Below, piece after piece: positions 1 through 64,000 of a stretch of 64,000 bases of DNA. Position 1 is the stretch's first letter. The number at the start of each line of letters is the position of its first letter. The translations under genes and the position numbers were made by a program. Below the pieces are notes generated by a model. That model saw nothing but the letters and a program-made list of their open reading frames with translations. It was not told the origin of the DNA and made no database searches. The stretch is from positions 186,001-250,000 of the forward strand of contig NZ_VAWA01000002.1 of NCBI RefSeq assembly GCF_005771565.1, given 5' to 3'. Source of the stretch: Nesterenkonia sphaerica. Its GTDB lineage: Bacteria; Actinomycetota; Actinomycetes; Actinomycetales; Micrococcaceae.

Positions 1-1205
1 GTTCACGGTTCATCTCCGACATGCTCGAACACCTCCCGGAGTCCGCCAAATGGCTGGGGGACGACGACGCGCTGGCGCCGCGCAGTTTCGAGACCCTCTG
101 GACTGAGATGCAGAACGCCCTGCAGCGGCATGAAGGTGCTGCGCAGACCGCGGTCCGCCTCGCAAGGCTGATCCGGCAGCGCGAGCAGCTGCGCATCGCC
201 ATCTCTGACGCCTGTGGCCTGAGGGATCAGTCGAGTGTGGGGGCCGCGTTGGCCGATGTGGACCGCGTGACCACGCTGGGCGCACTGCGCGTGGCGGAGG
301 AGGAAGTCTTCGCCTCGGAGGGCAGGCTGGTAGATTTCTTGGTCATTGCCATGGGGCGGCAAGGAGGCCAGGAAATCAGCTACGGCTCTGACATGGACGC
401 CATGTTCGTGCATCGCCCGGTGGAGAGCGCGGATAAGGCAGCAGCCGACAAACAGGCCCAGAAACTGGCGCAGAAACTCACGCAGCTGCTCTCCAAACCC
501 GTGAAGCCGGCCATCCGCGGTGAGTTTGCCCTTCAGCTCGACGCTGATCTCCGCCCGGAGGGCAAGCGTGGACCGTTGTCGAGGTCTCTGGAGTCCTACG
601 AGGAGTACTACCGGCGTTGGATGGACGTATGGGAGCGGCAGGCTCTCCTGCGAGCCAGACCAGCGGCCGGCTCCGACTGGCTGGCGGTCGACTTCATGGA
701 GCTGGTCGATGACGTCCGTTATGGGGAGCCTCCAACGAATCAGCAGCTGAGAGAAATCCGCCGAATCAAGGCCAGAGTGGAGGCGGAGCGGCTGCCCCGC
801 GGCGCTGACCCGTCCCGGCACGTGAAATTGGGACGGGGCGGACTCTCGGATGTGGAGTGGTTGGTACAGCTGTATCAGCTCCAGTACGCGCATCAGCACC
901 AAGGGCTGCGTACCACCGGGACACTGCAGACACTGGACGGGCTTGTTGAGGCGAAGCTGATGGCTCCTGCTGATGCTGACACGCTGGCAGAGGCCTGGAG
1001 GCTGTGCACCCAGGTGCGGTCCGGGATCATGATCTGGTCGGCCAGGGCGGCGGATGTGCTGCCCAGCTCACGCCGTGACCTCGAGGCAGTTTCCCGCTGG
1101 TGCGGATTCGGTCCCGGATGCTCAGCCGAGTTCGAGGACCACTACCTGCGCACCACTCGCCGGGCCCGTCAGGTGTTCGAACAGCACTTCTACTCCGCGG
1201 ACTGA
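1..1205 (+). CDS. glnE: Bifunctional glutamine synthetase adenylyltransferase/deadenylase, C-terminal part (5' end outside window)
   Basis: GlnE attaches and removes AMP on glutamine synthetase according to nitrogen status. The reading frame is open from the window edge (codon phase starting at base 3), so only about 400 C-terminal residues of a protein usually near 1000 are present. They carry the second nucleotidyltransferase domain: the YGSDMDAMFVH motif with its paired acidic residues, then the third carboxylate in LDADLRPEGKRG, followed by the helical C-terminal domain. The target, glnA, lies about 5.7 kb downstream on the opposite strand, and its adenylylation tyrosine region is intact. 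The 3' end overlaps the convergent thioesterase gene by 16 bp. Identity is clear; the N-terminal domain cannot be assessed. Confidence 0.93.
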   Translation, partial: SRFISDMLEHLPESAKWLGDDDALAPRSFETLWTEMQNALQRHEGAAQTAVRLARLIRQREQLRIAISDACGLRDQSSVGAALADVDRVTTLGALRVAEEEVFASEGRLVDFLVIAMGRQGGQEISYGSDMDAMFVHRPVESADKAAADKQAQKLAQKLTQLLSKPVKPAIRGEFALQLDADLRPEGKRGPLSRSLESYEEYYRRWMDVWERQALLRARPAAGSDWLAVDFMELVDDVRYGEPPTNQQLREIRRIKARVEAERLPRGADPSRHVKLGRGGLSDVEWLVQLYQLQYAHQHQGLRTTGTLQTLDGLVEAKLMAPADADTLAEAWRLCTQVRSGIMIWSARAADVLPSSRRDLEAVSRWCGFGPGCSAEFEDHYLRTTRRARQVFEQHFYSAD

Positions 1206-1651
1206 GTGGAGGCTTCCGGCGCGAAGTCCGCGAGGCGCCGTCTCAGCTGCGCGGTGAGGCGTTGCGGTCTGCCAGAATCCCGGTCGACCAGGACAAGCGT
1301 GGACTGCGCGGTGACTCGCGGCGACTTCTCGGCGGCACTGAGGGTCACCGCATAGTCAATGGTGAAGCTCGCGCCGCCGACCCTTGGGACCGACATGGCC
1401 ACCTGCACTGGTTCCCTCTGGTAGGGCAGCTGTTGGCGATACTTGAGCTGAAAGTCCGCCACCAGCGCCCAGACCTGTTCGCTGGGCTCCAGCGGCGGGA
1501 AGACGGCTGCGCCTCCGGACTGGCCTGGGGCGTTCCAGAATGCCCGGGCTCGGGCCTCTTCCAGGATTCGCAGCACGGTCACATTGTTGACATGGCCATA
1601 GGGATCCTGGTCGCCCCACCGGAGTTCGATCGGCACCGTCACTGAAGTCAT
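1190..1651 (-). CDS. Acyl-CoA thioesterase, 4HBT hotdog family
   Basis: A 153-residue protein of typical single-hotdog length. The N-terminal stretch WGDQDPYGHVNN is the 4-hydroxybenzoyl-CoA thioesterase signature (Asp, then GHVNN at the start of the hotdog helix). The family hydrolyses acyl-CoA thioesters in the cytoplasm; the substrate cannot be deduced. The start ATG is preceded exactly six bases upstream by TAGGGT, which suggests a leaderless transcript. The last codons overlap the end of glnE on the other strand. Confidence 0.85.
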   Translation of the reverse strand: MTSVTVPIELRWGDQDPYGHVNNVTVLRILEEARARAFWNAPGQSGGAAVFPPLEPSEQVWALVADFQLKYRQQLPYQREPVQVAMSVPRVGGASFTIDYAVTLSAAEKSPRVTAQSTLVLVDRDSGRPQRLTAQLRRRLADFAPEASTQSAE

Positions 1652-1657
1652 GTCCCG

Positions 1658-1663
1658 ACCCTA
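1658..1663 (-). promoter_or_regulatory. -10 element of leaderless promoter for thioesterase gene
   Basis: TAGGGT on the minus strand, then six bases, then the ATG. This places the expected transcription start on the start codon. No convincing -35 is visible. Confidence 0.45.
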
Positions 1664-1671
1664 TCGGAGTG

Positions 1672-2676
1672 TCAGCCACCGGGCTCAGGTGCCAGCAGCG
1701 CGAGAGTCCGGTGCTGAACCTCCTCATCAGGGGCCATATTCACCAGCATGAGCTCGTCGGCGCCCACCTGGTCGGCAAATTCGTCCAACCACTGCACCAC
1801 TTCATCCTGAGTCCCGGCGATCGTTCTGGTGAGCATCCCGAGCACCTGCTGCCCGGCCGGGTGGTCCCGCAGCTGAGTCACGTCCTCGGAGCTGAGCTGC
1901 TTGTGGCGGCCCAGCATGGTGCGGATCCACCCGTCCTCGGCCTTGCGCCGCTGCTGCCGCGCCGTGGCGGGGTCCTCATGTGCGATGACATTCGCTGCGG
2001 CGATGAAGTGCGGTTGGGCGTCGGGACAATGGAGAAACCCTTCGGCGGTGAAGCTCTCACGATATGTATGAGCCGCCTGCTCCAGCAGCTGTGGGGCGAA
2101 GTGGCTGGCGAAGGCAAAGGGGAGGCCCAGCCGCCCGGCCAATTGCGCGCCGTAGAGGGAGGATCCCAGAATGTACAAAGGCACGTGGGTAGCGCGCCCC
2201 GGGTATGCTTCGACGCCGGGAACCCGGCTGTGTCCTGCGAGGTAGGCGGCGAGCTCCATGACGTCTTCGGGGAATCTGTCGGCCTCGGTGCCGTCTCGGC
2301 GCAGAGCACGTACGGTGGCACCGTCGGTGCCCGGCGCCCGCCCCAGTCCCAGGTCAATCCGCCCGGGAAACAGCGTCTCCAAGGTCCCGAATTGCTCGGC
2401 GATCACCAACGGTGAGTGGTTGGGCAGCATGATCCCACCGGCCCCCACTCGCACCTGTGTGGTGCCTGCGGCAATGTGCTGGATCAGTAGGGCGGTGGCG
2501 GAACTGGCCACGTGCGGCATGTTGTGGTGCTCAGCGAACCAGATCCTGGTGTAGCCCAGAGAGTCTGCCGTCTGGGCCAGGCGAAGCGAGCGAGCGAACC
2601 CTTCGGAGATGGATTCGTGGTTACGGACGCGGGCGAGGTCCAGCAGGGACAGTGGCCGCGAGGCAGTGGCAGTCAT
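1672..2676 (-). CDS. LLM class flavin-dependent oxidoreductase
   Basis: A 334-residue protein of the bacterial luciferase-like monooxygenase fold. Visible family landmarks are the N-terminal SLLDLARV segment, [19 protein letters not shown] near residue 40-58, the [20 protein letters not shown] block and [16 protein letters not shown], which together match the YhbW-like subgroup. Members use reduced flavin in the cytoplasm to oxidise varied small molecules; the substrate is unknown. It sits between the thioesterase and metallophosphoesterase genes on the same strand with gaps of 20 and 45 bp, so co-transcription is possible but not shown. Confidence 0.88.
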
Positions 2677-2721
2677 AGTCGGTACAACCAGGACGGCACC
2701 GGAGGTTCATCCGGCTCCACC

Positions 2722-3348
2722 TCAGCTGACAGCGGAATCGTCTGGTGCGGCAGCCAGAATCGTCCGGTGCACCTCGGCTGCACTCACGGGCCTGAAGTCC
2801 CACTGATCCACCCCGACATTGACCTGGACTGATCCCCGGGGCGTGAGCTGGGTCTGCCATTCGGTGTGGACGTGACCGCAGAGGAGCGGATGGCCCAAAT
2901 CTCGGTAGCGGAATCGTTCGTGGCGGTCCTGTTGGCTGTGGGACTCCCCGCTGTAGGGGTAGTGCGAGAGGAGAACCCGCAGCTCCTCGCCGTCGGGAGT
3001 CACCGGCGGCAGATACGTTTCGGCCTGGGTCACCGCAACGGTGAATCCAGCTTCCAGGTACGCCGGCAGGTGCAGATGCCCGTCGCGCTGTGTGGGGGAG
3101 CAGCGTTCATGATTGCCGATGACCAAGTATTTGGTGCCATTGAGTTGTGGAAGGAGGCTGAGCCCGCGGGCGTAATCCTTCATCGCGTAATCGCCCAGCA
3201 CCCAGACTTCGTCTTCGGCGCTGACCGTCTCGTTCCACCGGCTGATCAGCATCTGGTCCATGTCATCGAGATCGCTGACGGGCCTGTCGCAGTAGCGGAT
3301 GATATTGGCGTGGCCGATGTGCTGGTCGCTGGTGAAGTAAGTCGTCAA
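2722..3348 (-). CDS. Metallophosphoesterase
   Basis: A 208-residue calcineurin-like phosphoesterase. All metal-binding motifs are visible in order: SDQHIGH near residues 7-13 (DxH), VLGDYAMKD (GD), VIGNHERC (GNH), LLSHYPY, and LLCGHVHTEW (GHxH). The family uses a two-metal centre to cleave phosphomono- or diesters; the substrate is not predictable. The chosen start is TTG, directly before the TTYFTSDQH opening strand; no in-frame ATG lies closer. The 199 bp between this gene and the divergent ATPase gene show nothing beyond promoter-like sequence. Confidence 0.85.
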   Translation of the reverse strand: MTTYFTSDQHIGHANIIRYCDRPVSDLDDMDQMLISRWNETVSAEDEVWVLGDYAMKDYARGLSLLPQLNGTKYLVIGNHERCSPTQRDGHLHLPAYLEAGFTVAVTQAETYLPPVTPDGEELRVLLSHYPYSGESHSQQDRHERFRYRDLGHPLLCGHVHTEWQTQLTPRGSVQVNVGVDQWDFRPVSAAEVHRTILAAAPDDSAVS

Positions 3349-3535
3349 CGGCGTCGTCTCTCTTCTGCGATCTCTGCGGACCGGTAGAGCCGGTCAGTGC
3401 GCCGGCAGGTTCACTGGCGGGTCAAAGGGGCTGATCAGCACTGTACCGGATTGCTGGCAATTGCCTTGGCGGAGCTAGCCCGTCCGTCTCAGTCCCTGGC
3501 TTTCGTGGAGCATCTGGGGCCCGGGGACCATGGGC

Positions 3536-3541
3536 TACAGT
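3536..3541 (+). promoter_or_regulatory. -10 element of leaderless promoter for P-type ATPase gene
   Basis: TACAGT is followed by six bases and an ATG at 3548. This supports 3548 rather than the upstream in-frame ATG at 3530 as the start. Confidence 0.45.
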
Positions 3542-3547
3542 TTGGTT

Positions 3548-5452
3548 ATGGGTCGCTCCCACTATCGACTAGCTCACCCCATGGTGCTGCTGGCGGCCGG
3601 GGCGCTGTTGGTCGCTGGCATCCTCTTAGTTCTCGGCCACGATCAGTCAGTGGCCATTCTCGCCACCGGGGTGATTGCATTTGTCGTGGCGGTCACCGCC
3701 AAGGACATGATAAAGCACATGATGCGCGGGCATTGGGGCTTGGACATCCTCGCAGTTGTGGCAATGGTGGCCACGGTACTTGTCGGGGAATACTTGGCCG
3801 GACTCATCATCGTGCTCATGCTTACCGGGGGTGAGGCCTTGGAGAAAATGGCAGAGAATAAGGCCAGCCGGGAACTGGATACATTGATCAGCAGAGCCCC
3901 GGCCTTCGCTCACCGGAGGAAACCACAGGACGGTCAGATCGTGCGTATCCCGGTCGATGACGTCCAGGTCGGTGACGTTCTGTTGGTGCGGTCGTCCGAA
4001 GTGTTGCCGGTTGACGGGGTGGTGCTTTCGGAACGGGCAACGGTGGATGAATCCTCAGTGACCGGGGAGCCCATCCCGGTGACTCGGCTCAGAGGTGCCC
4101 AGGTGCTCTCCGGAGCGGTCAATGGGAGCGAAACTTTTTCCATGCGGGCCACAGCCACGGCAGCTGATTCCCACTATGCCTCCATCGTCCAACTGGTCCG
4201 GGAGGCGGTGGCCTCCCGGGCACCCATTGTTCGGTTGGCAGATCGCTACGCGGTACCCTTCACCGCAGTATCCCTGTTGATAGCCGGAATCGCGTGGTAC
4301 CTCTCCGGTGACCCAGTGCGATTTGCCGAGGTATTGGTGGTCGCTACACCCTGCCCGTTGCTCATCGCTGCGCCAGTGGCGTTCATGGGTGGCATGAGCT
4401 CCGCTGCCCGAGTCAACGTCATCGTTAAGGAAGGTGGGACGTCAGAGAAACTGGCCCGGCTCCGAGCTGCTGGCTTGGACAAGACCGGGACGCTGACCCA
4501 GGGACGCCCGGTTGTCACCGGCATTCGCGGATACAGTCGCTCGGCGGCAGACACGTTGGCGCACGCCGCAGCCGCCGAGCAGTACTCAGTGCATGTCTTT
4601 GCCGAGCCGATCATAAGGGTGGCCCGAGAGCAGGGATTGGATCTGCCGCCGGTCCGCTCAGCGGAGGAACTTGCCACCAACGGGGTGGCTGCCGTGTTGG
4701 CTGACGGATCTGAGGTAAGAGTCGGTAAAGCACGTTTCGTGCAGGAGGTCACCGATCACGACCCGGAATTGAACTTGGAGCCCGGCGTCGCGGCGGTGCA
4801 TGTCGCCGTCGCTGGCAAATTGGCAGGAGTGTTGCTGCTCTCGGACCCGGTGAGGGAGGATGCCTCGGAGACGTTGAAGCTCCTGCGGGAGCAAGGCATC
4901 ACCGACATCTTCATGGTGACCGGTGACGTGGAATCCACGGCACGCTCTGTCGGGGACGCGGTCGGCATCCAACGGATCTACGCGGAGATGACGCCCCAGC
5001 AGAAGGTGGAAGTGGTGCAGTCGAACACTTCTCGCCCGGTCCTGATGGTGGGAGACGGGATTAACGATGCTCCGGTATTGGCGGCCTCCGACGTCGGGGT
5101 GGCCATGGGTGCCCGAGGGGCGACGGCGGCCAGTGAGTCGGCTTCGGCCGTCATTACCTCCGACAGCCTGGCCCGACTGCCTGACGTGATTGACATCTCG
5201 AAACGCACCGTCCGTATCGCCCTGCAGAGCATCTGGTTGGGCATAGTCATCTCGGTAGCTTTAATGCTGGTAGCTGCTGTGGGCTACCTGCCGGCAGTAG
5301 CAGGTGCCCTGTTACAGGAGGTCGTGGACTTGGTCGCCATCGTGAGTGCTCTGCGTGCGCTGTCGACACACAAGAAAGTTCCCAGCGTGCGGCGGAATGT
5401 TGCTTCACCAGAGCTGCATTCGGCACGCCCAGGCGCCATAGGCCCTTCATAA
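3548..5452 (+). CDS. Heavy-metal translocating P-type ATPase with TPC motif
   Basis: A 634-residue P1B-type ATPase that should pump a transition metal across the membrane. Visible features: two N-terminal membrane hairpins without a preceding heavy-metal-associated domain, the actuator loop with SVTGEPIPV, the intramembrane metal site ATPCPLLIA (Cys about 269), the phosphorylated Asp of DKTGTLTQG (about 311), and the hinge GDGINDAPVLAASDVGVAMG. The metal motif is TPC rather than CPC, so classical Cu or Zn/Cd specificity should not be assumed. The SEHP-type motif reads SVHVFAEPI, with Val in place of Pro. Start 3548 is preferred because of a leaderless -10; 3530 is the alternative. Confidence 0.9.
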   Translation: MGRSHYRLAHPMVLLAAGALLVAGILLVLGHDQSVAILATGVIAFVVAVTAKDMIKHMMRGHWGLDILAVVAMVATVLVGEYLAGLIIVLMLTGGEALEKMAENKASRELDTLISRAPAFAHRRKPQDGQIVRIPVDDVQVGDVLLVRSSEVLPVDGVVLSERATVDESSVTGEPIPVTRLRGAQVLSGAVNGSETFSMRATATAADSHYASIVQLVREAVASRAPIVRLADRYAVPFTAVSLLIAGIAWYLSGDPVRFAEVLVVATPCPLLIAAPVAFMGGMSSAARVNVIVKEGGTSEKLARLRAAGLDKTGTLTQGRPVVTGIRGYSRSAADTLAHAAAAEQYSVHVFAEPIIRVAREQGLDLPPVRSAEELATNGVAAVLADGSEVRVGKARFVQEVTDHDPELNLEPGVAAVHVAVAGKLAGVLLLSDPVREDASETLKLLREQGITDIFMVTGDVESTARSVGDAVGIQRIYAEMTPQQKVEVVQSNTSRPVLMVGDGINDAPVLAASDVGVAMGARGATAASESASAVITSDSLARLPDVIDISKRTVRIALQSIWLGIVISVALMLVAAVGYLPAVAGALLQEVVDLVAIVSALRALSTHKKVPSVRRNVASPELHSARPGAIGPS

Positions 5453-5632
5453 TCTGGCCCGCGCAATCTGCCTCCGGCAGCGGACAGGGAGCTCCCCGGA
5501 CGGCCACACCCGCGCGGCGGTCGAATTGACGACGCACAGTTCGGTCCTGGACGTCTTGGAGGTGAATTTCACACCCTCGGTGAGGAGTATTGTGGGCCTC
5601 AGTCGCGAACTACGGACCTCCGGGAGGCAACG

Positions 5633-6841
5633 GTGAAGCACACCCCCAGCGAAGTGCCGACTGGTCGCCGGCCCGGGCCCACGTTCACCGTCACGGGAAT
5701 GTGGACGGACACATTAGGCCGGCTGGGGATCCGGGCAGCGCAGCTGCTGCTTGTCGGCACAGTCGCAGGCGCGCTTGTTTTCGCCCTACTGGGTCTCACA
5801 GTGGTCGTGATCCCCACGCTGATCGCGATCATCCTGGCCTGCGCGCTGTGGCCCTTGGTGCGTCGGTCACGCCGAATCATGTCGAATGTGCTCGCCGCCT
5901 GGGCGGTCTTTCTCGGTGCTCTGCTCGTGCTGGGCGGCGTCGGCACCGGTCTGGTCTTCTCGGTCATCAATGAGTGGCCGAACCTTGTGAAGCAAGCGGT
6001 CGAGGGGTTCAACCAGCTGCGCCAGGTGGCTGAGGACGTAATGGGGGATGTCGGTCTCACCGTCGATCAGGAACAGATTGACGATGCTATTGAGACGGTG
6101 ACGGCATTTCTGACCAGCGCTGAATTCGGCACCGGCGCGGTCATGACGATCAGTGCCGCCGGCACCTTCTTCACCGGGTTGATTCTCCTGCTGATCTTCC
6201 TGTTCTTCTTCCTCAAAGACGGCGACCGCATCTGGGCGTTCTTCATTTCCTGGACACCGCTGCACGTCCGGGAGAAATGGATCGCGTCAGGGGATCAGGT
6301 TCAGCACATCTTTGGCGGCTATATCCGAGGGACTGCCATTATTGCTGCTGCTGACGCTGTAGGTATTACTGTGGCTCTGCTGATCCTGCAGGTGCCGCTG
6401 GCCCTGCCGCTGGGCGTCATCGTGTTCCTTGGCGGCTTTATCCCGATCGTCGGTGCCACCGTCGCAGGTGCGCTTGCGACCCTGGTGGCCCTGGTCGCCA
6501 ATGGCCCGGTAGTTGCGCTGATCGTGCTGGCGGTGGTCATCGTGGTCCAACAGCTGGAGAGCAACTTCCTGCAGCCGGTGGTCATGGCCCAGACTCTGCA
6601 CCTGCACGCATTGGTGATCCTGATGGCGCTGACCGGCGGCACGGTACTGAGCGGCATTGTGGGTGCCGTACTCGCGGTCCCGCTGGCGGCCGCGGCCTGG
6701 GGGGTCATCAAGGTCTGGACCGGTCGCGACACCGAAGATGGCGCTGCCCCGGTTCAGGACGCGCAGGGGGACATTGCCGAGGCACACGATCCTCACTCCA
6801 CGGAGACGAAGGATGAGCAGGAGGCGGAGGTTGACAACTGA
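5633..6841 (+). CDS. AI-2E family transporter
   Basis: A 402-residue polytopic membrane protein. The arrangement is typical of the AI-2E/PerM exporter family: paired N-terminal hydrophobic segments, a soluble middle with EQIDDAIETV, then IFLFFFLKDGDRIW, GGYIRGTAIIAAADAVGI, GFIPIVGATVAGALATLVAL, and the QQLESNFLQPVVMAQTL block close to the C-terminus. Function in this genus is unknown; members move small molecules or ions. The start is GTG with a purine-rich GGGAGGC site 5 bases upstream. A hydrophilic acidic tail of about 35 residues ends the protein. A strong hairpin follows the stop codon. Confidence 0.88.
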   Translation: MKHTPSEVPTGRRPGPTFTVTGMWTDTLGRLGIRAAQLLLVGTVAGALVFALLGLTVVVIPTLIAIILACALWPLVRRSRRIMSNVLAAWAVFLGALLVLGGVGTGLVFSVINEWPNLVKQAVEGFNQLRQVAEDVMGDVGLTVDQEQIDDAIETVTAFLTSAEFGTGAVMTISAAGTFFTGLILLLIFLFFFLKDGDRIWAFFISWTPLHVREKWIASGDQVQHIFGGYIRGTAIIAAADAVGITVALLILQVPLALPLGVIVFLGGFIPIVGATVAGALATLVALVANGPVVALIVLAVVIVVQQLESNFLQPVVMAQTLHLHALVILMALTGGTVLSGIVGAVLAVPLAAAAWGVIKVWTGRDTEDGAAPVQDAQGDIAEAHDPHSTETKDEQEAEVDN

Positions 6842-6852
6842 GGCCAGACACC

Positions 6853-6900
6853 AAGTGCCCCGCGCAGCAACTGCATCACTGCTTGCTGCGCGGGGCACTT
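6853..6900. terminator. Bidirectional hairpin terminator between AI-2E gene and glnA
   Basis: Perfect 18-bp inverted repeat (6853-6870 and 6883-6900) with a 12-base loop, GC-rich centre, AA/TT ends, lying in the short gap between two convergent genes. It can serve both strands. Confidence 0.85.
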
Positions 6901-6913
6901 AGGCGCAAGTGGG

Positions 6914-8338
6914 TCACACGCTGAAGTAGAGCTCGAATTCGTAGGGATTCGGGCGCAGATTCAGCGGCTCAATCTCTTCTTCCCGCTTGTACTCGATCCA
7001 GGCCTCGATCAGTTCAGCAGTGAACACGCCGCCTTCAAGCAGGAAGTCGTGGTCGGCCTCCAGGGCTGCCAATGCCTCATCCAGGGTGGCCGGAGCCTGC
7101 GGAATGTTCTTCAGCTCCTCCGGGGGGAGCTCGTAGAGGTCTTTGTCCACCGGCTCGTGCGGCTCAATCCGGTTCTTGATGCCGTCCAGCCCGGCCATGA
7201 GCATGGCAGAGAAGGCCAGGTACGGGTTGCCCGAGGCGTCCGGTGCACGGAACTCCAGGCGCTTCGCCTTGGGGTTCGAGCCAGTGATCGGGATACGAAT
7301 CGCAGCCGAGCGGTTCCCCTGGGAGTACACCAGTGAAACCGGGGCCTCATAGCCCTTCACCAGGCGCTTGTATGAGTTGACCGTGGGATTGGTGAAGGCC
7401 AGCAGTGCGTGGGCATGCTTGAGCAGTCCGCCGATGTACCACCGTGCGGTGTCAGAGAGGTTCGCGTATCCGGTCTCGGAGAAGAACAGCGGCTCGCCCT
7501 CGGACCACAGGGACTGGTGGACGTGCATCCCTGAGCCATTCTCGCCGAAGATGGGCTTAGGCATAAACGTGGCAGCCATGCCGTAGTTCGCAGCAGTGTT
7601 CTTCACCACGTACTTGAACTTTTGGACGTCGTCAGCTGAGAGAGTCAGGGTGTTGAACTTGTAGTTGATCTCCTGCTGCCCGGGGCCGCCGACCTCATGA
7701 TGTGAACGCTCCACAGACAGGCCTGCGCGCTCCAGGGCCAGCACGATCTCGTCGCGGACCTCAGCCGACTGGTCCTGCGGGGAGACCGGGTAGTACCCAC
7801 CCTTGGTGGCCATCTTGTGTCCGCCGGGTCCTTCGGCGAACTCGTCTGCTGACCCCCAGATCGCTTCCTTGGAGTCGAGGGAGTAGAAGGAGTGCTCCGG
7901 CGATGACTTGAACGCCACTTTGTCGAAGAGGAAGAATTCGGCCTCGGGGCCGAAGAAGGCGGTGTCGGCAATGCCGGAAGAGGCCAGGTACTCCTCCGCC
8001 TTCTGAGCCACACCACGGGGATCGCGCGCATAGGGGTCACCTGTGCGGGGGTTGACGATGGAGAACGTCATGATCAGGGTCTTGGCTTGGCGGTACTCGT
8101 CCACATAGGCAGTCGAGGGGTCCGGGATCAGCTGCATATCAGAGTCCTGAATGCCCTGGAAGCCACGGATGGAGGACCCGTCAAAGAGCTGGCCGTCTTC
8201 GAAGAAGTCGAGGTCCACGGTGTGTGCAGGTACGTTGAAGTGGTGCTGCAGACCGGGCAGATCGGTGAAGCGGACATCGACGAATTGGACGCCCTCCTTC
8301 TCGATGAAATCCAGGACTTCCTGAGGGCTTGAGAACAT
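6914..8338 (-). CDS. glnA: Type I glutamine synthetase
   Basis: A 474-residue GS-I that makes glutamine from glutamate, ammonia and ATP. Visible are the N-terminal beta-grasp ([13 protein letters not shown]), the [13 protein letters not shown] and [17 protein letters not shown] catalytic-domain motifs, MHVHQSLW, and NRSAAIRIP. Tyr402 within [10 protein letters not shown] matches the adenylylation site of GSI-beta enzymes, so it is a plausible GlnE target; glnE lies at the window start. The upstream region holds a complete four-element GlnR box and a -10-like TAGGGT, so transcription is probably controlled by GlnR. A GGAG site lies about 11 bases before the ATG. Confidence 0.97.
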
Positions 8339-8386
8339 GAGCGATGAGCTCCTTCGGCGAGTTCGCGTACGGGGTTACCGGTACTT

Positions 8387-8392
8387 ACCCTA
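8387..8392 (-). promoter_or_regulatory. Probable -10 element of glnA promoter
   Basis: TAGGGT on the minus strand, 48 bases before the glnA ATG, with the GlnR box directly upstream and no good -35, as expected for an activated promoter. Confidence 0.4.
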
Positions 8393-8403
8393 CAGAGGTT
8401 TGA

Positions 8404-8441
8404 GTTTCTCGCCCGTCACACAAATGTTTCGAACATGTTAC
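8404..8441 (-). promoter_or_regulatory. GlnR operator upstream of glnA
   Basis: On the minus strand the site reads GTAAC-n6-GAAAC-n6-GTGAC-n6-GAAAC, matching the actinobacterial GlnR a-site/b-site pattern at every fixed position and with exact spacing. It begins 66 bp upstream of the glnA start and ends 40 bp before the divergent RDD gene, so it may influence both. Confidence 0.85.
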
Positions 8442-8480
8442 AGAGTCTTCACGCTGGTCCTGGCCGTAGACTGGTGCGTT

Positions 8481-8909
8481 GTGAGTACGAAGGGATTTCA
8501 GAACGACGGGGCCTCCTCCGGGTACCCGGGGGACACGCTGGGGCTCCCACCATCTGGCCCCGGGGCACTGGCCCCATGGGGGCGGCGGGTCTTGGCGCTG
8601 TTCATCGACTGGGGCATTGCCTCCGTCATCTCTTTGGCCTGGTTCAACTCCGATGTCTGGGTCACCCTCGGTGTCTTCCTGCTGTTCCACGCACTGATGG
8701 TGGGCTTCCTCGGGGTCTCCCCGGGCAAGCGGCTGGTTCGGCTGCAGGTGGTCCGCCTCCACAAGAGCCAGGCCGCAACAGTCCCAGGGCCGCACTGGGC
8801 CTCATTGCGGGGGCTCCTGCTGCTGCTGGTCATCCCGGCGCTGGTGATCTCCCCAGATGGGCGCGGGTTGCATGACAGAATGACGGGGACAGTACAGGTC
8901 ATCATGTGA
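8481..8909 (+). CDS. RDD family membrane protein
   Basis: A 142-residue protein with the RDD arrangement: WGRRVLALFIDWGIAS at the first helix, a second hydrophobic segment with GVFLLFHALMVGFLGVSPGKRLVRLQVV, and a third helix before the DGRGLHDRMTGT ending. RDD proteins are small integral membrane proteins of mostly unknown role. I place the start at GTG 8481, since the upstream in-frame sequence overlaps the glnA control region; TAGACT lies eight bases before it. The stop codon overlaps the GTG of the next gene (ATGTGA), suggesting coupling. Confidence 0.8.
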   Translation: MSTKGFQNDGASSGYPGDTLGLPPSGPGALAPWGRRVLALFIDWGIASVISLAWFNSDVWVTLGVFLLFHALMVGFLGVSPGKRLVRLQVVRLHKSQAATVPGPHWASLRGLLLLLVIPALVISPDGRGLHDRMTGTVQVIM

Positions 8910-10144
8910 GGCACTTCATGAGGCGAACCGTAGGCGCTTTAGGGTTTATGGGAGTCCTCGTGACCAGTTCCTGCGCGGTGGCCCCCGAGGCGCCTGAGCC
9001 GCAGAGCGCACCGATGACCGTTGCGGTGCCGGAGGCAGAATATGACACCGGCAGCCCCACCGGAGATGCGCCTGCGGATCAAGAACCTGGGGAGACCTCC
9101 TTGACGGAAGCCCACCCTGCGGAGCTGCCCCGTGCCAGCAGCACCTCGCTTGAGCCCGTGGGCACGATCAGTGAACCCGCCATGAGCCCGAAATCAGTGG
9201 TGGCCAACGATCACGGTCTGGCCATCGCCAATAACATGATGTATCACAACTCCGTGACGGTGTATGACACGCGGACCGGTGACCTGATCCAGGAACTGCC
9301 CGGCAGCGTCAGTCCGAGCAGCTTCGGCCTGGAAGGCTACCCCGACACTGTGCAGGGTGCGCCCGTGGAAGCCACGTGGACAGCCGACGGAGAGTACGCC
9401 TACGTCTCGCAGTATCGTCTGGCCGGGTTGGGAGCCGCGGCCTACGACGACTGCCGCAATGGCTCGGCCGTGGCTCCCTCGGCAGTCTTCCGGTACAGCG
9501 TCCAGGAGGAAGGATGGGACCAGTTCATCGAGGTGGGCCGGGTACCCAAGGCCCAGGCGCTGACGCCGGATGAGTCGCGGCTGCTGGTGACGAACTGGTG
9601 CGACTTCGACCTCTCGGTGATCGAGACGGCCACTGGGGTGGAGGAACGGCGCGTGCCGCTGAGCTCCCAGCCCCGCGGGATCGCGGTGATGCCGGACAAT
9701 CGCACCGCGTACGTGGCGGCCATGTATGCCAACGAGTTGTGGAAGGTGGACCTAGACACCGGCAGCGCTGAGGTCATTCACCGCGGCGCCGAGCTACCGC
9801 GTCATCTGGTCCTGTCACCTGAATCTGATGTGCTCTATGTGACCTTCAGCCGTTCAGACCTGCTGCTGGCCTTCGACACCAGCACGGACGAAGTGATCCA
9901 CACTGCCGACACCGGGCGCGAAGCACGGACCATGGACATCTCCGCAGACGGCACCGCCCTGTACGTGGTGAATTACTTTGAGGACACCGTCTCCAAGTTC
10001 GACGCTGGCACTCTGGAGGAGATCGACCGGCGCAGCACCGGGCACCGGCCGATCGGCGTCACCTACGATGCATCGACCGGGAGTGTATGGGTGGCCAATT
10101 ACTCCGGCAGCATTACGGTCTTCGACGACACCGCGCTGCGATAG
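8906..10144 (+). CDS. Probable lipoprotein with YVTN-type beta-propeller
   Basis: A 412-residue predicted exported protein. From the ATG at 8918 there is a signal peptide MRRTVGALGFMGVLVTSSC; Cys19 would be the lipidated residue, although TSS is a weak lipobox. A Pro/Glu-rich linker of roughly 75 residues follows, then a seven-blade-like propeller with repeats such as LLVTNWCDFDLSVIETATG, AYVAAMYANELWKVDLDTG, LYVVNYFEDTVSKFDAGT and VWVANYSGSITVFDD. Such propellers are binding scaffolds or surface proteins; no catalytic residues are evident. Starts at 8906 (overlapping the previous stop) and 8918 are both possible. The 3' end overlaps the convergent ctaA gene by 46 bp. Confidence 0.78.
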   Translation: MRHFMRRTVGALGFMGVLVTSSCAVAPEAPEPQSAPMTVAVPEAEYDTGSPTGDAPADQEPGETSLTEAHPAELPRASSTSLEPVGTISEPAMSPKSVVANDHGLAIANNMMYHNSVTVYDTRTGDLIQELPGSVSPSSFGLEGYPDTVQGAPVEATWTADGEYAYVSQYRLAGLGAAAYDDCRNGSAVAPSAVFRYSVQEEGWDQFIEVGRVPKAQALTPDESRLLVTNWCDFDLSVIETATGVEERRVPLSSQPRGIAVMPDNRTAYVAAMYANELWKVDLDTGSAEVIHRGAELPRHLVLSPESDVLYVTFSRSDLLLAFDTSTDEVIHTADTGREARTMDISADGTALYVVNYFEDTVSKFDAGTLEEIDRRSTGHRPIGVTYDASTGSVWVANYSGSITVFDDTALR

Positions 10145-11106
10145 TCCGCAGTTCCGGACGGTCGCAGGCCACGGGTGAGGTAACGGGCGCGGTAACGATC
10201 GAACACCTGGGTTGCGGCGACCATCGTGAGGGCGGAGCCCAGCATATGCAGCCAGACTAAGCCGATGGGGAGGCCAGCAAAGTACTGCCAGTAACCCAAT
10301 GCGCCCTGGGTCACAATGATCGCTATGAGGAACCATGCCGCTCGGTGCTGGTGGGTGGAGGTCTTCAGACGGGTCTGGGCCACCACAATGACGACCGCAG
10401 CGGCGCAGAGCATGTAGACCGGGACCACATGCAGCTGGGTGACCAGATGCAGTTCGAAGTTGTGCCGCGGAGAGTTCGGGTCGCCGGCATGCGGTCCGGT
10501 CCCGGTGACGATTGTGCCCAGCACTAGGGACACCCACGCGGTGACCAGCACGACACCGGCCATGGAGCGAGTCAGGTTGCTGGTTTGCCCGTCGACAATG
10601 GGATGTCCCGGCTCACCGCGGTGGGCCAGTTCAGCGTTGATCCTGGTCAGTAGCTGAGTGGCGATCAGCACCAGGCCGGCAGATGCCAGGAAGTGCAGCG
10701 CCACCACCCAGGGGTTGAGGTTCGTCCAGACGGTGATTCCCCCGATGATGCCCTGCAGCGGAATGCCGAATCCGATGATGATCGTGCGTACCACCAGCGC
10801 CCGGTGGCTGGACCAGAGTCTGATAACGGCCAGAAACATGGCGACGCTGATCAGGATCAGCACATAGGTCAGGAGACGGTTCCCGAACTCGATGGCGCCG
10901 TGGATGCCCATTTCAGGAGTTGAGACCCAGGAGTCAGCAGTGCAGCGCGGCCACTCGGGGCATCCCAGCCCGGAATCGGTGAGCCGGACTGCCCCGCCGG
11001 TGAGGATGATGCCGATGTTGGAGATCAAAGTGGCCCAGGCAAGAGCCTTCGTCAGTCGGGAGATACGCCCGGGGAGGCGGCGGCGGATTACTTCCATGTG
11101 AACCAC
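10099..11106 (-). CDS. ctaA: Heme A synthase, COX15/CtaA family
   Basis: Converts heme O to heme A for cytochrome c oxidase. The 335-residue protein has about eight membrane helices in two pseudo-repeats. Diagnostic motifs are GGAVRLTDSGLGCPEWPRC near the N-terminus (conserved Cys pair on the loop), the heme-ligand His in IHGAIEFGNRLLTY, and WVVALHFLASAGL. It is the last gene of an operon with an ABC exporter, overlapping the permease gene by 19 bp. The operon is preceded by a BlaI-type palindrome. An alternative start lies three codons downstream. Confidence 0.92.
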   Translation of the reverse strand: MVHMEVIRRRLPGRISRLTKALAWATLISNIGIILTGGAVRLTDSGLGCPEWPRCTADSWVSTPEMGIHGAIEFGNRLLTYVLILISVAMFLAVIRLWSSHRALVVRTIIIGFGIPLQGIIGGITVWTNLNPWVVALHFLASAGLVLIATQLLTRINAELAHRGEPGHPIVDGQTSNLTRSMAGVVLVTAWVSLVLGTIVTGTGPHAGDPNSPRHNFELHLVTQLHVVPVYMLCAAAVVIVVAQTRLKTSTHQHRAAWFLIAIIVTQGALGYWQYFAGLPIGLVWLHMLGSALTMVAATQVFDRYRARYLTRGLRPSGTADYRSAVSSKTVMLPE

Positions 11107-11852
11107 TTCCGTGCTGCGGCTATTGCCACCAGTGCCCAGGTGGCGAGGATCAGGACAGGAACTGCGGCCAGGTGACCGTCCACAGTTGCGCCGCGGACGG
11201 CCTCACCCAGCGCCGCAGAGGGCAGCGCCAGCAGCAGCGCGCCCGCGCCGTGGTGGTCCAGCGGCAGCACAGCGCCCCCGGCGGCTCCCATGAGCACCCA
11301 GGCCACATTCGCCAGAGCCAGGGTGGCCTCCGCGCGGACCGTCCCGGCCAGCAGCAGGCCCAACGCGGTGAAGGCCGCGGCGCCGATGACGAGTACGACC
11401 GCAAGCCACAGGATGCCCAGCGGTTCTGGGGACCAGCCCAAAACCGCTCCTGAGGCACCGAGCACCACCACCTGGACAGCGATGACGCACAGGACTGCGA
11501 GGGACTTCCCCAGGATCAGGCCGGTGGCCCCCAGGGGAGTGGTCGCCAGATAGGCCAGCACACCATACTGGCGTTCGAAGCCGGTGGCGATGGCCGCGCC
11601 GGTGAACGCCGAGGCCATCACCGCCAGACTCAGCACCCCCGGGGTGATGATGTCGATTCCGGGAACGACGTCGGTGACGGCGTGAGCCCGGTGCAGTCCC
11701 AAGAGCACCAGCAGCGGCAGGATCAGGGAGACGAGGAGCTGTTCGCCGTTGCGAAGGGTCAGGCGCGCTTCGTAGAGACCATGTGCAAGAATCCGGCGGT
11801 GCGCTGCAGCTGGCTGGGAACGGCGCTGTGCCTCGGTGTCAGGGGCACTCAC
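11088..11852 (-). CDS. ABC-2 type transporter permease
   Basis: A 254-residue membrane subunit with about six hydrophobic segments and the ABC-2 family layout: LILPLLVLLGLHRA in the first helix, GVLSLAVMASAFTGAAIATGFERQYGVLAYLATTPLG, and paired C-terminal helices ending in a short basic tail. It pairs with the ATPase encoded upstream (4-bp overlap) and precedes ctaA (19-bp overlap). The cargo is unknown. A link to heme or oxidase assembly is suggested only by the neighbour. Confidence 0.85.
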   Translation of the reverse strand: MSAPDTEAQRRSQPAAAHRRILAHGLYEARLTLRNGEQLLVSLILPLLVLLGLHRAHAVTDVVPGIDIITPGVLSLAVMASAFTGAAIATGFERQYGVLAYLATTPLGATGLILGKSLAVLCVIAVQVVVLGASGAVLGWSPEPLGILWLAVVLVIGAAAFTALGLLLAGTVRAEATLALANVAWVLMGAAGGAVLPLDHHGAGALLLALPSAALGEAVRGATVDGHLAAVPVLILATWALVAIAAARKWFTWK

Positions 11853-12817
11853 GGTGACGACACCTCCCAGAAGACGTCCTCCAGCGTGCGGGCTTCGAAG
11901 CTTATCTCAGCGGGAAACAGGCCGTTGCGCTCCCACCATCGAGCCAGTTCGGTCAGGTCCGCTGGCGAGGTGATTGACGGGACCCCCCAGCGGGCTCCTG
12001 CCCGGTTGGCGTGGCTGTCAAGCTCGAGGGCGAAGGGCGCGTCGTCGAGCTCTGCGCGGGTCACGGCCCGGGGCGCGGCAAAGCTCAACCGGCGCACCGC
12101 ACTGCTGTGCTGTTCCCCTGCGGAGCCGGTGAGTTCGGAGACGGTCCCGTGGCGCACCACGGCACCGTCTTTGAGGATGTACACGGCATCCGCCAAGTGC
12201 TGAGCCTCTTCCAGAAGATGCGTGGTGAGCACGATCCCGATTCCGCTGCTGCGCAGGTGCTCAATGAGCGCAAAGACCAGTTGTCGCGACTGTGGGTCCA
12301 GCCCGGCAGACGGTTCGTCGAGGAAAACCAGCTCGGGGTCGCCGATCAGGGCCGCGGCCAGCGCCACCCGCTGCTTCTGTCCGCCGGAGAGGCGCCGGAT
12401 GGTGGTGCCCAAGAACGCGGAGAGGTCCAGACGTTCGATCAGGTCTTCCAACGGCCAGGGATCGCGGTGGAGGGTAGCCACATGCTTCAGCAGGGTGCGC
12501 GGTTTGACCGACTGGGGGAGGCCACCGTCTTGGAGCATGACACCTACGCGGGCGCGCAGCTGGGCCCCGGCCCGGTAAGGGTCCTGGCCGAGCAGCTGCA
12601 CGGTTCCCGCCGAAGGTCGCAGTAGACCCTGGGCGCAGGAGAGGGTCGTGGTCTTGCCTGCACCGTTGGGTCCGATGATCACAGTCACTTCACCCTGCCG
12701 AGCAGTCAGATCCACGCCTGCGAGGATCTCTGTCACTCCCCGGGCGGAGGAGGCGGTGCCGACGGCATAGCGCACGTTGGCGAGATGCAAACAGGCGGGG
12801 GAGAAGGACACCGCCAT
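11849..12817 (-). CDS. ABC transporter ATP-binding protein
   Basis: A 322-residue ATPase. Walker A IIGPNGAGKTTT, signature LSGGQKQRVALAAAL, Walker B LVFLDEPSAGLD and switch His in VLTTHLLEEAQ are intact, followed by a C-terminal regulatory tail of about 100 residues as in drug- or nodulation-type exporters. It is the first gene of the exporter-ctaA operon. The -10-like TAGACT directly abuts the ATG at 12817 but lies exactly six bases from an in-frame GTG at 12811, so the true start may be that GTG on a leaderless message. A BlaI-type palindrome covers the area just upstream of the -10. Confidence 0.9.
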   Translation of the reverse strand: MAVSFSPACLHLANVRYAVGTASSARGVTEILAGVDLTARQGEVTVIIGPNGAGKTTTLSCAQGLLRPSAGTVQLLGQDPYRAGAQLRARVGVMLQDGGLPQSVKPRTLLKHVATLHRDPWPLEDLIERLDLSAFLGTTIRRLSGGQKQRVALAAALIGDPELVFLDEPSAGLDPQSRQLVFALIEHLRSSGIGIVLTTHLLEEAQHLADAVYILKDGAVVRHGTVSELTGSAGEQHSSAVRRLSFAAPRAVTRAELDDAPFALELDSHANRAGARWGVPSITSPADLTELARWWERNGLFPAEISFEARTLEDVFWEVSSP

Positions 12818-12823
12818 AGTCTA
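12818..12823 (-). promoter_or_regulatory. -10 element of exporter-ctaA operon promoter
   Basis: TAGACT on the minus strand. Its predicted transcription start falls on an in-frame GTG at 12811. The -35 area is occupied by the palindrome at 12829-12845. Confidence 0.45.
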
Positions 12824-12828
12824 ACGTT

Positions 12829-12845
12829 TTCTACGCGCCGTAGAA
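12829..12845. promoter_or_regulatory. BlaI-type operator, site A (exporter-ctaA operon)
   Basis: Perfect 7-3-7 palindrome TTCTACG-CGC-CGTAGAA. It lies between the -10 and the -35 position of the minus-strand operon, ideal for repression. The same motif occurs before blaI and before the DUF3099-surf1 operon. Confidence 0.7.
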
Positions 12846-12910
12846 TCCGGGGACCTGGACAGATACGTGGCAGCAGAAGCGGATCAGCACGCTCTTTAGG
12901 GTGGCCTTGC

Positions 12911-12939
12911 TAGACCGCTAGTTCTGAATAGGTCACAAT
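12911..12939 (+). promoter_or_regulatory. Possible leaderless promoter of suf operon
   Basis: TAGACC, 17 bases, then CACAAT, then six bases to the sufR ATG. Each hexamer matches the consensus at only four positions, so this is tentative. Confidence 0.3.
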
Positions 12940-12945
12940 TGAGTC

Positions 12946-13776
12946 ATGAAATTCGACGGCGACGCTGCTTCCGCTGCGCCCGATGCGGACGCGCGGGAGC
13001 TCGACGGCACCACGCGGCAGCGGGTGCTGCAGCTCGTCGTGGAAAAAGGGCCGATCAGCGCCGCCCAGCTGGGCCGCGAGCTGGATCTCACCGCGGCAGC
13101 AGTGCGGCGACACCTGGATGCGATGACGGAACAGGGCCTCGTGGAGATCAAGGCAGTCTCCAGCCGGCGCCAGGGCGCGGGGCGACCCTCTCGCCGTTAC
13201 GTGATCTCCTCCCGTGGCCAGCAAGAGCTCGGTGACGACTACCTCCGCCTAGTGCGCACCGCGCTGGCCGTCATCGATGACGATGACAAAGATGCCGCGG
13301 CGAAATCGCTGGCAGAGGCATACTTCGCTGATTTCGAGCAGCGCTACGCTCCGCAGCTTGAGCAGATCCAAGATCTGGATGAGCGGACTGAAAAACTGTC
13401 CACCCTGTTCAGCGCTGATGGCTTCGCCGGCTTCACACGTTTGGTGGGCCGGGACAACCCGCTGCTGGCCATGCAGTCGACCCAGTTGTGCCAAGGGCAC
13501 TGCCCGGTGCGGGAAATAGCTGCCGCCCATCCGGTGTTCTGTGAAGAGGAGACTGCGATGATCGCTCGGCTGCTGGATGTCGATGTGCGCAGGCTCTCCA
13601 CCCAGGCCGCCGGGGCCCACGTATGCACCACACATGTGCCGGTAGGCCGCGAACGGCTAGCCGCCGCCCGCGCAGACAGCGCCCGAGCCGGTGCACAAGA
13701 GACTTCACAGACCGGACGTACCGCCGGTCGTAAGAGAATCGTGATTTCCCCGCGTCAACAAGAGAGGTTGTCATGA
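12946..13776 (+). CDS. sufR: SufR-type Fe-S sensing repressor
   Basis: A 276-residue regulator heading the suf operon. An N-terminal winged helix is visible in [35 protein letters not shown] and [10 protein letters not shown]. The C-terminal half holds the cysteines expected to bind an iron-sulfur cluster: [17 protein letters not shown] and HVCTTH. Family members repress suf when clusters are plentiful and release DNA when the cluster is lost. The stop overlaps the sufB ATG by 4 bp. A basic tail of about 45 residues after the Cys region is poorly conserved. The start was chosen at the ATG following a possible leaderless promoter. Confidence 0.9.
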
Positions 13777-15251
13777 CCGAGCAGATTGCACGAGCAGAGG
13801 AAGTTCTGCGTCACACCGAGGATCCCAGCGTCATTCAGAAGGTGCTGGATGACAACCCTGAGCTGAAGGGTCTGGGCACCTACGAGTATGGTTGGGCCGA
13901 TTCGGACACCGCCGGCGCCGCAGCGCGGCGCGGAATCGACACCAGTGTCGTCGAAGACATCTCAAGCAAGAAGTCCGAGCCGGAGTGGATGCTGAAGCTG
14001 CGGAAGAAGGGTCTGCGGTACTTCGAGCGCAAGCCCCAGCCCACCTGGGGTGCCGACCTGTCAGACATTGACTTTGACAACATCAAGTACTTCGTTCGTT
14101 CCACCGAGAAGCAGGCCCAGACCTGGGAAGATCTGCCGGAGGACATCCGGAACACCTACGAGAAGCTCGGTATCCCCGAAGCTGAGCGCGAGCGGCTGGT
14201 CTCCGGCGTGGCGGCTCAATACGAGTCAGAAGTGGTCTACCACCAGATTCGCGAGGATCTTGAGGAGCAGGGTGTCATCTTTATGGACACCGACACCGCC
14301 CTGAAGGAGCACCCCGAATTCTTCGAGGAGTACTTCGGCTCGGTGATTCCTGTCGGGGACAATAAGTTCGCCGCACTGAACACCGCGGTATGGTCCGGAG
14401 GCAGCTTCGTCTACGTGCCCAAGGGTGTTCATGTGGAGATCCCACTGCAGGCCTACTTCCGGATCAACACCGAGAACATGGGTCAGTTTGAGCGGACCCT
14501 GATCATCGCCGATGAGGACTCCTACGTCCACTACATCGAAGGCTGCACGGCCCCGATCTACAACACTGATTCACTGCACTCCGCTGTGGTGGAAATCATT
14601 GTAAAGAAGAACGCCCGCGTGCGTTACACGACCATCCAGAACTGGTCCACCAACGTCTACAACCTCGTCACCAAGCGCGCGGTGGTGGACGCCGGCGGGA
14701 CGATGGAGTGGATCGACGGCAACATCGGGTCCAAAGTCACTATGAAGTACCCGGCGGTGTACCTCACTGGCGAACATGCCAAGGGGGAGACCCTTTCGGT
14801 CGCGTTTGCCGGTGCCGGCCAGCATCAGGACACCGGCTCCAAGATGGTCCATATGGCCCCGAACACCTCCAGCTCCATCGTGTCCAAGTCAGTGGCACGA
14901 TCTGGCGGCCGCGCCTCCTACCGTGGGCTGGTCCAGATCAACCCCGAGGCCAAGGGGTCGGCGAATTCGGTGGTCTGTGACGCCCTCCTGGTGGACACCA
15001 TCTCCAAGACGGACACCTACCCCTATATCGATATTCGTGAGGATGACGTCACCCTCGGCCATGAGGCGACCGTCTCCAAGGTCTCCGAGGACCAGCTGTT
15101 CTACCTCATGTCCCGCGGGCTGGCCGAAGACGAAGCCATGGCCATGATCGTGCGCGGCTTCATCGAACCGATCGCCCGGGAGCTGCCCATGGAGTACGCG
15201 CTGGAGCTCAACCGTCTTATCGAGCTGCAGATGGAAGGCTCCGTCGGCTAG
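13773..15251 (+). CDS. sufB: Fe-S cluster assembly scaffold SufB
   Basis: A 492-residue scaffold subunit of the SufBCD complex, on which clusters are built. The characteristic beta-helix core is present, with [25 protein letters not shown], the EGCTAPIY segment (conserved Cys), [13 protein letters not shown], and the C-terminal [25 protein letters not shown] that is shared with SufD and contacts SufC. Length is normal for actinobacteria. Translationally coupled to sufR. Confidence 0.97.
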
Positions 15252-15325
15252 TTCGCGCGCTGCGCTTACTCGATGTCGCCGTATACAGTCCTGCCTGAAG
15301 AGAAAACAAAGGGATCAGAGAACAC

Positions 15326-16621
15326 ATGACAGAAACCCCTGAGAAGGTCGCCGGAGTGGAGGTCGGCCAACGCCGCATCTCCATTCCCGGGTTCACCGAA
15401 GAAGGCGAAAACCTCGCCGCTGAGACAAATTCCGCTGCCGACCACAGTCACGGTGGGCTGGGCAAGCCCAAGGAGGTCACTGCCGGAGCGGGCTCGCGCG
15501 CTAACCGGCACACCGGGTTCGACTTGGCCCACTTCCCGGAGCCCACCGGACGCGAAGAGGAGTGGCGCTTCACACCCTTGAAGAAGCTCGCCGGTGTACT
15601 CAGCGATACTCCCACTCAGGGCGCCGGGACAGACCAGGAAGCCGTGAACTACCAGGTCAGCGGCACAGTCGAGGGCGTGGAGGTCTCCTCCCTCGGCCAT
15701 GGTGATGCTCCGCGCGGTGACGTGCTGCAACCGGCAGACCGTGCCGCGGTGGTCGGGTACAGGAACGCAGAACGCGCCCTGCACCTGAAGGTCACGCAGA
15801 ATACAGAAGTGGCTGAACCCATTCGTGTTGACATCACCGGACGAGCAGCCGGTGCCCGCGCCAACGGGCACATCGTGATCGAGGCGGAGCCCCACTCCCG
15901 CGCCGTCGTGGTCCTCGAACACCGCGGCAGCGCCGACTTCAACGGCAATGTGGAGGTCAAGGTCGGCGACGGTGCGACTGTGAGCCTGATCTCCCTCCAG
16001 CGGTGGGAGGATGACGCCGTCCACGTCGGCCAGCACGACGCTGAGGTCGGCAAGGACGCCACGTACAAGCACGTCGCTGTCACCCTGGGTGGCAGCACCG
16101 TCCGGCTCAACACCAACTTCCGCTACGCCGCTGAGGGCGCTACTGCGCAGATGTACGGTCTCTACTTCGCAGATGCCGGTCAGCACATCGAACACCGCAC
16201 TTTTGTGGATCACAACTCTCCGCGCAACAGCTCTGATGTGCTGTACAAGGGCGCACTGCAGGGCGCGACCGCCCGCAGTGTGTGGGTCGGCGATGTGCTC
16301 ATCCGCAAGGAAGCCGAAGGCACCGACTCCTACGAGAAGAACCAGAACCTGGTGCTGACCGACGGGGCTCGCGCTGACTCAGTCCCCAACCTGGAGATCG
16401 AAACCGGCCTTATCGAAGGCGCCGGACACGCCTCATCCACCGGTCGGTTCGACGACAACCACCTCTTCTACCTCATGTCTCGTGGAATTCCCGAGGACAT
16501 CGCCCGTCAGCTAGTGGTGCGCGGGTTCCTGAACGAGATCGTGCAGAAGATTGAGGTGCCTTCCATCAGGGAGTCCCTGGCCGATGACCTGGAACGTGAA
16601 CTGCGCATCTCAGGTCACTGA
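15326..16621 (+). CDS. sufD: Fe-S cluster assembly protein SufD
   Basis: A 431-residue paralogue of SufB and partner in the SufBC2D scaffold. It shows the acidic N-terminal domain with GREEEWRFTPLKKL, the beta-helix core with VWVGDVLIRKEAEGTDSYEKN, and the SufC-binding C-terminus with [28 protein letters not shown]. It lies 74 bp after sufB and 52 bp before sufC on the same strand, consistent with one operon. Confidence 0.96.
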   Translation: MTETPEKVAGVEVGQRRISIPGFTEEGENLAAETNSAADHSHGGLGKPKEVTAGAGSRANRHTGFDLAHFPEPTGREEEWRFTPLKKLAGVLSDTPTQGAGTDQEAVNYQVSGTVEGVEVSSLGHGDAPRGDVLQPADRAAVVGYRNAERALHLKVTQNTEVAEPIRVDITGRAAGARANGHIVIEAEPHSRAVVVLEHRGSADFNGNVEVKVGDGATVSLISLQRWEDDAVHVGQHDAEVGKDATYKHVAVTLGGSTVRLNTNFRYAAEGATAQMYGLYFADAGQHIEHRTFVDHNSPRNSSDVLYKGALQGATARSVWVGDVLIRKEAEGTDSYEKNQNLVLTDGARADSVPNLEIETGLIEGAGHASSTGRFDDNHLFYLMSRGIPEDIARQLVVRGFLNEIVQKIEVPSIRESLADDLERELRISGH

Positions 16622-16673
16622 GCCCGCCCTGCCCCTTTAACGAAGAACTTTCAAGCAAAGGACCCGAACACCA

Positions 16674-17441
16674 ATGTCTACTCTCGAGATCAAGGACCTG
16701 CACGTCTCCATTGAGACCGACCAGGGAACCAAGGACATCCTCAAGGGAGTCTCACTGACAATCAATTCCGGCGAGATTCACGCCATCATGGGCCCCAACG
16801 GCTCTGGGAAGTCCACCCTTGCCTCCACCATCGCGGGTCACCCGCGGTATGAGGTCACCAAGGGCGAAATTCTCTTGGACGGCGAAGACGTCCTGGAGAT
16901 GGGACCCGATGAGCGCGCCCAGGCGGGCCTCTTCCTGGCTATGCAGTACCCGGTTGAGGTGCCGGGCGTCACCATGACGAACTTTCTGCGCACCGCCAAG
17001 ACCGCGATCGACGGTGAAGCGCCCAAACTCCGGACCTGGACCAAAGAGGTCAAGCAGGCCATGGAGACGCTGCGCATCGATGCCGACTTCGCCAACCGCA
17101 ACGTCAACGAAGGGTTCTCCGGCGGCGAGAAGAAGCGCGTGGAGATCCTGCAGCTGGAGCTGTTCAAGCCCAAGTTCGCCGTTCTGGACGAGACCGACTC
17201 CGGCCTCGACATCGACGCCCTCCGGGTGGTTTCTGAAGGAGTGAACCGGGCGCACCAGGAAAACAATATGGGCACCCTGCTGATCACCCACTACACCCGC
17301 ATCCTCAACTACATCAAGCCCAGCTTCGTCCACGTGTTCGTGGACGGCAAGGTCGCCGAGCAGGGTGGTCCTGAACTGGCCGACGAGCTCGAAGCCAACG
17401 GGTACGACCGTTTCCTGGCTTCTGCTGCGGCCTCGGTCTGA
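16674..17441 (+). CDS. sufC: Fe-S cluster assembly ATPase SufC
   Basis: A 255-residue ABC-type ATPase that drives conformational change in the SufB-SufD scaffold. Walker A GPNGSGKSTL, signature FSGGEKKRVEILQLE, Walker B and D-loop FAVLDETDSGLDIDAL and the HYTRIL switch region match the family, including the SufC-specific ETDSGLDIDAL. No membrane partner is expected. Normal length. Confidence 0.97.
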   Translation: MSTLEIKDLHVSIETDQGTKDILKGVSLTINSGEIHAIMGPNGSGKSTLASTIAGHPRYEVTKGEILLDGEDVLEMGPDERAQAGLFLAMQYPVEVPGVTMTNFLRTAKTAIDGEAPKLRTWTKEVKQAMETLRIDADFANRNVNEGFSGGEKKRVEILQLELFKPKFAVLDETDSGLDIDALRVVSEGVNRAHQENNMGTLLITHYTRILNYIKPSFVHVFVDGKVAEQGGPELADELEANGYDRFLASAAASV

Positions 17442-19203
<1,762 letters not shown>

Positions 19204-19255
19204 TGGAGACCAAACCAACGTTAACGCCCGTAGACACCACGGGAAGGAAGAATCG

Positions 19256-19582
19256 ATGAGTGAAACTACCACCCAGGCCCCGCTGGAGGACGTCGAAGAG
19301 GCGCTCAAAGAGGTCATTGACCCCGAGCTGGGGATCAATATTGTCGACCTCGGGCTGCTCTACGGTCTGCGCTATGAGGACGACGGCGCACTGGTCATTG
19401 ATATGACGCTGACCACCGCTGCCTGCCCCCTCACGGATGTACTGGAGGAGCAGGTGGGCCAGCATGTCGGCACCATGGTCGACGAGTGGCGCCTGAATTG
19501 GGTATGGATGCCGCCGTGGGGCCCGGAGAAGATCACTGACGATGGCAAGGAGCAGATGAGAGCTCTCGGGTTCAACATCTGA
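19256..19582 (+). CDS. sufT: MIP18/DUF59-type metal-sulfur cluster assembly factor
   Basis: A 108-residue single-domain protein of the MIP18/DUF59 family, which assists Fe-S cluster maturation. The motif VIDPELGINIVDLGLLYGL and the conserved Cys in TTAACPLTDVLEEQV are present. It is the last gene of the suf operon, 52 bp after sufU, with an AAGGAAG ribosome site before the ATG. Gene-name assignment rests on position and family. Confidence 0.9.
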   Translation: MSETTTQAPLEDVEEALKEVIDPELGINIVDLGLLYGLRYEDDGALVIDMTLTTAACPLTDVLEEQVGQHVGTMVDEWRLNWVWMPPWGPEKITDDGKEQMRALGFNI

Positions 19583-19604
19583 ACCACCGCACACTGCACA
19601 CGTT

Positions 19605-19633
19605 TCGGAGATGCCCCGGGCGGGCGTCTCCGA
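19605..19633 (+). terminator. Hairpin terminator after suf operon
   Basis: A 12-bp stem with one G:U pair (19605-19616 with 19622-19633) and a 5-base loop, 22 bp after the sufT stop. There is no long T tract, which is common in high-GC genomes. Confidence 0.6.
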
Positions 19634-19685
19634 CGTGCTGTGCCATCTGTCACCACCCATTTTCTGCACAGAGGACCCCTCACCG

Positions 19686-21284
19686 TTGATCAGCGTTTCC
19701 AATCTCGAGCTGCGTGCCGGCGCCCGTCTACTGATGGATGGGGTCAGCTTCCGTATCGACCCCGGGGACAAGATCGGCTTGGTGGGCCGCAACGGCGCCG
19801 GAAAAACCACCATGACCAAGGTCATGGCCGGTGCCGCCCAGCCTGCCGCCGGGCACATCGAGCGCCGTGGATCCATCGGCTACCTGCCGCAGGACCCTCG
19901 AGTGGAGAACATGGACCAGACGGCCCGGGACAGGATTTTGTCCGCTCGGGAACTCGACGTGGTCTCGGCCAAACTTCTCCAGGCCGAAGAGGATATGACC
20001 TCGGCCAATGAGGCCGTCCAGCAGAAGGCCATGCGCCGGTATGACAATCTCCAAGCGCGGTTTCAGGCAGCAGGAGGCTACACTGCTGAATCTGAGGCGG
20101 CGATCATCTGCAAGAATCTGGACCTTCCCGACCGGATTCTGCTGCAGCCGCTGCACACCCTCTCCGGTGGGCAGCGTCGTCGGGTGGAACTGGCCAGGAT
20201 CCTTTTCTCCGATGCTGACACCCTGCTGTTGGATGAGCCGACCAACCACTTGGACGCTGACTCCATCGTCTGGCTCCGGGACTATCTGCAGCGTTTCCAC
20301 GGCGGTGTACTGATCATCTCCCACGATGTGGAGCTGATCGAGTCCACCGTGAACAAGGTGCTGTATCTGGATGCGATGCGCATGACCGTCGATGAGTACA
20401 ACATGGGCTGGCGGAAGTATCTGGTGCAGCGTGAGCAGGACGAGGCCCGCCGCAAGCGGGAATTTGCCAATGCAGAGAAGAAGGCCACAGCGCTGCGCGC
20501 CCAGGCGGAAAAGATGCGCGCAAAGGCCACGAAGGCGACTGCCGCTCAGTCGATGTTCAAACGGGCAGACCGCATGATGGCGGGCCTCGAGGGTGAGCGG
20601 CAGGCAGATCGGATCGCCAATATCCGTTTCCCGAAACCACAGCCGTGCGGCAAGACCCCTCTGATGGCCGAGGCGCTCTCCAAGTCCTACGGCTCGCTGG
20701 AAATCTTCACGGGACTCGACCTGGCAATCGATCGGGGTTCACGCGTGGTGGTGCTCGGTTACAACGGTGCCGGCAAGACCACCTTGCTACGGATGCTGGC
20801 AGGGGTCTCCGAGCCGGACTCAGGCCGTATCATCTCCGGGCACGGGCTGAAGCTGGGCTACTTCGCCCAGGAGCACGACACCTTGGACACCAGCCGCTCC
20901 GTGTTGGAGAACATGAAGACCGCTGCGCCATTCCTCACTGACACGGAGCAGCGCAAAATCCTGGGCTCCTTCCTCTTTTCCGGCGACGACGTCGCCAAAC
21001 CTGCCGGAGTACTCTCTGGAGGTGAAAAGACGCGGTTGGCCCTGGCGACACTCGTCGCCTCCAGCGCGAATGTCCTGGTGCTGGACGAACCGACCAACAA
21101 CCTCGACCCCGCCTCGCGTGACGAGATTCTTGCCGCCCTGCGCACCTATGAGGGTGCTGTGGTGCTGGTCTCGCACGATCCCGGGGCGGTCGAGGCCCTG
21201 GACCCGGAGCGAGTGGTGCTGCTCCCGGACGGGGTCGAGGACCTCTACACCAAAGAGTATGAGGACCTGGTCACCTTGGCGTGA
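19686..21284 (+). CDS. ABC-F family ATPase
   Basis: A soluble tandem ABC ATPase of about 532 residues without membrane segments. Both nucleotide domains are intact: Walker A GRNGAGKTTM and GYNGAGKTTL, signatures LSGGQRRRVELAR and LSGGEKTRLALA. They are joined by a charged, Lys/Arg-rich linker (REQDEARRKREFANAEKKATALRAQ). ABC-F proteins act on the ribosome during translation or antibiotic protection; nothing here assigns a specific drug. I chose TTG at 19686, where homology begins (LISVSNLELRAG); an upstream ATG at 19611 would place the start inside the suf terminator. Confidence 0.9.
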   Translation: MISVSNLELRAGARLLMDGVSFRIDPGDKIGLVGRNGAGKTTMTKVMAGAAQPAAGHIERRGSIGYLPQDPRVENMDQTARDRILSARELDVVSAKLLQAEEDMTSANEAVQQKAMRRYDNLQARFQAAGGYTAESEAAIICKNLDLPDRILLQPLHTLSGGQRRRVELARILFSDADTLLLDEPTNHLDADSIVWLRDYLQRFHGGVLIISHDVELIESTVNKVLYLDAMRMTVDEYNMGWRKYLVQREQDEARRKREFANAEKKATALRAQAEKMRAKATKATAAQSMFKRADRMMAGLEGERQADRIANIRFPKPQPCGKTPLMAEALSKSYGSLEIFTGLDLAIDRGSRVVVLGYNGAGKTTLLRMLAGVSEPDSGRIISGHGLKLGYFAQEHDTLDTSRSVLENMKTAAPFLTDTEQRKILGSFLFSGDDVAKPAGVLSGGEKTRLALATLVASSANVLVLDEPTNNLDPASRDEILAALRTYEGAVVLVSHDPGAVEALDPERVVLLPDGVEDLYTKEYEDLVTLA

Positions 21285-22185
21285 GCCGACTATCGACCCA
21301 GGCGTCTTCGGCATCCTCATCTGAGTAGCGGCCAGTCTGCCGACGGCGCAGCTCCTTGGCACGCCGGGCACGCTCCAGCCTCTCCAACCGCGCATCCGGC
21401 GAGGCACCATAATCGTCCTCGTCTGCGGACTCCTGGTGCTCGTCGAGGTCCAGGTTGCGCCGATGAACGCGGGCGGCGTAGCCCCACCCGACGAAGCTGA
21501 GCAAGCCGAAGGCCACCCACTGCATGGAGTAGCTCAGGTGCGGACCTTCGTCCAGGCTGGGGCGGGCCAACTGGTGGGGGGCTTCAGCCGGTTCCGGGGT
21601 TTCCGCAGCCATGAGGGCGTAGGCGCCCTGAACCAGCGGATAACTAACCTGTTCCTGATACTCGGTGAGGTCGATCGATGCCAGTTGGCCGGCGGGGGCT
21701 CCACGGTCGATGTCCGGTTCACCAGGCTTCAGCCGCGCCGTGACCTCCACGTCCCCGCCGGGCGGGTCCGGGTTGGATGCTGGGACGGACCCATCGGCGC
21801 TTGAGGTGGGCAGCCAACCGCGGGAGATGATGACGACGTCGCCCGTTGTCGAGTCCCGGAAAGGGACAAGCTGCTCGTACCCCACCTGGCCGCCGTGGCC
21901 GCGGTTGCGGGCCAAGAGTGAGTCCTCCTCCAGGTACTGCCCGCGCAGCTGCACCACTGTCCACTCATCACCGGCGTCACCGGCGGCGAATAGGTCGCGG
22001 GCCTGAGCGTAGGGGACTGGGTCCTCGTCATAATTGGCGACCACCCGGTTGATCTCCTCCAGCGCTGCATCACGGCGGTCCAGCTGCCACTGGCCCAGCA
22101 TGTAGCAGGCGACGCAGAACAGGACGCACACGGCGAGCCAGCCCATCCACACCGGAGACAGCAGGAACGCGTACCGGGCCCTCAC
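21271..22185 (-). CDS. SURF1 family cytochrome oxidase biogenesis protein
   Basis: A 304-residue protein with the SURF1 layout: an N-terminal membrane helix ending in GQWQLDRRDAALE, a periplasmic-side domain with VQLRGQYLEEDSLLARNR and VIISRGWLPT, and a C-terminal helix HLSYSMQWVAFGLLSFVGWGYAA. SURF1 helps insert heme A into cytochrome c oxidase subunit I. It is the last gene of a three-gene coupled operon (4-bp overlap with the gene before) under a BlaI-type palindrome. The tail of about 75 charged residues is variable. The 3' end overlaps the convergent ABC-F gene by 14 bp. Confidence 0.92.
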   Translation of the reverse strand: MRARYAFLLSPVWMGWLAVCVLFCVACYMLGQWQLDRRDAALEEINRVVANYDEDPVPYAQARDLFAAGDAGDEWTVVQLRGQYLEEDSLLARNRGHGGQVGYEQLVPFRDSTTGDVVIISRGWLPTSSADGSVPASNPDPPGGDVEVTARLKPGEPDIDRGAPAGQLASIDLTEYQEQVSYPLVQGAYALMAAETPEPAEAPHQLARPSLDEGPHLSYSMQWVAFGLLSFVGWGYAARVHRRNLDLDEHQESADEDDYGASPDARLERLERARRAKELRRRQTGRYSDEDAEDAWVDSRLTPR

Positions 22186-22439
22186 AGGTTGGCCTCGGCC
22201 CCACCAGGGGCGTGTTTGAGGGGGTCGGTGCTACGCCAGAACAGCCGGGCTTGCAGGAATGACTCCAGCCAGGGGCGGTGCTCGTGGCAGGCGAGCCAGA
22301 TCTTGCGCCGCTCCGGGCTGTGGATCTTGGGGTTGTTCCACTTCACCTGCCAGTCGGCCGGTGCCACACACCCTTTGCGGGAGCACTGCGGCACCTCGGG
22401 GCCCTGCTGATCGGAGCTCAATGCACCTAAGAGGTCCAT
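22182..22439 (-). CDS. Small conserved protein with Cys/His motif, operon with surf1
   Basis: An 85-residue soluble protein starting MDLLGALSSDQQGPEV. It carries CSRKGC near residue 19-24 and LACHEH near residue 52-57, spaced like a zinc-binding CxxxxC...CxxH site. I recall related Micrococcaceae proteins, also next to surf1, sometimes labelled acetone carboxylase; nothing in the sequence supports that name. It is coupled on both sides: the ATG shares a base with the DUF3099 stop, and its stop overlaps the surf1 start. A role in oxidase assembly is an inference from position. Confidence 0.7.
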   Translation of the reverse strand: MDLLGALSSDQQGPEVPQCSRKGCVAPADWQVKWNNPKIHSPERRKIWLACHEHRPWLESFLQARLFWRSTDPLKHAPGGAEANL

Positions 22440-22849
22440 CAGCGCTGCTCCTCCTGGTCGCTGTCGATTGTGTCGAGCTGTCCGGGGATCACGTCCGGGT
22501 GGTCGCTGCGCGGCTGTGGGGGCTCTGTCTCGCCTTCTTCCCACCACATCAGGGGATCCTCCCGGCCAGCGGTCAGCCTAGGGCGCTGATCCAATCCAGC
22601 AGCTTCCCGCTGCGCCATGTAGCGGTCGCCCCCAGCATTGGCGTTGACCACCGCCACATAGGGCAGCACGGCGGCGGCGACCACGAAGGCAACCGCCCAC
22701 CAGCTCTGCCATACGACGCCGACCACCGCCGCCAGGATAAAGCAGACGATGCGGATCGACATGGCTACCGAGTAGCGGACCATCCGGGAACGCTGCTCTA
22801 CACTGTGCTTCAGCGGCGCGTCCGTGATGGAGTGGACCGGTTTGGTCAT
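22439..22849 (-). CDS. DUF3099 membrane protein
   Basis: A 136-residue protein with two adjacent membrane helices (IVCFILAAVVGVVWQSWWAVAFVVAAAVLPYVAV) after a basic N-terminus, and an acidic, Pro-rich cytoplasmic tail. This matches the actinobacterial DUF3099 family of unknown function. It is the first gene of the surf1 operon. The promoter is unusually clear: CTGACA, 17 bases, TAGAAT, six bases, ATG, hence leaderless, and a BlaI-type palindrome covers the -10 region. Confidence 0.85.
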   Translation of the reverse strand: MTKPVHSITDAPLKHSVEQRSRMVRYSVAMSIRIVCFILAAVVGVVWQSWWAVAFVVAAAVLPYVAVVNANAGGDRYMAQREAAGLDQRPRLTAGREDPLMWWEEGETEPPQPRSDHPDVIPGQLDTIDSDQEEQR

Positions 22850-22855
22850 CTTCTC

Positions 22856-22884
22856 ATTCTACGCGCTGTAGAACGGGCTGTCAG
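22856..22884 (-). promoter_or_regulatory. Promoter of DUF3099-surf1 operon
   Basis: Minus strand: CTGACA (22884-22879), 17-base spacer, TAGAAT (22861-22856), then six bases to the ATG. The operator at 22857-22873 overlaps the -10. Confidence 0.65.
22857..22873. promoter_or_regulatory. BlaI-type operator, site B (DUF3099-surf1 operon)
   Basis: TTCTACG-CGC-TGTAGAA, one mismatch between arms. It overlaps the -10 hexamer of the minus-strand promoter. Sites A and C share the TTCTAC...GTAGAA arms with the same 17-bp length. Confidence 0.68.
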
Positions 22885-22976
22885 AGTCTCCAGCTGCACG
22901 CGGCTCTCCGCGGCGTACCAGTGGGTAGGTTCCAGTCTCACGTAGGGTGGTGGGCGAGTAATTCTGCACTGGATGA

Positions 22977-23693
<717 letters not shown>

Positions 23694-23731
23694 GCACACC
23701 GATGTCATTCCGCAAGCAGAAAGAGGACGTT

Positions 23732-24493
23732 ATGGGAACCAGAGACCTTGCAGGCAAAGGTGCCATCATCACCGGTTCTTCCCGGGGGATCGGCGCAGCC
23801 ACCGCCCAACTCATCGGACAACGGGGAGCCGGTGTGGTGGTGAACTACCGGGCAAAGGCCCCGCGCGCCAACAAGGTGGTCAAAGGAATTCAGGAGGCCG
23901 GCGGCCAGGCCGTTGCCGTTCAGGCGGACCTCACAGAGCAGGAGGGCACTGATGCGCTGATCAACGCTGCCGTCGAGCACTTCGGCTCCCTGGACCTGCT
24001 GATTCTGAACGCCTCAGGCGGTATGGAAACTGACCGTGGCGAAAACTATGCGCTGAGTCTGAACCGTGACGCTCAGGTCAACATGGTCAAGGCGGCGATG
24101 CAGGTGATGCCACGCGGCGGGCAGATCATCTTCGTCACCAGCCACCAGGCGCATTTCATTCACGATGTCTCCACGATGGACGCCTATGAACCGGTGGCCC
24201 GTTCCAAGCGCGCCGGCGAGGACGCGTTGCGCGAGATGGTCCCTGAGTTGGACGAGCGCGGCATCATCCTGACGGTGGTCTCCGGAGACATGATTGAAGG
24301 AACGATTACCGCGACCCTGCTCAACCGAGCTGAGCCGGGTGCGATCGAGGCTCGCCGGGAGGCTGCCGGCAAGCTGTATTCGGTGGAAGAGTTCGCTGCT
24401 GAGATTGCGGCGATGGTCGGCAAGCCTGGCTTGGAGCAGGCTCATACGGAACTGGTGGGCGGCGCCGAAGACTTCTTGGCCCGCTCCCGCTGA
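23732..24493 (+). CDS. SDR family oxidoreductase with unusual active-site spacing
   Basis: A 253-residue SDR downstream of fabG. The nucleotide motif TGSSRGIGAATAQ and NASGG are normal. Where YxxxK is expected the sequence reads YEPVARSKRAGED, with the Lys seven positions after the Tyr, so the catalytic geometry is atypical. Position suggests an enoyl-ACP reductase-like or accessory role in fatty acid synthesis, but this is inference. The start ATG at 23732 has AAGAGGAC just upstream; an ATG ten codons earlier (23702) is less favoured. Confidence 0.82.
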   Translation: MGTRDLAGKGAIITGSSRGIGAATAQLIGQRGAGVVVNYRAKAPRANKVVKGIQEAGGQAVAVQADLTEQEGTDALINAAVEHFGSLDLLILNASGGMETDRGENYALSLNRDAQVNMVKAAMQVMPRGGQIIFVTSHQAHFIHDVSTMDAYEPVARSKRAGEDALREMVPELDERGIILTVVSGDMIEGTITATLLNRAEPGAIEARREAAGKLYSVEEFAAEIAAMVGKPGLEQAHTELVGGAEDFLARSR

Positions 24494-24689
24494 GCAGAGC
24501 TGGGGCGGGTCGGTCGGCTAGCTGTACCCATCGAGCACGTGGGTTGAGGCAGTGTGATCCGTGCATCTGAACACTGGCACGCCGACGACTGTCATTTCCG
24601 TGCGTTCTCCACCCCACCCTCGTGCCTAAGAGCGTCGGATGTGAGATCTGTCGCTGATGGCGCGGTTCGGGGAGCTGCTGCACGTCGAG

Positions 24690-24934
24690 ACCGGTCCCGT
24701 GTGGCCGAGGCCGAGGTCCACGACGATGAGACTGCCGCGACAGCCGCTGCGGTGCTGACCCGGGCTGCGGTCATATGCGACGAGCTCGGGATCAGGCACT
24801 GCCGGACTCGGCCACACACCCCGCAGACCCGCGGTGAGATGGAGCGATGTCATCGCACACTGACCAAGGGGAGGGCGATGCCCGCTGCGGCACCAGCCTG
24901 CCGCCACCATATCGACCAACGTGACAGGTCATGA
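24690..24934 (+). pseudogene. IS481-like transposase remnant with internal deletion
   Basis: A short frame carries two recognisable pieces of an IS481-type integrase core. The first is SRVAEAEVHDDETAATAA, like the SRLAYSE...DE..ETAAAF segment. The second is RTRPHTPQTRGEMERCHRTL, like the RTRPY.PQTNGK.ERF.RTL segment around the catalytic Glu. The region between, with the second catalytic Asp, is missing and the ends are gone. No inverted repeats or target duplication were seen. The rest of 24494-24937 holds nothing else recognisable. Confidence 0.65.
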
Positions 24935-24937
24935 CGG

Positions 24938-25915
24938 CTAGCTCAGCAGGAGCAGACCGGTGGGGACACCCAACAGCGCTGCTGAGGCGAGCAGTGTGCT
25001 GGAGGTCGCCAGCGGCCCCAGCGGTGCCGGAGGTGCCAGCAGCCGCTGCAGCCGGGCACCGGTGATCAGCGCCGCGGGGGTGCCAGGCCCATCGGAGCAG
25101 TCCCTGCTTTCCCCGATGGGTGCCTCCGGCTGTTGCGGCGCCTCCACGGAGCTCAGGGCCAATGACCGCAGGAGAGTCTCCGGGGAGCAATGACGCAGCG
25201 CACCGTCGTCGGCGAGCATCTCGGTCAACTCCAGCACCGCCTCCCGGCCGTACCGGTTCGTCGGCAGCCACGGCAGCGCCCGGTACCACGCTTCAAAGGC
25301 CATGGTCAGCAGATGGTGGCGCTGCCTGAGGTGTGTCTGTTCATGCGCGACCACCGCCTCCAGTTCCGGGGCGCTCAGCGTCTCCAGCAGACCTCGAGAC
25401 AGCACCGTGACCGAGCTGGCGTGGGTGCGGCCGGGCAGGCAGTAGGCCAGCGGCGTCTGGTGCTCAATGACCTGAGTGTCCGCCTCATCTCGGGTATTGG
25501 TCAGGGGAGTCGAGAGCAGGTCCACCAGTTGCCGATGCCTGCGACGGGCACCCAGTACACGGAAGTACGTGCGAGCCAGAGTCAGCAGGAGGTGCCCGGC
25601 CAGCAGCACACCCGCGCAGAGTGCGAAGATGTGCCAGGCACGCAGCTCTGGCGGGGCTGCTGCGGCCGTATTCTCTGCCAACGCGAGTGTAGCGGCGGCT
25701 CCGAGGCTCTCCGGGACGCTTGCACCCAAGGGCGCGAGACCATAGACGATTGGTGCGCCCACCATAGACAGGCCCCCGGCCAGGGCGATCGCTTGCCAGA
25801 GGACCATGGCTACCCATGGGGAACGGGCTCGGAATGAGGCCGTGTGGAGAAACTTCGGCACAGGCACTGCAAGGACAGCCGCTAGGGCGGCCAGGAACAA
25901 TGCTAGAGCTTCCAC
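24938..25915 (-). CDS. M56 family membrane metallopeptidase (BlaR-like, no sensor domain)
   Basis: A 325-residue protein with about four membrane helices and the zinc-protease motif VVAHEQTHLRQRHH (His191, Glu192, His195), with a downstream LTEMLADDGALR acidic segment. M56 proteins such as BlaR1 cleave a paired repressor of the BlaI family; blaI is encoded 36 bp upstream. Unlike BlaR1/MecR1 there is no C-terminal penicillin-binding domain: the protein ends shortly after the last helix. It resembles the short mycobacterial type, so the signal sensed is probably not a beta-lactam. Confidence 0.85.
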   Translation of the reverse strand: MEALALFLAALAAVLAVPVPKFLHTASFRARSPWVAMVLWQAIALAGGLSMVGAPIVYGLAPLGASVPESLGAAATLALAENTAAAAPPELRAWHIFALCAGVLLAGHLLLTLARTYFRVLGARRRHRQLVDLLSTPLTNTRDEADTQVIEHQTPLAYCLPGRTHASSVTVLSRGLLETLSAPELEAVVAHEQTHLRQRHHLLTMAFEAWYRALPWLPTNRYGREAVLELTEMLADDGALRHCSPETLLRSLALSSVEAPQQPEAPIGESRDCSDGPGTPAALITGARLQRLLAPPAPLGPLATSSTLLASAALLGVPTGLLLLS

Positions 25916-25951
25916 CGCACCAGTCTATTTGGCAGGCGGAATCGGCACACT

Positions 25952-26290
25952 TCAGCCGAGGATTCGGCGCAGTGCCGCAGCTTCGGAGTCGGAGACGCTG
26001 CCGATAAAACGGGCGAGGACCACTTCCCGGTCTGGAACCGTGCCAAGGACCTCATTGAGCATCTCCACGGTGTGCTCCTCCCGGGAGGCCACCGCAGCGT
26101 ACCGGTGGGGCCGGGAGGCGCGCTCACGGCGGACCATGCCTTTCTTCTCCAACCGGGCCAGTACAGTCAGCACGGTGGTGACGGCCAAGTCCTCATCCAA
26201 CAGCTCACAGACCTCATTGGCGCTCAGCGGCTGCGCCGAGTCCCAGAGGAGACTCATGACTGAACGCTCAAGCTCACCGAGTGAAGCCAT
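25952..26290 (-). CDS. blaI: BlaI/MecI/CopY family transcriptional repressor
   Basis: A 112-residue winged-helix repressor. The sequence MASLGELERSVMSLLWDSAQPLSANEVCELLDEDLAVTTVLTVLARLEKKGMVRRER is the full BlaI DNA-binding domain; the C-terminal helices mediate dimerisation and hold the region cleaved by M56 partners. I place the start at 26290 because an AAAGGAG site lies about 10 bases upstream and the family starts there; an ATG ten codons earlier (26320) is less likely. It forms an operon with the M56 gene. A TTCTAC...GTAGAA palindrome 64 bp upstream suggests autoregulation. Confidence 0.9.
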   Translation of the reverse strand: MASLGELERSVMSLLWDSAQPLSANEVCELLDEDLAVTTVLTVLARLEKKGMVRRERASRPHRYAAVASREEHTVEMLNEVLGTVPDREVVLARFIGSVSDSEAAALRRILG

Positions 26291-26353
26291 GCTGTTTGTG
26301 CTCCTTTTGGACCGAGTCATTATTGGACCAGGATACTCCCATCGACGTGAAGT

Positions 26354-26370
26354 TTCTACACGCCGTAGAA
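26354..26370. promoter_or_regulatory. BlaI-type operator, site C (blaI-M56 operon)
   Basis: TTCTACA-CGC-CGTAGAA, one mismatch between arms, between the end of parC and the start of blaI. Being in front of the blaI gene, it is the best anchor for assigning sites A and B to BlaI. Confidence 0.7.
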
Positions 26371-26389
26371 GTGTGGCGGCGCGTCGCGC

Positions 26390-28927
26390 TTACGCGTCGG
26401 CCCAGCTCAGCGCCGCCGATGACAGTGCCTCCGGGCTGGAGCCCACGGCATCGATGGGCTGATCCACCATTATTCCGGACCCGTCGCGGCGAACCAGTTC
26501 CGCAGGCAGGGTCCGCGCAGCACCCCGGCGATCGGCTGCTAACGCAGGTGCCAGCACCGCCGACCCCAGTGTGAGGTGGTCCTCGCCGCGGAGGAAGCGG
26601 TGCGCTCGGACGCCTCCGGTGGCGCGGCCCTTGGCCGGGAACTCAGCGAGGTCGGTGACCTTCACTGTGGCCTGGCCCAGCCCTTCAAGAGTCTCTGCAC
26701 CGGAGGAGCAGGTGACCACGACCGCACCTGCGGGCGTCGCTGCGGCGGCTGCAGGTACCACGCTGAAACCAATGACGGCATCGGCGGCGCTCAGTTTCAT
26801 TCCGGCCACCCCCGAGCCCGTGCGTCCCTGAGGACGGACGTGTGAGGCTGGGAAGCGCAGCAGCTGCGCGGCACCCGAGAGGAACACCAGCTCATCGTCG
26901 TCCTCGGCGGCGACCGAGGCGCCGACCACCTGGTCCTGATCCTTCAGCGTGATGATCTCCCACTGTTCCCGGTTCAGCGGATAGTCCGGATTGACCCGTT
27001 TGACCCGGCCAGCGGCGGTGGCCACCGCCACCACCCGGTCCAGCGGCACAAGTGCGACCACCTGCTCCTTCTTCTGCAGTTGCAGGCTCCCGGCCATGAA
27101 GTCCTTGATCTTGCCGCCCTGGTTGAGGTTCACAGTCCCGCCCACCACCTCCACAGGAGGCATCTCCATCACGGGCAGGCGGACCATCCGGCCGTCGCTG
27201 GTGACCGCACCGACCTGCCCTCGGGAGGTAGTGGCCACCAGGGAGCGGAGCACATCATGCCGGCGCCGGCGCGAGGGGTGCAGCAGTGAAGCACGATCGG
27301 TGGTCCGGGCCAGCATTCCGGAGTCCGAAAGCATCACCCAGCATGGCGCATCGGGAATCTCAAGCGAATCCGACTCGGCCGGGCTCTTCCCTGACGTCGG
27401 TCCGGTGGAGGCTGTCACCGCGGGCTCCGCCTCGGCGTCGAGGAGCTCAGTGCGCCGGTCGTCGCCGTGGCGGTCAGCGACCTCTTGGAGCTCATCAGCC
27501 ACTGTGGTGCGAAGCAGAGCATCGGAGTCCAGGATGGCGGTCAGCTGAGCGATTTCCTCCTGGAGCTTCTGCTGCTCCTGCTCCAACTCCAGGGTCGAAT
27601 ATCGGGTCAGCTGGCGCAGGCGCAGCTCCAGGATGTGGTCCGCCTGGAGCTCCGTGAGGTCGAAGATGGTCATCAGCCGCGTACGCGCTGCTGCCGAGTT
27701 GTCAGCCGCACGAATAATCTGGATGACCTGGTCGATGTCCAGGATGGCGACCAGCAGGCCCTCCACCAGGTGAAGCCGATGCTGGCGCTTGCTCAATCGG
27801 TGGCTGGTGCGCCGCCGCACCACCTTGATTCGGTGGTCGACGTACACCTGGAGCAGTTCCAGCAATCCCAGTGTGCGCGGCTGATCATTGACAAGTGCCA
27901 CGTTATTGATGCCGAAATTGGTTTCCAGCGGCGTGTACCGATAGAGCTGGGCGAGCACCGCTTTCGGATCAAAGCCTGCCTTGAGCTCAATCACCATTCG
28001 CGTGCCGTGCTTACGGTCGGTGAGGTCCAACACATCGGAGATGCCGACAAGTTTCTTGGCCTGCGCGGCCTCTTTGATCTTGGCGATGATGGTTTCGGGG
28101 CCGACCATATACGGCAGCTCGGTGATGACAATTCCGCTGCGGCGGGCCGTGACCTGCTCGATGCTCGCCTTCGCCCGGATCCGGAAGCTGCCCCGGCCTG
28201 TCCGGTAGGCCTCGTACACCCCGTCCAGCCCAGTGATCCGACCCCCGGAGGGCATATCCGGCCCTGGGATATGGGTCATGATGTCTTCCAGCGTGGCTTC
28301 CGGATGGAGAATCAGGTGCCGGGCGCCGCTGACCACCTCACGCAGATTGTGCGGCGCCATATTGGTGGCCATCCCCACTGCGATCCCGGAGGCACCGTTG
28401 ACCAGCAGGTTCGGAAAAGCTGAGGGCAGGACTTCCGGCTGAGTGAACTGGTTGTCGTAGTTGGGTTCGAAGTCCACCACGTCCTCATCGAGGTCCGCGG
28501 TCATGGCCAGGGCTGCCTGTGCCATCCGCGCCTCGGTGTAGCGCGGGGCGGCGGGGCCGTCGTCGAGAGACCCGAAATTGCCGTGACCGTCCACCAACGG
28601 CAGGCGCAGCGCCCACGACTGAGCCATCCGGACCAAGGCATCGTAGATGGCCGAGTCCCCATGCGGGTGCAGCTTTCCCATGACTTCACCGACCACGCGA
28701 GCCGATTTCACATGCCCCTTCTCGGGGCGCAGGCCCATCTGCGCCATCATGTAGAGGATTCTCCGCTGAACCGGCTTCAGCCCGTCCCGCGCGTCCGGCA
28801 ACGCGCGCGAGTAGATCACCGAATAGGCGTACTCCAGGAACGAGGTCTCCATCTCCGAAGAGACGTCGATATCGGTGATGTTTTCCGGAGGCGTCACGGG
28901 CGCAGCGGCAGCAGGGCGACGAGCCAT
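26390..28927 (-). CDS. parC: DNA topoisomerase IV subunit A (type IIA)
   Basis: A protein of about 845 residues that cuts and passes DNA duplexes with its B subunit. The winged-helix and tower domain includes DARDGLKPVQRRILYMM and GKLHPHGDSAIYDALVRMAQ; the catalytic Tyr lies in AAPRYTEARMAQ. A six-bladed C-terminal domain follows, but the GyrA-box QRRGGRG is absent, the equivalent reading SRRRRHDVLRSL. I therefore call ParC rather than GyrA. The start MARRPAAAAP was chosen because the upstream extension lies in the divergent promoter area. Confidence 0.88.
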   Translation of the reverse strand: MARRPAAAAPVTPPENITDIDVSSEMETSFLEYAYSVIYSRALPDARDGLKPVQRRILYMMAQMGLRPEKGHVKSARVVGEVMGKLHPHGDSAIYDALVRMAQSWALRLPLVDGHGNFGSLDDGPAAPRYTEARMAQAALAMTADLDEDVVDFEPNYDNQFTQPEVLPSAFPNLLVNGASGIAVGMATNMAPHNLREVVSGARHLILHPEATLEDIMTHIPGPDMPSGGRITGLDGVYEAYRTGRGSFRIRAKASIEQVTARRSGIVITELPYMVGPETIIAKIKEAAQAKKLVGISDVLDLTDRKHGTRMVIELKAGFDPKAVLAQLYRYTPLETNFGINNVALVNDQPRTLGLLELLQVYVDHRIKVVRRRTSHRLSKRQHRLHLVEGLLVAILDIDQVIQIIRAADNSAAARTRLMTIFDLTELQADHILELRLRQLTRYSTLELEQEQQKLQEEIAQLTAILDSDALLRTTVADELQEVADRHGDDRRTELLDAEAEPAVTASTGPTSGKSPAESDSLEIPDAPCWVMLSDSGMLARTTDRASLLHPSRRRRHDVLRSLVATTSRGQVGAVTSDGRMVRLPVMEMPPVEVVGGTVNLNQGGKIKDFMAGSLQLQKKEQVVALVPLDRVVAVATAAGRVKRVNPDYPLNREQWEIITLKDQDQVVGASVAAEDDDELVFLSGAAQLLRFPASHVRPQGRTGSGVAGMKLSAADAVIGFSVVPAAAAATPAGAVVVTCSSGAETLEGLGQATVKVTDLAEFPAKGRATGGVRAHRFLRGEDHLTLGSAVLAPALAADRRGAARTLPAELVRRDGSGIMVDQPIDAVGSSPEALSSAALSWADA

Positions 28928-28974
28928 AAGAAGTGGAGGCTGTCCTTCGTCTCGTATGCGGGCAGTTATCTGGT

Positions 28975-28980
28975 TAGTCT
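28975..28980 (+). promoter_or_regulatory. -10 element for GNAT/CoA-ligase gene
   Basis: TAGTCT followed by seven bases and the ATG at 28988, so the message is probably leaderless or has a one-base leader. Confidence 0.4.
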
Positions 28981-28987
28981 TGATCTT

Positions 28988-31690
28988 ATGGGTGATAAGC
29001 CGAAAGTCAGCGGATATCCGGCCCATTGGGAAGCAGATGTTGTGCTTCGCGATGGGGCAGCGGCGCATCTGCGACCGGTGGGTCCTCAGGACGCGGAGCG
29101 CCTACAGCGGATGCACGCCGCCCAGTCGGAATCGTCCATTTACCTGCGGTACTTCACCTATAAGTCCACTTTGACAGATAAAGAACTCGAACGTTTCACC
29201 AATGTGGATCATGTCCGCCGGGTATCGATGGTAGTCCTGCTCGATGACGAGATCATCGGCGTAGGGGGATTCGACACCATTGGGGACACCACGGAGGCAG
29301 AGGTCTCCTTCAACATCTCGGACCGCCATCAGGGCAGAGGACTGGGGTCGGTGCTGTTGGAGCACCTGGCCGCAGCCGGCCGCGAACGTGGCCTGGAGCG
29401 GTTCTCTGCCGAGGTCCTGCCAGAGAATCGGAAGATGCTCGCGGTCTTCTCCGAAGCCGGCTATGAGGTCCAGCGCAAGTATGAGGACGGGGTGGTGTTG
29501 CTGGAGTTCCCGATCGACCCCACCGACCGCTCCCGGGCTGTGATGGAAGCCCGCGAACACCGGGCGGAAGCCCGCAGCGTGGGGGAGCTGCTGGCCCCCC
29601 AGCATGTGGCGGTCATCGGCGCGTCACGCGAGTACGGCTCCGTGGGCCATCACTTGGTGCAGAACATCATCGAAGGGCGTTTCACCGGCGGCGTGCATTC
29701 GGTTAATCCCGAGGCATTCGAAGTTGCCGGGGCTCCGGCCTTTTCCTCCTTGGCCCACATCAAACAGGACATTGATCTGGCGGTGGTCGCTGTCCCGCCC
29801 GAGGAGCTGCTCGAGGTGGTCGCTGACTGCGGCCGCCGCGGGGTCAAGGGGATGCTTATCGTCACCAGTACCGATACCGACCAGCAGCGAGAAGTGGTGC
29901 GATTGGCGCGCCGGTGGGGGATGCGAGTCATCGGACCAGCCTCCGCAGGGCTGATCAATACCTCGGCGGCCGTCTCGCTTAACGCATCGCTGTCTCCGGT
30001 GATGCCGGTGGCCGGCGGGGTGGGCCTGTTCAGTCAGTCGGCGTCGATGGGGATTTCGCTCTATGCTCAAGCCCACCGTCGGCAGCTGGGCCTTTCGGCA
30101 GTCATCTCAGCTGGCAATCGCGCCGACCTCTCCGGCAATGACGCCATGCAGTACTTCGAGGACGACGACGCCACCCGGGCGGTGGGGATCTACTTGGAGT
30201 CCTTCGGGAATCCGCGGAAGTTCTCACGGATCGCCCGCAGGCTCTCGCTGACCAAACCTGTCGTCGTCGCCACCACCGATCTGATGGGCCACCGCTTGCC
30301 CCCCGGGCACGAGGTGCGCCTCTCCCGGGCTCCGCTGAGCGCCGTGGATGCGATGCTGACCAATTCCGGGGTCATCCAGACGGGCAATCACGACTCGCTG
30401 ATGGATGTCCTGGAGGTGCTGGCGACACAGCCGCTGCCGGTGGGCCATGCCCTGGGCATCCTGTCCAATTCCCCGGCGGTGTCTCGGCTGCTGGCGGATG
30501 CGGGAGAGGCCAACGGACTGAAACCCACCACGGTGATCGGTGATCTGAATCTGGACCAGCCACGGCCTCGAGCAGAGCAGAGTCTCACCACCGCACTGGA
30601 GCAACTCTTTGAGGACGAGGAGGTCGACTCCGTGGCAGTCTGCCTCCAACCCACCATTACCGGAGAGCACCAGGATCATTCCAGGGCCATCTCCCTGACC
30701 GCCCAGAAGTATGCCAAACCGATGGTGATGTCACTGATCGGGACGCTCGACGCCGACGTGCCGCTGAACTACATCGGCCACGCCGGGCCGGTGCTGGAAA
30801 CCTCAGCGCTGCAGCAGGGGGTGCCGATCTTCTCCTCACCGGCGCGATCCATCTCTGCGCTGGCAAAGATCGTGCGCTACCAGACGTGGCGTGCCCAGGG
30901 GGTGGGGGAGACCCTCATACCCGAGGGGCTGGAAGGGACCAAAGCTGCCCGGACCGCGGATGCGCTGCTTTCCGGTTGGCTGGAGAGCGTCGAGGGCGCG
31001 GCCCTGCGCCGACTCACCCAGGCGGAGACTCAGCAGCTACTGGCTCCCTACGGACTCTCGGTGCTGCCGTCGAAGTCCTCAGACACTCCCGACGCAGCCG
31101 CCGCAGCAGCGCAGGAGCTGGGCTATCCGGTGGCGGTGAAGTCCACCAATGTCTATCTCCGCCACAGGCTTGACCTGGGTGGGGTCCAGTTGAACATCGA
31201 TTCGGAAGCAATGCTGCGCCGGGTGATCTCCGATATGCGCCGGCAGCTGGCCAAGTACGGCAGCCCGGGGCTGGAGGTGCAGTCCATGGCCCCCACCGGG
31301 CAAGGTTGCATTGTCCGCGCGATCGAAGATCCCATGATCGGGCCGGTGCTGTCCTTCGGCATGTCCGGAGATGCGGTGGATCTGCTCGACGACTGGGCGC
31401 ACGCGGTCCCTCCGCTGACCGACCGGGACATCTCCCGCCTGCTGGGCACGCCCAAAGCGGCGAAGAAGCTCTTCGGCTACCAGGGCGTGCCCGGTGTCGA
31501 CTTCGACGCACTGGGTGAAACCGTGCAGCGGGTCGCGACGTTGAAGGACAACCACCCTCAGGTAGCCAACATCCAACTCTCTCCGCTGCTGGCCTCTCCG
31601 GAGGGGGTCAGCATCCTCCACGCCACCGTGGATATCGCCAATCCGCAGCAGCGCACCGATTCCGCGCGGCGCGCGATTTCGCGCTACTGA
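28988..31690 (+). CDS. GNAT acetyltransferase fused to acetate-CoA-ligase-like protein
   Basis: A 900-residue fusion. Residues 1 to about 180 are a GNAT domain (ISDRHQGRGLGSVLLEHLA acetyl-CoA loop). A CoA-binding Rossmann domain follows (VAVIGASREYGSVGHH), then succinyl-CoA-ligase-like domains (GVGLFSQSASMG) and a C-terminal ATP-grasp domain (AVKSTNVYLRHRLDLGGVQLNI). Similar proteins of the Pat type acetylate lysines of metabolic enzymes. The His that is phosphorylated in true ADP-forming acetyl-CoA synthetases seems replaced (RLSRAPLSAVDAM), so a regulatory rather than acetate-forming role is likely. Here the GNAT domain is N-terminal, the reverse of Salmonella Pat. Confidence 0.87.
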   Translation: MGDKPKVSGYPAHWEADVVLRDGAAAHLRPVGPQDAERLQRMHAAQSESSIYLRYFTYKSTLTDKELERFTNVDHVRRVSMVVLLDDEIIGVGGFDTIGDTTEAEVSFNISDRHQGRGLGSVLLEHLAAAGRERGLERFSAEVLPENRKMLAVFSEAGYEVQRKYEDGVVLLEFPIDPTDRSRAVMEAREHRAEARSVGELLAPQHVAVIGASREYGSVGHHLVQNIIEGRFTGGVHSVNPEAFEVAGAPAFSSLAHIKQDIDLAVVAVPPEELLEVVADCGRRGVKGMLIVTSTDTDQQREVVRLARRWGMRVIGPASAGLINTSAAVSLNASLSPVMPVAGGVGLFSQSASMGISLYAQAHRRQLGLSAVISAGNRADLSGNDAMQYFEDDDATRAVGIYLESFGNPRKFSRIARRLSLTKPVVVATTDLMGHRLPPGHEVRLSRAPLSAVDAMLTNSGVIQTGNHDSLMDVLEVLATQPLPVGHALGILSNSPAVSRLLADAGEANGLKPTTVIGDLNLDQPRPRAEQSLTTALEQLFEDEEVDSVAVCLQPTITGEHQDHSRAISLTAQKYAKPMVMSLIGTLDADVPLNYIGHAGPVLETSALQQGVPIFSSPARSISALAKIVRYQTWRAQGVGETLIPEGLEGTKAARTADALLSGWLESVEGAALRRLTQAETQQLLAPYGLSVLPSKSSDTPDAAAAAAQELGYPVAVKSTNVYLRHRLDLGGVQLNIDSEAMLRRVISDMRRQLAKYGSPGLEVQSMAPTGQGCIVRAIEDPMIGPVLSFGMSGDAVDLLDDWAHAVPPLTDRDISRLLGTPKAAKKLFGYQGVPGVDFDALGETVQRVATLKDNHPQVANIQLSPLLASPEGVSILHATVDIANPQQRTDSARRAISRY

Positions 31691-31700
31691 ACGTGGGAGC

Positions 31701-32738
31701 TCACAGGACCCCGCCGGTCCGTTCCACGTGTCTGGCGAGATTGTCCAGTCCTTGGTCGATGCTCACCCGAGGCGCCCAGTCGAGCACCGTGCGAGTATGC
31801 CGCTGATCGAACCAGTGGGCGGTGGAGAGCTGCTCTGCCAGGAATTTGGTCATCGGCGGCTCGTCGTCGTGCGGCCCGGTCATTGCCCAGACCTTCTCCA
31901 CCACAGACCCCGCCGCTTTGGCTAGACCAGGGGGTACCCGCAGCGACGGTCGGCGGGCACCACCGGCTTCGGCGATCCCCATCATCAGCTCACCGATTGG
32001 TCGGGGTTCTCCGTTGGTGACCACCAGTCGGCGGTCAGCGGCGGGCAGCGCCGCAATCTGAGGAAGGCGGCGCAGTCCTGCGACAAAGGCGTCAACTGCG
32101 TTGTCGATGTAGAGAGTGTCGACCAGGGCGGCTCCGGTGCCCAACAACGGCAGCCGGCCGGCCTTGGCTCGGTCAACGATGCGTTTGGTCAGCTGTCCGT
32201 CGCCGGGGCCCCACACCAGGTGAGGCCGCATGATGAGGACGTTGATGCCCACCGAGCCGCGGGCTTCGGCAATCAGCTCCGCTTCCGCTTTGGTCCGCGC
32301 ATAGTGGCCGACGGCGTGTTCAGGGTCGGCGACTCCTGCCTGCGCGCCGACAAGTGAGCTTCCGGAATGGGCGACTGAAGGCGAGGACACATGCAGCACA
32401 TTGTCCACCCCCGCCGCCCACGCGGCGTTGAAGAGGTGTTCGGTGCCCAGAATGTTGATCCGGTCGAAGTCTTCCCGGGGACCGGACACCGAGACTTTGG
32501 CGGCCATATGAATGATGGCATCCTGACCTTCCACCGCCTCCTGCACAGCGTGGGCATCGGTGAGCGATCCGCGGACCTCGCGGACCTCCGGCAGTGCGGA
32601 GGCACTGCGCTGGAAGGTGGTCACCTGGTAGCCCAGTGCGGCCAGCCGGGCGGCGACGCTTCGTCCCAGCAGACCGGAGGCCCCCGTGACCAGAACTCGG
32701 GACGGGGGGAGGACCTCAGCGGGAAGTGAGCGTGTCAT
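31701..32738 (-). CDS. oleD: OleD, NAD(P)H-dependent 2-alkyl-3-ketoacid reductase
   Basis: A 345-residue extended SDR. The cofactor motif is VTGASGLLGRS at about residues 17-27 and the catalytic pair lies in HYARTKAEAEL. In long-chain olefin synthesis OleD reduces the beta-keto acid from OleA to a beta-hydroxy acid. The assignment rests mainly on the operon: oleA, the oleBC fusion and this gene overlap successively, with a 4-bp ATGA overlap here. The start at 32738 follows from that overlap; an upstream ATG would run 43 bp into oleBC. Confidence 0.87.
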   Translation of the reverse strand: MTRSLPAEVLPPSRVLVTGASGLLGRSVAARLAALGYQVTTFQRSASALPEVREVRGSLTDAHAVQEAVEGQDAIIHMAAKVSVSGPREDFDRINILGTEHLFNAAWAAGVDNVLHVSSPSVAHSGSSLVGAQAGVADPEHAVGHYARTKAEAELIAEARGSVGINVLIMRPHLVWGPGDGQLTKRIVDRAKAGRLPLLGTGAALVDTLYIDNAVDAFVAGLRRLPQIAALPAADRRLVVTNGEPRPIGELMMGIAEAGGARRPSLRVPPGLAKAAGSVVEKVWAMTGPHDDEPPMTKFLAEQLSTAHWFDQRHTRTVLDWAPRVSIDQGLDNLARHVERTGGVL

Positions 32739-35464
32739 GGTGCTGCCGCCCTCTCGCCGGCCAGCACGGCTTCGGCCCACGCAGCCAGAGCGGTGCGGTC
32801 AATCTTGGAATTGTGCCGGATGTCGGTGGGAAGGCTGTCCACCACTAACACCGCGGCCACTACGACGTCGCCCACTGCGTTGCGTACCGCACGGCTCACC
32901 TCCGGCACAGCCAGCGGGGAAGCCCCCACGGAGAGGCTGCACCCGGGGGCGGGCTCAAGGATGACGACGACGGCTTGGGTTCCGCGCGGGCCCACGCCAA
33001 CGGCTGCTGAACGTGACACCTCCGTCAGCGCGTCCACTGCGGTTTCGACGACTCCGGGACCGATAGGGCCTGCAGGCGTGGTGATGACATGGTGGAGCCT
33101 GCCCTGGATCCATAGCCTGCCAGAGGTGTCGAAGTGGCCGATATCCCCGGTGCGGTGCCACAGCAGCCCGCGGTGCCGGTCACGGCGGGACTCCCGGTCG
33201 GTGAGCCACAGGCGGTCGTAGCCCGCCTTCAGGTGCGCCGCGGAGACCACGATCTCACTGAGCACACCGGGCGCGTTGTCCGGATCGCTGAGGTCTTCTG
33301 CCGCTCTGCCGAGCTCGTCCAGCGGCGCCACGGCGAACTCCACCCCCTCGACAGGTTGGCCCACACAGACGCCGTGCTGCTGGGTTTCCTTTGCGGTGTG
33401 AATCCGTTCTCGGGTGATGTCGGTCTGCAGCAGCCCTTCGGTCATCCCGTACGGGGTGTGCAGCTCGGCCTCGGGAAACAGCTGCTGCACCTGGTCCAGC
33501 AGTTCCACCGGCACGGGGGCCCCGGCGGAGAGCACGAGCCGGATCCGGCGCAGTGCCGCGGTCTGCTCGGCGGTCAGCTCCTCGGAAGTGGCCACCACGT
33601 TGGCCAGTGCTGCAGGGGAGCCGAAAAACATGGTGGCCTCCCCGGCTGCGGCGGCCGAAGCCACGGCGCGGGCGGTCAGGGTGGCGGGTTTGGTGACCGT
33701 CATATCCGGGGTCACCGACGTCGCCCCAATGGCGGGTCCCAACAGGGCGAAGGGAGCGAAGCCAGCGATCAGGGACGACCCCGGGTGGACCGCGAAGGTA
33801 CGCCGCAGCAGCGCCACCAGAGCACCGAGCCGACTGTGGGTGTAGATCACGCCTTTGGCCGGACCGGTGGAGCCGGAGGTGAACAGGATGGCCGCCGCTG
33901 CCTCCGGGCCCGGTACCGGGATCTCCTGCAATGCGTGTGAGGTCCCGCGGCGCAGCAGCCGCTCCACCGACGCCTCGGCGCGGACGAGTCGTGCTGTTCG
34001 GGGGCCCAGGGCCTGCACGCTGATCCGCCGGCCGGGCCAGTGCAGGGCCCTGGCCACGGCAAGGCCGGGTTTTTCCCCGATGACCCAATCGGGCCAGGCG
34101 CTGCGGACAGCCCGGGTCATGCCCTTCAGCCCTAGGCCGGCGTCAGCGACCACGGCCACTGCTCCGAGCCGCAGGCAAGCGTAGAGAATGGCGGTCAGCT
34201 GGTTTCCCGGCTGCACCAGCAGGCTCACCCGATCGCCGCTGCGCATGCCTTGTTCGTAGAACCCGGTGGCCAGCGAGTCGACCTGCGACTTCAGCTGCGC
34301 CCACGTAAGTTGGTCTGTCCCATCGGCTGCCAGCTGCACCACAGCGGGGGAGTCGCGCCGCCACGAGACCGCCATCTGCTCCAGCTGCTGGTGCAGCCCG
34401 GTGCTGGCTTCGGCTGCCGGAGCTGAGGCTGCGCTGTCTGCAGCGGTGGTGTGAAATGTGTCACCCAACCAGGTGAAAAGCACCTTCGCAATGTCGCGGT
34501 CCTCTGCCAGCAGGTGCCCGGCTCCCTCGAAGCGGTGCAGGTCAGCCTCTGGGAGGCGGTCCATGAGGTCGTGGAGATAGCGGTCCCGGAAGACGGGATC
34601 TTTGGGGCCCCACATCAGTAACGCGGGTTTGTTCCACCGGCGCAGTCCCGCTGAATACTCGTCGAGTACCGGCCGCGAGGCGTGGTCGGCGGCGGCGGGA
34701 ATGTCAGCGACGAATCCGCCGATGCCACCCCGGCCGTAGCGGGAGACGTACGGAGCGCGGTACGCTGCGGCCACTTCCTGGGGCAATCCACCCTCGGCCA
34801 GGCCCAGCGTCACCCGAAGGAAGGCGTCGCTGAGCACCGTGGAGCTGGGCAGCACCCCGGGGGCCATTGCGGCACGCAGCGCCGGCGGCACCGACTCCTG
34901 CACCGGGTGGTCCACGGCAGTGTTGAGTGTGACCACGGCGTCCACCACGGCGCTGTTGCGCACCGCCCAGGCCAGGGAGATGGTGCCGCCCCAGTCGTGG
35001 CCGAGCGTCACCACTGGCTGGTCGGTGTCAATGTTCAGCGCCTCGCCCAGCGCGTCGAGGTCGTCAAGTCGCTGGCCGAACCTTCGGTAGCTGGAGGCTT
35101 CCGGGGACGGCGGCTCGGGGTGAGCCAGCCGGTCGGAGAACCCCATATCCAGCTGATCCGGCGCGATCACCCTCCAGGCAGCATGCGGCCCAGCCTGCTC
35201 CACGGAGGCCTCCAGAACCCCTCGCCACAGGTAGGACCAGGTGGGGTTGCCGTGCACGGCGAGGATGGTTCCGGTGGGTCGGATGCCGCGAGCCTCCAGC
35301 ACCGGACCGGTGTCCAGGACGTGAAAAATGTGCTCGCCGTCAGAGGACTGGGTGGTGACCAGGCGGGACCAGTGCGAGTCCAGACCCGGCAGCGGCGTCG
35401 TTGTCAGCGTGTCCGCGGGAAGGCGCGCACTCCGGGCCGGGAGGGGACGCCACCAGTTCACCAT
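32735..35464 (-). CDS. oleBC: OleBC fusion: beta-lactone decarboxylase plus beta-lactone synthetase
   Basis: A 909-residue two-domain protein. Residues about 1-340 are an alpha/beta hydrolase of the haloalkane-dehalogenase type, with HGNPTWSYLWRG and the nucleophile Asp157 in LGHDWGGT. This matches OleB, which expels CO2 from the beta-lactone to give the cis-olefin. From about 370 onward is an AMP-forming ligase-like domain with AILFTSGSTGPAKGV and YGMTEGLLQT, matching OleC, which forms the beta-lactone. Such a fusion is known in Micrococcus-like actinobacteria. It overlaps oleA by 7 bp and oleD by 4 bp. Confidence 0.92.
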   Translation of the reverse strand: MVNWWRPLPARSARLPADTLTTTPLPGLDSHWSRLVTTQSSDGEHIFHVLDTGPVLEARGIRPTGTILAVHGNPTWSYLWRGVLEASVEQAGPHAAWRVIAPDQLDMGFSDRLAHPEPPSPEASSYRRFGQRLDDLDALGEALNIDTDQPVVTLGHDWGGTISLAWAVRNSAVVDAVVTLNTAVDHPVQESVPPALRAAMAPGVLPSSTVLSDAFLRVTLGLAEGGLPQEVAAAYRAPYVSRYGRGGIGGFVADIPAAADHASRPVLDEYSAGLRRWNKPALLMWGPKDPVFRDRYLHDLMDRLPEADLHRFEGAGHLLAEDRDIAKVLFTWLGDTFHTTAADSAASAPAAEASTGLHQQLEQMAVSWRRDSPAVVQLAADGTDQLTWAQLKSQVDSLATGFYEQGMRSGDRVSLLVQPGNQLTAILYACLRLGAVAVVADAGLGLKGMTRAVRSAWPDWVIGEKPGLAVARALHWPGRRISVQALGPRTARLVRAEASVERLLRRGTSHALQEIPVPGPEAAAAILFTSGSTGPAKGVIYTHSRLGALVALLRRTFAVHPGSSLIAGFAPFALLGPAIGATSVTPDMTVTKPATLTARAVASAAAAGEATMFFGSPAALANVVATSEELTAEQTAALRRIRLVLSAGAPVPVELLDQVQQLFPEAELHTPYGMTEGLLQTDITRERIHTAKETQQHGVCVGQPVEGVEFAVAPLDELGRAAEDLSDPDNAPGVLSEIVVSAAHLKAGYDRLWLTDRESRRDRHRGLLWHRTGDIGHFDTSGRLWIQGRLHHVITTPAGPIGPGVVETAVDALTEVSRSAAVGVGPRGTQAVVVILEPAPGCSLSVGASPLAVPEVSRAVRNAVGDVVVAAVLVVDSLPTDIRHNSKIDRTALAAWAEAVLAGERAAAP

Positions 35465-36507
35465 TGGATCTCAACCATGGCGGTGTTGAGCCCTGAGCCG
35501 ACCCCCATGCACAACACCCGGGCTCCTGCGGACAAACTGCCGGCATCCGCTTCGCGGGCGAGAGTGATCGGCAGGGAAGCCGGGCCCACATTGCCGAGTT
35601 CGGGATAGGTCACCGGCACACGCTTCTTGTCGAGCTTGGCGGCCTTGATGATCGAGGAGGTGTGCAGCTGGGAGACCTGATGGGTGACGTAGGAGTCCAT
35701 CTGCTGCCAGTCGAAGTGTGCCTTGGCGTCCTTCCAGGCATCCATGACCAATTCCAGACCTCCATCCAGCAGCCCGCGGGCGTCGGTGAACATCCCCCGG
35801 TGGTCGCCGACGCAGAGGCCGTGGTGCTGGGTGGCCGCACGGGTGACTCCGCCGATGATCCGGTGCCCTTCCGGGTGTGCATCAGCCGGGCCGACCACCG
35901 CGGCGGCGGCACCGCAGCCCAGCGTCAGCGAGGCGAACTCGCTCATGAAATCCTCGCGGGAGAGGCCCTCCTCCAGGGAGTTGATCCGGGCGATGGTGGC
36001 GTCCTGGACCTTACGCGCGTCTTCGCCATTGACAATCAGCACGTACTTGACCTGACCGGCATCAATAAGGGAGCTGGCCAGCGTGATGGCGTTGACGAAT
36101 CCCAGACAGGCGTTGGTGATGTCAAAGTTCATGGCCGAACTCGGCAGCCCTAAGTCATGGTGCAGGCCCACGGCCACCGAGGGCTCCAGGTGCTCTCGGC
36201 TGACTGAGGTGTTGATCATCATCGACACCTCAGCGGGGTTCACGCCCGCGGCGTCGAGGGCTTTGCGCCCCGCTTGGACCGTTCCGGCACGTACATCACC
36301 ATCTGCGCGCCAGTTCCGCCGGGCGCGCACACCGGCCACCCGCTGCAGCAGACCGGTGGGCAGCCTGAGTCTCTTCAGAGCGTCGGCGAGCCGCTGATCA
36401 AGCTGTTTGGAGGTCAGCACCTCCGGCGCCTCAACCTCGGCTACGGACAGCAGCGCGGCATTGCGGTGATGGAATGTCGCGTTTCCGTCGCTCTGGTATT
36501 CAAGCAC
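35458..36507 (-). CDS. oleA: OleA, acyl-CoA head-to-head condensing thiolase
   Basis: A FabH-like thiolase of about 349 residues that joins two fatty acyl-CoAs to a beta-keto acid, the first step of olefin synthesis. The catalytic Cys sits in DITNACLGFVNAI (about Cys134), with His in YVTHQVSQLH and Asn in PELGNVGPASLP. I choose GTG at 36507 as start: family similarity begins at DGNATFHHRNAALL, and GATAAT lies exactly six bases upstream, predicting a leaderless message. An ATG at 36582 would add 25 unconserved residues and run almost into the divergent gene. Confidence 0.92.
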   Translation of the reverse strand: MLEYQSDGNATFHHRNAALLSVAEVEAPEVLTSKQLDQRLADALKRLRLPTGLLQRVAGVRARRNWRADGDVRAGTVQAGRKALDAAGVNPAEVSMMINTSVSREHLEPSVAVGLHHDLGLPSSAMNFDITNACLGFVNAITLASSLIDAGQVKYVLIVNGEDARKVQDATIARINSLEEGLSREDFMSEFASLTLGCGAAAAVVGPADAHPEGHRIIGGVTRAATQHHGLCVGDHRGMFTDARGLLDGGLELVMDAWKDAKAHFDWQQMDSYVTHQVSQLHTSSIIKAAKLDKKRVPVTYPELGNVGPASLPITLAREADAGSLSAGARVLCMGVGSGLNTAMVEIQW

Positions 36508-36513
36508 CGGTCC

Positions 36514-36519
36514 ATTATC
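36514..36519 (-). promoter_or_regulatory. -10 element of leaderless oleABCD promoter
   Basis: GATAAT on the minus strand, six bases before GTG 36507. A weak TTCGCA lies 18 bases upstream. Confidence 0.45.
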
Positions 36520-36599
36520 CAGAATCCGGCAGTCAGCTGCGAATCGAAACCTGGGGGCTGCGGAAATGCGCAGGGCCGCCAACGATACTATGGAGGGCT

Positions 36600-37214
36600 A
36601 TGGGCACATCCACTGTCTCTCTGAAAGAGGCCATCGACCGCGGCGGGTTTTATCCGACCCTGGTCCACCACACCGTAACGGAGGCCCTCGACGGCCGTCC
36701 CCCCGAACAGCAGATCGTTCACGTTGACACCCATTTCGACTTCGAAGAGGTCCACCGGCACATCACAGTCCTGGTCCTGGCTGAAGACGTCATGGTGGTC
36801 GCGCACCTGGACGACCATGACGCTGAGGAGGACCGCCCGTTTCAGCATGAGGACTCCGGTCCCTCCGGTCCCTCGGAGGTCGTGGCACGCATCTCCACTG
36901 AAGTCGTTCCGGTGGTGCGGCTGCGCTCCCTGATTCTCTCGGAGGTTCACCGCCGTCCCGATGAGTTCCGTCCCGACCGCGGCCTTGCCGAGGTGTCGCT
37001 GAACATCAACTGGACCGGCAGCGCCCGGTTTGATGCGATGCCGGCAGACTGCGGCAATCCGGAGTGCGTGGCCGATCACGGGGAGACTGGCACGGTGGTC
37101 CCTGAAGATGTCAGCCTGCGCATCGCCGCGACCGCTGAGGGTGACACCGCGGTGGATGAGGCGCGCAGCTTTGTGCGGGCCCTGCGCCGAGCCACCGTGA
37201 AGTACTCACGCTGA
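36600..37214 (+). CDS. DUF5998 family protein
   Basis: A 204-residue soluble protein with no membrane segment or known catalytic motif. The ending SFVRALRRATVKYSR and the internal HVDTHFDFEEVHRHITVLVL segment match the actinobacterial DUF5998 family as I know it. It is followed after two bases by a phosphodiesterase-like gene, an arrangement kept in many actinobacteria together with sepH. Function unknown. The ATG has a purine run GGAGGG immediately before it and TACTAT eight bases upstream, so a very short leader is likely. Confidence 0.78.
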   Translation: MGTSTVSLKEAIDRGGFYPTLVHHTVTEALDGRPPEQQIVHVDTHFDFEEVHRHITVLVLAEDVMVVAHLDDHDAEEDRPFQHEDSGPSGPSEVVARISTEVVPVVRLRSLILSEVHRRPDEFRPDRGLAEVSLNINWTGSARFDAMPADCGNPECVADHGETGTVVPEDVSLRIAATAEGDTAVDEARSFVRALRRATVKYSR

Positions 37215-37216
37215 GG

Positions 37217-38428
37217 GTGCCGATGAGTTCCGTGCCGCTGCCCCCAGAGAGCGCCGGGGGGCATCTGCGGCATGTGATGACCTCGGCCGCCGCTGCGCTG
37301 GGGGTGGAGCCTTTCACTGATCGGCTTGGCCTCCCGCCGGCCAGCATCGCCGTGGTGGTGTTGGCCGACGGGCTGGGTGACCAGCTTCTGGCGGCGCACT
37401 CCGGGCACGCGCGGTTCCTGGCCTCCGCCTGGCGGAACCCCCGCGCTGCCCAGGTTCTGGACACCGGAGCACCGACCACCACGGCGGCCTCACTGGCCAG
37501 CCTCGGCACCGGTCTGGCCACCGGCCAGCACGGCTTGGTCGGCTATGACGTCTTCGCACCTGAACTGGGCCGAGTGGTCAACATGCTGGGTCAGTGGGAC
37601 CACGACCTTGATCCACTCCAGTGGCAGCCCCATCCCACCGTGTTTGAGCGTGCCGCTGCTTCCGGGGTGCGGGTCGTGACCTCCTCGCGGCCACAGTTCC
37701 GTGACTCTGCCTTGACGCACGCGGCCCTGCGAGGGGGCGACTTTGCCGGCGCGCAGGCCCTGGAGCAGCGGTTCGCCCTGGCAGCGGACTGGATCCGCAG
37801 CCACCGCCCTGGCCCAGGGAGGCTGCAGCGCGGGCGCGCTGATCCGCTGCTGGTGTACCTTTACGTCGACGAGCTGGATAAGACCGGTCACCGCACCGGG
37901 GCAGGGTCCGATGCATGGCTCACAGCTTTGGAGGCCCTCGACGCTGCAGCGTCACGGTTCTGCCAGAGGCTCGCCCACGATTTCGGGCAGCAGGTCACCG
38001 TGCTGCTCACCGCCGATCACGGGATGGTCAATATCGCTGAAGAGTTCCGGATCGACTTCAGCGCGCGCACTGACCTCTTGGCTGGTGTGGCGCACACCGG
38101 CGGCGAGCCTCGTTTTCTGCACCTCTACGCGGCTCAGGGAGCCCACCCGGAGGGCATCGCGGATCGCTGGCGGGACGCCTACGGCGAGCAGGCCTGGGTG
38201 CTGACTCGGCAGGAGGCGATCGCCAAGGGGTGGTTCGGCACCGTGGAGGAGCAGGTGGGTGATCGCATCGGTGACGTGCTAGTCGCGGCGCACGCCCCGC
38301 TGGCGCTGTTCCACACCACACGGACCGGCCCGGGGCCGCTGAAGATGGTGGGCCAGCACGGTTCGCTCACTGAGGCTGAGCGGCGGGTGCCGCTGCTGGA
38401 GCTCACCGGCCGGGGATTCGTCAGCTGA
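37217..38428 (+). CDS. Alkaline phosphatase superfamily nucleotide pyrophosphatase/phosphodiesterase
   Basis: A protein of about 400 residues with the type I phosphodiesterase fold. Metal-site elements are VVVLADGLGDQLL, the nucleophile Thr in the APTTTAASLASLGTG stretch, LYVDELDKTGHRTG, LTADHGMVN, and a C-terminal GQHGSLT. The family hydrolyses phosphodiester or nucleotide substrates with two zinc ions; no signal peptide is visible, so it should be cytoplasmic. It starts at GTG 37217 or ATG 37223, right behind the DUF5998 gene. Confidence 0.85.
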   Translation: MPMSSVPLPPESAGGHLRHVMTSAAAALGVEPFTDRLGLPPASIAVVVLADGLGDQLLAAHSGHARFLASAWRNPRAAQVLDTGAPTTTAASLASLGTGLATGQHGLVGYDVFAPELGRVVNMLGQWDHDLDPLQWQPHPTVFERAAASGVRVVTSSRPQFRDSALTHAALRGGDFAGAQALEQRFALAADWIRSHRPGPGRLQRGRADPLLVYLYVDELDKTGHRTGAGSDAWLTALEALDAAASRFCQRLAHDFGQQVTVLLTADHGMVNIAEEFRIDFSARTDLLAGVAHTGGEPRFLHLYAAQGAHPEGIADRWRDAYGEQAWVLTRQEAIAKGWFGTVEEQVGDRIGDVLVAAHAPLALFHTTRTGPGPLKMVGQHGSLTEAERRVPLLELTGRGFVS

Positions 38429-38444
38429 AAAACCTCAAGGGGGC

Positions 38445-39593
38445 TTACTCCTTGTGGCCGAAGAGAATATCGTCCCACCGGGGCATCGTCGGGCGCCGGG
38501 AGGAGCTGCGCTTTTTCCGCCGCGGCGGATCAGCCTCCTCCTCATCCGACTCGGCGGAGGGACCCGGCGCCTCTGCCGAGTTTTCGTCGTAGCTGAATCC
38601 CCACGCATCAGTGCTGTCGGTCTCGCCGTCGTCATCGGTAGTCACCGGCTCCGCTGTGTCCTCCTCCAGACCGGGAAGGGTGTCGGTGCGTTGCTCCTCG
38701 GCCGGCGGACGGACCGGTTGCTCGTCACGGGTCAGTAGGGTGGCGAGCTTGTCATCGCCCGAGGCATCGGTTCCCAGCCGCTGACCCCGGCGCGCGCGCA
38801 GAATGTCTAGCAGGTCCTCGTGGTCGGCGCCGTCGCCGGTGGACGGCACCGGTTGCGCTGGCGGTTCCGGAGTGCCGGGAGTCGGGGAGGTCTGGTGATC
38901 ATCAACATTGAATGGCTTGTCCACCGCGGCCAGCCGCCGGGAGCTGGCGGCGGCGCGCGTGGTCGGCGGCAGCGCGCTGAGCGACTCGGCCCATTTGTTC
39001 TCCGGGCGCACCGTGCGCGCTGCGGGGTCGAAGGTCCACTCCGCCGGTGGCTGCTGGCCGATGCCAGCGGCATGAGTCTCCGAGGAGGCCGCATCAAAGT
39101 TGCAGGTGACCGCCCATCGGCCGTCCTCCCGCCGCCACGCGTCCCAGCTCATCGACTCCAGTGTCACCCCCATCGCACGCAGCCGCACCATCACCATCGC
39201 CTCCAAGGTCGCCGGCGCATCGCCGAAAGCCAACCTATGCTGCTCAGCTGTGGAGGCCCGTGCCACCACCGTTTCCCTTGCCCGCGCGGCGCGGTAGGCC
39301 CGCTCATCGGTCACCGGCCCGGCGTAGCGCAGGATGTGCTCCCGGCTCAGCCCCGAATCTGCCACCACCTCCTCCACGGTGGCTCCGCCACGGAGCCTGG
39401 CCTGAATGGCGCGCGGGGAGAGGGCCGGCGGTTCCGCCTTCGGATCGCGGGGAGCGGAGGCGCGGGCCAAAGCGGCACGCAGCGATTCATCCACCGGGAG
39501 GCCGTACTCGGCGTCGGACCCGTCAGAGAGCAGCAGCCGGGGTGTCTGGTGTTGCGTCCCAGGGTCGACCCCCACGATCCGCAGATCCTGCAT
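38445..39593 (-). CDS. sepH: Cell division protein SepH
   Basis: A 382-residue cytoplasmic protein. The N-terminal DUF3071 domain (MQDLRIVGVDPGTQHQTPRLLLSDG) and the helix-turn-helix-like SPRAIQARLRGGATVEEVVADSGLSREHILRYAGPV match SepH, which binds FtsZ and aids Z-ring formation in actinobacteria. The C-terminal half is a long acidic and basic disordered region with a conserved end motif MPRWDDILFG. GGAGGA precedes the ATG at nine bases. It is convergent with the phosphodiesterase gene. Confidence 0.9.
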   Translation of the reverse strand: MQDLRIVGVDPGTQHQTPRLLLSDGSDAEYGLPVDESLRAALARASAPRDPKAEPPALSPRAIQARLRGGATVEEVVADSGLSREHILRYAGPVTDERAYRAARARETVVARASTAEQHRLAFGDAPATLEAMVMVRLRAMGVTLESMSWDAWRREDGRWAVTCNFDAASSETHAAGIGQQPPAEWTFDPAARTVRPENKWAESLSALPPTTRAAASSRRLAAVDKPFNVDDHQTSPTPGTPEPPAQPVPSTGDGADHEDLLDILRARRGQRLGTDASGDDKLATLLTRDEQPVRPPAEEQRTDTLPGLEEDTAEPVTTDDDGETDSTDAWGFSYDENSAEAPGPSAESDEEEADPPRRKKRSSSRRPTMPRWDDILFGHKE

Positions 39594-39726
39594 CAGCAGT
39601 GTCCTCCGTGTGAAATCGGTGGTGTGGTCACTTGTTGGGGCCACTGTATCGCGGTGCACCCCAGTTGAAGGGGGCGCAGCTCAACCCCACCTGGAAGGAT
39701 GGAACCCGTAACCTGGTGACTCCGAC

Positions 39727-39755
39727 TTGTCACAAGAGTCGTGATACGACACAAT
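39727..39755 (+). promoter_or_regulatory. Promoter of DUF4193 gene
   Basis: TTGTCA, 17-base spacer, CACAAT. It lies in the 239-bp gap between sepH and the DUF4193 gene and leaves a leader of about 70 bases with a GGAG ribosome site. Nothing else was seen in this gap. Confidence 0.5.
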
Positions 39756-39832
39756 CTGTGCGACCTCACTCGTGTGCCGGGCCTGCACCGACCTGGGAGA
39801 AACACGCACAAACCACCATTGGAGCACCTGAT

Positions 39833-40129
39833 ATGGCGACCGATTACGATGCCCCGCGCAAGAACGACGACGACGTCAATGAAGACTCGATCGAAGAGCT
39901 GAAGAACCGCTCCACCAACCGCCAGTCCGCTGTGGTGGACGAGGATGAGACCGAGGCCGCCGAAGGATTCGAGCTGCCCGGTGCCGACCTCTCAGACGAA
40001 GAGCTTCAGGTGCGTGTGCTTCCCGCCCAGTCCGACGAGTTCACCTGTACCTCCTGCTTCCTGGTCAGGCACCGGTCGCAGGCCATCCAGGGCCCCAACG
40101 GCCTGGTCTGCAAAGACTGCGAGGACTGA
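39833..40129 (+). CDS. DUF4193 small acidic zinc-ribbon protein
   Basis: A 98-residue protein of the actinobacterial DUF4193 family. The N-terminal half is very acidic and contains EELKNRSTNRQSAVVDEDE. The C-terminal half holds a zinc ribbon, CTSCFLVRHRSQ then CKDCED. The ending VRVLPAQSDEFTCTSCFLVRHRSQ is strongly typical. Its role is unknown; location next to sepH and dut is conserved. Confidence 0.9.
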   Translation: MATDYDAPRKNDDDVNEDSIEELKNRSTNRQSAVVDEDETEAAEGFELPGADLSDEELQVRVLPAQSDEFTCTSCFLVRHRSQAIQGPNGLVCKDCED

Positions 40130-40182
40130 GCGCGCCTCCTTCCCGGCGGCAAGACCGCGGCGGCGCTCAGTCTGTTACTGAC

Positions 40183-40665
40183 TCAGTCTTCACTGACTGA
40201 GACGCCGCTGGTCTGCACCGGCTCCTCGGATCCCAGAGCCGCCAGGAGCCTCTCCGGCTGTCGAGTAGAAAACAGCCAATAGGGCGTCGCGTCCCGATCA
40301 TCGGTGATCTGGGCGGTGACGACCGGATCGATCCATCCGCGTATGCACTGGTAGCTGCGCGCGTCGAACCCTGGTCCCAGCTGCTCCCGGGCGGCGCCGC
40401 CGCGGTGGGCGACCACGTGCCCCAAGAAGCGGCGCTCGATCTGGGCGCGGCCTACTTTGAGTGTGTGCTCCGTGACTTCGATGCGAGGAGTCACTGCCCA
40501 CAGCGCCGCTGTGCAGACGGCGACTCCCGCGAACAGCGCCACCACACCTGGGCCGGTGCCAATGGGAAAGAAGATGGTGGAGAACGATGCGCCGATGATC
40601 ACCCCGGCTGCCCAGATCCACCACGCTGGCCACAACTTTTCGACGTAGTGCACCGAATCACTCAT
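40183..40665 (-). CDS. DUF3093 membrane protein
   Basis: A 160-residue protein with two membrane helices near the N-terminus (WWIWAAGVIIGASFSTIFF and VVALFAGVAVCTAALWAV). A cytoplasmic beta-rich domain with ARSYQCIRGWIDPVVTAQITDDRDATPYWLFSTRQPERL follows, the hallmark of DUF3093. Function unknown. In actinobacteria it commonly lies back-to-back with dut, as here with a 72-bp divergent gap. Confidence 0.9.
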   Translation of the reverse strand: MSDSVHYVEKLWPAWWIWAAGVIIGASFSTIFFPIGTGPGVVALFAGVAVCTAALWAVTPRIEVTEHTLKVGRAQIERRFLGHVVAHRGGAAREQLGPGFDARSYQCIRGWIDPVVTAQITDDRDATPYWLFSTRQPERLLAALGSEEPVQTSGVSVSED

Positions 40666-40723
40666 AGGCTCTATCGTCGCATGGAATTGAGGTCCGCCAC
40701 AGAATGAGTGGCAGGCTTGACGG

Positions 40724-40729
40724 TAGACT
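40724..40729 (+). promoter_or_regulatory. -10 element of dut operon promoter
   Basis: TAGACT, eight bases before the dut GTG, predicting a leader of about two bases. Confidence 0.4.
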
Positions 40730-40737
40730 CATACAAC

Positions 40738-41211
40738 GTGAAAAGCATTCCAGTCCCGCTGCAGCAGCTCGACCCCCAGCTGCCTCTGCCGTACTACGCC
40801 CACGCCGACGACGCAGGCGCTGATCTGGTCACCGCGGAAGACTTCACCCTGGCCCCGGGGCAGCGGCGAATGGTGCCCACAGGGCTCGCCGTCGCGATAC
40901 CCTCCGGCTGGGTTGGCCTGGTGCACCCGCGCAGCGGATTGGCAGCCCGGCACGGAATCAGCATTGTCAACGCACCGGGCACGGTGGACTCCGGCTACCG
41001 TGGTGAGCTGAAGATACTGATGATCAACACCGACCCGTCCGAGTCGGTCAGCTTCACCCGCGGAGATCGCATCGCCCAGCTCGTCCTCCAAGAAGTGGCA
41101 CAGGCACAATTCATTCCCGTCGACACGCTGCCCGAGACCTCCCGCGGCGTGGGCGGTTTCGGATCCAGCGGCCTGAGTTCGGCCCCAGACCAGTACGCCC
41201 ACCAGCGATAA
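40738..41211 (+). CDS. dut: dUTP diphosphatase
   Basis: A 157-residue trimeric dUTPase that turns dUTP into dUMP and keeps uracil out of DNA. All five motifs are seen: [12 protein letters not shown] (I), [12 protein letters not shown] (II), [16 protein letters not shown] (III, with catalytic Asp and Tyr), [10 protein letters not shown] (IV) and [10 protein letters not shown] (V). The start is GTG, preceded by a near-leaderless -10. First gene of a four-gene operon with DUF3710, DUF3159 and an RNA methyltransferase. Confidence 0.96.
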
Positions 41212-41219
41212 GGAGTTTC

Positions 41220-42071
41220 ATGCTCTTCGGCAAGAAGAAGAAGGATCAGCCGCAGCAGCCGGCGACCATCAAGGAAGCCCTCGCCTCCGAGTCGGACGCT
41301 GACGAGTCTGAGGTCGAGATTACCGAAGCTGAGGTCACTGACAACGGTGACGCGGTCACCGGCGATCAGGAGGCAGTGACCGACTCCGCTGCGGAAGAGC
41401 CTGCCCAGCAGAACCGCCCCCCTGCCTCGACGTTCACACCGGGCCAAGGCCCACACGACGCCAAGGAGGTGGACACCTCAAAGGGTTACCTCGACTTTGG
41501 CGCCATCCTGGTTCCGGCCGCCCGGGGACAGAAGATCCGGCTGGACATCGACCAGAAGACCAAACGCGTGGTGTCGCTGACCATCACCATCGGCCAGGCC
41601 AGTATTCAGCTGCAGGCCTTCTCGGCGCCTAAGTCGGGCGGAGTCTGGAAGGACGTGCGCGAGCAGATTCAGGAGTCGGTGACCAAGCAGAAGGGTCGCG
41701 CCCGAGTACTCGAGGGCCGGTTCGGCAAGGAGCTGCACGCACGCGTGCCGACGGTGCTCAAGGATGGGCGTCAGGGGTGGCGGGCAGCGCGCTTCATCGG
41801 CAGCGAAGGCAGCCGGTGGTTCCTGCGCGGGGTCATCGGGGGCCGCGGGGCATTGGACCGCAAAGCCTCCGCCGGAGTCGAAGAGCTCTTCTCCCGCATC
41901 GTGGTGGTCCGCGGGGAGGACCCGCTCCCGCCGCGCGAACTTCTGAAACTTAAGTCACCGGAGGGGGCAAAGCGCGTGGCCGCCAGCGCACAGCGGAACC
42001 GCGCAAATGGGGTCGCTGCGGCCGGGCAGGGCGGTGACTCCGGCGCGTCCCGCGACGGCAAGAACCCATGA
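41220..42071 (+). CDS. DUF3710 family protein
   Basis: A 283-residue soluble protein. An acidic disordered N-terminus of about 75 residues is followed by the DUF3710 domain (GYLDFGAILVPAARGQKIRLDIDQ ... KELHARVPTVLKDGRQGWRAARFIGSEGSRWFLRGVIGG). Function is unknown; it is conserved in actinobacteria next to dut. It starts 8 bp after dut and overlaps the DUF3159 gene by 4 bp, so translation is probably coupled. Confidence 0.92.
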   Translation: MLFGKKKKDQPQQPATIKEALASESDADESEVEITEAEVTDNGDAVTGDQEAVTDSAAEEPAQQNRPPASTFTPGQGPHDAKEVDTSKGYLDFGAILVPAARGQKIRLDIDQKTKRVVSLTITIGQASIQLQAFSAPKSGGVWKDVREQIQESVTKQKGRARVLEGRFGKELHARVPTVLKDGRQGWRAARFIGSEGSRWFLRGVIGGRGALDRKASAGVEELFSRIVVVRGEDPLPPRELLKLKSPEGAKRVAASAQRNRANGVAAAGQGGDSGASRDGKNP

Positions 42072-42736
42072 CCTCGCAGGAACCCCTGGGGCAGCAGCTG
42101 TCGGATTCGGCAGCGCGCAGGCTGAGCACCCGCGAGGACGGCTCACTCGACGTCATGGGTTCGGTGGGCGGCTGGCGAGGCATCATTGAGGCTGCACTGC
42201 CTGCCACCAGCTTCCTCACCGCATACCTCGTTGTTGGCGACCTCCCCCTTGCCATCATTCTTGCCATCGCCGTGGGTGTGCTCTTTGCAGTGGTGCGCAT
42301 TGCGCAGCGGGGGAGCCTTGTGCAATCTCTCTCCGGCCTGGCCGGGGTGCTGATCTGCGCTGCCTTTGCGCACTTTTCGGGTGAGGCCCGCGGGTACTAC
42401 GTCCCAGGATTCTTCATCAACGTCGCTTACATTGTGGCGCTGGTGACCTCCATTGCGGTGAAGTGGCCGCTGATGGGTGTGGTCTTCGGCGTCATCCGGG
42501 GTGAGGGTATGCAGTGGCGGCAGGACGCCCTGCGCCGGCGCAGCTATGCGGTGGCCACGTGGCTCATCACCGCGGTGCTGGCCTCTCGCCTGGCGGTGCA
42601 GCTGCCGCTGTACTTCGCTGATCACGAGACAGCTCTGGGTGTCACCCGTGTCGTCATGGGGGTCCCGCTGTACGCCTTCGCCCTGTGGTTGGGATGGATG
42701 ATCACCCGGGAACGCGAGCCGAGCCGAGCCCAATGA
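42068..42736 (+). CDS. DUF3159 family membrane protein
   Basis: A 222-residue protein with about five to six membrane helices. It shows GGWRGIIEAALPATSFLTAYLVVGDLPLAI, the VVRIAQRGSLVQSLSGLAGVLICAAFAHFSGEARGYYVPGFFIN core and a charged YAVATWLITAVLASRLAVQLPLYF helix, all typical of DUF3159. Role unknown. It is sandwiched by ATGA overlaps with the DUF3710 and methyltransferase genes. Confidence 0.92.
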   Translation: MTSQEPLGQQLSDSAARRLSTREDGSLDVMGSVGGWRGIIEAALPATSFLTAYLVVGDLPLAIILAIAVGVLFAVVRIAQRGSLVQSLSGLAGVLICAAFAHFSGEARGYYVPGFFINVAYIVALVTSIAVKWPLMGVVFGVIRGEGMQWRQDALRRRSYAVATWLITAVLASRLAVQLPLYFADHETALGVTRVVMGVPLYAFALWLGWMITREREPSRAQ

Positions 42737-44148
42737 CCGGACACCAGATACTGACGCTGACGGTGGGACAGATGTCCCACGGCGGTCACTGTGTCGCCCG
42801 GCATGAAGGCAGAGTTGTTTTTGTCCGCCATGCGGTTCCGGGGGAGACGGTGCGGGCGGTGGTGACCGATGGGACCAGCTCCTCGCGCTTCTGGCGTGCC
42901 GATGCGGTCGACGTGCTGGATGCCTCGGATCATCGCCGCCGCCACCCGTGGAAGCAGGCCGACGCGCTGCGCGCCTATGATCACGGTCAGCCGCCGGTGG
43001 GTGGTGCCGACTACGGTCACATCACTGACATCCATCAGCGACGGCTGAAGTCCCAGGTCTTCCGCAGCACCATGCAGCGGATCGGCGGCATCGATATCAC
43101 CACTCTCGACACTGAGCATATGGGTCCCGAAGGTGACCTCACCGTGGAGCACCTGCCTGGGACGGATGCCGCTGGGATGCATTGGCGCACCCGGGCAAGT
43201 TTCAGTGTCTCCGGGGGGTCACTGGCCATGAAACCCAGCCGGTCGCACGAACTGATTCCGCTGCGGTCTATGCCGTTGGCAGTGGAGTCGGTGGGCGCCT
43301 CGGGCATCTTCTCCTGGAGCTTTGCCGGGGCCCGCAGCGTCGATGTGGTGGCCCCCGGGGGGGACCAGCCGCTGGCGCTGGTCGTCCGACTGGAGGGGGC
43401 GAGCGATTCGGAGGCCGCCGCGGGTCTCGAGCGACGGCTGCTGGACCTCGCTGATTCCACACCCGGCATCGCCAGCATCATTCTGGCTTCCGAACGGGCC
43501 TCTGCCCGCAAACCACGTCGGTACAATCAGCTGCAGCCGGCGCTCATAGACTATCGCGTGCTCACCGGGGAGCCCACGATCGAAGAACCGCTGCCGACCC
43601 CGGTCAACGGCCGCGCCGCGGTGACCTTGGCGCCGGAAGGCTTCTGGCAGATTCACCGCAGCGCGCCCAGTGCTCTGGTGAGCACCGTGGACCGCATGGC
43701 GCAGTTGCCACCTGGCGGATCGGCCATCGACCTTTACGCCGGTGCCGGGCTCTTCACTGCCTGGGCCGCCTCCAGGACGGGACCAGCAGGTCAGGTCCTC
43801 TCGGTAGAGGCCGCATCGCCGACCTCCGACGCCGCGCGGGCACTGTTCGCCGGCATGAGCCACGTGGAGGTCGTGCAGGCGACCGCCGAGAGCACTGCCA
43901 GCCGACTGACCACTACCGATCTGGTGGTGCTGGATCCGCCGCGTGCCGGTGCCGATAAGCGAGTCCTGACCGGGATCGACGCCGCAAACCCGGGACAGAT
44001 CATTTATGTCTCCTGTGACCCGGCGTCCTTTGCCCGCGATGCCAAAGCACTCTGTGACCTCGGATGGGTCCTGAAGGATATTGCGCTGCTGGACCTCTAC
44101 CCGAACACCCACCACATGGAATCGGTCGCCCTGTTCGAACGCTCCTGA
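42733..44148 (+). CDS. TRAM-domain class I SAM-dependent RNA methyltransferase (TrmA/RumA-like)
   Basis: A 471-residue putative tRNA/rRNA uracil-5 methyltransferase. It has an N-terminal TRAM-like barrel (LTVGQMSHGGHCVARHEGRVVFVRHAVPGE), a SAM site (SAIDLYAGAGLFTAWAA), the motif VVLDPPRAGADK and the catalytic Cys in IIYVSCDPASFARD. The Cys cluster that binds a 4Fe-4S centre in RumA is absent; the region reads GGADYGHITDIHQ. Start 42733 overlaps the DUF3159 stop (ATGA). Target RNA is not predictable. Confidence 0.88.
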   Translation: MTGHQILTLTVGQMSHGGHCVARHEGRVVFVRHAVPGETVRAVVTDGTSSSRFWRADAVDVLDASDHRRRHPWKQADALRAYDHGQPPVGGADYGHITDIHQRRLKSQVFRSTMQRIGGIDITTLDTEHMGPEGDLTVEHLPGTDAAGMHWRTRASFSVSGGSLAMKPSRSHELIPLRSMPLAVESVGASGIFSWSFAGARSVDVVAPGGDQPLALVVRLEGASDSEAAAGLERRLLDLADSTPGIASIILASERASARKPRRYNQLQPALIDYRVLTGEPTIEEPLPTPVNGRAAVTLAPEGFWQIHRSAPSALVSTVDRMAQLPPGGSAIDLYAGAGLFTAWAASRTGPAGQVLSVEAASPTSDAARALFAGMSHVEVVQATAESTASRLTTTDLVVLDPPRAGADKRVLTGIDAANPGQIIYVSCDPASFARDAKALCDLGWVLKDIALLDLYPNTHHMESVALFERS

Positions 44149-44160
44149 AGGGTGTGTGTC

Positions 44161-44179
44161 GGCGGTGAGCCTCACCTAA
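44161..44179 (+). promoter_or_regulatory. Possible IdeR/DtxR-like iron box upstream of acnA
   Basis: A 19-bp site with palindromic core GGTGAG-C-CTCACC followed by TAA. I count 14 matches of 19 to the IdeR/DtxR consensus. It lies 23 bp upstream of a TAGGAT -10-like hexamer (44203-44208). Confidence 0.4.
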
Positions 44180-44272
44180 GCCGCCCGGCCCAGCGGTATG
44201 AGTAGGATGGTGAGCGATGAGCGCGCACCCAAGCGCTGTGGCAGCCCTCCAACAAGACTAAGGAGTCTAAGC

Positions 44273-47113
<2,841 letters not shown>

Positions 47114-47174
47114 CCGGCTGAACCTGCGGGCGGGCCGACCCCGGACATTAGAGGTCCGGCCCTCGCCCTAGCAT

Positions 47175-47224
47175 CACACGCAGGCGCCCCGTCTGGCTGC
47201 GGCCAGGTGGGGCGCCTGCGTGTG
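47175..47224. terminator. Strong hairpin terminator after acnA
   Basis: Perfect 16-bp inverted repeat (47175-47190 and 47209-47224) whose 18-base loop holds a further 5-bp stem. It lies between the convergent acnA and dnaE2 genes and may act on both. Confidence 0.85.
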
Positions 47225-47255
47225 TGAGGGAGAGCATCAGCGTGTTCGTCAAGGC

Positions 47256-50200
47256 TCAGCTGCTGGACTCCTGCAAGTCCCAGGCCCGGGTGGCCTGAAC
47301 GGTGACCGCTCGGGGGCCGGTGCGGCGTATCGTGCCCTCCGCCATGAGCATTCTGGCTGCGAACAGGGCCTCGCCTGTGTGAGCCTGACCTTCTTCGAAG
47401 AAGGACAAGTCCACCACCCCGGTACCGTCGTCCAAGGAGATGAAGACCACTCGTTTGCCTGAGGCCATCGGAGGCGTTTGGGTAGCGACTCGGATCCCCG
47501 CCACGCACACAGTGGCACCACTGCGCTGGTGCAGCAGATCCTTAGCAAAGGTGACACCTGCGCGGGTCAGCTGCTCCCAGTGCACGCTCATCACATGATC
47601 TGTGAGGTCCACACTGGTCAGGTCCAGTTCGGTGGCCAGCACTTCGGTGTCAGTCGGGCCCGGTCGGCTGGCAGGAAGGTTGCTGGTCTCCGTATCTGTC
47701 AGTGGCAGAGCCAGCTGCCCCGCCGCAAGAGGGGGGCGTCTCTGCTGAGCTTTCCGCTGGCCAGTGCGCTCGATCCACGCGAAGAGGTCATTGCGCCGGT
47801 TGCGAGCTGTTCCCGCGGAGAGGAAAGAGTCCAGCGCCCCCACTTTTGCCAGAGACTTCATGGTGTTGAACCGTGGCTTGGCGCGGTCCCGCAGATCGGC
47901 CAGTGAGTGGAAGGGCTGTTCTTTTTCGAGGCGCCGTATCTCAGCGGCGGAGATCCCTTTGAGCGTCGTCAGCGCCATGCGAATCCCCCAGGTGGGATCT
48001 GCCGGGGGCTCCAGGGGAGGGGTCGTCGGAAGCTTCTCCAGCCGGTAGTGCCCCTTCGATCGGTTCACGTCCATCGGAAGCAGGGGAATCTGGAGGCGGC
48101 GCGCCTCCGCGACCAGCAGCCGCAGGGGATACATCCCAGGGTCATGTTCAAACAGCCCGGTCATAAAAGCAGCCGGATAATGGGTTTTCAGCCATGCGGA
48201 CTGGTAGGTGGGGACAGCGAACGCAGCAGCATGGGCCTTGCAGAAACCGAACGAGCCGAAGCTGGCCAACTGACGCCACACCTGATCGATCACCTCCTGT
48301 CCATACCCGCGCGCTGCTGTCCTGGTGCGGAAATAAGACTCCACCTCGGCGCTTGTGTGCTCCTGGGACAATGCGCGACGCAGCACATCCGCAGTGGCCA
48401 AGCCACAGTCGGTCATGGTGTCGAAGATACGCAGCACCTGCTCGTGATAGACGATGACGCCACAGGTCTCCTCCAAGATGTGGATGAGATCGGGATGTGG
48501 ATAGCGAATGGATTCAAAGCCGTGGCGTCGCTCGAGAAACGGCCTGACCATCCCTGCCCCCATGGGTCCGGGGCGAAAGAGGGAGATATCGAGGATCAGG
48601 TCCTCCAGGGAGGCTGGAATGAGTTTCCCAATCAGCTCCCGCTGACCCGGCGACTCAATTTGGAAACAACCCAGGGTGTGGGTGGATTGGATCAGGTCAA
48701 AGGTCCTCTGATCCTGAAAACTGATCGTATTGAGATCGATGTGTTCACCGCTGGTGCGTTCTATCTCGCTCAGGCAGTGCGCGATGGCCGACTGCATGCG
48801 CACACCCAAGATATCGAGTTTGATGAAGCCTGCCGAATCCATATCATCTTTGCCGAATTGGCTCATCGGCAGGCCGGTGACACCGCTGGGCTGCACAGGT
48901 GTGAGCCGCAGCAGGTCTTTGTCACCCAGGATCACCCCACAGGGATGGGTGGAGATGTGCCGGGGGAGGCGGTCGAGACGTTCGGTGAGATCCACCAGCA
49001 GATCCAACTGCGTCCGCCCGGAGACCCGTTCGGTCTCAATGCGTTGAGCCAGCTGTTTCAATTCCGGCTTCTCTTCCAATGCCTGCCGGAACTCCCGGGC
49101 GGGGAAGCGCCACATGATTTCTGCCAGCTGATCAAGCTCCTCATCAGGAAGCCCCAGCGCCATGCCCGCATCACGGACCGCTCCGCGGATCCGATAAGCA
49201 TTCTGCATGCTCATCAGAGTCACTCGTTCTCTGCCGAACCGGTCAAAGACTCGCTGATAGATCTCGTGGCGTCGCGCAGACTCCACGTCAATGTCAATAT
49301 CGGGCAGCGTGGCACGGCGCTGGGAGAGAAACCGCTCAAAGATCAGCCCATGTGAGAGAGGGTCGATAGGGCTGATCCCCAAAGCATGGACCACCAGGGA
49401 GGAGACCCCAGAGCCGCGGGCTGCACACCGCACACCGAGCTCATGGATGAGCCGCACGACCTCCGCGACAGTGAGGAAATAGGAGGAGAATCCCAGCTCT
49501 TCGATGATCGCCAACTCGTGTTCCAGCCGCTGACGAACCTGAGGTTCCGCCAGCCGCTGGCCGAGACCCTGTTCGCACCGAAACCGCAGTTCCTCATCTG
49601 CAGGCCGCGCAATGCCGATCACGTGTGCCTCCGGGATCTTCGGCACCCCGTATGTCATATGTTCTGTGGGGTCGAGCTGGCAGCTGCGGGCCAATTCCTC
49701 GGTGACAGAGAGAATGTCTTCCGGATCGGCAGCCACTGTACTGGCATCACAGATCTCTGCGGCGAGGCGGTGCATCTCAGCTTCAGGTTTGAGCCAGCCC
49801 TGGTCATTGGGCTGTAAGGGCGCGGAATCCAAACTGCTGAGTACACGCACCGCATCCAGCACATCTGCTGTGGCCGCTTCATCGGCACGGCGCAGCCGTA
49901 CCGCATTGGTCAGTACTGTGGGGACCCGGCAGGCGGCCGCAGCCGAGAGCATGCGGGCGGCATGGGCGGTGGAGAGTTCCTCACCCGGGGGAGCCAGATG
50001 AGAGACAAGTTCCACATAGACCGCCGCCCCGAGTGCCTGGCGCCATTGCCGCAGTGCTGTCCTGGCTCCACGGTAGTCTCGGGCCGCCGCCAGTCTGCCA
50101 ATATCGGATTCGACCCCCAAAAGGATGAACAGCCGAGGTGACTCAGAGCTGGCAGGCAGTGACAGCTGTGCCAGGCGCGCACGGGAAAGTGCCACTTCCG

Positions 50201-50519
50201 GGCCGCTGGTGACCGCCGAGGTGCCCTCATGGGCGGCTGAGACGGCCTGACACAGCGCGGTGTAACCGGCTTTGCTGCCATGGGCCAACACAGTGACACG
50301 TCCATGATCCTTCACCGCAAGGTCTGCTCCCAGAAGGGGCTTCAATCCGTGCTCAGTGCAGGCATCAATATGTTGGACTGCCCCATAGAGGCCGTCCCGG
50401 TCGGTCAGGGCCAAGGCTTCGGCTCCTCCGGCGGCTGCGGCCGCTGCCAGCTCCCCAGGGGTGGCTGTGCCGTAATGGCTCGAGAAGCAGCTTGCCACAT
50501 GGAGGTGGGTGAAGGTCAT
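47256..50519 (-). CDS. dnaE2: Error-prone DNA polymerase III alpha subunit DnaE2
   Basis: A 1087-residue C-family polymerase used in damage-induced mutagenesis. The PHP domain starts at FTHLHVASCFSSHYGTATP. The polymerase aspartates are in LPDIDIDVESARRHEIYQ, the helix-hairpin-helix region is near LTTLKGISAAEIRRLE, and an OB domain is at VCVAGIRVATQTPPMASGKRVVFISLDDG. The length and missing tau-binding tail separate it from replicative DnaE1. Its ATG overlaps the DUF6504 stop by 4 bp, and an SOS box lies in front of the pair. No imuA or imuB gene is present in the window. Confidence 0.93.
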   Translation of the reverse strand: MTFTHLHVASCFSSHYGTATPGELAAAAAAGGAEALALTDRDGLYGAVQHIDACTEHGLKPLLGADLAVKDHGRVTVLAHGSKAGYTALCQAVSAAHEGTSAVTSGPEVALSRARLAQLSLPASSESPRLFILLGVESDIGRLAAARDYRGARTALRQWRQALGAAVYVELVSHLAPPGEELSTAHAARMLSAAAACRVPTVLTNAVRLRRADEAATADVLDAVRVLSSLDSAPLQPNDQGWLKPEAEMHRLAAEICDASTVAADPEDILSVTEELARSCQLDPTEHMTYGVPKIPEAHVIGIARPADEELRFRCEQGLGQRLAEPQVRQRLEHELAIIEELGFSSYFLTVAEVVRLIHELGVRCAARGSGVSSLVVHALGISPIDPLSHGLIFERFLSQRRATLPDIDIDVESARRHEIYQRVFDRFGRERVTLMSMQNAYRIRGAVRDAGMALGLPDEELDQLAEIMWRFPAREFRQALEEKPELKQLAQRIETERVSGRTQLDLLVDLTERLDRLPRHISTHPCGVILGDKDLLRLTPVQPSGVTGLPMSQFGKDDMDSAGFIKLDILGVRMQSAIAHCLSEIERTSGEHIDLNTISFQDQRTFDLIQSTHTLGCFQIESPGQRELIGKLIPASLEDLILDISLFRPGPMGAGMVRPFLERRHGFESIRYPHPDLIHILEETCGVIVYHEQVLRIFDTMTDCGLATADVLRRALSQEHTSAEVESYFRTRTAARGYGQEVIDQVWRQLASFGSFGFCKAHAAAFAVPTYQSAWLKTHYPAAFMTGLFEHDPGMYPLRLLVAEARRLQIPLLPMDVNRSKGHYRLEKLPTTPPLEPPADPTWGIRMALTTLKGISAAEIRRLEKEQPFHSLADLRDRAKPRFNTMKSLAKVGALDSFLSAGTARNRRNDLFAWIERTGQRKAQQRRPPLAAGQLALPLTDTETSNLPASRPGPTDTEVLATELDLTSVDLTDHVMSVHWEQLTRAGVTFAKDLLHQRSGATVCVAGIRVATQTPPMASGKRVVFISLDDGTGVVDLSFFEEGQAHTGEALFAARMLMAEGTIRRTGPRAVTVQATRAWDLQESSS

Positions 50520-50980
50520 TCCACCGCCTCGGTCTCCTGCGGAGACGCGTGGATGCGCAGCAGCCGCCACCGCTCAGCCGGCACACTTCTGCCAAGATCC
50601 ACGGTGCTCCGCTCCGCGGTGCACGGGTCCTGTATTTGAATCCGCCACACCTCCTGGGACACCAAACCGGCCCGTCCTCGTTCGGCGCGGGCGTCCTCAG
50701 CCCACCAACGGCGGCGTGCGAACCAGCGGAGAGGTTCGGCGATCACGTCATAACCACGTTCGCGCCACCACAAGTGCACCGGAAGGCCCCGCTCACTGAG
50801 GACCACGTCCACATGCTCGGTGATCCGCTCTGCAGACGGTTCGGTGACCTCTTCGGATGACCTCCTCTGTGCATAGGCCGCAGCTGTTTCTGCCGAGACC
50901 AACCGTGTCACCGTAGGAGGTGAGCCGAAGCGTTGCCGCAGCTCCAACGGTGCGGAGGGAGAATGAAGATGTGCTGTCAT
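50516..50980 (-). CDS. DUF6504 family protein, coupled to dnaE2
   Basis: A 154-residue soluble protein. The core ERITEHVDVVLSERGLPVHLWWRERGYDVIAEPLRWFARRRWWAEDARAE plus EVWRIQI matches the DUF6504 family, known from actinobacterial mutagenesis loci next to imuB and dnaE2. Its role is unknown. I start at ATG 50980, where the first conserved residues follow; upstream sequence holds the SOS box and a -10-like TACGAT and should be non-coding. Confidence 0.82.
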   Translation of the reverse strand: MTAHLHSPSAPLELRQRFGSPPTVTRLVSAETAAAYAQRRSSEEVTEPSAERITEHVDVVLSERGLPVHLWWRERGYDVIAEPLRWFARRRWWAEDARAERGRAGLVSQEVWRIQIQDPCTAERSTVDLGRSVPAERWRLLRIHASPQETEAVE

Positions 50981-51039
50981 TGTCAGGCTCCTAGCATCAT
51001 GGCGCGAACCTGATGGGAAGCGCGGAGCACCCATCGTAT

Positions 51040-51055
51040 TCGAACATAGATTCGA
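51040..51055. promoter_or_regulatory. LexA SOS box
   Basis: TCGAAC-ATAG-ATTCGA, one mismatch from the actinobacterial consensus TCGAAC-N4-GTTCGA. It is 60 bp before the DUF6504 start and adjoins the -10-like TACGAT (51033-51038, minus strand). The divergent SDR fusion gene starts 143 bp away. Confidence 0.8.
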
Positions 51056-51197
51056 TAGCAATGCAGAGCTTATGTCCCACCCTGGAGACGCTCCCATTCC
51101 CTCTGCAGGCACCACACACGCAGCCGCTGTCCGGGGAAAGCTCAGGTCAGCGTGGTCGGCTGAATAAGAGAGCAAACACGCCAGGGGAGGAGAGCAT

Positions 51198-52787
51198 ATG
51201 CGCGTCGTTGTTGTGGGAGCTACTGGAAACGTCGGTTCTGCCGTGCTGGAGGAACTCTCTGTCCGCTCGGAGATCACCTCAATTCTTGGGCTTGCCCGAC
51301 GTCTGCCGGATGCTGAGGCTGAACCGTTCTGCCATGCGGAGTGGGACAGCGTGGATATCCAGCACCCGGAGTCCACAGCAGCCCTGACCGAGCTTTTCTC
51401 CGGTGCAGATGCGGTGATCCATCTGGCGTGGCTGATTCAGCCAAATTCCCAGCGGGAGCTGCTGCGCCGGGTGAATGTCCACGGGACTAAGCACGTCCTT
51501 CAGGCCGCAGCCGAGGCTGGTGTGGAGAGAATAGCGGTGGCCTCCTCCGTGGGGGCCTATTCTCCAGTGGAGGATGATCACCCACGTGACGAATCTTGGC
51601 CCACGGAGGGCATCCCCGGCTCGCACTACAGCGAGGACAAAGCAGCCCAAGAGCGAGTGATGGATGCGTTTGAGGCGCAGCATCCGGGAACAGCCCTGGC
51701 GCGGCTCCGTCCCGGACTGATCTTCCAGGCCGGGTCGGGATCGGAGATTCAGCGCTACTTCCTGGGACACCTGGCCCCGGTGCAACTTTTGACCATGGTG
51801 CGGCCACCGGTGGTGCCTATGCCCAGCGGCATCCGAGCTCAGGCAGTACACGCCCGCGACGTCGCCAAGGCCTATGCCGAAGCGGTCATTCAGGGCGCTC
51901 GGGGCGCATTCAATATTGCCGCCGATGATGTGCTCACCGGTGAAGCACTCGCCTCTGTGATTTCGGGTCGCGAGGGTAAAGCCAGCATCACTGTACCGTT
52001 TGCGCCACTGAAGCCGCTGGTCAGATCACTTCACCGCGCACGGCTGCTGCCCATGGATGAGGGGTGGCTGGAAATGGCACGCCGGGCACCGATTATGGAC
52101 ATCTCACGTGCCCGGTCCACATTGGGATGGAATCCGGAATACTCCGGCACCGAGGCTTTGAGCGAGATGTTGGAGGCTATGGCAGACGGAGCCGGACGCG
52201 GCTCGATCCCGCTGCGCCCCCGCAGCATATCCGCCTTGACCGAACACCCGCTGCCGGCTGAGGACCATCAGCTTCCCTCCGGGATCGATACCGGCCTGCT
52301 GCGCAGCTACATGGCTGATCATCTGGCAGGTGCGACCGCAGGACTGAATCGCATCCAAGCGATGGCAGCCGCTTTTGAGGACACGCCTGTCTACCCGGAG
52401 CTGTCCCAGGTGGCAGAAGCTGTCGGCTCAGAACATCAGTGGCTGAGCCGGCTTATCCAGAGTCAGGGGTTTTCGCGCCCGGCAGTGGCCGCCCCGGCGC
52501 TGTGGCTGGGGGAGCGGCTGAGCAGGGTCAAACCCTATGCCAGGCCGTTGAAGCGGTCTCCGGCGGCTTTGGTGCTGGAGACCGAGTTGATGTTGGGAGC
52601 TGTCACCGCCAAGCGTCAAGGGTGGGAGGTGCTTTCTGACTATGCTGCGGAGCTCGGAGTGGATCGTGCAGTGTTCGAGCAGCTGATCGAGGCTGCGGAT
52701 GACCAGCGGGAGCATTTGCATCGGGTTCATGCCTATGCTCGCCCCAGAGTCTTCCGCACCGACCATGCAACGCTGTCCGAGGAGTGA
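51198..52787 (+). CDS. NAD-dependent epimerase/dehydratase fused to a C-terminal helical domain
   Basis: A 529-residue fusion. Residues 1 to about 330 form an extended SDR: cofactor motif VVGATGNVGSAV, then YxxxK in HYSEDKAAQER. From about 370 onward is an alpha-helical domain starting LLRSYMADHLAGATAGLNRIQAMAAAFEDTPVYPELSQVAEAV. It resembles four-helix-bundle proteins of actinobacteria that I know only as hypothetical. The substrate is unknown. It has GGAGGA six bases before the ATG and faces the SOS-controlled operon; the catalase gene follows after 129 bp. Confidence 0.8.
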   Translation: MRVVVVGATGNVGSAVLEELSVRSEITSILGLARRLPDAEAEPFCHAEWDSVDIQHPESTAALTELFSGADAVIHLAWLIQPNSQRELLRRVNVHGTKHVLQAAAEAGVERIAVASSVGAYSPVEDDHPRDESWPTEGIPGSHYSEDKAAQERVMDAFEAQHPGTALARLRPGLIFQAGSGSEIQRYFLGHLAPVQLLTMVRPPVVPMPSGIRAQAVHARDVAKAYAEAVIQGARGAFNIAADDVLTGEALASVISGREGKASITVPFAPLKPLVRSLHRARLLPMDEGWLEMARRAPIMDISRARSTLGWNPEYSGTEALSEMLEAMADGAGRGSIPLRPRSISALTEHPLPAEDHQLPSGIDTGLLRSYMADHLAGATAGLNRIQAMAAAFEDTPVYPELSQVAEAVGSEHQWLSRLIQSQGFSRPAVAAPALWLGERLSRVKPYARPLKRSPAALVLETELMLGAVTAKRQGWEVLSDYAAELGVDRAVFEQLIEAADDQREHLHRVHAYARPRVFRTDHATLSEE

Positions 52788-52844
52788 GCCACGGTCTCCC
52801 TTCAGCTTCGACCGCGGCGGAGGCTGCCTCATCAGGGGCTATCA

Positions 52845-52869
52845 CTTTTTTGAGATACTCGTAAAAAGG
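52845..52869. promoter_or_regulatory. Imperfect AT-rich dyad upstream of katA
   Basis: CTTTTTTGAG-ATA-CTCGTAAAAAGG shows mirrored T/A runs and GAG/CTC inner arms, 48 bp before the catalase ATG. It overlaps the likely promoter and may be an operator; the regulator is unknown. Confidence 0.3.
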
Positions 52870-52916
52870 TTAGGCTGAGGATGTCCGTCCCACCACATGG
52901 GGAACAAAGGAGTGCT

Positions 52917-54623
52917 ATGACTGACGACCCAATACTCACTACCCGCCAGGGTCACCCGGTGCCGAACAACCAAGATCAGCGCACGGTCGGCTCTCGAGGG
53001 CCGGCCACGCTGGAGAACTACCATTTCCTGGAGAAGATCAGCCACTTCGATCGCGAACGCATCCCGGAACGTGTGGTTCACGCCCGCGGGTTCGTGGCCT
53101 ACGGCGAGTTCGAGGCCACCGGCAAGATCGGTGATGAGCCAGCATCGACTTACACCCGGGCTCGACTCTTTCAGGAACCAGGGAAGACCACGGAACTGGC
53201 GGTTCGCTTCTCTACTGTCATTGGTGGCCGGGACTCCACAGAAGTCGCCCGGGATCCGCGCGGTTTCGCCGTGAAGTTCTACACCGAGGACGGGAACTGG
53301 GACCTGGTGGGCAACAATCTGCCGGTGTTCTTCATCCGGGACGCCCTGAAGTTCCCCGATGTGATCCACTCGTTGAAGCCCGATCCGATCACCTTTCGGC
53401 AGGAGCCCAACCGCATCTTTGACTTCATGAGCCAATCTCCAGAGTCAATGCACATGCTCACGCATCTGTTCAGCCCCCGGGGGATACCAGCGACCTACCG
53501 TCATATGGAAGGTTTCGGTGTCAACACCTACAAGATGGTCAACAATCAGGGTGAGACCGTCCTGGTGAAATATCACTGGTTGCCCCGCCAAGGGGTGGCC
53601 TCACTGACCGAGGGTGAGGCGGCCAATGTCCAGGCCCAGGAACTGGGATCGGCATCGAAGGACCTCTACGAAGCCATCGAACGCGGGGACTTCCCACAGT
53701 GGGATCTGTATGTGCAGCTCATGGAGGACCACGCCCACCCAGAACTTGAGTGGGACCCGCTGGACGACACCAAGATCTGGCCCGAAGACGATTTCCCGCT
53801 GAGACACGTCGGAACGATGACCCTGAATAGGAATATTCAGGACTTTCACAATGAGAACGAGCAGATCGCCATGGGCACCGGCGTCCTAGTGGACGGCCTG
53901 GACTTTTCAGACGACAAGATGCTGGTTGGTCGCACTTTCAGTTACTCCGATACCCAGCGCTACCGAGTGGGCCCGAACTACCTGCAGCTTCCGGTGAATT
54001 TCCCCCAGGGCGTTAACGGAAAAGTCCACACTCACCAACGCGGTGGTCCGATGAGTTACCACACGGATATAGCACCGGGGCAGAATTCCCATGTCAACTA
54101 CGAACCCAGCATGCACAACGGGCTTCAGGAGGCGCCAAGAAAGCCGCACAATCCGCCCCAGGTCAGTGGCCAAGTCCAGCAGTCCACCATTGAGCGCACC
54201 AACGATTACGTCCAGGCTCGTGGGCGGTACAGCACCATCGAAGATTGGGAGCGCGATGAGCTTGTCACGGTCATGGGCACGCTGCTCTCAGATTGCGAGC
54301 CCGATGTCCAGCAACGCATGGTGTGGCACTTCTTCATGGTTCATGACGATTACGGCAAGCGGGTCGGGGAGCAACTGGGACTCTCCGCCGCCGACGTGGC
54401 CCACCTCAAGCCCCTAGCTGCCCAGGACTTCACTGATGCCGAAAACCAGCGGCTGAAGAGTCTCGGCCACAACGGCGACTCCTTGGATGCTGCTCAGTGG
54501 GGCGGATGGACCTCTTCGGTGAAGGACCATCAGGTCACCGCGGAGGATGTGCTGTCCGGCAGCTTGGGTCAGCTGGAGTACACCAAAGACAAAGCGACAG
54601 CAGACGCAGCCGCTCAGTCCTAG
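52917..54623 (+). CDS. katA: Monofunctional heme catalase
   Basis: A 568-residue catalase decomposing hydrogen peroxide. Catalytic His55 is in [15 protein letters not shown], the Asn in [17 protein letters not shown], and the proximal heme Tyr in [12 protein letters not shown]. The core matches small-subunit (clade 3) catalases, but the protein is some 70-80 residues longer than the usual 480-500 because of a C-terminal extension without a flavodoxin-like domain. AAAGGAG precedes the ATG by five bases. The lactone oxidase gene follows after 15 bp. Confidence 0.95.
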
Positions 54624-54638
54624 GCGGGGGAGTGATGA

Positions 54639-55883
54639 GTGGCACAGGAATTTAGGAACTGGTCCGGGTCGATCAGCTGCACTCCGGCGACCATCGCTGC
54701 CCCGAAGAGCGTCAAGCAGCTGCGCACTGTGGTCACACGGGCCGCCAGCCGCGGGGCGACGGTGCGTCCGGTGGGATCGGGTCATTCCTCGACCCCCATT
54801 TTCAGCACCGCGGATGTGCTGCTCTCCTTGGACAAGCTGACGGGGATGACCGAGGTCGATGCCGAGGCCGGCTGGGCCAAAGTGCTACCGGGGACAGGTC
54901 TGCGGGACCTGGGGGAGCAGCTGGCCCAGCATGGATTGGCCATGGAGAACCTCGGTGATGTGGACTATCAGTCCATCGCTGGCGCCGTCTCCACTGGTAC
55001 TCATGGGTCGGGCATTACGCTGGGAAATCTCTCCTCGACTGTCCTGGGCGGCCTCCTGGTCAATGGCAGGGGAGTGGAGATGCCCTTCGGCCTCGACGCC
55101 GGCGTCCCGCGTGAGGACCTGGATGCCGACCAGCTGCTGCGTGCCGTGCAGGTCTCGTTGGGGTCGCTGGGCGTCCTGACCTCCCTGACCCTACGGGTGG
55201 AGGAAGCTCATCACCTTCACCGGCTGAACTGGATCACCCACATTGATTGGGTGCTGGAGAACTACGCCGAGCTGGTCAGCACGAATCGCAGCATGGATTT
55301 CTATTGGTATCCGCGCAGCGACCTCGCCCAGGTGCGCACTCTTAATAAGCCCGGCGATGAGCCGGAGCTGACGCCGCGGGGCGAGCCCTACAGCGAACTG
55401 AAGAAGGACGTCACCGGACCCAATTATGAAATTATTCCCAACGATCGGATGCTCCGCTTTGAGGAGATGGAGTACATGCTCCCGTTCGATCCGGAACTTA
55501 CGGCCTTCCGTTATGTACGGGAACGGGTGAAATCAGCGCACCGCGCTGAGGTGGGTTGGCGGGTGCTGGTGCGCACAATTGCCCCTGATCACGCAATGCT
55601 GTCGAATACTGAGGCGGAGTACCGGCGGGGAGCGCCGTCAATGACGATCGCTCTGCTGCAAAACAACACCCTGCCGTTCCAGCGGTACTTCGATGACGTT
55701 GAACCCCTGTTCTGGAGGTTCGAAGGTCGCCCTCATTGGGGGAAGAAGCACCGGCTCAAGGGGCCTGAGCTGGCGGCGCTGTATCCGCAGTGGGACTCAT
55801 TTCAGGCCATCCGCAAGACTTTGGACCCCGAAGCTGTGTACATGAACGACTACCTGCGCGAGCTGTTCGGTGAGGAGATGTGA
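54639..55883 (+). CDS. FAD-dependent D-arabinono-1,4-lactone oxidase-like protein
   Basis: A 414-residue member of the vanillyl-alcohol oxidase superfamily. The FAD-binding half shows VRPVGSGHSSTPIF, where His may carry covalent FAD, and GAVSTGTHGSGITLGNLSS. The C-terminal half matches the ALO/alditol oxidase domain with the SMDFYWYPRSDLAQVRT and ending DPEAVYMNDYLRELFG. It should oxidise an aldonolactone or sugar alcohol and release hydrogen peroxide, fitting the adjacent catalase. GTG start with a GGGGGAG site. The stop overlaps the next start (TGATG). Confidence 0.87.
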   Translation: MAQEFRNWSGSISCTPATIAAPKSVKQLRTVVTRAASRGATVRPVGSGHSSTPIFSTADVLLSLDKLTGMTEVDAEAGWAKVLPGTGLRDLGEQLAQHGLAMENLGDVDYQSIAGAVSTGTHGSGITLGNLSSTVLGGLLVNGRGVEMPFGLDAGVPREDLDADQLLRAVQVSLGSLGVLTSLTLRVEEAHHLHRLNWITHIDWVLENYAELVSTNRSMDFYWYPRSDLAQVRTLNKPGDEPELTPRGEPYSELKKDVTGPNYEIIPNDRMLRFEEMEYMLPFDPELTAFRYVRERVKSAHRAEVGWRVLVRTIAPDHAMLSNTEAEYRRGAPSMTIALLQNNTLPFQRYFDDVEPLFWRFEGRPHWGKKHRLKGPELAALYPQWDSFQAIRKTLDPEAVYMNDYLRELFGEEM

Positions 55884-56290
55884 TGGCCCTGTCGTGGAAG
55901 AACGAGAACGACGCTGCCAGCGGCTGGGGAGGCAGGAGGTGGGTGTTTTCAGCCGGGTTCACCCCCAGTCGAAGCACCGGGTTCGAACCGGACTTCACCT
56001 CACGGAATACGCTGTGCCTGCTCAACACGGGGAACGAGCCAGCCTGCGTAGAGCTCACCGTGTACTACGAGGACGCGGAGCCGGTGGGACCCTACGAGAT
56101 TCTGGTCGATTCCCAGCGCGTCAAGCACCAGCGCATCAATGATCTGATCGACCCGGAAGCGGTCCGCCTCGACCGTCCCTACGGGCTCATGGTCGAGTCC
56201 GATAAGCCGGTGGTCGCACAGCTTTACTACTTGGACTCACGGAACGGAAACCTGGCGGTCTCGCATCTGAATCCGCTCCCATTGCCGTAA
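55883..56290 (+). CDS. Sensory rhodopsin transducer (ASRT) family protein
   Basis: A 135-residue beta-rich protein. TSRNTLCLLNTGNEPACVELTVYYEDAEPVGPYEILVDSQRVKHQRINDLIDPE closely follows the Anabaena sensory rhodopsin transducer pattern (ETVCILNxGDExAxVEITIYYxDxEPVGPY...RxKHxRFNDL). No rhodopsin gene is in the window. The start overlaps the lactone oxidase stop, so the two are made together; a sugar-related binding role is a reasonable inference. Confidence 0.85.
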   Translation: MALSWKNENDAASGWGGRRWVFSAGFTPSRSTGFEPDFTSRNTLCLLNTGNEPACVELTVYYEDAEPVGPYEILVDSQRVKHQRINDLIDPEAVRLDRPYGLMVESDKPVVAQLYYLDSRNGNLAVSHLNPLPLP

Positions 56291-56301
56291 CTGACGCAGA
56301 G

Positions 56302-56571
56302 TCAGTGGTTGCGCAACATGTCGATCAGCTCATCCTTGTTCTTTTGGGAGTAGCCGGTGAGGTCGAGCTCCTTGGCTCGATCGCGGAGCTCCTCCACCGT
56401 CCAGTCCTCGTACTGAGGGGACGTGCCTCCCTTCTTCCCTTGGGTGGAGCGCCCCTCCTGATTCGCGGAGTTGGCGATGCGTGCGGCCTTCTCCTTGGAA
56501 TACCCCTGCTCCTCGCGGAGCTTTTCATAGAGCTCTTCGTCCTTGACGCTGGAACGTTTCTGCTCAGCCAT
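56302..56571 (-). CDS. DUF7218-like small protein with Rho/SAP-type C-terminal domain
   Basis: An 89-residue highly charged protein. The first half (DEELYEKLREEQGYSKEKAARIANS) is a helical region common to small stress-associated proteins. The last 35 residues (WTVEELRDRAKELDLTGYSQKNKDELIDMLR) form a Rho-N/SAP-like domain, which often binds nucleic acid. AGGAGG lies nine bases before the chosen ATG, excluding the ATG three codons earlier. It follows the SDR gene on the same strand. Confidence 0.8.
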   Translation of the reverse strand: MAEQKRSSVKDEELYEKLREEQGYSKEKAARIANSANQEGRSTQGKKGGTSPQYEDWTVEELRDRAKELDLTGYSQKNKDELIDMLRNH

Positions 56572-56576
56572 AATTC

Positions 56577-57476
56577 TCATCCTCCTGTAAATGGTTTGCC
56601 CCCGGTGACCGGAATCACCGCGCCAGAGGTGTAGCTGGCCTGCTCCGAGGCCAGGTACACGTAGGCCCCAGCAAGCTCGGCCGGTTGACCCGGTCGGCCG
56701 GTGGGGGTGTCCTGCCCGAATTCCTGCACTTTGTCCTCAGGAAAACCTGTGGCTGGAATCAGGGGAGTCCAGATGGGCCCCGGAGCCACCGCGTTGACCC
56801 GGATGCCTTTGGTGCCCAGCTCGGTGGCCAGCACTTCGGTGAAGGCAACTTGGGCGGCCTTCGTCATGGCGTAGTCGAAGAGCGGGGGAGCAGGCCCGGC
56901 AGCCTGGATCGAGGTGGTCGTAATAATCGAGGCACCCGGCTGCAAGTGGGGCACCGCGGCTTGGGCTACGGCGATATGCGAGACCAAGTTGGTGCCGAAG
57001 ACCTTCTCGACCTCTGCCATAGGGGTGTCGGCAAAGTCAGTGCGCGCGCGCTGATAGGCCGCATTGAGCACCACGACGTCGAGCCCGCCCAGTTCCTCAA
57101 CCGCGGTCTGGACCAGCTTCTCGGCCGCCCCCTGCTCAGTGAGGTCCCCCGGACACAGTGCCGGCTTCTGTCCCGCTTCACGAATGAGGTCCGCTGAAGT
57201 CTCAGCGTCTGCCTGCTCCTGAGGGAGGTAGCCAATGGCCACATCAGCGCCCTCGCGGGCATAAGCCAGGGCCACCGCGCGTCCGATTCCGGAGTCGCCT
57301 CCGGTGATGAGGGCCCGTTTGCCCTTCAGTCGGCCGGAGCCCACATAGCTGTCTTCACCGTGGTCGGGCCGGGGGCTCATCTCTGAGGTCAGCCCTGGCT
57401 GGCCGGTGTCGGCATGGGCGGGTAGGTCATGGTCGTGATGTTTGGTCCGGGGGTCGTGCTGTGCTTTGTCAGTCAT
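56577..57476 (-). CDS. SDR family oxidoreductase (YghA-like)
   Basis: A 299-residue SDR with an extra hydrophilic N-terminal segment of about 45 residues, as in YghA and the general stress SDRs. The cofactor motif is ITGGDSGIGRAVA, with NAAYQ, TTSIQAAG and catalytic DYAMTK following. It ends ASYTSGAVIPVTGGKPF. The substrate is unknown. It sits in a minus-strand run between an alcohol dehydrogenase and the small DUF7218-like gene, all probably in one stress-related operon. Confidence 0.88.
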   Translation of the reverse strand: MTDKAQHDPRTKHHDHDLPAHADTGQPGLTSEMSPRPDHGEDSYVGSGRLKGKRALITGGDSGIGRAVALAYAREGADVAIGYLPQEQADAETSADLIREAGQKPALCPGDLTEQGAAEKLVQTAVEELGGLDVVVLNAAYQRARTDFADTPMAEVEKVFGTNLVSHIAVAQAAVPHLQPGASIITTTSIQAAGPAPPLFDYAMTKAAQVAFTEVLATELGTKGIRVNAVAPGPIWTPLIPATGFPEDKVQEFGQDTPTGRPGQPAELAGAYVYLASEQASYTSGAVIPVTGGKPFTGG

Positions 57477-57506
57477 AATGCTCCTTTGATGTCAGCGGCG
57501 GCGGTC

Positions 57507-58700
57507 TCAGCGCACGGGTTGTGGTTCCAGGACGACCTTGATGCACCCGTCTGCCTTCTTCTGGAACATCTCGTAGGCCTCCGGGGCTCGGTCCAGGGGG
57601 AGACGGTGGGTCACGAAATCGTCCACCCCGAGCGGATCACGGGGGTCCTCAACCAGCGGGAGGAGATCGTCCACCCACCGTTTGACGTTGGCCTGGCCCA
57701 TAGTGATCTGGATCTGCTTGTCGAACAGCGAAAGCATCGGCAGGGGGGAGGCTTGACCCCCGTAGACCCCGGAAAGACTCAATGTGCCTCCGCGGCGGAC
57801 CAGATCAATTCCGGTGTACAGCGCAGCCAGTCGGTCCATTCCAGCTTTGCCCATCACTGACTGCCCGAGCTTGTCGGGCAGGTACTGCACTGTCCGTTGG
57901 GCGAACTTCGCAAAAGCGGACTGCGCGTCGCCGTGGGCTTCCATCCCCACAGCATCGATCACGGCGTCGGGGCCGCGGCCCTGGGTAGCCTCACGGATCG
58001 CGGTCAGTGAGGCGTCAGTATTGTCATGGACCAGGATGCCCTGCCGGGCTGCCATCTCCCGGCGTTCGGGCACCGGATCAATGGCGTAGACGGTCAGTCC
58101 CTGATGCTGCGCGATGCGTGCGGCGAACTGTCCGATGGGGCCCAGCCCCAGTACCGCCACCGAGTCTCCGGGGGAGCGGTGAGCGTAGGCCACGGCTTGC
58201 CAGGCGGTGGGCAGGACGTCGGAGAGAAACAGATACCGGTGGTCCGGCAGCTCATCACTGACCTTGATCGGGCCATAGTCGGCATGCGGCACACGCAGGT
58301 ACTGGGCCTGTGCCCCGGGGACGGAGCCGTACAGCTGGGAGTACCCGAACAGCGGTGCCCCGGAGCCTTGGTCGCGGACCTGGGTGGTCTCGCACTGGGT
58401 CTGCAGCCCCTTGGCGCAGAAAAAGCAGTCGCCGCAGGCGATCTGGAAGGGAACCACCACTCGGTCGTCCGGCCGGAGATTGCTGTCCGGCCCCGCCTCC
58501 ACCACGCGACCCATCGGCTCATGGCCAACAATGTCTCCTGGAGTCATAAAGGGACCCAGGACTTCGAAGAGGTGAATGTCGGAGCCGCAGATAGCGGTGG
58601 AGGTGACTTCGATAATGGCGTCATTGGGCCGTTGGATGGTGGGGTCCGGAACGGTCTCGACAGAGGCTTTGCGGGTTCCTTGCCAGGTCACAGCTTTCAT
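57507..58700 (-). CDS. Zinc-dependent alcohol dehydrogenase (formaldehyde dehydrogenase-like subgroup)
   Basis: A 397-residue medium-chain dehydrogenase. The catalytic zinc ligands are Cys in TAICGSDIH and His/Glu in GHEPMGRV. The structural-zinc loop reads CGDCFFCAKGLQTQC with four Cys, and the NAD motif is VAVLGLGPIGQFAARIA. The long insert (about 110-140) and C-terminal pattern place it near the glutathione-independent formaldehyde dehydrogenase-like group; the true substrate is unknown. First gene of the minus-strand stress group, 30 bp before the SDR gene. Confidence 0.9.
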   Translation of the reverse strand: MKAVTWQGTRKASVETVPDPTIQRPNDAIIEVTSTAICGSDIHLFEVLGPFMTPGDIVGHEPMGRVVEAGPDSNLRPDDRVVVPFQIACGDCFFCAKGLQTQCETTQVRDQGSGAPLFGYSQLYGSVPGAQAQYLRVPHADYGPIKVSDELPDHRYLFLSDVLPTAWQAVAYAHRSPGDSVAVLGLGPIGQFAARIAQHQGLTVYAIDPVPERREMAARQGILVHDNTDASLTAIREATQGRGPDAVIDAVGMEAHGDAQSAFAKFAQRTVQYLPDKLGQSVMGKAGMDRLAALYTGIDLVRRGGTLSLSGVYGGQASPLPMLSLFDKQIQITMGQANVKRWVDDLLPLVEDPRDPLGVDDFVTHRLPLDRAPEAYEMFQKKADGCIKVVLEPQPVR

Positions 58701-58808
58701 GGCGTCCTCCTTGAACGGTGAGGTTGACGCGGCGTGCTTCGAACCATTCCTACGTTAGCGACATCTGCCTGGAGACTCTCTGGACATAAGCCGAAGGTTT
58801 GGGCAGAG

Positions 58809-59189
58809 TCACCGAGGGTCCGCGGCCTCGGGCTGCGCCGCAGCCAGCCAGCGCGCGGTGACCAGCCGACGGGCCAGCAGAAGAACGCCCAGTGTGCCCG
58901 TGGCCACCAGGATGAAGGAGAGCTCAGCACCACCGTCGGTGAAGAGCACCCGCAGCGACAGGCCCACCACCACGGTAAGGATTACTGCGACCACCCCGGC
59001 GGGCCAGACCTGAGAGGGCCGCGTCCACGATGAGCTCAGCAGCCAGGCCAGGACAAGTCCGGCCAGGAACGGCCAGGCGGTGCCGCTGACGGCCGCTGCC
59101 GAGAGCCCACTGTCATGCGCGTAATTGCCGGCGATCGCGAACAGCACCACCAGCACGGCATCGGTAAGCAAGAGTGCAGCGGAGACCAT
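58809..59189 (-). CDS. DUF3054 family membrane protein
   Basis: A 126-residue protein with four membrane helices: LLTDAVLVVLFAIAGNYAH, TAWPFLAGLVLAWLLSS, WPAGVVAVILTVVVGLSLRVLF and ELSFILVATGTLGVLLLARRLV. The layout and the TAWPFLAG motif fit DUF3054, whose function is unknown. TAATCT lies exactly six bases before the ATG, so a leaderless message is predicted. Confidence 0.85.
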   Translation of the reverse strand: MVSAALLLTDAVLVVLFAIAGNYAHDSGLSAAAVSGTAWPFLAGLVLAWLLSSSWTRPSQVWPAGVVAVILTVVVGLSLRVLFTDGGAELSFILVATGTLGVLLLARRLVTARWLAAAQPEAADPR

Positions 59190-59195
59190 GCAGCC

Positions 59196-59201
59196 AGATT
59201 A
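59196..59201 (-). promoter_or_regulatory. -10 element of leaderless promoter for DUF3054 gene
   Basis: TAATCT on the minus strand, six bases before the ATG. The divergent gap up to the nfeD gene (59190-59469) also holds an ATAAT/ATTAT dyad at 59308-59321. Confidence 0.45.
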
Positions 59202-59307
59202 CAGTCACGGTCGACGACGCCTCGGCCACACCAAAAAACCTTGTCGAGGTTGTGTGCCCTCGGTTCCATACTGCGAATGATCGCCCTCGCCCTCCCGACA
59301 ACCTGAC

Positions 59308-59321
59308 ATAATGTAGATTAT
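59308..59321. other. AT-rich dyad in divergent gap
   Basis: ATAAT-GTAG-ATTAT, a perfect 5-bp inverted repeat with a 4-base centre inside a high-GC region, 149 bp before nfeD. It could be a promoter element, a regulator site or a relic of a recombinase site. Confidence 0.3.
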
Positions 59322-59469
59322 CGGACTAATGTATGGTGGCGGGGCCGCCCGCCGAAGGTCCGGTCTGCCCACCGCGCAGGGACAACCTCGACGTTGCCCG
59401 GTTCTGCTCGCTACAGTTGGTGGACAAGGTCTGGGAGTACGCCGGGACCGCAGAACCGGGAGGTTGAGC

Positions 59470-59955
59470 ATGATCGAGTGGTTCGGCGAAAACCTCTGGG
59501 CGGCGTGGCTGGCACTGACGTTCGTGCTCGCCGTCGTCGAGTCTTTTCTGCTGGACCTGATGTTCCTCATGCTCGCGGTGGGCGCACTGGCCGCCATGAT
59601 GGTCTCACTGGCCGGTGGCGAACTCTGGATGCAGGTGGTGGTGGGCTCGGTGACCGCTCTGCTGATGTTGGGTGCGGTGCGGCCCATTGCTCTGAAGCAC
59701 CTGAAGAAGGGCTCGGCCGAGCAGCTGACCAATATTGACCGCATGGCGGGCATGGAAGCTCAGGCCCTGGAAGCCGTCACGGAGCTATCCGGGCTGGCCG
59801 AGGTTGACGGTGATACATGGACAGCCCGCGCGGCCGGACCGTTCCAGATTGAGCCTGGCACCCCCGCAGTGGTGGAATCGGTGGACGGAGCCACCGTCTA
59901 CCTGAAGCCGACCTCCAGCATTCAGTGGGATGATCCCCAGACCCGTGAAGACTGA
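59470..59955 (+). CDS. NfeD family membrane protein
   Basis: A 161-residue protein with two or three N-terminal helices (AAWLALTFVLAVVESFLLDLMFLMLAVGALAAMMVSL and MQVVVGSVTALLMLGAVRPIAL) and a C-terminal OB-like domain with the GLAEVDGDTWTARAAG motif. Short NfeD proteins pair with SPFH proteins in the membrane, and the SPFH gene follows after 20 bp. GGGAGG precedes the ATG. Confidence 0.9.
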   Translation: MIEWFGENLWAAWLALTFVLAVVESFLLDLMFLMLAVGALAAMMVSLAGGELWMQVVVGSVTALLMLGAVRPIALKHLKKGSAEQLTNIDRMAGMEAQALEAVTELSGLAEVDGDTWTARAAGPFQIEPGTPAVVESVDGATVYLKPTSSIQWDDPQTRED

Positions 59956-59975
59956 CCCGCAACCCAAAAGGACGG

Positions 59976-61265
59976 ATGGCAGACATGCCTGAAATTGTCG
60001 TAATCGTGGTACTCCTGGCGCTCGTGGCCTTCGTGGTGGTGGTGCTCGCTCAAAGCGTCCGCATCGTTCCCCAGGCCCGGGCTGGCATTATCGAACGGCT
60101 CGGAAAGTACCAGCGCACCCAGGGTCCCGGCCTTACGCTGCTGGTGCCGTTCATCGACCGGCTGCTTCCGATGTTGGACATGCGCGAACAGGTGGTCTCC
60201 TTCCCGCCCCAGCCTGTGATCACTGAGGACAACCTGGTGGTCTCCATCGACACGGTCGTCTACTTCCAGATCACTGACCCCAAGGCCGCCACCTATGAGA
60301 TCCAGAACTACATCGTTGCCGTGGAACAGCTGACCACGACCACGCTGCGCAATGTGGTGGGCGGGATGAACCTCGAAGAAGCCCTGACCTCGCGGGACCA
60401 GATCAACTCGATGCTGCGCGGTGAGCTGGACAAGGTCACAGGACGCTGGGGCATCCGAGTCGCCCGAGTGGAGCTGAAGGCTATTGACCCCCCGCACAGC
60501 ATCCAGGACTCCATGGAGCAGCAGATGCGGGCGGAGCGCAGTCGCCGCGCCGCCATTCTCACCGCAGAAGGCAACAAGCAGTCCTCCATCCTCAACGCTG
60601 AGGGTGAGCGTCAGGCCGCGATTCTGCAGGCTGAGGGTGACGCGCAGTCAAGAATCCTGGCCGCCAATGCGGAGGCCCAGGCCATCGAGACGGTCTTCAA
60701 CGCAGTGCACGCCTCTGAGCCAAGCCCGGAGCTGCTCTCCTATCAGTACCTGCAGACACTGCCAGAGATGGCCAAGTCCGAGTCCAATACGATGTTTGTC
60801 ATCCCGGGTGAGTTCGGCGAAGCCCTGAAGTCACTGTCGGGCGCTTTCGGCAGCAAAGACGACAGCAGCGGCCTCTCCTTCGAAGAGCGCGAAAAGGCAC
60901 TGGAATCCCGTGCTGAGCGTCTGCGGAAACGTCGCACGGAAGAAGCCTCTGGTGCCACCGGCAGGCCTGGGATCTCTTCAGCGATCGCTGATCTTGCCGA
61001 ATCAGCCCGGTCCACCTCGGTGACGGATGACCATTCGAGCTACTTGAGCTCCAAAGAGCTCGAGGAGGAAGCCCGGAAGGCCGAGCACGGCAATGCCAGC
61101 GCGGCCCGAGGCTCCGGCGTGCCGGGGCTGGAAGAGGACAGTGCAGCAGCCCTGCGGCGCGTAGCGGAGACCGCTCCCCCGGTGGAGGAGCCTGATCTCG
61201 ATCCGGACCACCTCCCGGAGGAGCCCGAGGACGGCCCTGCCACCTCCCACGAGCGGAATAACTGA
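59976..61265 (+). CDS. SPFH/band 7 membrane-domain protein
   Basis: A 429-residue flotillin/stomatin-type protein. An N-terminal membrane helix is followed by the band 7 domain (VPQARAGIIERLGKYQRTQGPGLTLLVPFID, MREQVVSFPPQPVITEDN). An Ala/Glu-rich coiled coil then contains EGERQAAILQAEGDAQSRILAANAEAQA, and a charged disordered tail of about 150 residues ends the protein. It is thought to organise membrane microdomains with its NfeD partner encoded just upstream. AAGGA lies shortly before the chosen ATG; a second ATG three codons on is possible. Confidence 0.92.
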   Translation: MADMPEIVVIVVLLALVAFVVVVLAQSVRIVPQARAGIIERLGKYQRTQGPGLTLLVPFIDRLLPMLDMREQVVSFPPQPVITEDNLVVSIDTVVYFQITDPKAATYEIQNYIVAVEQLTTTTLRNVVGGMNLEEALTSRDQINSMLRGELDKVTGRWGIRVARVELKAIDPPHSIQDSMEQQMRAERSRRAAILTAEGNKQSSILNAEGERQAAILQAEGDAQSRILAANAEAQAIETVFNAVHASEPSPELLSYQYLQTLPEMAKSESNTMFVIPGEFGEALKSLSGAFGSKDDSSGLSFEEREKALESRAERLRKRRTEEASGATGRPGISSAIADLAESARSTSVTDDHSSYLSSKELEEEARKAEHGNASAARGSGVPGLEEDSAAALRRVAETAPPVEEPDLDPDHLPEEPEDGPATSHERNN

Positions 61266-61328
61266 GCCGCCGACGCCGTTGGGACGGAAAGAGTACAGCC
61301 CTGTCCAGCTAAGTCAGAAGGAGCAGCC

Positions 61329-61670
61329 ATGAGCGACCGCAGCCTGCGCGGAATGCGCCTGGGCGCCCAGTCCATGGAGACCGAGTCCGGTGTCGAACCG
61401 GCACCCCGACAGAACGTCGATTACGTCTGTGAAGACGGTGAGAAGATTACCGTCACCTTCGCCGCAGACGCTGATATTCCGGCCACTTGGACGTCCTCTG
61501 CGGGGAAAGTCGGGGTGCTCGCTGAGGGTGAGGCCCCTGCCGCAGAGCCGGATAAGCCCGTGCGCACCCACTGGGACATGCTCCTGGAGCGCCGCAGCGA
61601 GGAGGAGCTTGAGGAGATTCTCAACGATCGGCTGAAGATCCTGCGCGGAAAACGCGGCGAAAAAGTCTGA
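61329..61670 (+). CDS. rbpA: RNA polymerase-binding protein RbpA
   Basis: A 113-residue actinobacterial transcription factor that binds RNA polymerase and the principal sigma factor. The core domain is at VDYVCEDGEKITVTFAADADIPATW and the sigma-interaction domain at RTHWDMLLERRSEEELEEILNDRL. Only one Cys remains (YVCEDG): the second ligand pair of the zinc-binding form is replaced by SSAG, so this is a zinc-free variant. AAGGAG lies upstream of the ATG. A hairpin follows inside the convergent ppm gene. Confidence 0.93.
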   Translation: MSDRSLRGMRLGAQSMETESGVEPAPRQNVDYVCEDGEKITVTFAADADIPATWTSSAGKVGVLAEGEAPAAEPDKPVRTHWDMLLERRSEEELEEILNDRLKILRGKRGEKV

Positions 61671-61677
61671 TCACGCG

Positions 61678-62418
61678 CTATCGGCTGAAGGCCCTGGCTC
61701 TTGCGGCCAGGGCCTTTGCGCGCGCGGAGAGCCCCCACTTGGTGACATTGAGCACCGCTTCGGCCACAATATCTCCGCTCATCTTGGACTCTCCCAGCGT
61801 CCGCTCCACAAAGGTAATCGGCACTTCCTTGATGGTCTTTCCCAGCCGGGCAGTGCGGAACGTCATATCCACCTGGAAGCCGTAGCCCACCGACTCGATA
61901 GCGCCGAGGTCGATCTCCTCCAAGAGACTGCGGCGGAAGACCCGGAACCCGGCGGTGATGTCGCGCACCCGCAGCCCGAGGAGAACTCTCGAATACGTGC
62001 TTCCAGCCCGTGAGATCAGCTCTCGGTGGAGGGGCCAGTTCACCACAGAGCCGCCGCTGACCCACCGCGAACCGATCACCAAGTCGGCCTCATCCACCGC
62101 ACCCAGCAGGTCCGGCAACTGTTCAGGCTGGTGTGAGCCGTCGGCGTCGAGCTCCACGAATACGTCGTACTCGCGGGCCAGCCCCCAGGAGAAGCCCGCG
62201 AGGTATGCCCCGCCTAAACCGTTCTTCTGGGTTCGGTGCAGGACGTGAATCTGAGCATCCTGTGCACTCATCTGGTCAGCCAGCTCCCCCGTGCCGTCGG
62301 GGCTGTTGTCATCGACGATCAGCACATCAGACTCCGGCACGGCTGCCCGCAGCCGGTCCACCACAGTGGGAAGGGAGTCGATCTCGTTGTAGGTGGGGAT
62401 GATGGTCAAGGGCTTCAT
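61678..62418 (-). CDS. ppm1: Polyprenol monophosphomannose synthase, GT2 family
   Basis: A 246-residue glycosyltransferase that moves mannose from GDP-mannose to polyprenol phosphate, supplying lipoglycan and protein mannosylation. TIIPTYNEIDSLP and LIVDDNSPDGTG bind the nucleotide; VELDADGSHQPEQLP holds the metal-binding aspartates; and VIGSRWVSGGSVVNWP and SKMSGDIVAEAV are typical of the dolichol-phosphate mannose synthase group. No apolipoprotein N-acyltransferase domain is fused. The ATG is 10 bp after the stop of the upstream amidohydrolase-like gene. Confidence 0.88.
   Translation of the reverse strand: MKPLTIIPTYNEIDSLPTVVDRLRAAVPESDVLIVDDNSPDGTGELADQMSAQDAQIHVLHRTQKNGLGGAYLAGFSWGLAREYDVFVELDADGSHQPEQLPDLLGAVDEADLVIGSRWVSGGSVVNWPLHRELISRAGSTYSRVLLGLRVRDITAGFRVFRRSLLEEIDLGAIESVGYGFQVDMTFRTARLGKTIKEVPITFVERTLGESKMSGDIVAEAVLNVTKWGLSARAKALAARARAFSR
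61688..61716 (+). terminator. Hairpin after rbpA, embedded in the ppm coding end
   Basis: Perfect 11-bp inverted repeat (61688-61698, 61706-61716) with a 7-base loop, 17 bp after the rbpA stop, followed by TTT counting the arm end. It encodes the Ala-rich tail of the convergent gene. Confidence 0.5.
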
Positions 62419-62428
62419 GGTTTCCAAT

Positions 62429-63625
62429 TTACCGCCCCTGGATGACAGTGCTGACCAGTCGGGGAAGCGTTTCTCCGTCCAGGTGCGGCAGCAGCGGTGT
62501 GCGTGCTCGAGTGTCCGTGCTCCACGCCGAGATGGTGGATCCCGGGGTCTGGACTGAGAGCTGCTCGACCTCCCAGACGCAATAAGTGGCTTCGGCGCCG
62601 AGACTGAGCTGGCCGCCCAGCGGCGGCGCATCCGGCAGTGAACGGTATGCACCCCTGGTCTGAGCGTTGAACCCGGCTCGCGCAGACACGGGATCGCTCG
62701 GTTGGTAAACGTGATCTGTCACCAGCTGCCATGGGTTCTGCCCCTCAGGTGGGGCAGCTGAGGTCGGCACGCCGACGCTGAGGGCTGTGGCCAAGTGCCC
62801 CGGGCCTGTGAGCAATACGTGAACTCCAGTGTTGAGCAGGCCTTCCCACTGGGCGCGGTCGGCGGTGTCGAATCCCACCAGAACCGTCGGAGTGGCAGGC
62901 GAGGGTCCTTGTTTCAGCTCCCGAAGGTGTTTCTGCGAGGTGACTGTCGCGTCGACGACGACGCTGGGCTCGGTGGCGGTACATTCCAGCAGCAGCTGCC
63001 GTCCTGCTTCGGCACACCATGAGCGCACTCCTAACAGGTTGGGCAGGATTTCCCCGAAAGTCAGCTGAACTGCCGGTGAGCGGCCCGGCAGCTCCCATGC
63101 CTCGAGGAGGTCCAGGAGTGTATTGACCGGACCGATGGAGGGGGCACCTCCGTCGGCTTCTACCCGGTGGAGGTGCAGCACCGGCCACACTTCCACCGGG
63201 TGCCCGGCAGCAACCTGGAGTGCCTCTACCAGGTGCTGGCCTGTGATGGCACTGCGTTCGGCGGTAATGTCCTCAACCGTCAGGTCAATGCGCAGGCGCA
63301 ATGCCGAATAGCCGAGGTGGTGAGCGGCGACATCAAGCACGTCAGCTACAGTCCCGGGGCTGAGCTCACCGAGCGTCAGCCCGGCCACCCCCACGAACCC
63401 GGGAGCGAGGAACCCGCGATCTAGATCAGAGGTGACCAGGCCCGCGTGCTGCATCTGCTCAGCAGTCTCGTCGGACCCCAACCAAGCAACCTGGCCCCTT
63501 TCCACCATCATCGCCTCGGCATACGGTTCCGCCGTGGAGTGAACGGTGGCGTTGAACAGCAGCTGCGGGGGGTGAGGTGCAGGCTCAGAAACTGTCGAAG
63601 TTATCGTCGTCAAAATCTTCCTCAA
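62429..63625 (-). CDS. Amidohydrolase-like protein lacking metal ligands
   Basis: A 398-residue protein with the outline of YtcJ-type amidohydrolases. It has the N-terminal small barrel LLFNATVHSTAEPYAEAMMVERGQVAWLGSD and the C-terminal LSLGAEATYCVWEVEQLSVQ...ISAWSTDTR...LLPHLD. The metal motif expected after the barrel (LAPGFVDxHxH) reads LAPGFVGVAG, so both histidines are gone. It is probably not a metal-dependent hydrolase. The given ATG start overlaps the upstream helicase gene by 41 bp; a TTG at 63613 is an alternative. Conserved position between helicase and ppm suggests a retained but unknown role. Confidence 0.72.
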   Translation of the reverse strand: MRKILTTITSTVSEPAPHPPQLLFNATVHSTAEPYAEAMMVERGQVAWLGSDETAEQMQHAGLVTSDLDRGFLAPGFVGVAGLTLGELSPGTVADVLDVAAHHLGYSALRLRIDLTVEDITAERSAITGQHLVEALQVAAGHPVEVWPVLHLHRVEADGGAPSIGPVNTLLDLLEAWELPGRSPAVQLTFGEILPNLLGVRSWCAEAGRQLLLECTATEPSVVVDATVTSQKHLRELKQGPSPATPTVLVGFDTADRAQWEGLLNTGVHVLLTGPGHLATALSVGVPTSAAPPEGQNPWQLVTDHVYQPSDPVSARAGFNAQTRGAYRSLPDAPPLGGQLSLGAEATYCVWEVEQLSVQTPGSTISAWSTDTRARTPLLPHLDGETLPRLVSTVIQGR

Positions 63626-64000
63626 TGGATTGATAGGTCACCGAGGAGTATGAGACCACTCCTCTGGAAATCAGGTCAACGGCTTCCCGGCATCGATTCG
63701 CGAATTTCGCACTCGCGGTGGGCACCGCAGACAGTTGGTCCAGCACATCAATGCACTGCTTGGCCCAGCGGACAAAATCACCCGCGGCAAGGGGAGAGTC
63801 ACTCAGCGCCGTTCGAAGGCTCTCACCGGCCGCCCAGTGGTACATCGGCACTGCGAGCCCCAGCTCCGGGGCGGCAGTCGGCTCAAGATGGTGCCGTTTC
63901 TCCAGGGATTCAAGCTCAGCGTGAACTTCAATCCCGGCCCGCACCGCCTGAGCGAGTTTCTTCGAGGGCAGCTGCGGCATCGCCCCTTCGTCCTCCCGCT
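63585..64000 (-). CDS. DEAD/DEAH-box helicase with DSHCT domain, C-terminal end (5' end outside window)
   Basis: The frame is open through the window edge (REDEGAMPQLPSKKLAQAV...). About 138 C-terminal residues are present. They match the end of the Ski2/Mtr4-like HelY-type helicases: LGLAVPMYHWAAGESLRTALSDSPLAAGDFVRWAKQCIDVLDQLS is the DSHCT domain core, followed by CREAVDLISRGVVSYSSV. The helicase core itself lies outside the window. Such proteins unwind RNA in the cytoplasm. Confidence 0.85.
   Translation of the reverse strand, partial: REDEGAMPQLPSKKLAQAVRAGIEVHAELESLEKRHHLEPTAAPELGLAVPMYHWAAGESLRTALSDSPLAAGDFVRWAKQCIDVLDQLSAVPTASAKFANRCREAVDLISRGVVSYSSVTYQSIEEDFDDDNFDSF

Follow-up and report, generated by a model that had tools for sequence, protein, structure and literature searches.

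The closest described systems pair a BlaI-type repressor with a membrane protease. In Staphylococcus aureus, the winged-helix repressors BlaI and MecI act with the membrane gluzincins BlaR1 and MecR1, and a phenylalanine is given as the cleaved position of BlaI (PMC9834060). In Mycobacterium tuberculosis, a BlaI-family repressor (Rv1846c) adjoins a BlaR (Rv1845c) devoid of a penicillin sensor; according to published reports, its targets include blaC, ATP synthase, cytochrome bd and sigC (PMC5473688, PMC8265638, PMC12565901), the first being found in PMC5473688 and the next two in PMC5473688 and PMC12565901. In that organism, ATP synthase and cytochrome bd are already known to be under BlaI control; the initial annotation, too, gave this protein a role beyond beta-lactamase, with ATP synthase genes among its targets. 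The DAP-seq motif of a Clostridium BlaI consists of inverted hexamers five nucleotides apart (PMC8457756). A regulator of a different kind, the two-component response regulator for heme HrrA, targets ctaA, ctaB, ctaC, ctaD, ctaE-qcrCAB and sdhC in Corynebacterium glutamicum (PMC7337898).

Here, we analysed a window of 64,000 nucleotides from Nesterenkonia sphaerica, in which a BlaI-family gene and a BlaR1-like protease gene lie side by side and the palindrome TTCTACN5GTAGAA precedes three operons (Table 1). Our results make it likely, at the level of sequence, that a BlaI with a TWCTAC-N5-GTAGWA operator represses its own operon together with respiratory-chain operons, and that a BlaR1-like protease would relieve this repression upon a membrane signal. 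BlaI would probably repress much of aerobic respiration.

Table 1. Coordinates of the putative BlaI boxes and associated genes in the window
Feature	Position	Strand	Remarks
Putative BlaI box TTCTACGCGCCGTAGAA	12829..12845	.	11 bp upstream of the ABC-ctaA operon
Putative BlaI box TTCTACGCGCTGTAGAA	22857..22873	.	7 bp upstream of the DUF3099 gene
Putative BlaI box TTCTACACGCCGTAGAA	26354..26370	.	33 bp upstream of blaI; predicted autoregulatory operator
Conserved GTATC, candidate -10 region	26332..26336	-	about 17 nt after the blaI box; 19/21 aligned sequences; putative promoter role
ABC transporter ATPase, first gene of the ctaA operon	11849..12817	-	PF00005
ABC-2 type membrane protein	11088..11852	-	PF01061/PF12698
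CtaA, heme A synthase	10099..11106	-	PF02628, E 2.2e-20
DUF3099 protein	22439..22849	-	PF11298
121-aa Cys-containing protein, without family	22182..22547	-	no family match found
SURF1, oxidase assembly	21271..22185	-	PF02104, E 3e-33
BlaI/CopY-family repressor	25952..26320	-	sole PF03965 protein in the genome
BlaR1-like membrane zinc protease, without penicillin-sensor domain	24938..25915	-	H191 E192 H195 E232 D236

The repressor scores 82.5 bits against PF03965 (cut-off 22.6), and its closest solved structure by sequence is 2g9w. Pfam also bore out the initial gene assignments in the ctaA and surf1 operons. Like the S. aureus repressors, this BlaI retains a phenylalanine at the BlaR1 cleavage position: Phe105 is aligned in 72/72 loci. 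CopY belongs to the same protein superfamily and carries a C-terminal Cys cluster. The BlaI of Nesterenkonia has a single Cys (C38) and lacks that cluster, so direct copper sensing is unlikely; identification as a CopY repressor was rejected on these grounds and on the score of NCBIfam TIGR02698 (CopY_TcrY), 35 bits vs a cut-off of 121.95.

The five catalytic residues of the neighbouring protease are invariant in 16 aligned sequences, and H191/H195/E232/D236 show the same spacing as H201/H205/E242/D246 of S. aureus BlaR1, with an offset of 10 (PMC9834060). HExxH is present in 71/71 parsed BlaI-protease pairs, one locus having been set aside. The initial annotation had termed this protein an M56 protease: position beside blaI and the BlaR1-type catalytic spacing agree with that name, whereas Peptidase_M48 was the only family reported by Pfam at E<=0.001, and a PDB sequence search gave nothing beyond a weak HtpX-like match (E 0.11). 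The structure model is helical (pLDDT 81) and ends in a predicted helix at residues 301-324. Unlike BlaR1 and MecR1, the protease shows no penicillin-binding sensor domain among its Pfam matches, and the predicted targets here are respiratory.

The three palindromes are exact copies of TTCTACN5GTAGAA and were the only matches in a window scan allowing up to two mismatches (0.36 expected); none of 100 shuffled windows reached three matches. As initially annotated, each lies close upstream of a minus-strand start (12817, 22849 and 26320), and their occurrence is not attributable to chance. The further claim that each box overlaps or adjoins a promoter stood in part. A sigma-70 scan found a promoter-like match, CTGACA-17-TAGAAT at 22856-22884 on the minus strand, overlapping the DUF3099 box, and such an overlap was detected at 1/3 sites only; at blaI, a conserved GTATC follows the box. 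A divergent SufR-like gene lies 100 bp from the ctaA box, and an Rfam scan of the window between 8 and 30 kb gave no match at the gathering threshold.

Across the Nesterenkonia genome, 13 exact sites were found against none for the reversed pattern scanned as a control, with about 0.03 expected from base composition; all 13 lie 3-71 bp upstream of an ORF start. Eight stand before operons for respiration or heme (ctaA, two surf1, ctaB, two resA-ccdA-resB, hemQ and sdhC), one precedes blaI and the protease gene, and four precede other genes. CtaB is a putative assignment from a UbiA match. Of six sites with one mismatch, five stand before hemA|hemE, ctaC, ctaE, u65-ctaG/CopD and atpB; the site before ctaC is separated from it by 211 bp, and the ctaE site is nearer to a divergent trpD-like gene (24 bp vs 105 bp to ctaE). 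The genome scan allowing up to two mismatches was uninformative (68 matches vs 96 in the control). The names CtaD, QcrC/A, SodA, truncated haemoglobin, CcsB, sigma factor, CydA of family f22 and Rv1303-type were assigned by eye rather than by Pfam; Pfam matches exist for CydA of L074 and of L076, and AtpB of f22 has a tblastn match. Among the further targets anticipated by the initial annotation, ctaC, ctaE and ctaB were found, as was qcr by its position after ctaE; cyd is absent from the set because no cydA scores above the cut-off in this genome.

Not every target fits a purely respiratory set: lysine tRNA synthetase, Usp, an amidohydrolase, a PepSY protein and a pyridoxamine-oxidase-like protein do not. 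The seemingly unrelated nature of the lysS site and of some targets from other genera, together with control matches in other genomes, would suit an origin of the palindromes by chance or as a dispersed repeat family. This origin is, however, extremely improbable, and both versions were rejected: the counts far exceed expectation and control, the flanks are not common to the sites, the central bases vary, and the targets recur across genera. Some sites have no assignable target. A lipoprotein gene beside carD, putatively lpqE, was left out of the respiratory count; PDB sequence searches with its product, u140 and u134 returned no convincing relative.

The sites are also present in sister species, as the initial annotation required. 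In 21 aligned sequences the blaI box forms a sharp-edged conserved island, and it occurs in 20/20 named Nesterenkonia/Garicola loci, ten times exactly and ten times as a TACTAC variant. The DUF3099-surf1 box is found in 10/20 relatives (9 exact, 1 variant); the other 10 lack it. The box before ABC-ctaA occurs in five genomes of four genera (also G071, G005, G041 and G099), and in other genera, too, ctaA, hemQ and resA are preceded by sites. The degenerate pattern TWCTACN5GTAGWA is not free of control matches, which number 1 vs 15 sites in G000, 4 vs 9 in G005, 4 vs 7 in G041, 3 vs 8 in G099 and 3 vs 11 in G025. All six extra sites of this pattern in four genera precede ABC-ctaA (3), resA-ccdA-resB (2) or a ccsB-like gene (1).

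Among 198 genomes of the order, exact sites occur in 35/87 with a strong BlaI vs 2/111 without (one site each; Fisher p 8e-13, a value that is overstated since the genomes are not independent), whereas the reversed control is evenly spread (12/87 vs 11/111, p 0.50). Conversely, 52/87 genomes with a strong BlaI carry no exact site; therefore, the operator or BlaI differs in many lineages. Since only position, co-occurrence and geometry connect the box with BlaI, and since the same genes are under other factors elsewhere, for instance HrrA, an unlinked transcription factor could bind the palindrome and control respiration, the blaI operon being merely one of its targets. We regard this as unlikely: the sites track BlaI, and three genomes of the same family that lack a strong BlaI hold 0, 0 and 1 site, though two of them possess ctaA. 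In addition, the 6-5-6 arrangement agrees with the Clostridium motif and recurs in family f22.

In that family, which we take to be Mycobacteriaceae, TACKACN5GTMGTA is present in 20/24 blaI loci, with the same 6-5-6 geometry and with TAC..GTA as outer bases vs TTC..GAA in Nesterenkonia. Three f22 genomes hold 18 sites vs 8 in the control; of the 15 sites fetched, two belong to blaI starts, two to cydA starts and three to atp-operon starts, and 7/15 lie at unrelated or unknown genes. The same geometry stands before blaI and before published BlaI targets of M. tuberculosis. The predicted Nesterenkonia targets differ from those of M. tuberculosis in comprising heme, heme A, cytochrome c maturation, the aa3 oxidase with its assembly, and succinate dehydrogenase, with no cytochrome bd gene above the cut-off and no beta-lactamase target found.

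In this regard, the family name, the control of blaC in M. tuberculosis and Beta-lactamase2-family matches in three regions of the Nesterenkonia genome could point to an ordinary beta-lactam response, with the protease as a sensor of cell-wall antibiotics and the respiratory genes as its secondary targets. This seems improbable to us, given a protease in which Pfam finds no penicillin-binding domain and 0/13 exact sites before a beta-lactamase-family gene; the best boxes at the two fetched Beta-lactamase2 regions have 3 and 2 mismatches, and 18 kb separate the third region from its closest exact site.

Our findings allow us to propose a model of respiratory repression by BlaI. A BlaI dimer would bind TWCTAC-N5-GTAGWA at or beside promoters and repress its own operon along with a wider set. 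That set would comprise hemA/hemE and hemQ for heme, ctaA and ctaB for heme A, and ctaC, ctaE, ctaG-copD and two surf1 genes for oxidase subunits and their assembly, as well as resA-ccdA-resB for cytochrome c maturation and the genes of ATP synthase and succinate dehydrogenase. The BlaR1-like zinc protease encoded next to BlaI would pass on a membrane signal, the likeliest being respiration that is faulty or insufficient and not a beta-lactam; it would probably cut BlaI close to Phe105, and the whole operon set would rise together. The model draws on site distribution, conservation, BlaI co-occurrence, target identities and catalytic residues, from which we infer BlaI binding, the direction of control, proteolysis and the signal, repression rather than activation being assumed from the BlaI family. 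The initial proposal that the shared site places oxidase assembly under BlaI and its protease is supported, with a predicted set wider than a heme A/SURF1 regulon. These targets overlap those of HrrA (PMC7337898), a two-component response regulator, whereas the BlaI of Nesterenkonia is a predicted protease-controlled repressor. A BlaI regulon of genes for heme, heme A and cytochrome c seems to be new: a search of largely openly accessible papers found no BlaI respiratory regulon described outside mycobacteria.

More tentatively, and with slightly more doubt than confidence, we suggest that in Actinobacteria BlaI and its sensorless protease are at root a respiratory-integrity switch: the protease would monitor the electron-transport chain, or the way it is assembled, and destroy the repressor, so that ATP synthase and succinate dehydrogenase would rise together with heme, heme A and the assembly of cytochrome c and oxidase, and beta-lactamase control would be a later addition. 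If the model of respiratory repression holds, a family named for penicillin resistance would control much of aerobic respiration in Nesterenkonia, and part of it in several related genera. Sensorless BlaR-type proteases would gain a physiological role and a simple operator code for their annotation, and the contacts of mycobacterial BlaI with ATP synthase and cytochrome bd would find a frame. Boxes also accompany conserved proteins of no known role, namely u140, u134, u188, u65, DUF3099 and DUF3817. Were the switch real, these would be unrecognised oxidase or supercomplex factors and would provide a list of uncharacterised candidate oxidase-assembly proteins.

Our results show that the palindrome TTCTAC-N5-GTAGAA (the box), which the initial annotation had placed before two oxidase assembly operons and blaI, is present in the window three times, exactly as described, and that no other match occurs in the 64 kb, even at two mismatches. 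Pfam backs the product names of all three operons except the 'M56' protein, whose only match is to Peptidase_M48, its catalytic residues having the BlaR1-type spacing. The box of the DUF3099-surf1 operon overlaps a promoter-like match, CTGACA-17-TAGAAT.

Coordinates of boxes and associated features (L, fetched loci)
Feature	Location	Strand	Remarks
Box, ABC-ctaA operon	window 12829-12845		11 bp upstream
Box, DUF3099-surf1 operon	window 22857-22873		7 bp upstream
Box, blaI-protease operon	window 26354-26370		33 bp upstream
SufR-like gene and suf-like cluster	window 12946-19582	+	ArsR/MarR-like (SufR-type) HTH gene and ORFs reading as suf Fe-S assembly cluster, between the two respiratory operons
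Short ORF	window 24554-24934	+	adjoins protease gene; transposase remnant by eye
u140	L020:4169-4591 (also L078, L091, L097)	+	140 aa, two hydrophobic stretches; boxed in four genomes, which represent three genera
u134	L013:3774-4178 (also L079, L109)	-	134 aa, conserved, hydrophobic, matches no known family; boxed in two genomes of Nesterenkonia and one of a second family
lysS box	L022:1850-1866		exact, 16 bp upstream; not among the 15 sites of congener G071
blaI-cydA region	L076:638-7209		box between divergent blaI and cydA; second box upstream of fused cydDC-like exporter

Random scattering of the motif, which would have spoken against a regulon, is at odds with its distribution: the 2.79-Mb genome holds 13 exact sites, vs about 0.03 expected from base composition and none for the reversed pattern used as control, and 8 of the 13 precede respiratory or heme genes. 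An ORF start, chosen on either strand, lies 3-71 bp downstream of every site. Named by Pfam and position, the targets comprise the regulator gene blaI; the respiratory/heme class, namely ABC-ctaA, DUF3099-surf1, a second surf1 (surf1b), ctaB (UbiA), resA-ccdA-resB, a u188 ORF with a second resA-type gene, hemQ and sdhC (71 bp, the divergent manC-like gene being as near at 73 bp); and four others, u140, a membrane protein (u134), the divergent pair of carD and a lipoprotein gene, and lysS. Five of six one-mismatch sites lie upstream of genes: hemA|hemE, ctaC (211 bp), ctaE (105 bp; a trpD-like gene is closer in the other direction, at 24 bp), a 65-aa ORF with ctaG-copD, and atpB (137 bp); the sixth is within a coding region read as sodA. 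Among the targets anticipated initially, ctaB, ctaC and ctaE thus carry sites; cyd does not, no cytochrome bd gene being found above the cut-off in this genome. The second resA-type operon has a box to itself and lies on a 15.8-kb contig (L024, C21). Upstream of it is the 188-aa ORF; the G071 relative of this ORF (L089) is followed by a CtaG-like gene.

All 20 named Nesterenkonia/Garicola loci retain the blaI box; it is exact in 10, and in the other 10 one side reads TACTAC. In sequences aligned on it, 11 of 12 arm positions never vary, the remaining one is T or A, the flanks and most of the spacer are variable, and GTATC recurs about 17 nt downstream in 19/21 sequences. The DUF3099-surf1 box is kept in half of 20 sister loci (exact in 9, one mismatch in 1) and missing from 10. 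The closest BlaI among the named genomes searched is that of N. natronophila (92% identity). In G071 all 15 exact sites (control 0) could be placed, and 10 precede genes that carry exact sites in the window genome too: blaI, ABC-ctaA, ctaB, resA, hemQ, surf1b, sdhC|manC, carD|lipoprotein, u140 and u134. The remaining five lie in front of ctaC, u65-ctaG, CopC, a pyridoxamine-oxidase-like gene and a u188-like ORF with a CtaG-like gene.

The box very probably serves BlaI as its operator, since the window genome encodes one protein with the BlaI domain PF03965, and boxes of the same 6-5-6 geometry, mycobacterial BlaI targets and a Clostridium motif agree. TACKACN5GTMGTA is found in 20/24 blaI loci of a family (f22) that we took to be Mycobacteriaceae because its BlaI proteins are 68-94% identical to that of M. 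tuberculosis; three of its genomes hold 18 such sites vs 8 for the control, and 15 fetched sites, with targets assigned mostly by eye, precede blaI (2), cydA (2), the atp operon (3), a sigma-factor gene (1) and unrelated or unknown genes (7). In M. tuberculosis, BlaI is reported to bind the promoters of cytochrome bd and ATP synthase (PMC5473688), to have atpH and sigC in its regulon (PMC8265638) and, in gel shifts, to bind the promoter of Rv1303 in the atp operon (PMC12565901); the initial annotation had named ATP synthase genes among those that it controls. The Clostridium DAP-seq motif consists of inverted hexamers five nucleotides apart (PMC8457756). That M. tuberculosis BlaI controls ATP synthase and cytochrome bd is thus already known. 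Our literature search, which covered few subscription journals, found neither a BlaI regulon of heme, heme A, cytochrome c or oxidase assembly nor this operator outside mycobacteria.

Exact sites occur in 37 of 198 genomes of the order. Taking strong BlaI as a PF03965 match at E<=1e-10 (a threshold set for this analysis; tally by hand), sites are present in 35/87 genomes with it (161 sites) vs 2/111 without (2 sites; Fisher p 8e-13, a significance inflated by kinship of the genomes); the reversed control gives 12/87 vs 11/111 (p 0.50). No exact site occurs in 52 of the 87. Three same-family genomes without strong BlaI have 0, 0 and 1 site; two encode CtaA, and their 3.9-kb ctaA loci show no box below 3 mismatches. 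Of 20 fetched BlaI loci, selected partly for having sites, 17 have a box (<=1 mismatch) in the 400 nt before blaI.

Gene context was read for 87 of the 161 sites, several without assignable target (e.g. L098, L099, L107 second site, L108, L115). Targets include hemQ (genomes G005, G099, G041, G113), ctaE/qcrC (G041, G113), u140 (G005, G099), resA (G005, 0.7 kb away; G025, twice), ctaG and u134 (G025), flavohaemoglobin (G005, G113, G156), cytochrome bd (G093, G111) and a cydDC-like exporter (G111), together with genes outside respiration in other genera (Usp, amidohydrolase, pyridoxamine-oxidase-like gene, PepSY proteins). Scanning four genera with TWCTACN5GTAGWA added 6 sites, before ABC-ctaA (3), resA-ccdA-resB (2) and a ccsB-like gene (1); the reversed pattern matches 3-4 times in each of those genomes.

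All 16 aligned sequences share the protease residues H191, E192, H195, E232 and D236, which are spaced as BlaR1 H201/E202/H205/E242/D246 (PMC9834060). HExxH is present in 71/71 parsed BlaI-protease pairs, L122 being set aside because its protease match is found at a different place, on the opposite strand. Pfam found no penicillin-binding domain in the protease, whose structure model ends in a helix (pLDDT 81). All 72 of 72 loci have Phe at the BlaI position of Phe105, which aligns with the residue that follows the cleavage point in S. aureus; window BlaI has one cysteine.

We infer the direction of control, BlaI cleavage and signal as follows: most likely, BlaI would sit on promoters or promoter edges and repress, and the protease would sense trouble in the membrane respiratory chain and cleave BlaI. 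Since genes for heme, heme A, cytochrome c and oxidase assembly predominate in the box-bearing set and cytochrome bd is missing above the cut-off, it is the aa3 branch that the response would build or repair. Some relatives have the box before a cytochrome bd, flavohaemoglobin or globin-like gene, which fits blocked respiration as the signal, be it through low oxygen, through nitric oxide or through a shortage of metal or heme, for example.

Boxed flavohaemoglobin genes (L092, L105, L116; three genomes, two families) hint that the signal may be nitric oxide or blocked respiration. The SufR-like gene, whose divergent promoter region holds the 12829 box, could be affected by it as well. In addition, u140 is conserved, yet matches no known family, and is a candidate respiratory factor. 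In N. alkaliphila (L122) the blaI box is kept, yet the protease match does not adjoin blaI; the only one in the locus lies 6.8 kb away, on the fabG and DUF3099 side.
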